Shown: positions 1 to 25,753 of the stretch, piece after piece
Position numbering within the stretch: the stretch's first letter is position 1
Layout of the letters: every line of letters starts with the position of its first letter
Origin: a virus
Virus record (IMG/VR): IMGVR_UViG_3300017752_005326
Location: 1 to 25,753 of that record
Length of the DNA stretch: 25,753 nucleotides
Direction: 5' to 3' (one strand)
Position numbers and translations under genes: made by a program
Notes under the pieces: generated by a model
Told to the model about the DNA's origin: nothing
Seen by the model: the letters and a program-made list of their open reading frames with translations, nothing else
The model's database searches: none

Positions 1-1323
1 ATTGGAGTTGTAAAGTTGATTATATGACTGTCTTAATGCATCCAGCCCTTCTCTAGCTCCCATTCCGGAAGCTTTAAAGTTATCTATAAGATGAATAGCT
101 TGATCATTGGTGAGACCCATTTGATTAGTCATTAATATTGCAGTCTCTAGTTGATCGGCATTTAATCTAGCAGAAGTCCCTGTATGCTTAGTAAACTCTA
201 ATTGAAATTTGACTAAAGGTTGAATATCGGTACCAACAATAGACATGCTTTTCTGCATCTTGACCATGTTCTCTCTCATCTGGTATCCTGCGTCTCTACC
301 TATATTCATAGACCTTGCTAGATCTACTGCTTCTTGATCAGCACCAAAAAATGCATACTGTATAGCTTCTGCTACGAAAGCCATTGCTTTAACTAGTACT
401 AACCCTTTAGTAAATGCTTTGAGCATTGAACCAATACCTTTTAATATAGGAGTAAGAGTACTACCTAACGCAGATTTAGAAGTAGCCATTCCTTGTTCGG
501 CTGTCTTTATAGTACTCCCAGCAGCAGAGCCGGTTCTTCCTTCAGTGTACCTATCAAGTCCAAATTTAGACAGACGTTCTCTTGTCATACCTTTACCTGA
601 TCTAAACTGATCCATAGATACAGGGTCTTTTTTCTGTTTTTTTAATTCTTTATTATAGTCTACTAATGCTTTAGTCATTCTATCTCGAAGATCAGCTTCT
701 TCAAGTGCGATGATTTTCCTCTCACGTTGGAGTTCGTTAGCTTTTGAAAATCCATCTGTAAGATTTTGGTCTAACTTTAACATTTCAGATAAACCTCCTA
801 GAGTCCCATATATGTTACGAGACATACTCATTGATTCATTTGAAAGCTGCTTATAGGTACCTCCTAAAGATTTAGCATGGTCAGATGCGTCAGCTAAATG
901 TTGAGATTTATTTTGCAGCTCATCAACTTCTATACCTAGTAGTCGAACTTTATTTTTTTGACTAGCAGTTAACTCCTTATCATTTTTAGCTGCTTTAGCA
1001 TAAATTTTATTTATATCTTTGAGAATATTTCGTCTCTTGGTTTCGTTTAAGCTTATTTGAGCGTTTAATTTAGCAGATTGTCCAATTAAATTATTAGCTT
1101 CCTTTATTAACTGATTGTTTGATTTAGTATTTTTTCTAGCAGTTTCCTGTGCCTTAGCGAAGTTATCTGCTGATCTGTAAATCTGAGCAAAATCTTTGTT
1201 GAACTCTTTGTTTTCCTTGTTCATGGAAACCATAGACCTCTGAATTTCTTTTAACGCGTCTCTAGTGTTTAATACATCTTGTATTTGTCCTTTAGAAAAT
1301 GATGGTGCTTGATCTTCAGCCAT
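1..1323 (-). CDS. Tail tape measure protein, N-terminal part (cut by window edge)
   Basis: The frame is open from an ATG at 1323 to the first base of the window, giving 441 codons with no stop, so the C-terminal part lies outside. The N-terminal half is strongly charged and rich in K, E, Q, N and A, with long predicted helices (for example around residues 10-130), as expected of a coiled coil. A glycine/alanine/hydrophobic stretch follows near residues 290-330 (GIGSMLKAF, VLVKAMAFVAEAI). This fits phage tape measure proteins, which fill the tail tube and set its length. Its place directly after tube and tail-assembly genes supports the call, because tape measure genes normally follow the frameshifted assembly chaperone. 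The start follows an A/T-rich leader without Shine-Dalgarno and with a TATTTATA box. The exact family cannot be named from this fragment. Confidence 0.8.
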   Translation of the reverse strand, partial: MAEDQAPSFSKGQIQDVLNTRDALKEIQRSMVSMNKENKEFNKDFAQIYRSADNFAKAQETARKNTKSNNQLIKEANNLIGQSAKLNAQISLNETKRRNILKDINKIYAKAAKNDKELTASQKNKVRLLGIEVDELQNKSQHLADASDHAKSLGGTYKQLSNESMSMSRNIYGTLGGLSEMLKLDQNLTDGFSKANELQRERKIIALEEADLRDRMTKALVDYNKELKKQKKDPVSMDQFRSGKGMTRERLSKFGLDRYTEGRTGSAAGSTIKTAEQGMATSKSALGSTLTPILKGIGSMLKAFTKGLVLVKAMAFVAEAIQYAFFGADQEAVDLARSMNIGRDAGYQMRENMVKMQKSMSIVGTDIQPLVKFQLEFTKHTGTSARLNADQLETAILMTNQMGLTNDQAIHLIDNFKASGMGAREGLDALRQSYNQLYNSN

Positions 1324-1335
1324 AATTATATAGAG

Positions 1336-1353
1336 TTATATAATATAAATAGG
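1336..1353 (-). promoter_or_regulatory. TATTTATA box upstream of the tape measure gene
   Basis: On the coding strand the leader of the tape measure gene reads CCTATTTATATTATATAA. The core TATTTATA (1344-1351) matches the cores before the gp26-like, tube and sheath genes. It lies 21-28 bases upstream of the ATG. A phage late promoter element is my inference. The T4 late octamer TATAAATA is present only on the opposite strand here. Confidence 0.35.
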
Positions 1354-1354
1354 A

Positions 1355-1376
1355 AGAGCTCTTTTATTTAGAGCTC
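1355..1376 (-). other. Intergenic hairpin after the gp51-like frame
   Basis: A perfect 7-bp inverted repeat (GAGCTCT / AGAGCTC) with a 7-base A/T loop spans the stop codon of the gp51-like frame and the gap before the tape measure gene. No U-run follows it in the transcript (the next bases are TTCC), so it is not a standard terminator. It could be an RNA processing or stability element. Confidence 0.4.
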
Positions 1377-1621
1377 CTCTTTGAAGTAAAATCTGGTTTA
1401 ACGTTTGGTCCTTTAACTGGTGCTTCTGTAGAAGCTTGACCGCTAGCTTTTTTAGCTTGTTCAGCTAATTTATCCATATGTTCCTGAATAGTCTGGAAAG
1501 TAAACTTTCTTAGCCAAATCGGCATGTTATAAACTGTATGCCAGTCATATCCTCCGTTACCATGAAAAACTATTTCATGTATTTGTCGGAATAAAGCTGT
1601 TCTAGGTGGACAGGCTTGGGT
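1364..1621 (-). CDS. gp51-like C-terminal frame of the tail assembly protein, probably made by ribosomal frameshifting
   Basis: After the gp26-like frame there is an 85-codon open frame in the +1 (equivalently -2) register, ending at TAA 1364-1366. Its peptide includes the segments FRQIHEIVFHGNGGYDW and YNMPIWLRKF, then a charged K/A/Q/P-rich tail. This reads like the baseplate-hub assembly (gp51-type) segment that goes with gp26 in T4-like phages. It has no usable start: the only ATG is inside the conserved-looking part (YNMPIW). The same frame is closed by TAG two codons before the T7 run, so it can only be entered within a few codons of that run. A fusion to the gp26-like product by recoding is the simplest reading, which would give a protein of about 324 residues from 2339 to 1364. 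A sequencing error in the homopolymer is the main alternative. Confidence 0.65.
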   Translation of the reverse strand, partial: TQACPPRTALFRQIHEIVFHGNGGYDWHTVYNMPIWLRKFTFQTIQEHMDKLAEQAKKASGQASTEAPVKGPNVKPDFTSKRSSK

Positions 1622-2339
1622 AAAAAAACCCTATCCCAATAGGGATTGGAACCTCCTCACTCCCTGGACCGGCTGGTCTATGTGTTAAGTTAACATCAGG
1701 TTGAATTTCAGCATACTTTGCCCTCAGCCATCTACCATCTCTTGCAGTAAGTCCATTGTCTACAAAATCTCTTATAGTAGCGGCATCCGTTTCTCCGTTA
1801 ATTGATGTAATTATATGCTTTAACCTAGTTGAATTACTATAATCAGAATCAGGTTCTATTTTTTTCTTTCCTTCAACTTCTTTATCTATTTCAGTTTGGT
1901 CTGAATGAGATAATAGTTTGATAGTTACTACATTATCGGTATTGGGTAATTTAAATTCAATACTATTCCCATTTTTAAATAACTCTTCATCTATGGATAC
2001 ATTTTCTAATTTAGATAAATCAACGGTATGGGGTTTTCCATCCCAAAAAATTGGATAGTCTTTTCCGTAAGCTAATATACGAGCAGCTACCATAAGAGCA
2101 TTTTTATCTCCTACTAGTAATTCATTATAATTAATAGATTTATCTACTATTAAAGATTTAATAGTTCTATCTAATGCAGTACCGTCTTGAATATAGTTAT
2201 TATTAGTAAGTATATCTTCTTCTCTGGCGGTCATATACTTCATTTCTATAGTACCTTTTTTAAGAGGAGAAGATTCAGGATATAATAATCCTTTTGAGGG
2301 TAGTTCTACCGTTTCGGTAGGTAAACTAAATTTTGACAT
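1602..2339 (-). CDS. gp26: gp26-like baseplate hub / tail assembly protein (zero-frame product)
   Basis: This 245-residue protein begins MSKFSLPTETVELPSKG and has YMTAREEDILTN near residue 35 and GDKNALMVAARILAYGKDY near 77-95. These resemble the gp26 proteins annotated as baseplate hub subunits in T4-like marine phages. The last residues (IGIGFFYPSLST) are encoded across the T7 recoding site, so the annotated C-terminus is probably just the zero-frame end of a two-product gene. Its position between the tail tube and tape measure genes is where most tailed phages put their assembly chaperones. The start at 2339 is the first ATG after a terminator and a TATTTATA box. The family assignment rests on remembered motif similarity, not a search. 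Confidence 0.75.
   Translation of the reverse strand: MSKFSLPTETVELPSKGLLYPESSPLKKGTIEMKYMTAREEDILTNNNYIQDGTALDRTIKSLIVDKSINYNELLVGDKNALMVAARILAYGKDYPIFWDGKPHTVDLSKLENVSIDEELFKNGNSIEFKLPNTDNVVTIKLLSHSDQTEIDKEVEGKKKIEPDSDYSNSTRLKHIITSINGETDAATIRDFVDNGLTARDGRWLRAKYAEIQPDVNLTHRPAGPGSEEVPIPIGIGFFYPSLST
1618..1644 (-). promoter_or_regulatory. Probable recoding (frameshift) site: hairpin plus GGG-T7
   Basis: In the mRNA sense a perfect 6-bp hairpin (CCCTAT, loop TGGG, ATAGGG; 1644 to 1629) is followed at once by seven U (1628 to 1622) and ACCC. The zero frame reads GGG TTT TTT TAC; the continuing frame reads TTT TTT ACC. A +1 slip on the T-run keeps perfect Phe-codon pairing, and a -2 slip of the P-site codon also does. 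The shifted frame has TAG just upstream and the zero frame has TAG six codons downstream, so any shift is confined to this site. GGG can also pair with the downstream ACCC, giving a competing fold. The same hairpin plus U7 also looks like an intrinsic terminator. Confidence 0.6.
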
Positions 2340-2364
2340 AAACGTTTTTTACAACTTAAGGTTA

Positions 2365-2379
2365 TTTTATATAAATATA
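2365..2379 (-). promoter_or_regulatory. TATTTATA box upstream of the gp26-like gene
   Basis: The coding strand reads TATATTTATATAAAA here, 26-40 bases before the ATG at 2339. It lies just after the terminator of the tube gene, where a new transcript start would be expected. The core TATTTATA recurs before the tape measure, tube and sheath genes. Promoter function is inferred from recurrence and position only. Confidence 0.45.
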
Positions 2380-2403
2380 CGAATAAAAAAATTAGTATAC
2401 AAC

Positions 2404-2427
2404 AAAAAACCCGGAATAAATCCGGGT
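2404..2427 (-). terminator. Rho-independent terminator after the tail tube gene
   Basis: In the transcript sense a perfect 7-bp stem ACCCGGA / TCCGGGT with a 5-base loop (TTTAT) is followed by a U-run. It lies about 20 bases after the tube stop codon (2449-2451). This is the clearest terminator in the window and separates the sheath/tube transcript from the gp26-like gene. Confidence 0.9.
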
Positions 2428-2448
2428 CTTTAAAATATGTATCTGATT

Positions 2449-2934
2449 TTAGTAGTTCAAGATGCAGTAATCCATATTCACAGTGATTGCAAGCTCTGCT
2501 GTTTCGTCAGTACTCCAATCAAATGATCCTTGGTTAAAGTTAGTAAGAAAAGCACCTTTAATAATCCACTCAGAAACAATGTCTCCTACAGGACCTAAAA
2601 GGTTTAGTGTAATATCTTTTTTATAGAAATCTGAATAACCAGCACGGCCGGTTACTGATTCATAAGATAAACGACCCCATTCCATTACTTGTTGTGCACC
2701 AGAAGGAGTAATTGGATCATATAACGTCATCGTCATTTCTCCCCATTCTCTTTTTCCTCTGATCTTTCTGTAAGAATTAATATGATCTAGTTTAATTGCA
2801 TTGTCAGTAAAGTTAGGAGCAGATACGTTCTTTACCATGAACGATTCTATTCCATCTATTACCATATAAAATCTGTTCTGGACTTTCGGTTCGAAAGCTC
2901 TAAACATTATCTCGTTAGTATCTAATATTGCCAT
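2449..2934 (-). CDS. gp19: Tail tube protein (gp19-like)
   Basis: This 161-residue protein is close to the T4 gp19 length (163). It has the tail-tube layout: an N-terminal FEPKVQNRFYMVIDGI strand, then SAPNFTDNAIKLDHINSYRKI, WGEMTMTLYDPITPSGAQQV, and a C-terminal domain ending in LAITVNMDYCILNY. In this family the protein forms stacked hexameric rings that make the inner tube of the contractile tail and the DNA conduit. It lies 34 bases after the sheath gene, the usual gp18-gp19 order, and is followed by a strong terminator. The start has an A-rich leader (AAAGAAACAAAATG) with no Shine-Dalgarno. Nothing in the sequence looks broken. Confidence 0.93.
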   Translation of the reverse strand: MAILDTNEIMFRAFEPKVQNRFYMVIDGIESFMVKNVSAPNFTDNAIKLDHINSYRKIRGKREWGEMTMTLYDPITPSGAQQVMEWGRLSYESVTGRAGYSDFYKKDITLNLLGPVGDIVSEWIIKGAFLTNFNQGSFDWSTDETAELAITVNMDYCILNY

Positions 2935-2942
2935 TTTGTTTC

Positions 2943-2957
2943 TTTATTATAAATATA
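2943..2957 (-). promoter_or_regulatory. TATTTATA box upstream of the tail tube gene
   Basis: The coding strand reads TATATTTATAATAAA, 9-23 bases before the tube ATG, in the 34-base gap after the sheath gene. It shares TATATTTATAWWAAA with the boxes before the gp26-like and sheath genes. It could give the abundant tube protein its own late transcript. The function is inferred. Confidence 0.4.
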
Positions 2958-2968
2958 GGTTAATAAAA

Positions 2969-4747
2969 TTATCCTCCAAAAGTTGCACCAGTTGGTTCTA
3001 AAGTAAAGTCTAGAACTATAAACTCGGCAGTTTTAGCAGGTTGTATAAAGATCTGGCCAATCAATTGATTTCTATCGATTACGTCGGCTGTATTATTTGT
3101 GTCATCCATTACTACTCTAAACGCATATAATCCTTGTCTTTGTACTACTGAATCCAAGAATGGATTTACTGCAGCTAAGAATTTATTTCTAGTTGTAATA
3201 GTGTTCTGATCAAATACTAATGAATTAGCTTGATCGCCTACGAATTTCTTAAGTTCAATTAGCAGTCGTCTTACATTTACTCTGTCTAAAGCTGAAGCTT
3301 TTTTCTGTAATGTTTTCTGACCAAACACGGCAATACCTTGTCCAGGGAAAGTAGCAATTGGATTTACATTACTTGAATATAGAGTATCTCTTTCAGATCT
3401 TGTTAATTTTCTTTCTGCTTGTAGTACTGTTGGAATACCACCTCTTACTAATCCTGCAGGTGCAAACCATGGTGCTGATGCTCCATCTGTGAATGCATAT
3501 ACTCCTGGGATAGTAACTGATGCTGGTACATATACGTTTTTACCTGTCGCACTCCCTACTTGAACCCAAGGCCAATAAGTTGCTGCATACGAAGAATTAA
3601 TCTCTGCAGCTTCAGATGTTACTGTAGTAATAGCTCCTGTTCCATGTGCTACTAAATCTACAACTGCTATGCAGTCTCCTCTTTGTTCAGCTAAAGAAAT
3701 TAAACTGTCTGTTTCTGTTGCACCATTTAAAGCATGTGCATGAATTAATCCTGGTGCAGAAATAATATTAAAACTGTATTCATCTTTATTTTCTAAGATT
3801 GCAATAGCGTCTGTATAATCTGCTCCAATTAATCCTTGTGTTCCTGCTGTAGAATTGTCTACATCTTTGAAAAATTTAGCTCCTGCTACTACATTAGTAC
3901 CAGCTCCTGCGGCAAATCCTCCTGACTGTGCAGTTGGTATAGAAGCTGTATAACTGTTTCCAGCAGTATCTGAATTAATTGTAATTCCGTCAGTTCCTAA
4001 ATATCCTGCAGTCTGTTTGTTTACTGCTGAGATTCTAATATAATTAGATCTGTTTGGATATTCTCCATCTGAAGTTAAATAAGTGTTAGTACCGTCTGAA
4101 GTTTTAGATGTAGTTGAAGTACCTATTTGTTTTTCAATATAGTTATCTTCATTAGGGTCTAAACTTAGGTTACTAAATGTTTCTAGAATAACTTTATTCT
4201 TGTCATTATCGTCTCCTCTTCTTACTAAAAGAGAAAAAGTACCTTTAGCGGTATCTACGTTAGCAATTTCCCATCTGATGTTATCGGATGATCCACTCTT
4301 AAGTGATCCATTGCTCAATTCGTCTGTTGCTCCTACATAATCGCTACCTGTTACGTTGTTATATTGAATACCTTTCCCTAATGTCTCTATATTAAGTATT
4401 GAAGTTGCAGCATAAGTGCCTGATCCTGATATAGGAGTAGCTGTTGCTGCAGCCCAACCGGCAGATCCAGAAACAACTCTTGTTACCAATGCTGTTGTAC
4501 CGCCTTGATCGAAGTAGTTCTTTACTGCTAGAGAGGTAAAATATTCAACAGAAGTAGAACCTGAGTTGAAAATTCTTCCAAATTTTCTGGTGTATTCACC
4601 GAACGAAGTAACTGTAGTTGGTTGTTCGATTGGCCCGGTAACTGTAGGACCGATAAATGCCGCTCCAACTGCTTGAGGAGCAGGGGATACGAATGAAATA
4701 TCGTTCTCTCTTGTTAATATACCAGGTGAAATTATAGTCTCTGCCAT
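2969..4747 (-). CDS. gp18: Contractile tail sheath protein (gp18-like)
   Basis: This 592-residue protein compares with 659 in T4. The N-terminus (ISPGILTRENDISFVSPAP, then VGAAFIGPTVTGPIEQPTTV) and the C-terminus (RFxxVMDDTNN-type segment, QIFIQPAKTAEFIVLDFTLEPTG) are hallmarks of phage tail sheath proteins. The conserved sheath core is formed by the N- and C-terminal parts. The middle (about residues 100-400) is rich in S, T, G and A and probably holds the variable surface-exposed domains. Sheath subunits surround the tube and contract during infection. It is the first gene of the conserved tail module after the enzyme block, with a 112-base gap upstream holding a TATTTATA box, and is followed directly by the tube gene. 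Confidence 0.95.
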   Translation of the reverse strand: MAETIISPGILTRENDISFVSPAPQAVGAAFIGPTVTGPIEQPTTVTSFGEYTRKFGRIFNSGSTSVEYFTSLAVKNYFDQGGTTALVTRVVSGSAGWAAATATPISGSGTYAATSILNIETLGKGIQYNNVTGSDYVGATDELSNGSLKSGSSDNIRWEIANVDTAKGTFSLLVRRGDDNDKNKVILETFSNLSLDPNEDNYIEKQIGTSTTSKTSDGTNTYLTSDGEYPNRSNYIRISAVNKQTAGYLGTDGITINSDTAGNSYTASIPTAQSGGFAAGAGTNVVAGAKFFKDVDNSTAGTQGLIGADYTDAIAILENKDEYSFNIISAPGLIHAHALNGATETDSLISLAEQRGDCIAVVDLVAHGTGAITTVTSEAAEINSSYAATYWPWVQVGSATGKNVYVPASVTIPGVYAFTDGASAPWFAPAGLVRGGIPTVLQAERKLTRSERDTLYSSNVNPIATFPGQGIAVFGQKTLQKKASALDRVNVRRLLIELKKFVGDQANSLVFDQNTITTRNKFLAAVNPFLDSVVQRQGLYAFRVVMDDTNNTADVIDRNQLIGQIFIQPAKTAEFIVLDFTLEPTGATFGG

Positions 4748-4764
4748 GTTAAATTATTTAAGTG

Positions 4765-4779
4765 TTTTTATATAAATAT
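4765..4779 (-). promoter_or_regulatory. TATTTATA box upstream of the sheath gene
   Basis: The coding strand reads ATATTTATATAAAAA, 18-32 bases before the sheath ATG, inside the longest non-coding gap of the window (4748-4859). A second related sequence, CTATTTATTTAAG, lies further upstream in the same gap. A weak inverted repeat (TTAGTT/AACTAA, 4856-4873) overlaps the stop codon of the preceding small gene but has only four U after it, so I do not call a terminator. Late promoter function is inferred. Confidence 0.45.
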
Positions 4780-4859
4780 CGTGAGTTTATCCAAACCAGC
4801 TGTAATAGTAGTGTGGTTGTCTACTTAAATAAATAGTGCAGAGAGTTGTAAAACTTTAG

Positions 4860-5117
4860 TTAATTAGAACTAATCTCACCTGTATTTACATCGATAGAGA
4901 CGTTTCCATATTTCGATACTAACTCTTGTGTAAAACCATTTTCGAGTACTTCTAATTTATTGAGCTCATTAAATAAATTTTCTTTGTTAGTTTTTAATGT
5001 TTTTAATTGAACTTCAGCAGTACCAATATTGCTTAAAATAACACGACGTTTACTAATAAATGAATTGAATCTTGTTAATTCTTCACTTGTTATTTTTTTA
5101 ATCTTTTTTTCTGACAT
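4860..5117 (-). CDS. Small coiled-coil protein of unknown function
   Basis: This 85-residue protein is highly charged at the N-terminus (MSEKKIKKITSEELTRFNSF). A heptad-like helical stretch rich in L, K, N and E spans about residues 25-65, and a YGNVSIDVNTGEISSN tail closes it. No signal peptide or membrane segment is visible. It lies between the HAD gene (33-base gap) and the sheath gene (112-base gap), with an A/T-rich leader and no Shine-Dalgarno. I have a vague impression of similar small proteins before or within tail modules of T4-like marine phages, but I cannot name a family. A structural or chaperone role is possible and unproven. Confidence 0.7.
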   Translation of the reverse strand: MSEKKIKKITSEELTRFNSFISKRRVILSNIGTAEVQLKTLKTNKENLFNELNKLEVLENGFTQELVSKYGNVSIDVNTGEISSN

Positions 5118-5150
5118 TATTTTTAATTTATTATTATAATATATGGACTT

Positions 5151-5525
5151 TTATTCTGAAAGTAAACTTTTTAATATATTTTTTTCACGTAGAGATATAG
5201 CTTTATCGTCAAGTAGGTAATCAAAAGGTTGTTTTCCCATAACTAATCTATTATATTTTACTCCCCACTTATTTAGTTGATCTACAGTATGTTGATATAG
5301 GTTAGAGTATACCTTAGCTACGTCCATATTATAAGTAAACATCCCTCGAGCTGTATAAATAAAGATTTCATGTCCGTTATCGTATAGTTTATTAATTAGC
5401 TCTATATTATCAGAAATAGGTTCACAGTGGCTATATTTATTTTTACCTAGATGTTCTACTCCTTCTGGTCTAAAGCATAATGTATCATCTAAATCTACTG
5501 CTATAAGTTTAAGTTGTTGCTTCAT
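5151..5525 (-). CDS. Small HAD-family phosphatase
   Basis: This 124-residue protein has all the HAD motifs and no large cap domain. DLDDT at residues 11-15 holds the nucleophile Asp11 and acid/base Asp13. The Thr of YTARG (58) is motif II. A Lys near 98 (MGKQP) may be motif III, and the DD of LLDDKA (106-107) is motif IV. Small capless HADs like this are common in capsule and sugar gene clusters, where they remove phosphate from sugar or polyol phosphates. It overlaps the GatZ-like gene by 17 bases and ends the enzyme block, so it probably works in the same precursor pathway. The substrate cannot be read from the sequence. A polynucleotide phosphatase role is a less likely alternative. Confidence 0.85.
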   Translation of the reverse strand: MKQQLKLIAVDLDDTLCFRPEGVEHLGKNKYSHCEPISDNIELINKLYDNGHEIFIYTARGMFTYNMDVAKVYSNLYQHTVDQLNKWGVKYNRLVMGKQPFDYLLDDKAISLREKNILKSLLSE

Positions 5526-6453
5526 AAAGTTGATCTAATTTTTCTTTTAATTTACTTTTTATTTTTTTAGTATAGTCTGGGAGTTTTATTTTGTGTCTGG
5601 TATAATGACCACATACTTTTATTACTTGCTCTTTATTATCGATATCAAAATTATCAGTTTGCCATCTTTTCCATTTATTAGACTTAACACTTAAGTTATA
5701 CCATTTTTCTATATCTTTAGAGTTAAGCTCCTCTAATATAGCTTTTGTTTCTATTTGAGCTATTTCAGGACCTATATTTAAACTATCTAACCCATTTCTA
5801 AACCTAAACTTTATATCCTCAAAACTTAAATAATCACCGTTATGTTCTTTTGAAAGCAGATTATACTCTTTACATAGAGAGGTCATATGTGCGAGTCTGC
5901 TTGTGCTAAATTTACCGGTATTAACTTCGTCTACTAGGTCTATGCTTACTCCAGACTGTATGACACAGTATTTAATTCGGTTAAATTCTTCCTTGGTAAG
6001 AGACTTCGCAAGTTCTTCTATAAAAAATCGCATTTGATCTACGCTAAAGTACCTGATAGCCTGTTCTGTTAAAACTTCAAAGAATATTGAGCTGTTGATA
6101 GAAAAAGCTAGTTTAATAGCGTCAATGGTGTACTTTAGCCCTTCTACAACAGTAGGGTGTTTTACCCAAGGGTCAATATGTATTCCGTCAAAGTTACTAC
6201 TGTCCACATAGATTGAATAGAACCCATCGTCTTGTGTAGTTCCTTGATTAGGTCCACTATGGTCTCTAAGTATAGGAACTTGTGAATTAACATACTTGTT
6301 AAAATTACGAGTTTTTAATTGGGTATAGCCGCTATTATAGTCAACCTGTCTTCTGGTAGGTATAAATCCAAAGATAGGAATGTCTTTAGAGAACTCAATT
6401 ACTGAGTCTATAATATTAAGAGATATAGGACTTATAAAGTACTTTATATTCAT
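5509..6453 (-). CDS. GatZ/KbaZ-like (tagatose-bisphosphate aldolase family) TIM-barrel protein
   Basis: This 314-residue protein matches the motif order of the GatZ/KbaZ family: IPTRRQVDYNSGYTQL (near 31-46) for the family's T.NQVN..GGYTGM, LRDHSGPNQG (62-71) for GGDHLGPN, FDGIHIDPW (88-96) for KIHLD.S, and FEVLTEQAI (125-133) for the acidic segment that follows. GatZ proteins are class II aldolase-like barrels. GatZ itself is described as a non-catalytic partner of GatY, but relatives occur in sugar clusters without a GatY. None is visible here, so this copy may act alone on an unknown sugar or keto-acid. It shares ATGA with the AroE-like gene upstream and overlaps the HAD gene downstream. 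The length is shorter than GatZ (about 420). The substrate is unknown. Confidence 0.65.
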   Translation of the reverse strand: MNIKYFISPISLNIIDSVIEFSKDIPIFGFIPTRRQVDYNSGYTQLKTRNFNKYVNSQVPILRDHSGPNQGTTQDDGFYSIYVDSSNFDGIHIDPWVKHPTVVEGLKYTIDAIKLAFSINSSIFFEVLTEQAIRYFSVDQMRFFIEELAKSLTKEEFNRIKYCVIQSGVSIDLVDEVNTGKFSTSRLAHMTSLCKEYNLLSKEHNGDYLSFEDIKFRFRNGLDSLNIGPEIAQIETKAILEELNSKDIEKWYNLSVKSNKWKRWQTDNFDIDNKEQVIKVCGHYTRHKIKLPDYTKKIKSKLKEKLDQLYEATT

Positions 6454-7055
6454 AAAACTGTTTTATATAAATCGAATTGTGCTTCTGCTTGATACTTAGC
6501 AATCTCTTTTCCTACTGTAGTGTGAGGACGACCGTCGATATCACAATCAAAGTTTGCTGGTGTTGCATTAAAAACTTTATATTTAGCTGATAGTATATTG
6601 TTTATATTTGATCTAGTAAATACTTCATACTGCAATTTCTCTTCCTGACAATAGAACTGTATAGCTTTGCTAAAACCTCCATTGCCTATTATTGATACAG
6701 AATTAATATTATGTTTACTGAAGTATTCTCGGATTCCTATCCAATCTGTATTGTGCCCTACTAGTTCACCATTTACACTTAGTACTGTATTAACAGCATT
6801 TATCTTCTCAGCTTGTATGCTCAATGAATCTAAATAAGGTATGCATTTAATTTTAAGTGGCATAGATAAAGCAAAGCCACTAAAGCTTAAGGTTCTAGAA
6901 GAAGAGGTTATAGCTATAGGGTCTGTTCCTTTGAACGATTTATATATGGCGTTTATACCTTCCTCTTGGAATCTAGCATTAAAATAATTACAGCCGTTAT
7001 TACCTGGTGTACTAGAGAAAGAACCGAAGACTTTAGTGTCTTTATTTATTTGCAT
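6450..7055 (-). CDS. Compact AroE-like (shikimate/quinate dehydrogenase family) oxidoreductase
   Basis: This 201-residue protein follows AroE in order. ALSMPLKIK (63-71) supplies the catalytic Lys68; NAVNT (86-90) and GHNTDW (100-105) supply Asp104; IIGNGGFSKAI (122-132) is the nucleotide-binding loop; FNATPANFD (162-170) and QAEAQFDLY (189-197) complete the fold. AroE is usually about 270 residues, and the loss is mainly in the C-terminal half of the Rossmann domain (the usual VYDLVY.P segment is absent). The Ser-x-Ser motif that holds shikimate (HSLSP region) is replaced by STPGNNGCN, so the substrate is probably not shikimate. The gene overlaps both neighbours (14 and 4 bases), suggesting one pathway with the GatZ-like and triple-domain proteins. 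An NAD(P)-linked oxidation or reduction of a sugar-like acid is my guess. Confidence 0.75.
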   Translation of the reverse strand: MQINKDTKVFGSFSSTPGNNGCNYFNARFQEEGINAIYKSFKGTDPIAITSSSRTLSFSGFALSMPLKIKCIPYLDSLSIQAEKINAVNTVLSVNGELVGHNTDWIGIREYFSKHNINSVSIIGNGGFSKAIQFYCQEEKLQYEVFTRSNINNILSAKYKVFNATPANFDCDIDGRPHTTVGKEIAKYQAEAQFDLYKTVL

Positions 7056-8943
7056 ACTGGGATAGTATAGTTATAGCTTCAAACCAAAGCATTTTACTAA
7101 AATTACCTGTATGCATAGGAGACATATTTAAATAAATCAACCCTGTAATAAGTTTTATTCTATCTAGGTCATATCCGTACTGCTGTACCAGGTATTCAAA
7201 TTCAGCTTTTACAGTATCTAATACGCTTAAATGTCTGTATGTATACTCTACTGCAGAAGAACTTTCAGTTAATACTATATTATTCTCATTTTTCATAAGA
7301 TTGTACGGTATTTTAATTCCACCGTACATTTTAGCTAAGTCGTAATATACGTCACCCGAAGTAGTTGAAGTACCAAAGTTTCTTCTCCAATCTATATATT
7401 TAAATTTATTGTTATTGCATACAATATTATCAAACTGTAAATCTCCGTGAAAATTAGAATTGAAAGTAGTATTATTAAGAATATTTAAATCTATACCTTC
7501 CAGTATGCTGGTTAAGTTAGGATAGTTATTTCCGTTAATATTATAATCAGTAGTACTATATTGGGTTCCGTTAGTCTCAATAAATTTTTCATATCTATTT
7601 TGAGTTTTAACTTGATAAAAATTAACAGTATCCTCTACGTTTGACTTTACTGCGTTTATATTTTCTAAATAACTTATAATAAAACGAGTATACGAACCAA
7701 AGTCTTCTTTACTATATAAGGTTTCTCCAGGCTCCCAATCGTAATATAAAAACGAATTGGTGTTTCCTACATTCTTAGGTACTAGCCCTTCTAAGTTATC
7801 TGCTCTGTTCTTTAGACTTAAAACATCAGACGGGCTGGGTATATACTTTATCATCTTACCGTTATCATGGTAAGTTAATTCTTGTGTTGTTTTATGAAGA
7901 GAAAGTGGTTTATCATTATAATGTAATCTAGCTTTTTCGAGATCATCGATATTCCCAGTATCAAACCATTCTAATTCTTTTCCTTTAATTTCTCCGTATG
8001 CTGATGGATTAAAAAAAGCATTAACTATTTCTCCATCTTTAATATTATTTTCTAGTTGTTGCCAAAATATACTATAATCTAATATTCCAGCTAATCCTAT
8101 AAATGCTAAATCAAACCCGCTCTCTGCCTTATTAACAAACTTAGTTACTTTACCGTCTACAACTTCAGCTGTAGAATATTTTTCTGGGTAGGAAGTGTTG
8201 TGAAGACCCAACCAGTTACCATCTAAATAAGGTATATCACTTGTTAATAAACAGTCTACAGTCGTAATATAAAATGGACGTTGGAGATAATCCTTACACT
8301 GTATAGCAGATAACCCTGGACCTGAGTTATTACTGTCTATATCGTTAATTTCTACAAAACTAATATCATGATTTGGGAAGGCTATAGAGCAGTACTCTTT
8401 AATTAACTCTCCTTTATAACCTATAGCAACAACAAATTTATAGTTAGAAGGAAACTTTTTAATAATTTTAGATATTACTGCTTCATTGTTGACTGGAAGG
8501 AGTGCTTTATTAACACTATCGGTTAAGCTTTTGAGTCTAGTACCTTTTCCTGCAGATAATATCAATACTCCAGGTGTTTCGTGTTCACCTTCTATCTTAC
8601 CATCTACTCTATTTGTGTCATCTTCTATTCTTATTACATCATCTACTTCAGGAGTAGATACTTCCTGTAGAACTATATCTGTAATAGCTATTACTCGATG
8701 TTTTTTAGGGGGAGTTACATTAAAGTATTCCCCTGCTTTCATTATTTTCTTCTCTACTATACCTTCATCGTTTTCCAACCATATTTCAGCTGTACCGGAT
8801 ATAATATAATTAGTTTCACGTTTAAATTCGTGATACTGGTAGGAAGTCTTGTACCCTGCATTTATATAGATACGTTTATAACAGTAACTATCGTTTAATT
8901 CGAGCCAAACTTCCTTACCCCATGGTTTAAAAACTGTTTTCAT
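7042..8943 (-). CDS. Triple fusion: cupin + nucleotidyltransferase + APH/choline-kinase-like phosphotransferase
   Basis: This 633-residue protein has three domains. Residues 1-100 form a mannose-6-phosphate-isomerase-type cupin (KPWGKEVW at 6-13; metal-ligand pattern with His38, Glu43 and His82). Residues 125-345 form a sugar-nucleotidyltransferase with LILSAGKGTRL (127-137), Lys146 (NKALLP) and the VD pair at 229-230. Residues 365-633 form an aminoglycoside/choline-kinase-like domain with FHGDLQFDN (498-506) as catalytic loop and YIDW (516-519) as the metal-binding Asp. The domains suggest phosphorylation and NMP or NDP activation of a small molecule in one chain, as separate LicA- and LicC-type proteins do for choline. 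The gene starts after a 52-base gap and overlaps the AroE-like gene, so it probably heads the precursor group. The substrate is unknown. Confidence 0.88.
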   Translation of the reverse strand: MKTVFKPWGKEVWLELNDSYCYKRIYINAGYKTSYQYHEFKRETNYIISGTAEIWLENDEGIVEKKIMKAGEYFNVTPPKKHRVIAITDIVLQEVSTPEVDDVIRIEDDTNRVDGKIEGEHETPGVLILSAGKGTRLKSLTDSVNKALLPVNNEAVISKIIKKFPSNYKFVVAIGYKGELIKEYCSIAFPNHDISFVEINDIDSNNSGPGLSAIQCKDYLQRPFYITTVDCLLTSDIPYLDGNWLGLHNTSYPEKYSTAEVVDGKVTKFVNKAESGFDLAFIGLAGILDYSIFWQQLENNIKDGEIVNAFFNPSAYGEIKGKELEWFDTGNIDDLEKARLHYNDKPLSLHKTTQELTYHDNGKMIKYIPSPSDVLSLKNRADNLEGLVPKNVGNTNSFLYYDWEPGETLYSKEDFGSYTRFIISYLENINAVKSNVEDTVNFYQVKTQNRYEKFIETNGTQYSTTDYNINGNNYPNLTSILEGIDLNILNNTTFNSNFHGDLQFDNIVCNNNKFKYIDWRRNFGTSTTSGDVYYDLAKMYGGIKIPYNLMKNENNIVLTESSSAVEYTYRHLSVLDTVKAEFEYLVQQYGYDLDRIKLITGLIYLNMSPMHTGNFSKMLWFEAITILSQYANK

Positions 8944-8954
8944 ATAACTAATAT

Positions 8955-8966
8955 AGTAAATTTACT
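8955..8966. promoter_or_regulatory. 12-bp palindrome in the only gap of the enzyme block
   Basis: AGTAAATTTACT is a perfect palindrome in the 52-base gap between the SGNH gene at 8996 and the triple-fusion gene at 8943. This is the only intergenic space of note in the enzyme block. A second short inverted repeat (CTTCT/AGAAG) precedes it. It could be an operator or an A/T-rich chance palindrome; no protein is known to bind it. Confidence 0.3.
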
Positions 8967-8995
8967 TATAGTAGGCAACCTTCTAAGAAGTATTA

Positions 8996-9817
8996 TTAGA
9001 TAATTGGTTTATTTCTACCTTTACCTTTACCTTTACCTTTAGGATTGTTATAAGGGTCTTTATCGGGATTATCAGGAGACCAGTAAGGGAATACAAATGG
9101 ATCGTCCTTAAATTCTTTCTGCATCTCTGTATGTTCGCTATGGTAGTGGTTATGGTTTTCCCAAATATCTAGTATATGTTTAGAAAAGTCTTTATTCCCT
9201 TTGAAGCTCCAGTGCATATCATTTATGTCACCATTAGTAGCTTCTTTTATACTTTCAAAGTCAAACCAACTATTTGTATTATAAATAAATGATTTTTTGC
9301 AATTTATAGATTTCACAATATTTCCAACTATTGTGTTTGCAAATTGGAAATGTTCTTGAATAAATGGTTCAAGGCAGTTGATACTGTACTTTGTAACATC
9401 GTCAAAAAAATTAGGAGATATAAAATTTAATTCATTTCTTGTTCGCTTATCTTCTTTGCTCCAATGTGCATGCATACTTATTATATGTTCTAATGGATCA
9501 GGGTCGCCCAAATTGTTTTTTGGAATACGGTTTTTCTTAAAGCCTACTAATCTAAGTGCATCGCTCATACCTACTACAATGTAATCTTCAGGTTTAATAT
9601 TTTTTAACTGCTTAGATAAGTAGTATATTGTATGATAAGGACCAAAAGATGGTTTAGCATGATTAAATACCTCTAGTTTTAATTTCTTGCCTAAATGTAG
9701 TGAATAATGGTAATCTCCTTCTGTTTTATATTTATCGTAGTATGGTTCTCCAGCTATTGAAACTTCGCTTCCATAATCAAAAGAATCTCCAAACACCCAA
9801 AGTTTTCCTAAAGCCAT
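8996..9817 (-). CDS. SGNH/GDSL-like hydrolase with a KG-repeat tail
   Basis: This 273-residue protein has the block I motif FGDSFDYG (nucleophile Ser12) and a likely block V at residues 197-202 (DINDMHW, with Asp and His in D..H-like order). VVGMSDALRL near 81-90 sits where the oxyanion-hole block III would be. SGNH enzymes are esterases or acyltransferases acting on lipids, glycans or peptidoglycan. This one lacks a signal peptide, so it would act in the cytoplasm or in the virion. The C-terminus is low-complexity: about eight alternating K/G residues (260-267) encoded by a hexanucleotide repeat. It overlaps the aminotransferase gene by 10 bases. The substrate cannot be told, but deacylation or acylation of the sugar made by the neighbours is plausible. 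Confidence 0.72.
   Translation of the reverse strand: MALGKLWVFGDSFDYGSEVSIAGEPYYDKYKTEGDYHYSLHLGKKLKLEVFNHAKPSFGPYHTIYYLSKQLKNIKPEDYIVVGMSDALRLVGFKKNRIPKNNLGDPDPLEHIISMHAHWSKEDKRTRNELNFISPNFFDDVTKYSINCLEPFIQEHFQFANTIVGNIVKSINCKKSFIYNTNSWFDFESIKEATNGDINDMHWSFKGNKDFSKHILDIWENHNHYHSEHTEMQKEFKDDPFVFPYWSPDNPDKDPYNNPKGKGKGKGRNKPII
9016..9039. repeat. Four tandem TACCTT hexamers in the 3' end of an SGNH gene
   Basis: Four perfect copies of TACCTT on the plus strand (AAGGTA on the coding strand) encode the Lys-Gly repeat near the C-terminus of the SGNH-like protein. A change in copy number would keep the reading frame, so this could vary tail length but not switch the gene off. Confidence 0.9.
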
Positions 9818-10767
9818 TTATAGTCGTTTTTATTAGTTGTAATTTGTAACCTTACCCAATCTTCTTCGCTGCCTGGTACTTTACAGTTAGTCTTAAGTAT
9901 AATATCATTAGGTAAGTTAGAATGTGTTATATGAATCCAATTGCTGCTTCCATTAATATATGGAATATTTTTTTCTTTACATACTTTTGCAACATAAGAT
10001 CTAGTAATTTTTACTTTTTGAATATATTCTTCTACCTCATTATAACTATCTAAAATTAAATCTGCCCATTTGGCTGTCAATCCATTAATCTCAAACATAG
10101 GCCTGAATTGCTGAAGGAGTCTGATATTATCAGCACTAGCTGTAATAACTCCTAGCCTAATTCCAGCGCTGCCTAAGGCTTTTGAAAAAGTTCTACAAAT
10201 AAATAAATTATTAAAACTACTCAATAGGTCAGCTGAGCTTCTGCATTCTGAGAATTCTATATATGCTTCATCGATCAATGTAGGGATATTTTTCTCTAAT
10301 ACTTTACTAATAAATTCAGGTATTATTTCTTGACCCATTGGAGAAGTAGGATTAGTAATAATTACTATAGTGTCTTTATCTATATAGGATAAAAATTCTT
10401 TATAGGGGATAGAAGCAGAGGTCTGTTTAACTTTTACTACTTCATATCCGTAAACTTCACCATATACAAAGTACATAGGAAAGCAAGGATCAAATATTAC
10501 TAACTTAGAATGAGTTTTACAATGTGCTTGAATAAAGTACTCTATACATTTATCACTTCCGGTACCTAGAATTATATCTGAATAATTATAATGCTCTTTT
10601 AGTCGGGTGTATAAATTATTTAAATTAGGATAAAATTTAAGATCTGATTGGGTAATAGAGTCTTTAAATTTGTTAAATAACTTTTCGGACCAATCTTCAT
10701 TTCTTTCAGATGCCTGTAACCTAAGCATGTCTACTGGTATATCTTTATTTAATGCTCTTTTTATCAT
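9808..10767 (-). CDS. PLP-dependent aminotransferase, class I/II (HisC-like)
   Basis: This 319-residue protein has the fold-type I landmarks: FYPNLNNLYTRL (45-56), ILGTGSDKCIEYF (66-78), TNPTSPMG with Asn139, LIDEAYIEF with Asp166, CRTFSKALGSAGIRLG with the PLP-binding Lys196 and Arg204, and a C-terminal Arg near 306 (DWVRLQIT). The pattern is closest to histidinol-phosphate aminotransferases, which also include threonine-phosphate decarboxylase-like enzymes. It is a little short for the family (about 350). It overlaps the PhyH gene by 23 bases and the SGNH gene by 10, so it is coexpressed with surface-modifying enzymes rather than with histidine genes. It may supply an amino group or an amino alcohol for decorating the glycan; the substrate is unknown. 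Confidence 0.87.
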   Translation of the reverse strand: MIKRALNKDIPVDMLRLQASERNEDWSEKLFNKFKDSITQSDLKFYPNLNNLYTRLKEHYNYSDIILGTGSDKCIEYFIQAHCKTHSKLVIFDPCFPMYFVYGEVYGYEVVKVKQTSASIPYKEFLSYIDKDTIVIITNPTSPMGQEIIPEFISKVLEKNIPTLIDEAYIEFSECRSSADLLSSFNNLFICRTFSKALGSAGIRLGVITASADNIRLLQQFRPMFEINGLTAKWADLILDSYNEVEEYIQKVKITRSYVAKVCKEKNIPYINGSSNWIHITHSNLPNDIILKTNCKVPGSEEDWVRLQITTNKNDYKWL

Positions 10768-11542
10768 TTATTAAAAAATCTTTATAAATATTAGTATTAG
10801 TCAACTTATTAATTTTATCTTTAAAAAACTTTAATGCAAAACTAGTTCTGAATGAGGTGTATTCTTTAAATTTATCTTCATCAACTTTTCTATTCATTAT
10901 TCTTGCCTGTATAATTATAGATTTTCTGTCTGTAGCTGTGTTATTAGAACCTGAGCCGTGGACTAATAAATGGTCAAATATTAAACAGTCACCTGCTTTT
11001 AATTCAATGTTTTTAAAACGATTAGTTTTATTTAACTTATCTAATACCTCTTGTTTAATTTGTTTTTTATGATTAAAGTTATATCCTATAATGTCTTCGT
11101 GTTCTAATAGTCCGTATTTATGACTTCCCGGGGAAACAATTAGACAGCCGTTATCAATAGTATGATCATCTATAGCTATATAGACTTGTAAAAACTTATT
11201 AGAATCTTGTATCGAATATCCAGGAGCGAAAGTTTCAATAAGAGAGCTTTCCTGATGCCACTCTACTGGTGGTCCTATCCATTTAGATTTACTGTTAATA
11301 AGAAGGTGGTTAATAGTATAGTTATCCCCAATTATATTTGTTAAATGCTGTGTAAGAGCATCTCTCTTTAAGAAATAATTAAACCTACTATCTTTTATAA
11401 GGTTGCCGTACCCCCAAGGAGCATTACCGTTAGGTAACATTATTTTGGGAAGTAATTTACTAATATTGGAACGTATTTCTATTAATTCCTCTTCTGATAG
11501 TAGTTTCTTTATTTTAAGAAAACCGTTTTTAAAGTAGTTCAT
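10745..11542 (-). CDS. PhyH-family Fe(II)/2-oxoglutarate dioxygenase
   Basis: This 265-residue protein matches the phytanoyl-CoA dioxygenase family. The metal triad is likely His96-x-Glu98 (WHQE) and His195 (LLVHGSGSN), with Arg206 as the 2-oxoglutarate ligand. LQVYIAIDDHTIDNGCLIVSP (split around residues 118-137) is the typical core strand pair before the GSH turn at 139-141. Use of HxE instead of HxD is unusual but occurs in this superfamily. Bacterial PhyH relatives hydroxylate small molecules, amino acids, lipids or sugars. The gene overlaps the transferase gene upstream by 14 bases and the aminotransferase gene downstream by 23. The substrate is not evident; a hydroxylation step on a precursor or on the finished glycan is inference. 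Confidence 0.87.
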   Translation of the reverse strand: MNYFKNGFLKIKKLLSEEELIEIRSNISKLLPKIMLPNGNAPWGYGNLIKDSRFNYFLKRDALTQHLTNIIGDNYTINHLLINSKSKWIGPPVEWHQESSLIETFAPGYSIQDSNKFLQVYIAIDDHTIDNGCLIVSPGSHKYGLLEHEDIIGYNFNHKKQIKQEVLDKLNKTNRFKNIELKAGDCLIFDHLLVHGSGSNNTATDRKSIIIQARIMNRKVDEDKFKEYTSFRTSFALKFFKDKINKLTNTNIYKDFLINDKKSIK

Positions 11543-12443
11543 AATCTATACGTTTTACCAGCTCTGTATATAGGTCTTTACTTACATTATATGCGTGATT
11601 TATATCTAAAAGTCCATAAGTTAACCTATGGTCGTCTATAAATATACTTTCGAAATCTTTAATAGGATCTAAGTAAGAACAGTAATCTCTTAATATACAA
11701 TATACAAATGGGAGGTTAATAGGATTAATATTTTTTTCTAGTAGATATTTTGCAACGAAATTAAAATTAGTAGTGTTTTTACTTATATCATAATAATCCA
11801 TAAATATGTTCATGTTTTGAGAATTACCAGCAAAAAAAACATCATCAACTCTTTCATAATCTTTATCTATATTTTGAGGTATGTTTACTATTCCTAGATT
11901 GCTACTACTATTCATTAAATTATTCAGTTCATTATGTAAGGAAGATTTAGTATGGGAGGGTTTGAGAACTATGTCCGGTCTGGTGTTTATGACTAAGTCG
12001 TATTTAAAGTCGTTCTTTATCTCGTATTCTCTACGTAATTTATCTACTTCAAAAGCACTAATAAACTGTGGGTGAAATTTTAGATCCCAAACTCCATGCG
12101 ATGGGTCTGGTTTTATGATAAAATCTGATTTAAGGGCAAGATTACTTTCTAGATCTTCAAATTTTCCTAATTTAGGTTTATATACTTCTTTAAACTTTTT
12201 CTTTTTAGTATACAACAATTCCCAACTTCCTCTCTTATTTAGAGATGATATTATTTTAGTACCGAGATAAGCAGAAGTTTTAACAGGTATTATATCGGCT
12301 CCATTCTCAGTATTCCAGCAATGGTAAAAGTAATCGACGTTATATTTGGCTTCAAAATAATGTTCAAAAGTTTTTTTATTTTCAATGCCGGTGCGTAGCA
12401 TACCTCTTAAACAGATAGCCACTCTGGGTCTGTTATCTACCAT
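11529..12443 (-). CDS. Putative glycosyltransferase, 'GQ.R' paralogue 3
   Basis: This 304-residue protein shares three blocks with the proteins at 14133 and 14993: an N-terminal VAICLRGMLR strand-loop (8-17), DYFYHCW (37-43), and YDLVINTRPDI (148-158), preceded by a helix ending in REYEIKN. The first block fits a Rossmann-like nucleotide-sugar loop; the RPD acidic segment may bind metal or sugar. There is no signal peptide or membrane segment. The paralogues differ strongly outside these blocks, which suggests different acceptors or donors. In this copy the GQ of the loop is RG, so it is the most divergent of the three. A family name cannot be given; a transferase role is inferred from fold-like motifs and the glycan context. 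Confidence 0.55.
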   Translation of the reverse strand: MVDNRPRVAICLRGMLRTGIENKKTFEHYFEAKYNVDYFYHCWNTENGADIIPVKTSAYLGTKIISSLNKRGSWELLYTKKKKFKEVYKPKLGKFEDLESNLALKSDFIIKPDPSHGVWDLKFHPQFISAFEVDKLRREYEIKNDFKYDLVINTRPDIVLKPSHTKSSLHNELNNLMNSSSNLGIVNIPQNIDKDYERVDDVFFAGNSQNMNIFMDYYDISKNTTNFNFVAKYLLEKNINPINLPFVYCILRDYCSYLDPIKDFESIFIDDHRLTYGLLDINHAYNVSKDLYTELVKRIDYELL

Positions 12444-12445
12444 AC

Positions 12446-13255
12446 TTATAATTTATTTACTCTATTAATATGATTAATAACTGTTTCTGCTGCTTCTTTT
12501 TGACCTACTTCAGATGTATGCATAGAGGGCAAGGTATCGGGATACTTTAAAGCTAAATCTCCCCAACTTACTCTGACGTAATCTTCTACTGGTACTATAT
12601 CTTGAATTTCTTCTTTTTCCATTGCAAGTAGGACAGGGATGTTTGCTTTTTTAGCTTTTAAATAAGAAAGCAGTAAGCAACCTACATCTTGTTTTCTCTG
12701 TATCTGGATGTCACTTATTTTAAGGTAGTAATCTCTCAGTAGTAGTAACCTTTCATCATCTTCATTAAATTTTTTATAGTAGCTACCAGAAGTATCTTCT
12801 TTTTCTAGTAACCTATCAGTATATTCAATCACTCCGTGCCAGTTTTCTGTATTTAACGTACCTTTATATTTTGGATTGTTAATGTAGGGATGGGGTATAA
12901 TTTGATGGTAAGTTCCAGGTCCGTATGGAGGGTACTCATGGTAGTTTACATCTAAATTGCTTATTTGTACATTATCCCAAGAACCAGCTGCCCTTTTAAT
13001 ATGCTCCTTATATTTAAAGAAATTTGTACGGTGTTCACAAGTATCAGAGATAATAAGTAGATCTATATCTTTAATATTTTCTATAGCATAATCTGCTTGT
13101 AAAGCTATAGAGTAATTGGTACTGGATCCTTTAGCAAAATTTACTACTTCTCTGTTATATTCTTTTGATATAATAGGTCCCCAAGCATCATTTAGCAAAT
13201 CTTTTACCCCAATTCCTATAGAAAATGAATCGCCACATATTATTATTTTTCCCAT
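12446..13255 (-). CDS. SGNH/GDSL-like hydrolase or acyltransferase
   Basis: This 269-residue protein has block I IICGDSFSIG with nucleophile Ser10 and a late block V-like SMHTSEVGQ with His246. The central LLIISDTCEHRTNF is in the block III region. FAKGSSTNYSIALQ (near 59-72) has the Gly/Asn-type block II feel. It has no signal peptide. It lies in tandem with another SGNH gene (11-base gap) between two putative transferases, an arrangement typical of O-acetylation or deacetylation of surface glycans. It differs from its neighbours at most positions, so the two are not a recent duplication. The reaction direction (esterase or transferase) cannot be told. Confidence 0.7.
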   Translation of the reverse strand: MGKIIICGDSFSIGIGVKDLLNDAWGPIISKEYNREVVNFAKGSSTNYSIALQADYAIENIKDIDLLIISDTCEHRTNFFKYKEHIKRAAGSWDNVQISNLDVNYHEYPPYGPGTYHQIIPHPYINNPKYKGTLNTENWHGVIEYTDRLLEKEDTSGSYYKKFNEDDERLLLLRDYYLKISDIQIQRKQDVGCLLLSYLKAKKANIPVLLAMEKEEIQDIVPVEDYVRVSWGDLALKYPDTLPSMHTSEVGQKEAAETVINHINRVNKL

Positions 13256-13266
13256 ACTAGTTAGAT

Positions 13267-14136
13267 TTATTTACTTCTTATTATATTCTCTTTAAGGTAT
13301 CTAGCTATTTCTTCTGCCCAAATTTTATGTGCTTCTGGGTTAGGGTGAAGTCCGATATAAGGGGATTTAAGATTATTCTGTATAAACTCATTAAAAGTAC
13401 TTACAGTTTCATTTTTTCTATAAAAATTAGGAGTTTTAATTTGGTCCCAAGATTTTTTCCAATCAAAAGTTTTAATTGAACGTTCCTTAGTAGTCTCGCT
13501 ATCTATACAGTACCCTACTTCAGTTAAATTATCGATCAATTCAGTAAGATCTTGATTCCATGTACTGACATGTGAATCTTTAAACTGGTAAAATGAATTG
13601 TAAATTAAGTATTTAATATTATTTGCTATACAAAAATTTTGTAATGCTAAATTATCCATAACGTACCTAGACATGTATTCTTCTGGGTTCCATAAATACT
13701 TAACGTAAAGTTTCCAGAATTTCTTTTGATCAGGATGTACGAAGTGTTCTATATGTGGCCATAACCTAAAGGTGTGACTGTTAGGTTTACCCTTCCACCA
13801 CCAACTGTTTCGTTCAGGAGAAGACCAGCCTACTATTACTATCAACTCTTCTGTAGATTTACCTGTAGATAGATATTCCTGTGTTACATAGTCTATAGTT
13901 CTCTGCAGTATAGATTTATTATCATCGGCTGGCCAAGCTAAATTTACTGTATCACAATTTAAATACTCTTTTATATAGGTAGGCCATATTCTGCTGGTTC
14001 TGTATTTAATGTTTTCTTCTAGGTAATCATACTCACCTGCATACACATCAGGTGGATACTTAGCAGTTAAAACTGGATCTACTATCTCACATCCGAAAAC
14101 CCAAGAGTCTCCGTTACAAACTAATTTATATTTCAT
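13267..14136 (-). CDS. SGNH/GDSL-like hydrolase or acyltransferase
   Basis: This 289-residue protein has block I VCNGDSWVFG with nucleophile Ser11, a central LIVIVGWSSPERNSWW likely containing the block III region, and a C-terminal GLHPNPEAHKIW (H264 to H270) that fits block V. The segment AWPADDNKSILQRTIDYV (near 67-84) resembles the block II Gly/Asn region. No signal peptide is visible. It shares ATGA with the upstream transferase gene and precedes a second SGNH gene. Proteins of this type are found in many phage and bacterial glycan clusters. A role in adding or removing acyl groups on the glycan is inference. Confidence 0.72.
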   Translation of the reverse strand: MKYKLVCNGDSWVFGCEIVDPVLTAKYPPDVYAGEYDYLEENIKYRTSRIWPTYIKEYLNCDTVNLAWPADDNKSILQRTIDYVTQEYLSTGKSTEELIVIVGWSSPERNSWWWKGKPNSHTFRLWPHIEHFVHPDQKKFWKLYVKYLWNPEEYMSRYVMDNLALQNFCIANNIKYLIYNSFYQFKDSHVSTWNQDLTELIDNLTEVGYCIDSETTKERSIKTFDWKKSWDQIKTPNFYRKNETVSTFNEFIQNNLKSPYIGLHPNPEAHKIWAEEIARYLKENIIRSK

Positions 14137-14996
14137 TGTATATAAAATTCTTTACTAAGTTCTACTAATTCATGATAGTTTTCCTCATAGTTTAAATTTA
14201 AATCCAAAGCAGATTTTCTTACTACTGAAAAACTATAAGGCTTATGTACTGATGTAGTATCAATATTTACTTGATGCAAATACCTAGTCATTAAAGTTCC
14301 CGGTCCAAGATGTTGCTCAGGAGATATATTGGAAGTATCACCTGGTATGTAATTGTAAGAAGGGTAAAAGCCTTTGAATCCAGCATAGGAATATAAATTA
14401 GCTGCTGTATTCATTGTGGCTGAGTCTCCCATATAGGCTACGTCATCGGTATTCGAAACAAATAATTCTCTTTCTAACTTACTGTAATGGCCTAAAGTGT
14501 ATATAGTCCTATGTTGTATTTGACTGTTATCATAGTTCATTTTGCTGCTTGGTGGAAATATAATGTCCGGTCTTGTCCTTATCACCAAGTCGTAAGTAAA
14601 CCTATTTTCGTTTTCAAAATCGCATTTCATTTTATTAACTCTGTAGCTAGAGTATAAAATAGGTCCCCATATATTGTGAGGGTTTACTTTTTCAAATTGC
14701 TCTACTTTTAAACCCTTTAAAGATTTTAATTTTTTTTCTATATACTCCCTTTCCACAAATGCAGGTTCAAGGTCTGTAATATACCTAGGCATAGTTTTCT
14801 CTATGCTGGTATTTAGCCATAGGTTTACATCCCAAGTATGCATAAAATAATCCACCTCAATTTCCACGCCTCCATTTTCAATTGAAGAAAAAGTTGGGCT
14901 AAAAAAAGATTGTATAGAGGGTAGGCATATTTTATAAGTTCTAGATTGTCCAGCTAGCAGTACAGCTACTTTGTATTTGGTCTTGTTATATTTCAT
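14133..14996 (-). CDS. Putative glycosyltransferase, 'GQ.R' paralogue 2
   Basis: This 287-residue protein has VAVLLAGQSRTYK (10-22), VDYFMHTW (48-55) and YDLVIRTRPDIIFP (135-148), the last being the clearest version of the shared acidic block. A GDSATM segment near 200 and PEQHLGPGTLM near 245 complete the C-terminal half. It is related to, but well diverged from, the genes on both sides of the SGNH pair. It overlaps the first paralogue by 4 bases and the SGNH gene by 4. No membrane segment or signal peptide is present, so it should act in the cytoplasm. I infer a GT-A-like transferase, but the donor and acceptor are unknown. Confidence 0.6.
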   Translation of the reverse strand: MKYNKTKYKVAVLLAGQSRTYKICLPSIQSFFSPTFSSIENGGVEIEVDYFMHTWDVNLWLNTSIEKTMPRYITDLEPAFVEREYIEKKLKSLKGLKVEQFEKVNPHNIWGPILYSSYRVNKMKCDFENENRFTYDLVIRTRPDIIFPPSSKMNYDNSQIQHRTIYTLGHYSKLERELFVSNTDDVAYMGDSATMNTAANLYSYAGFKGFYPSYNYIPGDTSNISPEQHLGPGTLMTRYLHQVNIDTTSVHKPYSFSVVRKSALDLNLNYEENYHELVELSKEFYIQ

Positions 14997-15844
14997 AAAC
15001 TTAAAATATTTTTAGAACCTATATCACACCCATAAGGATTTTTTTCATACGATTTCAAATTACTGAAGTAGCTATTACTTCTTGCTACTTTCGAATCAGC
15101 CTGTATAGAGTTAATAGTCAAAAACATAGTCTGTAGATACAAGCTGAAAAGAAGGTGAGGTGGAGAATTTTTTGGGTTATTACCTGATACCTCATATACA
15201 TAAGGTAAGTAATCTACGTATTGACTTATAATATCATATGTGACTGAATCGCTATAAAAAAGTATATCTCCTACCGTTACAAAGGGTAAATTTTCTATTA
15301 CATTAGTATGTGTAGAGTGTATATTAAATGGTTTTGGTTTTTTTAATTCATAATGAAATAAAAGAATATCGTTAAGGGTAAAAAAAGAATCATATCTCAT
15401 TCTGATTACAATATCGTAAATAAAACCATTCTCTATTTCATATGCAGATTTTAGTTCTCCTGCTTTTTTTATACCGTAATATTGAGGAGCTAACCAGTCT
15501 GGAGTTCCAAAGCTTTCTACATCTTTTTTTCTATGGTTTACTATTTGTCTTAACACTCTAGTAGACATACTTTCGCTCATTTCTCTATCTTCTAATACAA
15601 AACTAATAGGATTGTAAGATTCGAATAATTCAGCTGTCTCTTCTTCCTCTATGAGTGTATGTTCATAAATCTCTCCTTTAGAAGTAGTAACTACATGATT
15701 GGAGGTAGTATTAAAATTCCATGCATGCATAAATATATCAGGAGGTGTATCAAATTCCGATATGAATTTCTTAATAGATGGTAAAGCAATTTTCCAAGCT
15801 CGGGGTTGACCGCTAAAACATATAGCTACTTTAAGGTTGGACAT
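14993..15844 (-). CDS. Putative glycosyltransferase, 'GQ.R' paralogue 1
   Basis: This 283-residue protein starts MSNLKVAICFSGQPRAWK, has PDIFMHAW (35-42) and YDIVIRMRYD (143-152) after a helix KSAYEIENG. The C-terminal half contains VGDILFYSDS, where the paralogues have similar small-residue turns. It is the first of three related genes in the block, lying 5 bases after the LamG-like gene and overlapping the next paralogue by ATGA. The RPD seen in the others is RYD here, a possible specificity change. No secretion signal is visible. The transferase role is inferred from Rossmann-like N-terminal motifs and context. Confidence 0.6.
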   Translation of the reverse strand: MSNLKVAICFSGQPRAWKIALPSIKKFISEFDTPPDIFMHAWNFNTTSNHVVTTSKGEIYEHTLIEEEETAELFESYNPISFVLEDREMSESMSTRVLRQIVNHRKKDVESFGTPDWLAPQYYGIKKAGELKSAYEIENGFIYDIVIRMRYDSFFTLNDILLFHYELKKPKPFNIHSTHTNVIENLPFVTVGDILFYSDSVTYDIISQYVDYLPYVYEVSGNNPKNSPPHLLFSLYLQTMFLTINSIQADSKVARSNSYFSNLKSYEKNPYGCDIGSKNILSL

Positions 15845-15849
15845 AACGT

Positions 15850-16596
15850 TTAATCATTAAACCACAAAGGGTCGTATTTTATTATATTATTTTTATTACT
15901 TGAATAATCCTTAACTTTGTAAGGAGTGGTTTCAGTAAAATCTGAAGAAAAAATAACTGATTCTGAGTCTTCTCCATATAAATAGGTTTGTTTAAATTCT
16001 TCATAGTTATCAAATAAGGAATCTAAATCAGCTTTTCCCATAAGTTTATTTTGTATATGTAACTTACTTATGTCCCCAATAAAAATGCTTGCATAATCTT
16101 CATCATACCCTTCTTTACCTTTGCCTAAATTATTACCACATCCAACCCATTTTAATGACTTTTCATAATCTATAAGATGACTGTATGGGGCTGAAATTTT
16201 ATCTCCAGAAACATTAACGTAGAATTTTGAATTAAATCTAGAAATAGTTACTTTAAATACTAAATGTTTATCTGGGATTAGTGGCACGTCTATGGTTTTT
16301 TGTATAGTTCCTTCAGGTTGGTGTTCCCACCATTGGTATGAAAGGTAGAAGAACATATTACTGTTCCCATCCATTTTTGCAGAAACAAAAACTCCTTGAT
16401 GCATTCCTGTTGCTCCTACTATACATCCGTTATAAAACTTAGACTGAGTAACTTTACTTCTAATAGCTTCATAGTCAGGGGCTACGACCAATGCAATAAT
16501 GGATTCATCTTTAAATATTTGATCATAATTACGTTTAATCAGGTCATACTTATTATCTATACTAAATAAGTATGTATTATTTTTATCTATTCTCAT
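15850..16596 (-). CDS. Free-standing LamG/concanavalin-A-like protein
   Basis: This 248-residue protein looks like a beta-rich LamG-type sandwich. It has alternating hydrophobic strands such as FFYLSYQWWEHQPEG, HLVFKVTISRFNSKFYVNVSGD and ASIFIGDISKLHI. The pattern of a short 'N..FYVNV.G' strand and a later 'I.IGDI' strand is seen in LamG proteins and in the LamG-like parts of the two GT7 genes here. It has no obvious catalytic motif, signal peptide or collagen-like repeat. It overlaps the radical SAM gene by one base (start at its stop), so it could be a carbohydrate-binding partner of that enzyme or a virion protein. A second, lone domain of the fibre type is the main alternative. Confidence 0.6.
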   Translation of the reverse strand: MRIDKNNTYLFSIDNKYDLIKRNYDQIFKDESIIALVVAPDYEAIRSKVTQSKFYNGCIVGATGMHQGVFVSAKMDGNSNMFFYLSYQWWEHQPEGTIQKTIDVPLIPDKHLVFKVTISRFNSKFYVNVSGDKISAPYSHLIDYEKSLKWVGCGNNLGKGKEGYDEDYASIFIGDISKLHIQNKLMGKADLDSLFDNYEEFKQTYLYGEDSESVIFSSDFTETTPYKVKDYSSNKNNIIKYDPLWFND

Positions 16597-18014
16597 TACT
16601 TTAAAGTTAAACAGTGTTCATAAAAATCTACTAATTCAGGAAAAGTATTCTTTATATCAGTTCCTCTTCTTCTGTCATGTTCCTTAAAAAACCTACCGAA
16701 GTTGCGTCTTTGAACATGTACTTTTTCTTCTTTTTTAAATTTAGAAGTCATCCAATCATAAGACCTTTTTAATTTCTGGATCTCTACATCTGAGTATCCT
16801 ACTAGGTTTTCATGGAATTTAGGTGCTGCTAAAAAATCCATCTCTGCTATACTATCCCAGAGTACAGGTCCCCATATCTTATCATCAAGTATCTGTATTG
16901 TTTGATGAGCAGGATGACGTAAGTAGGAGGTATCTAAAAATACAGCGGATTTCCAATATCTGTCGTTTGATGCATATTCTAATTTAAGGTTATGTACGTT
17001 AGTAACTAACTTTTTGTAATTTGGAACGGATAAAGCATTAAAGGTAGACATTATAGTAACATTTACTCTAGGGCATTGAGTTAGTACTTTGTTCATATTA
17101 TCCCACATCTTATTAAACACTAAACCGTCTCTAATATACTCTGCCTGTTCACCCCATGTATCAACAGATGTAAATAAAATAAATTCTTTTACAAGTCCTC
17201 TGTCTTCTATTATTTTAATTTTTTCAATTAATTTATCTACTAGGTTATCTGGTATACCTAAATTAGAGTTAATTGCAAGATTTAATTCTTTGTTTGGTTT
17301 ATCATGCTCTATTATATAGTCTAGAACTTTCCATGTGTCTTTAGAAAGCAAAGGTTCTCCTCCTGTAATTCTGAATGTATGTAAATCTCTATACAAGTAT
17401 GGCCACCATTCCCAAAATGCATCTACGTAGGGATTGTGATCTTTGTGGTGTATAGGCATTTTGTTTTCAGACTTCAGCCTACTTATATCGTTAAATTTAT
17501 CATCAGTAGGGTATGCGCCGTATTTTTCTGCTTCTTGTGCCCAGGAAGAGGAGAAGGATGGACCACAGTAAGAACATTTAAAATTACAAGCATTAGAAAA
17601 AGCTACCTCTATGTAAGTAGGGTTAATATCTTCTCTCCAATTACTGTTAGCTATTTTATCAAAATGCGGTAGAGACCAAGATTCGTTGGATTTAAATACT
17701 CTGTCTGAGAATTGTTCTGAGTTATCTTCTACATTCCAGCAGTAATTACATTCTTTAGGTCTCTTACCTTCTAGCATTTCTTTCCGTTTTAATTTCTTAA
17801 AACGAGTATTGTGAAGTGCTGATGGATTATACTTTATTTCAGCTAAAGGTATTTTATGTGTAGCAGGGTGATGACATGAATGAGTTTGGCCCATCTGTAA
17901 ATGTACTGTTGCTTGTGTCCATTTTGCAAGGCACATCCCACAGCCTACTTTATCTAACTTTTCTTTAGTGTTTCTGTATACATCCTCTTCTCTAATAATC
18001 TCTGTTTTTTTCAT
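16596..18014 (-). CDS. Radical SAM enzyme with extra cysteine clusters
   Basis: This 472-residue protein has the radical SAM motif CNFKCSYC (Cys143, Cys147, Cys150) after a beta strand ending FSNA, and the SAM-binding FRITGGEPLL (214-223). Upstream lie CGMC (25-28), SCHHP (Cys47) and CNYCW (89-93), which could ligate a second Fe-S cluster. The arrangement resembles 'twitch'-domain or SPASM-like radical SAM proteins reported in phages, though here the extra cysteines are N-terminal. It has no signal peptide. Radical SAM proteins of this kind make difficult changes to sugars or peptides, such as epimerisation, dehydrogenation or cross-linking. The block context favours a sugar or tail-protein modification. 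It overlaps the GT7 gene upstream by 4 bases (ATGA). Confidence 0.9.
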   Translation of the reverse strand: MKKTEIIREEDVYRNTKEKLDKVGCGMCLAKWTQATVHLQMGQTHSCHHPATHKIPLAEIKYNPSALHNTRFKKLKRKEMLEGKRPKECNYCWNVEDNSEQFSDRVFKSNESWSLPHFDKIANSNWREDINPTYIEVAFSNACNFKCSYCGPSFSSSWAQEAEKYGAYPTDDKFNDISRLKSENKMPIHHKDHNPYVDAFWEWWPYLYRDLHTFRITGGEPLLSKDTWKVLDYIIEHDKPNKELNLAINSNLGIPDNLVDKLIEKIKIIEDRGLVKEFILFTSVDTWGEQAEYIRDGLVFNKMWDNMNKVLTQCPRVNVTIMSTFNALSVPNYKKLVTNVHNLKLEYASNDRYWKSAVFLDTSYLRHPAHQTIQILDDKIWGPVLWDSIAEMDFLAAPKFHENLVGYSDVEIQKLKRSYDWMTSKFKKEEKVHVQRRNFGRFFKEHDRRRGTDIKNTFPELVDFYEHCLTLK

Positions 18015-19363
18015 AACTCTATATTAAGCATTTTAGCCCAAGGTGTTAATTTTTGCTCACTTATTAAATTATACTCTACTTGTTTTATACCGTCTTCTTT
18101 ATAGTCAATCTTTCCTTGTTGCATATTTAAAACATACCTTCTTTCATTAGCAGCGGTAGTTTCACCTTTTGACCATTTGCCGTTTACTAGTCCTTCATCT
18201 TCATGAGGTAGGCAGCGGAATTTACCTTCTCTACGGTGAGGTATAATAGCATTGTAGAGTAGCATGTCTTCCTCTACTGTTTCTACATTTTCACTTATTA
18301 TATTAGTATTTTCTGAAAGTTTAAATACAGTATCTTCTTTGCTTTTTATAATTACCTCTCCTATACCACCTTTAAACCTCTTACCTGGGTAGTCTTCTTC
18401 GAAAGTAGGAGTGTATCCTAAAAATATATCGCTTTCTTTATACTTAGTACTTAGTTTACCATTATAGACTAGTGGGGAAGGAGTACCGTGTCCAAGATCT
18501 ACATCTGCTTCGACGCCGTTTACAAAAAAGTTTACAGTTTTATTACGCGGGTGAAACTTAACAGTAAGCCAAGTCCATTGATTAGCATATCTTTTTATCC
18601 ACATGTAATTATGTTGATGAAAAGTATTAAAAAACTGAACAGTCATAGCCCTGGAGTTATTGAATGATAATCCAAAGTCTTCTCCAGGAATTCTAAATAT
18701 AGGATATTCAAAAAACTTAGCATTTCTATCTCCTATAAGATGTATCTGGGCTTTATCTTGCTGATGTTCTGCTTTGGTAAGTACTGATATTTCAAATTCT
18801 CTTTGGAAGAATCCTTTTGGTAGTACCTCTTTAGGTATTGTTACTTTAGAATCTTTACCGTTAAAGTATAAATGGGTAGGATAAGTAGGTAAATCACTAT
18901 AAGTAGCGTTTGTCATACCTTCCAAGTGACATCTCCAGAAAAGATCATCGTCTTCCATACCCCAATCCCAATACTTATTCGAATAACCATTAGTTGCTTC
19001 AACCTGCTCTCTACTAAATAGAACTGCTCCACCAAAATATTCAAAATACTTTAGTTTATAGTCCATTTGTGATATTTGAGTAGCTAGATGTATTGGATTC
19101 TCTGCAGGGAAGGAGTAATCAGCATTTTCTTCTGGAATCATATCAATATCATGCCATACAATATAATCACACCCCTCTTCAAAAGCATGTTTAGCAGCTA
19201 TATTTTTCATAGCACCTCTATTGAATAGTTTGTCATCTACTTGATGAGCAAAATACATTTGAAAATCTATTCCAGCATTTTTTAAATATTTTCCTACTTT
19301 AGGAATAAATTCATTTAGATGCATTTCCCTATTTCTATATGGTACACAGACTCCTAACTTCAT
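18011..19363 (-). CDS. GT7 (beta-1,4-galactosyltransferase-like) enzyme with internal LamG-like domain, copy 2
   Basis: This 450-residue protein begins with VCVPYRNREMHL, has FNRG (47-50), the metal-binding HDIDMIP (Asp74), YFGG (109-112), and YWDWGMEDDDLFWR (131-144), all in the order of metazoan beta-4-galactosyltransferases. At about residue 165 a LamG-like beta-rich region begins (FEISVLT, TWLTVKFHPRNKTVNFFVNG, FKGGIGEVIIKS). The GT7 C-terminal part then resumes at IIPHRREGK, where His376 fits the metal-ligand His of the galactosyltransferase (MIRHSR region), and continues to DGIKQVEYNLI, which fits the DGLNSLTYQV segment. So the LamG-like domain sits inside the catalytic domain. Expected to transfer a sugar, probably galactose or GalNAc. 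Shares ATGA with its paralogue. Confidence 0.9.
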   Translation of the reverse strand: MKLGVCVPYRNREMHLNEFIPKVGKYLKNAGIDFQMYFAHQVDDKLFNRGAMKNIAAKHAFEEGCDYIVWHDIDMIPEENADYSFPAENPIHLATQISQMDYKLKYFEYFGGAVLFSREQVEATNGYSNKYWDWGMEDDDLFWRCHLEGMTNATYSDLPTYPTHLYFNGKDSKVTIPKEVLPKGFFQREFEISVLTKAEHQQDKAQIHLIGDRNAKFFEYPIFRIPGEDFGLSFNNSRAMTVQFFNTFHQHNYMWIKRYANQWTWLTVKFHPRNKTVNFFVNGVEADVDLGHGTPSPLVYNGKLSTKYKESDIFLGYTPTFEEDYPGKRFKGGIGEVIIKSKEDTVFKLSENTNIISENVETVEEDMLLYNAIIPHRREGKFRCLPHEDEGLVNGKWSKGETTAANERRYVLNMQQGKIDYKEDGIKQVEYNLISEQKLTPWAKMLNIEL

Positions 19364-20604
19364 ACTCCTACTTTTAAGTGGGTTGATATCCCTTTTTTTT
19401 CTTTTTTATGTAATTTATATTTTAAATTAGATAATCCCTCATATTCTTGTTCGTTAGTATTAAGTAAAACTTCATTATTGAAGCGAAGTTGGTTCCAACG
19501 GGTCAAATCATTTTGCCATACCCCATCTTTGAATCCTAAGTCGGGGTGATAAAGTTTTTCTACTTTACCCTTTCTTCTGTGTGGTATATAACTAAAATTA
19601 AATGAATCTTGATTGAGCACCTTATTGTCTATATTAGCTTCTTTGTAAAGAACTGTGATATCTTCTTTGTATTTGTTTAAAAATTTAACTGAATCTATGG
19701 CTCCTTTAAATTTATGTTTTTTGTTATGGTCTGATCCAATATTAATGTATTTAGTTTTATTGTAGTTAAAAATGGGGTTATCTAAGATTTGTTCTCCTAC
19801 TAATTCCCCATTTACATACATTTTAATTGTTTTTGACCTTGAAAAATACTCTATGTTAATAATAAAGTTTCTAAGATCAGATACATTAGAATATAAAGTG
19901 TACATTTTATTAGCTTTGTCAAAAACCTCTAAATAAAACCTTTTAAATGAAGTATACTTTAACTTAAAATCACACCCTTCTATATTGAAAACAACAAAAT
20001 CATCTTTTTGAGTATCATGATTATATATAACTTCTCCTACCCTTAATTTAATTTCTACTTTAAAATCTCTAACTACAGTAATAGTGTTTTTAAATAACAT
20101 ATAACTATTAAACCCATTGAATATGGAGGTTGGTGTATTAGGAGGTGAATAGGTTTCTTTTATAGGTATAAGATCTAGCTCATTTTTAATACACCTGTAC
20201 CTTAAATCGTCATCTTCGAACCCCCATCCCCAATATTTATTAGAAAAACCATTTATTTTTTCAAATTGGTCTGTAGGGAATAATGTTATACCTCCAAAAT
20301 AGCTATCAAAAGGTAGATTTTCAGATATTAAATGTACGGGGTGTTCGCAATAAGAATAATCTATATCTAAAGGTAATATATCTACATCATGAAATACTAT
20401 ATGGGTGCAGTTTTGTTCCTTAGCTTCTAAAAAACCAACATTACATAATTTTCCTCGGTTAAAAGCCTTAGCATTATCTTGCTCTACTATAATTAAAGTG
20501 TAGTCGTAGTTATTTTTATTAAGGTATTCTACTATATGCTTTTTAAAGAGTTTATAATGTTCCCACCTATCTCGAAAAGGTACAACTATACCTACTTTAC
20601 TCAT
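19360..20604 (-). CDS. GT7 (beta-1,4-galactosyltransferase-like) enzyme with internal LamG-like domain, copy 1
   Basis: This 414-residue protein matches galactosyltransferases even more closely than its neighbour. It has VVPFRDRWEHYK (8-19), FNRGKLCNVGF (48-58), FHDVDILP (71-78), YFGG (102-105), and NGFSNKYWGWGFEDDD (118-133). A LamG-like insert runs from about 155 to 335 (FKVEIKLRVGEV, IEYFSRSKTIKMYVNGELVG, FKGAIDSVKFLN). The GT7 C-terminal part resumes at YIPHRRKGK (His342) and GLSNLKYKLHKKEKKG. The DVD and the His would bind the metal, and the EDDD holds the catalytic acid of the family. It overlaps the 58-residue gene upstream and its paralogue downstream by ATGA. The two copies are clearly related but diverged, suggesting different donors or acceptors. 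Confidence 0.9.
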   Translation of the reverse strand: MSKVGIVVPFRDRWEHYKLFKKHIVEYLNKNNYDYTLIIVEQDNAKAFNRGKLCNVGFLEAKEQNCTHIVFHDVDILPLDIDYSYCEHPVHLISENLPFDSYFGGITLFPTDQFEKINGFSNKYWGWGFEDDDLRYRCIKNELDLIPIKETYSPPNTPTSIFNGFNSYMLFKNTITVVRDFKVEIKLRVGEVIYNHDTQKDDFVVFNIEGCDFKLKYTSFKRFYLEVFDKANKMYTLYSNVSDLRNFIINIEYFSRSKTIKMYVNGELVGEQILDNPIFNYNKTKYINIGSDHNKKHKFKGAIDSVKFLNKYKEDITVLYKEANIDNKVLNQDSFNFSYIPHRRKGKVEKLYHPDLGFKDGVWQNDLTRWNQLRFNNEVLLNTNEQEYEGLSNLKYKLHKKEKKGISTHLKVGV

Positions 20605-20773
20605 CTTTATTTAAAGGATCTACATAATTTTGTTTCCAAAGATCTAAATACCAAGCTATTCTTTCTCCCCATTCTTCTTTATCCACTTCCTCAAACCATA
20701 GAGTTAATGCATCTAAGGAATCTGCTATCTTTTCTAGTGATTTTACTTTACGTTCTTCTAATTCTTTACTCAT
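20597..20773 (-). CDS. Small acidic helical protein (58 residues)
   Basis: An ATG at 20773 opens a 58-codon frame ending at TAA 20597-20599. The protein starts MSKELEERKVKSLEKIADSL, continues DALTLWFEEVDKEEWGERIA, and ends with a Trp-rich helix (WYLDLWKQNY). Its ATG overlaps the stop of the GT upstream (ATGA) and its stop overlaps the ATG of the GT7 gene downstream, so translation coupling is likely and the frame is probably real. It has no catalytic or zinc motif. It could be an adaptor or regulator for the enzymes on either side. I do not recognise a family. Confidence 0.75.
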   Translation of the reverse strand: MSKELEERKVKSLEKIADSLDALTLWFEEVDKEEWGERIAWYLDLWKQNYVDPLNKDE

Positions 20774-21609
20774 ATTGTAACTATTTTATTTCTCAATTTA
20801 CTCCAGTGTGTATAATCATTATAATTAATATAAGAAAATTCTTTTAATTCTTCAACTAAATACTCAGAATTAGTAATATCTATTTTCCAATCTGATGATC
20901 TTATAGCTTGGTACATTTTTTCATACTCTTTAGAGTAGGAATACTCCTTTTTAACATCAGCTACCTTTTTTATCCTTTCGATACAGGTAGAGTCCCACTT
21001 AAAGTGGTGTACTTGAGTAAAACATTCTTCTACCGGCATTCGTAATGGGTGTTCTTTCCCCCAACTTGTCATATTATTACCTAAATCTACATAATGCTGA
21101 CCGGGGGTTACATCTATGTTTCCTTTCATTAAGGTTACCTTACTAGGACATGCACCAGACATGGGATATCGAAAGAAACCAGCCAGTGGAAATGCTTTAT
21201 GTATATCTGTCTCTCTACTTACTTTAGGAAATATACCATCTTTACCTATGCGATCTATAAACCCACCGGTAACAAAGGAATAACCATGTTTATCACAGTG
21301 TTTAATGATATTATCTACATTCTCTGGGTATACTTGTAGTTCGTCATCGTCAGATACTATCCACCAGTCGTTAGGTTTAGTTATTTTAATAGAATTATAA
21401 ATTTCTGTTACTCTTTTCCAGTTATATTTATTTTCTGTAAATACCATATATGGTTCTATACCTAAGTCTTGTATTTCCTGTAGTATTGTATCATTATCTG
21501 ATTGTCTATAAACAGCTACATATACTTTATCCACTATATTTTCATAGTGTTTAAGCATATGAGGTAGAATATGTGTATTCTCACCAACTACTGTTACTAA
21601 ATTAAGCAT
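20770..21609 (-). CDS. Glycosyltransferase, GT2/GT92-like
   Basis: This 279-residue protein has an N-terminal NLVTVVGENTHILPHMLKHY (3-22), the GT-A nucleotide-sugar strand, and WWIVSDDDELQVYP (82-95) with the acidic DDDE (87-90) that binds metal and donor. VHHFKWDSTCIERIK (about 201-215) has the C-terminal HHF-type feature of GT2/GT92-like enzymes. There is no membrane segment, so it is a soluble transferase. It overlaps the methyltransferase gene by 8 bases and the 58-residue gene by 4. The sugar and acceptor cannot be told, but it is one of the clearer transferases of the block. Confidence 0.82.
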   Translation of the reverse strand: MLNLVTVVGENTHILPHMLKHYENIVDKVYVAVYRQSDNDTILQEIQDLGIEPYMVFTENKYNWKRVTEIYNSIKITKPNDWWIVSDDDELQVYPENVDNIIKHCDKHGYSFVTGGFIDRIGKDGIFPKVSRETDIHKAFPLAGFFRYPMSGACPSKVTLMKGNIDVTPGQHYVDLGNNMTSWGKEHPLRMPVEECFTQVHHFKWDSTCIERIKKVADVKKEYSYSKEYEKMYQAIRSSDWKIDITNSEYLVEELKEFSYINYNDYTHWSKLRNKIVTI

Positions 21610-22378
21610 GTTGTAATATTGTTAAGCCAGTTGAACTAGGTTTTGTTCTATGTATACCGTTATTGAATAGATTAAATAGGTTCCATTCTTTATTCTCTTT
21701 TAATTCAGCTATAAACTTTGATGGACCGTTATTAAATGTATCAAAATGGTTTTGATCAGCAATATCCTTACTTACTATATAGTCTTTAGAGTAAGATATA
21801 TCAGTATCGTGAATAGATATAATACCTTTATCAGATAATAGCTTACTATATAGTTCAAAGTCCTGTTTAATATCTTCATATGAATGTCCTGCATCAATAT
21901 GTAAGTAATCGATCTTAATATCCTCTTTTACAAAGAAGTTGTAGTAAGCTTTTTCAGTAGTTTCGTTGATAATACGCGGACAGAACGTTTTTCTAAAGAA
22001 AGAATCAGGATCTAACCAGTCAACATGTCCTCCTACTTCATTAGCAGCATCTACCACTACTGTAGTCCCTATATCTCCCCAATTGTAGTCGTTATCCCCT
22101 TCAAATATACCTTGTTCATGCAAATCCATCCTAGCTTTAGTCATTATCCGGGGTATAAAGCCACCTCCTGAACCTAAACATACGCATACCTTAGCTCGCA
22201 TGTACTGAATAAATGAGTATATTAGTAATCCGTCTCCTAAATCGTTATCCGTAGCTCCATGAGTCCATCTATAGTTAACTGGAATGCTTTCTAAGTATTT
22301 ATTACCATTAGTGTCAATACTTTCTTTAGTATTATTGGTAATGTTATGTTTAATATAGTTTTTATCTAATATACTCAT
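21602..22378 (-). CDS. SAM-dependent methyltransferase (class I, Methyltransf_24-like)
   Basis: This 258-residue protein has a Rossmann-type SAM loop VCLGSGGGFIPRIM (66-79), a long insert, then YLHIDAGHSYEDIKQDF (158-174) with the acidic/His segment typical of sugar-cluster methyltransferases, and IISIHDTD (186-193). It resembles the cephalosporin-hydroxylase-like or Methyltransf_24 type of O-methyltransferase. No membrane or secretion signal is present. It starts within a base of the upstream transferase stop and overlaps the GT2-like gene by 8 bases. O-methylation of the glycan being built, as in capping of phage or capsule sugars, is the likely role but remains inference. Confidence 0.8.
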   Translation of the reverse strand: MSILDKNYIKHNITNNTKESIDTNGNKYLESIPVNYRWTHGATDNDLGDGLLIYSFIQYMRAKVCVCLGSGGGFIPRIMTKARMDLHEQGIFEGDNDYNWGDIGTTVVVDAANEVGGHVDWLDPDSFFRKTFCPRIINETTEKAYYNFFVKEDIKIDYLHIDAGHSYEDIKQDFELYSKLLSDKGIISIHDTDISYSKDYIVSKDIADQNHFDTFNNGPSKFIAELKENKEWNLFNLFNNGIHRTKPSSTGLTILQHA

Positions 22379-23244
22379 CAGCCTCTATTTAGTTTGCTTA
22401 TTATTTGCATATCTACATTACTACCATTAGTAATAACTCTTCTTAAAGGTTCTATTTCATTAATATAGTTAAAACCATCTAAAGATCCTACTATTTTAGG
22501 TTTATCCATCCAGTAATGTCTAAAGTGTAAAGGTATTACAGCTGTATCTATAAGACCTTTGGTTCCTTTAATCCATCTTCTATCATTGCAGTGCCAAATA
22601 TCCGGTATTAAGCATTGATATTCTATATTATGAAGATCTAGTAAGTGTTTGAGTAGTAATTGTTCTGCATAAACTAAGTAGTTAGAGTTGGGAGCTTTTA
22701 GTTTAGTAAACTCTTTCATTAGCTCTAGTGAGGTATTAGCATAAGAACGGGCAAATGCAGGGTTAGGGTAGTAATTAAAGCAGCAATTAACTGAGTTAGT
22801 ATTAGGACGGTTGAGTATATGTCTAGTTCGTTTAACATACTCGTCCATTACGCTTGGATAGTAACTTTCTCCATTTTCTGCGTGACCTACTATAACTTTA
22901 TCTTTAAGGTACATTTCAAAGCTTTTATATACTACGAAATCGTGGTCTAACACTACTGAAGGTTCTGTAATACCGGAAAGTATTTCTAATTTAGAACTTG
23001 CCCAGAAGACATTCTTGTCTATTTGCTGATTAAATGAAACTCTGTGTACCTTATCCCATATATCTATTGCGTTTATATCTGAAAGGAATGAATGGGTCAT
23101 TTTATCACAATACAACACAGTATTAGTGTTTGGATTATGTTTTTTCCATTGGATTGCTGAAGTTAAAAGTAGATTTACTTTTAGTTCAGTATAAAAGCTA
23201 GAGTGTTTTTTGATATTTTCTAATATCCATATAACATTTACCAT
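22378..23244 (-). CDS. Putative GT-A-fold glycosyltransferase
   Basis: This 288-residue protein has an N-terminal strand VIWILENIKKHS, a hydrophobic turn NTVLYCDKMT (41-50), and VVLDHDFVVYKSFEMYL (98-114). The DHD (100-102) fits a DxD-type metal-binding motif. HFRHYWMDKP lies in the C-terminal half. This layout fits capsular-polysaccharide-synthesis-like or DUF6734-like transferases, but I do not recognise a specific family. It is the first enzyme after the fibre genes (17 bases after the adhesin-like gene) and overlaps the methyltransferase by one base. A role in starting the glycan on the fibre product is speculative. Confidence 0.6.
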   Translation of the reverse strand: MVNVIWILENIKKHSSFYTELKVNLLLTSAIQWKKHNPNTNTVLYCDKMTHSFLSDINAIDIWDKVHRVSFNQQIDKNVFWASSKLEILSGITEPSVVLDHDFVVYKSFEMYLKDKVIVGHAENGESYYPSVMDEYVKRTRHILNRPNTNSVNCCFNYYPNPAFARSYANTSLELMKEFTKLKAPNSNYLVYAEQLLLKHLLDLHNIEYQCLIPDIWHCNDRRWIKGTKGLIDTAVIPLHFRHYWMDKPKIVGSLDGFNYINEIEPLRRVITNGSNVDMQIISKLNRG

Positions 23245-23261
23245 TAAAACTTATTTTCTTA

Positions 23262-23963
23262 TTAACAAATAGTACCGGATGTTATTACTCCTGAGCTATT
23301 CACTGTCATTACTGAGGTACCATCTGAGTATTTACCTGCTGTTACTGGTGTTACTAAAGTAGCGGATGTATAGTAGGCATATGCATCGTCAAAGTCAGAG
23401 CCATCTGCTGCATTCCAGTATACTGTTACGTTAGTAGATTGTGCACATGCTGTAGATGCATCTGAAGCATGGAATCCTAAACTTGCATTGTTACTACTTG
23501 GGGATGTAGCCCAACAGTAGAAATTAGTTACGCCTGTATGATCTGTAGCAGTTAAATTTAAAGTAGCAGATGTTGATATAGTAGTACTTCCTCCCGTATC
23601 TGATGTCCATTTTTCGAACACATACGGGTAAGTTGGGGTAGCAACTAATCTTACTGTTGTATTGTCATTATACGAGTTGTTTTTAATAGCTAATGAACTA
23701 CCAGCACTAACTGTACCGCTTGTATAAGGTAGTGTAACTTGTGCCGATATGTTAGTCTTCGTTACTACGTTACCGTAAAATAGTTTATTAGCTTTTAATT
23801 CACTATTAACGCTAAGGTTGGTAGCTCCAGGATCAGTAACTATTTCTCTGGCCCATCCTGCTGAACCGGATGTAGAAATATTACTATCACCATCAACGTT
23901 ATTAGCCCAGTCATCTGTACTGCTCCAAGTTATGTTTGTATTGCCGTATTCGTGAACTGCCAT
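23262..23963 (-). CDS. Adhesin-like tail surface protein with repeat domains
   Basis: This 233-residue protein is almost free of charged residues and rich in S, T, N, G and A. A middle part, VRLVATPTYPYVFEKWTSD (104-122), looks like a divergent InlB B-repeat (bacterial surface repeat with the aromatic KW turn). The C-terminal part has AYYTSATLVTPVTAGKYSDG (196-215) and TVNSSGVITSGTIC, a pattern I associate with phage tail-tip and fibre proteins of aquatic and Bacteroidota phages. It follows the 170-residue protein after a single base and precedes the first transferase by 17 bases. Many Ser/Thr residues make it a candidate glycan acceptor. A host-binding role is inferred. Confidence 0.6.
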   Translation of the reverse strand: MAVHEYGNTNITWSSTDDWANNVDGDSNISTSGSAGWAREIVTDPGATNLSVNSELKANKLFYGNVVTKTNISAQVTLPYTSGTVSAGSSLAIKNNSYNDNTTVRLVATPTYPYVFEKWTSDTGGSTTISTSATLNLTATDHTGVTNFYCWATSPSSNNASLGFHASDASTACAQSTNVTVYWNAADGSDFDDAYAYYTSATLVTPVTAGKYSDGTSVMTVNSSGVITSGTIC

Positions 23964-23964
23964 T

Positions 23965-24477
23965 TTACTCTTTTTTTATTTCTATATCAGGAAAAGTATT
24001 CAAAAGTTCTTCCTTAACTTTATTGTAACAGAATCCAAATATGTCTTTCTGTATAGCATCTAAAGCTGGTATTGAATATTCTTTTTCTTCTTCTCCTATT
24101 TTAATATTCTTCTCTATTTCTACTTCTCGATACTTAGTAATTTCTTCACCTTCTTCGTCGAAACTAACATAAGGAACGTTCTCTTTTACTAGTCCTTTAG
24201 TATAAATAGGCTCTTTGATCAGTACTTTTTGAGTTAGATCTAGCTTTAAAACCGAAGGCAGTCTAAGTTCTTTACCTTCTGGGTTTTCATCGTTATATAT
24301 AATTATTTCATATGAAATACTGTCTACCGGTTCAGTTTTTTCTAAATTACTATAGTAGCTCAAGCTAATAATTACTCTATTAACTTCTTTTTGAATAGTT
24401 ATTTGACTTATTCTACAGTATATAGACTTAGTTGAACCTTTTACAGTATCTGTATCTAAATTAAATAGTAATCCCAT
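23965..24477 (-). CDS. Protein of unknown function next to the fibre genes
   Basis: This 170-residue protein has an N-terminal beta-rich half (SIYCRISQITIQ, VNRVIISLSYYSNLEK, YEIIIYND) and a charged, glutamate-rich C-terminal half ending FPDIEIKKE. No domain, catalytic motif, signal peptide or membrane segment is recognisable. It starts within the stop of the LamG-like gene (TAATG) and lies one base before the adhesin-like gene, so it is probably made with the virion surface proteins. A fibre connector or chaperone role is possible but not supported by motifs. Confidence 0.7.
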   Translation of the reverse strand: MGLLFNLDTDTVKGSTKSIYCRISQITIQKEVNRVIISLSYYSNLEKTEPVDSISYEIIIYNDENPEGKELRLPSVLKLDLTQKVLIKEPIYTKGLVKENVPYVSFDEEGEEITKYREVEIEKNIKIGEEEKEYSIPALDAIQKDIFGFCYNKVKEELLNTFPDIEIKKE

Positions 24478-25238
24478 TATATATATCTTGTTTTAGATGA
24501 ATTATATACCTGGTATATTTCGGAATCCGTCAAAACCTTTTCATAGTACATAAATTGATTTAAATCACCTGCCATATTTCCATATGTATTAGTCCAACTT
24601 CCCCACCTCATAGTACCCGATCCATCAGGGTTATCATGGGATGAATTTGAATTTCCTGTTTGCTTTAAAACTCCGTCTATATAAAATTTTGTTGTTTGAA
24701 CTCCCACATCAGGACCAGTAGTAGTATAAGCTCTCATATGCCAATTTCCATCATTTGCACCATGGTTGCTAATGGTAGAAAAACCATTGGTACCACCTGC
24801 ATCAGAATAGTTAAGTACTCCGTGACTAGCAGAAGTACCACTGGGTGACATATAAAAAGAAGTTCGTCCATTAAAACCTCCGCCGTATATATTCTCTGAT
24901 TGCTGTCCTGAATTGTCAAATTTAAACCATGATATAACAGTATAGGAGTCGACCCTATCTACATTGACATTACCTCTCCAGGTAGTATCCCTATTGACTG
25001 AACCTGCATAGGCATTGTGTCTCAATACTAAGTTACCTTTATGACTTACAATGTCTTGATAGTCTGATGAAGCTACGTCGTTGTAAAAATGTGCAATTGT
25101 ATAATCTGTAATAAGATTATATAACTTTGTACTAGAAGGTAATCCTGTATCTACAACTGCTGCTTGATAACATTTTGGGTTAGCTACATCAATTAATACC
25201 TTTAGTTCGTCAAGTGGTATAGTAGGTCCTGTATACAT
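24477..25238 (-). CDS. LamG-like tail surface or fibre protein
   Basis: This 253-residue protein starts TGPTIPLDELKVLIDVANPK, similar to the first repeats of cyanophage and other phage fibre-type LamG proteins. It contains the beta-sandwich pattern YTVISWFKFDNSGQQSENI (near 134-152), FYIDGVLKQTGN, and GTMRWGSWTNTYGNMAGDLNQFMYYEK near the end. LamG domains in phages bind glycans or calcium and occur in fibres or tail appendages. It has no catalytic motif. It is coupled by TAATG overlaps to the partial LamG gene upstream and the unknown gene downstream. It is a candidate ligand-binding part of the virion. Confidence 0.7.
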   Translation of the reverse strand: MYTGPTIPLDELKVLIDVANPKCYQAAVVDTGLPSSTKLYNLITDYTIAHFYNDVASSDYQDIVSHKGNLVLRHNAYAGSVNRDTTWRGNVNVDRVDSYTVISWFKFDNSGQQSENIYGGGFNGRTSFYMSPSGTSASHGVLNYSDAGGTNGFSTISNHGANDGNWHMRAYTTTGPDVGVQTTKFYIDGVLKQTGNSNSSHDNPDGSGTMRWGSWTNTYGNMAGDLNQFMYYEKVLTDSEIYQVYNSSKTRYI

Positions 25239-25753
25239 TATAATCCGAATCTTGATTTATGTGCTAAGAAGTTTTGAGCTGCTTCTGCTGCGTTTAATTT
25301 TTTATTATAAAAGTAAATTGGCCCCATATATCCTGACCATTCACTACTAGTAGTATATCTTGTACCAATTCTATAGTTTATGCCAAAATCTTCATCTGGT
25401 GAGGATGATGTTGATAATACTACCTCTACTCCGTTTATATATAATTGTGAACCAGTACTATCAGAAGTAGCAACTATATGTATCCATTTATTAATAAAAG
25501 CAGTTGCCCCCGAATTATAAGAACCTTCAAAATTATATCTTAAATTATTTGTCCAATTTATATTATAACTTGAATAATTTGATAAAAACCAAGCTCCACT
25601 GTTGTTTCTTCCATCTGTTATATATTGAGTAGCAGAAGAGTTTTTGTAGAGCCACATAGAGATTGCTGAAGATGTTGTACTTCCTAAATTTCCATCTATA
25701 TTTATTCCCTTACTTCCAACAAAGTCAAATACCCCGCCTTTTGTAGAATTATA
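25238..25753 (-). CDS. LamG-like tail surface protein, C-terminal part (5' end beyond the window)
   Basis: The frame is open from the last base of the window to a TAA at 25238-25240, giving 171 residues with no start needed. An internal Met at 25657 is not the real start, because the frame continues upstream with good coding residues (VFDFVGSKGINIDGNLGS). The visible part has ISMWLYKNSS, then FLSNYSSYNINW, then NKWIHIVATSDSTGSQLYINGVEV, a textbook LamG core with the YING turn, and ends with FNYRIGTRY-type and YFYNKKLNAAEAAQNF segments. It continues directly (overlap by one base) into the next LamG-like gene. Its size and N-terminal role cannot be told. Confidence 0.7.
   Translation of the reverse strand, partial: YNSTKGGVFDFVGSKGINIDGNLGSTTSSAISMWLYKNSSATQYITDGRNNSGAWFLSNYSSYNINWTNNLRYNFEGSYNSGATAFINKWIHIVATSDSTGSQLYINGVEVVLSTSSSPDEDFGINYRIGTRYTTSSEWSGYMGPIYFYNKKLNAAEAAQNFLAHKSRFGL

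Follow-up and report, generated by a model that had tools for sequence, protein, structure and literature searches.

The eukaryotic beta-1,4-galactosyltransferases (B4GALTs) of glycosyltransferase family 7 (GT7) are Golgi type II membrane proteins. Two of them, B4GALT1 (PDB 1fgx, 2ae7 and 6fwt) and B4GALT7 (PDB 4irp and 4lw3), share a GT-A core, the DxD, YFGG, W(G)WG-x-EDDD, N..R-F and DGL..L.Y motifs and the C-terminal histidine (C-His) with the two virus-encoded proteins described here, A and B, with 30-38% identity over the first ~150 residues. Unlike A and B, they are without a domain between the xED helix and the C-His. The same core, again with LamG absent, is found in insert-free GT7 proteins from a Halieaceae MAG (L050), an Alphaproteobacteria MAG (L071) and a viral contig (L213), which also share 'R.G.F..L.H..(N/G)G' and 'DGLS.L.F' with A and B.

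Lectin domains of glycosyltransferases usually lie at protein ends. The polypeptide GalNAc-transferases of GT27 resemble A and B in joining a GT-A enzyme to a lectin domain, but their lectin is of the ricin type, has an unrelated fold and forms a separate C-terminal module outside the catalytic core. GT27 belongs to a GT-A clade related to GT7 (PMC7185993). The Laminin_G_3/ConA-like domains of phage virion proteins and stand-alone LamG genes have the same beta-sandwich fold as the domain in A and B; they are, however, free-standing or part of structural proteins, whereas in A and B the domain lies within an enzyme core. With regard to gene context, the nearest described system is the host recognition cluster of pelagimyophages, in which cassettes of glycosyltransferases and radical SAM proteins lie among the tail genes of T4-like marine phages (PMC7029224). 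The cassette around A and B resembles this cluster, but LamG-bearing enzymes are not mentioned in that paper (PMC7029224), and the tail sheath encoded on the same virus fragment as A and B is nearest to that of a Flavobacterium phage. In the literature that we searched, mostly open access, we found no description of LamG together with galactosyl- or other glycosyltransferases in phages, nor of lectin domains inserted in glycosyltransferases, in agreement with the original prediction, which knew of no described example. As far as this literature shows, A and B represent a real, widespread and undescribed domain architecture in a known enzyme family, and they offer a microbial GT7 pair for enzymology.

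The gene pair and its catalytic residues

Both genes lie on a 25.7-kb virus fragment (25,753 nucleotides, called the window below). They are arranged head to tail with B first, their open reading frames overlap by 4 nt, and coordinates and strand are as originally predicted:

18011-19363 (-), gene A (450 aa), GT7 glycosyltransferase interrupted by a LamG-like domain
18899-19363 (-), A residues 1-155, N-terminal GT7 core (Pfam and PDB matches; Foldseek to B4GALT1)
18248-18898 (-), A residues 156-372, LamG/ConA-like insert (absent from insert-free GT7s; Foldseek; Laminin_G_3 in relatives)
18014-18247 (-), A residues 373-450, C-terminal GT7 core (tail scoring, conservation, predicted secondary structure)
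18203-18205 (-), A H387, predicted metal-ligand C-His (conserved in 68/68 A-type proteins; aligned to B4GALT1 'MIRH')
19360-20604 (-), gene B (414 aa), GT7 glycosyltransferase interrupted by a LamG-like domain
20164-20604 (-), B residues 1-147, N-terminal GT7 core (Pfam and PDB matches; Foldseek to B4GALT1/7)
19591-20163 (-), B residues 148-338, LamG/ConA-like insert (Laminin_G_3 above cut-off; Foldseek)
19363-19590 (-), B residues 339-414, C-terminal GT7 core (excised-insert alignment, conservation, tail shuffle control)
19546-19548 (-), B H353, predicted metal-ligand C-His (conserved in 84/87 B-type proteins; aligned to B4GALT1 'MIRH')

Pfam confirmed the GT7 identity of both proteins: within their N-terminal ~150 residues they match Glyco_transf_7N and 7C (E 6e-16 to 3e-20), and the 7C model spans only the part before the insert. 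A phmmer search of the PDB retrieved B4GALT1 and B4GALT7 (E 1e-23 to 1e-28) with matches that end near residue 140-154. The proposed "metazoan-like" character is overstated: the B4GALTs (34-38% identity) are more distant than insert-free bacterial GT7s, most of which share 37-51% identity with B in the N-terminal part.

Closer inspection revealed the expected catalytic residues in both proteins. The N-terminal part of A carries PYRNR, FNRG, D72-I-D74, YFGG and the xED residues E137-D138, and its C-terminal part IIPHRR, GKFRCLPH with H387, N406..R409-Y410 and DGI..V.Y; in B, the DxD is formed by D73/D75 and the xED by E130-D131, followed in the C-terminal part by H353, N371..R374-F375 and EGLSNLKY. 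Furthermore, both retain the Trp of W(D/G)WG, and the N..R-(F/Y) motif lies near the acceptor pocket. The Tyr of YFGG is kept in all 68 A-type and all 87 B-type proteins and the Arg of FNR in 67/68 and 85/87, respectively. Exceptions occur among the B-type proteins, three of which have lost the C-His, while 6-7 of the 87 have Asn in place of an xED-region Asp.

The original prediction had assigned the metal-ligand role to the His of IPHRR, and this assignment has to be rejected on grounds of conservation and of the alignment through the excision junction (see below): no more than 35 of 68 A-type and 24 of 87 B-type proteins have His at this position, with Tyr and Phe as common replacements, whereas the Pro and the first Arg of the motif are invariant. 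The C-His is instead the His of the motif that follows, which reads 'GKFRCLPH' in A and 'GKVEKLYH' in B and in both aligns with 'GRCRMIRH' of B4GALT1, so that H387 and H353 correspond to B4GALT1 H347. In B4GALT1, the other metal ligand is M344. The equivalent position is Cys in 65/68 A-type proteins (C384 in A, 18212-18214, -) and variable in the B type; A and B may therefore differ in metal preference or coordination. Some GT-A enzymes bind their metal through this C-His (PMC7185993).

Two positions bear on the donor. The YFGG Tyr of A and B occupies what we take to be the position of B4GALT1 Y289 on the donor side, a residue that favours Gal over GalNAc. The FNR Arg is at the position of R228 of bovine B4GALT1, where the exchange R228K moves donor use from Gal to Glc (PMC7185993). 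Conservation of both residues is consistent with UDP-Gal as the donor and, since catalytic as well as donor-side residues are kept in both proteins, UDP-Gal transfer is the best guess for A and B alike. Judged from these residues, A and B are most likely both active UDP-Gal transferases.

The LamG-like domain within the catalytic core

In both proteins, the GT7 core is interrupted by a LamG/ConA-like domain of ~190-220 residues. An insert had been proposed at residues ~160-360; it is present, with bounds refined to ~156-372 in A and ~148-338 in B. Three lines of evidence place it, as had been claimed, inside the catalytic fold and not at its end. First, bacterial loci were scanned with an HMM built from 66 insert-bearing relatives, and the insert-free bacterial GT7s matched it in two blocks, model positions ~2-153 and ~386/391-455 in most; in a few, the second block is shorter and starts at ~409-431. 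The insert-free phage protein L213 and human B4GALT1 likewise matched in two blocks. The blocks are contiguous or nearly so in the insert-free proteins, whereas a gap of ~235 model positions separates them in the phage family. Second, excision of the insert raised the phmmer score of A against B4GALT1 chain 1fgx from 92.7 to 101.6 bits and that of B against chain 6fwu from 102.8 to 110.6 bits, and the alignment to B4GALT1 passed through the junction in both cases, the outcome predicted for a split core. Third, an HMM of the phage C-terminal part was used to score the C-terminal tails of 20 insert-free GT7s (18 bacterial proteins, the viral protein L213 and human B4GALT1) along with 200 shuffles of each, and none of the 200 shuffled tails equalled the real score in any of the 20. 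A chance occurrence or misreading of the C-terminal motifs is excluded by this control.

The spacing between xED and C-His illustrates the interruption. It amounts to ~27 residues in insert-free GT7s, e.g., 'EDTDLHRRCLRAGLAIDHRDGTYQPLPH', whereas the corresponding stretch of A reads 'EDDDLFWRCHLEGMTNATY [LamG] IIPHRREGKFRCLPH'. The predicted insertion point is after the xED (catalytic-base) helix, just before the segment with the putative metal-binding C-His. A contiguous catalytic core, which is no formal GT7 criterion, is absent from A and B; the interruption makes them a variant of GT7 and not nonmembers.

AlphaFold2 models, computed from alignments of 107 (A) and 117 (B) sequences, reached a mean pLDDT of 96.1 and 92.5, respectively, with a pTM of 0.90 each. 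As anticipated for a GT7 enzyme, the N-terminal ~150 residues matched the GT-A fold of B4GALT1/7 with a Foldseek probability of 1.00 (A versus B4GALT1: rmsd 1.2-1.4 over ~151 columns; B versus B4GALT1/7: mostly 1.4-2 over ~152 columns), but most local alignments end near residue 152, and the C-terminal part was compared with GT7 by sequence and secondary structure only. This part is predicted to form a strand, a helix and two strands (in A, 381-384, 401-416, 432-440 and 443-449, respectively), which we take to be the order expected of the C-terminal part of B4GALT1. Homology, secondary structure and pTM together suggest that the C-terminal part packs on the glycosyltransferase core.

The LamG-type nature of the insert, also part of the original prediction, is borne out by fold and profile matches. 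In Foldseek searches of the PDB, the insert of A matched the LamG domain of PAPP-A (E 4e-8), pentraxins and laminin LG4-5, and that of B matched neurexin LNS (E 5e-7), laminin LG5 and sialidase CBM40. Laminin_G_3 scored above the Pfam cut-off in B and below it in A (15.3 bits), and it was found in 24/31 A-type and 34/35 B-type relatives. The two inserts are homologous (hhalign P 99.9%, E 7e-31, 190 columns), so that both paralogues indeed carry the same domain. Conservation is lower in the insert than in the N- and C-terminal core (0.55 versus 0.79/0.68 in A; 0.47 versus 0.70/0.51 in B), which fits a variable specificity domain and equally a passive one. Nevertheless, the insert of A has near-invariant polar and aromatic positions (N235, N236, S237, Y253, W255, K257, R258, W263 and N282), and either an acceptor role or a role in assembly or anchoring would explain them.

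Genomic setting and proposed function

A and B are embedded in a cassette of genes on the same strand:

16596-18014 (-), twitch-domain radical SAM protein downstream of A, 4-nt overlap (NF033640, E 7e-102)
20770-21609 (-), GT2-like glycosyltransferase preceding B (match to Glyco_tranf_2_4 below the cut-off, E 4e-5)
21602-22378 (-), methyltransferase-like protein (Methyltransf_24)

Homologues of the radical SAM, GT2-like and methyltransferase-like proteins occur in 166, 170 and 157 related loci, respectively. The order in many loci is w23965 - w23262 - DUF6734 - methyltransferase - GT2-like - B - A - radical SAM (- LamG-like gene); the radical SAM gene directly follows A in the commonest orders, and further copies of it follow in many related loci. 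The cassette sits among the tail genes of T4-like phages. Of the large contigs (115-289 kb), 11 were tested, and every one has a related tail sheath as well as the tandem pair. In the window, tail sheath (66% identity), tube and baseplate hub match Flavobacterium phage immuto, whose stretch before the sheath has LamG-type structural proteins and a tail fibre gene; no B-A-type cassette was found in that stretch. Two LamG-type proteins adjoin the cassette in the window (24477-25238 and 25238-25753, both -), and the second, which is partial, resembles the immuto structural protein at the corresponding place. On the other side, 5151-16596 (-) is densely packed with small-molecule and glycan genes, including a nucleotidyltransferase with a mannose-6-P isomerase-like cupin, a PhyH dioxygenase, a DUF6071 protein and, by eye, SGNH-like and aminotransferase-like proteins.

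GT-A enzymes vary at HV1-HV3. HV3 is the tail that follows strand beta8 and takes part in acceptor binding, also in B4GALT1 (PMC7185993, PMC7948508). As we read the alignment, the chain departs into the LamG domain at the proximal edge of HV3; this position would put the domain on the acceptor side, where it could select or position the glycan acceptor, and makes the original suggestion that it may hold the growing acceptor a reasonable one. We therefore lean, with modest conviction, toward a competent GT7 pair whose LamG domains select or position the acceptor and which acts with its neighbours on a surface glycan. A and B would be inverting, metal-dependent UDP-galactose transferases of a tailed, T4-like phage. 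Their chain would exit the GT-A fold, form the lectin-like domain and return with the metal ligand and a helix/strand tail. The two enzymes would act together as a translationally coupled pair and, along with the GT2-like, radical SAM and methyltransferase neighbours, may build or cap a surface glycan. The target could be an envelope polysaccharide of the host, whose receptors would thereby be changed and other phages excluded, or a glycan that decorates tail proteins of the phage itself. A lectin domain built into the catalytic core suggests built-in choice or holding of the substrate, and the pair is a natural test of whether HV3 of GT-A enzymes can take up a whole domain and thereby alter acceptor choice.

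The main rival to an acceptor role is assembly or anchoring, in which the LamG domain mainly joins A to B in a heterodimer or tethers them to the virion or membrane and has little to do with the acceptor. We regard this as possible rather than probable. The genes are nearly always paired and translationally coupled, and LamG domains are common in virion proteins such as the two that adjoin the cassette and those of immuto; yet the insert sits at the edge of the acceptor-determining HV3 and not at a terminus, and the near-invariant residues in A look more like a ligand site than a spacer, although an interface could account for them equally well. A more specific version of the acceptor role, which we put forward only tentatively and consider rather doubtful, is that of an acceptor clamp. 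Because the catalytic base precedes the domain and the metal-ligand His follows it, glycan binding might order the C-His segment, which by analogy adjoins the mobile long loop of B4GALT1; transfer would then be conditional on an existing chain, and A and B would alternate.

It is unlikely that one of the paralogues is a catalytically dead or regulatory partner. Conserved tandem paralogues are a common setting for subfunctionalised subunits, and the B-type exceptions at the C-His and xED would fit; both copies in the window, however, have the DxD, xED, glycine-loop Tyr and C-His, which are nearly invariant in both clades. Very improbable is an N-terminal GT7 fragment followed by LamG and an unrelated tail, despite the early end of most Foldseek alignments and of the 7C match, because the tail matches those of all 20 insert-free GT7s in the shuffle control, the excision carries the B4GALT1 alignment through the C-His, and the order of secondary structure elements is as expected.

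In sum, we favour the acceptor-directed pair. The findings also indicate that GT7, best known from animals, is a regular part of the probable surface-glycan kit in many aquatic T4-like phages.

Spread of the pair and origin of the insertion

Scans of IMG/VR found 335 stretches that encode relatives of A and 353 that encode relatives of B, two sets that overlap because A and B are homologous; among the 351 full-length members counted are redundant loci as well as six Azospirillum fusion proteins that are insert-free. The kept loci contain 117 distinct B-A tandems, 103 of which have an overlap of -4 or -1 nt. The B-A pair is a widespread module of large marine tailed phages. The search for the same insertion elsewhere was thus successful in IMG/VR, but A, B and an insert-free GT7 as queries matched none of 50,697 phage records in the deposited collection, at the sensitivity of that search. 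An oddity or assembly chimera specific to the window is excluded, since the same single reading frames occur on many independent contigs. A bacterial host gene was also rejected: the insert-bearing "bacterial" records (L047-L049 and L053) are MAG contigs, and the MAG of L047 also has the tail sheath and the radical SAM gene, so that its record is likely binned phage DNA; L049 and L053 may have the same origin.

For the phylogeny, a core alignment was built by explicit splicing of the core blocks. Both clades were coherent (SH-aLRT 98 for A and 77 for B). In the tree from the free quick search, the insert-bearing cores did not group together (4 changes for "free" rows). A tree constrained to unite them in one clade nevertheless had a score 35 log units better and was compatible with the data (not rejected, p-AU 0.96). 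Together with the homology of the inserts, this favours the original view that the insertion predates the divergence of A and B: one insertion of a LamG-type beta-sandwich, before the duplication, would be the simplest history, with deep branches weakly supported.

Some further observations concern relatives of the pair. Two contigs encode a third, divergent GT7-LamG paralogue upstream of the pair (L023, 4110-5600; L025, 4168-5649), in which the Arg residues usual for the PYRNR motif are missing. In several Azospirillum genomes (L059-L066), an insert-free GT7 ends a longer reading frame, possibly a fusion or an over-long ORF call. The GT7 insert HMMs also pick up stand-alone LamG genes of related loci, with E-values down to 1.5e-11. 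In the window, the gene after the radical SAM gene (15850-16596, -) had no significant profile match and appears by eye to encode a divergent stand-alone LamG protein; a gene of this kind is a possible source of the GT7 insert.
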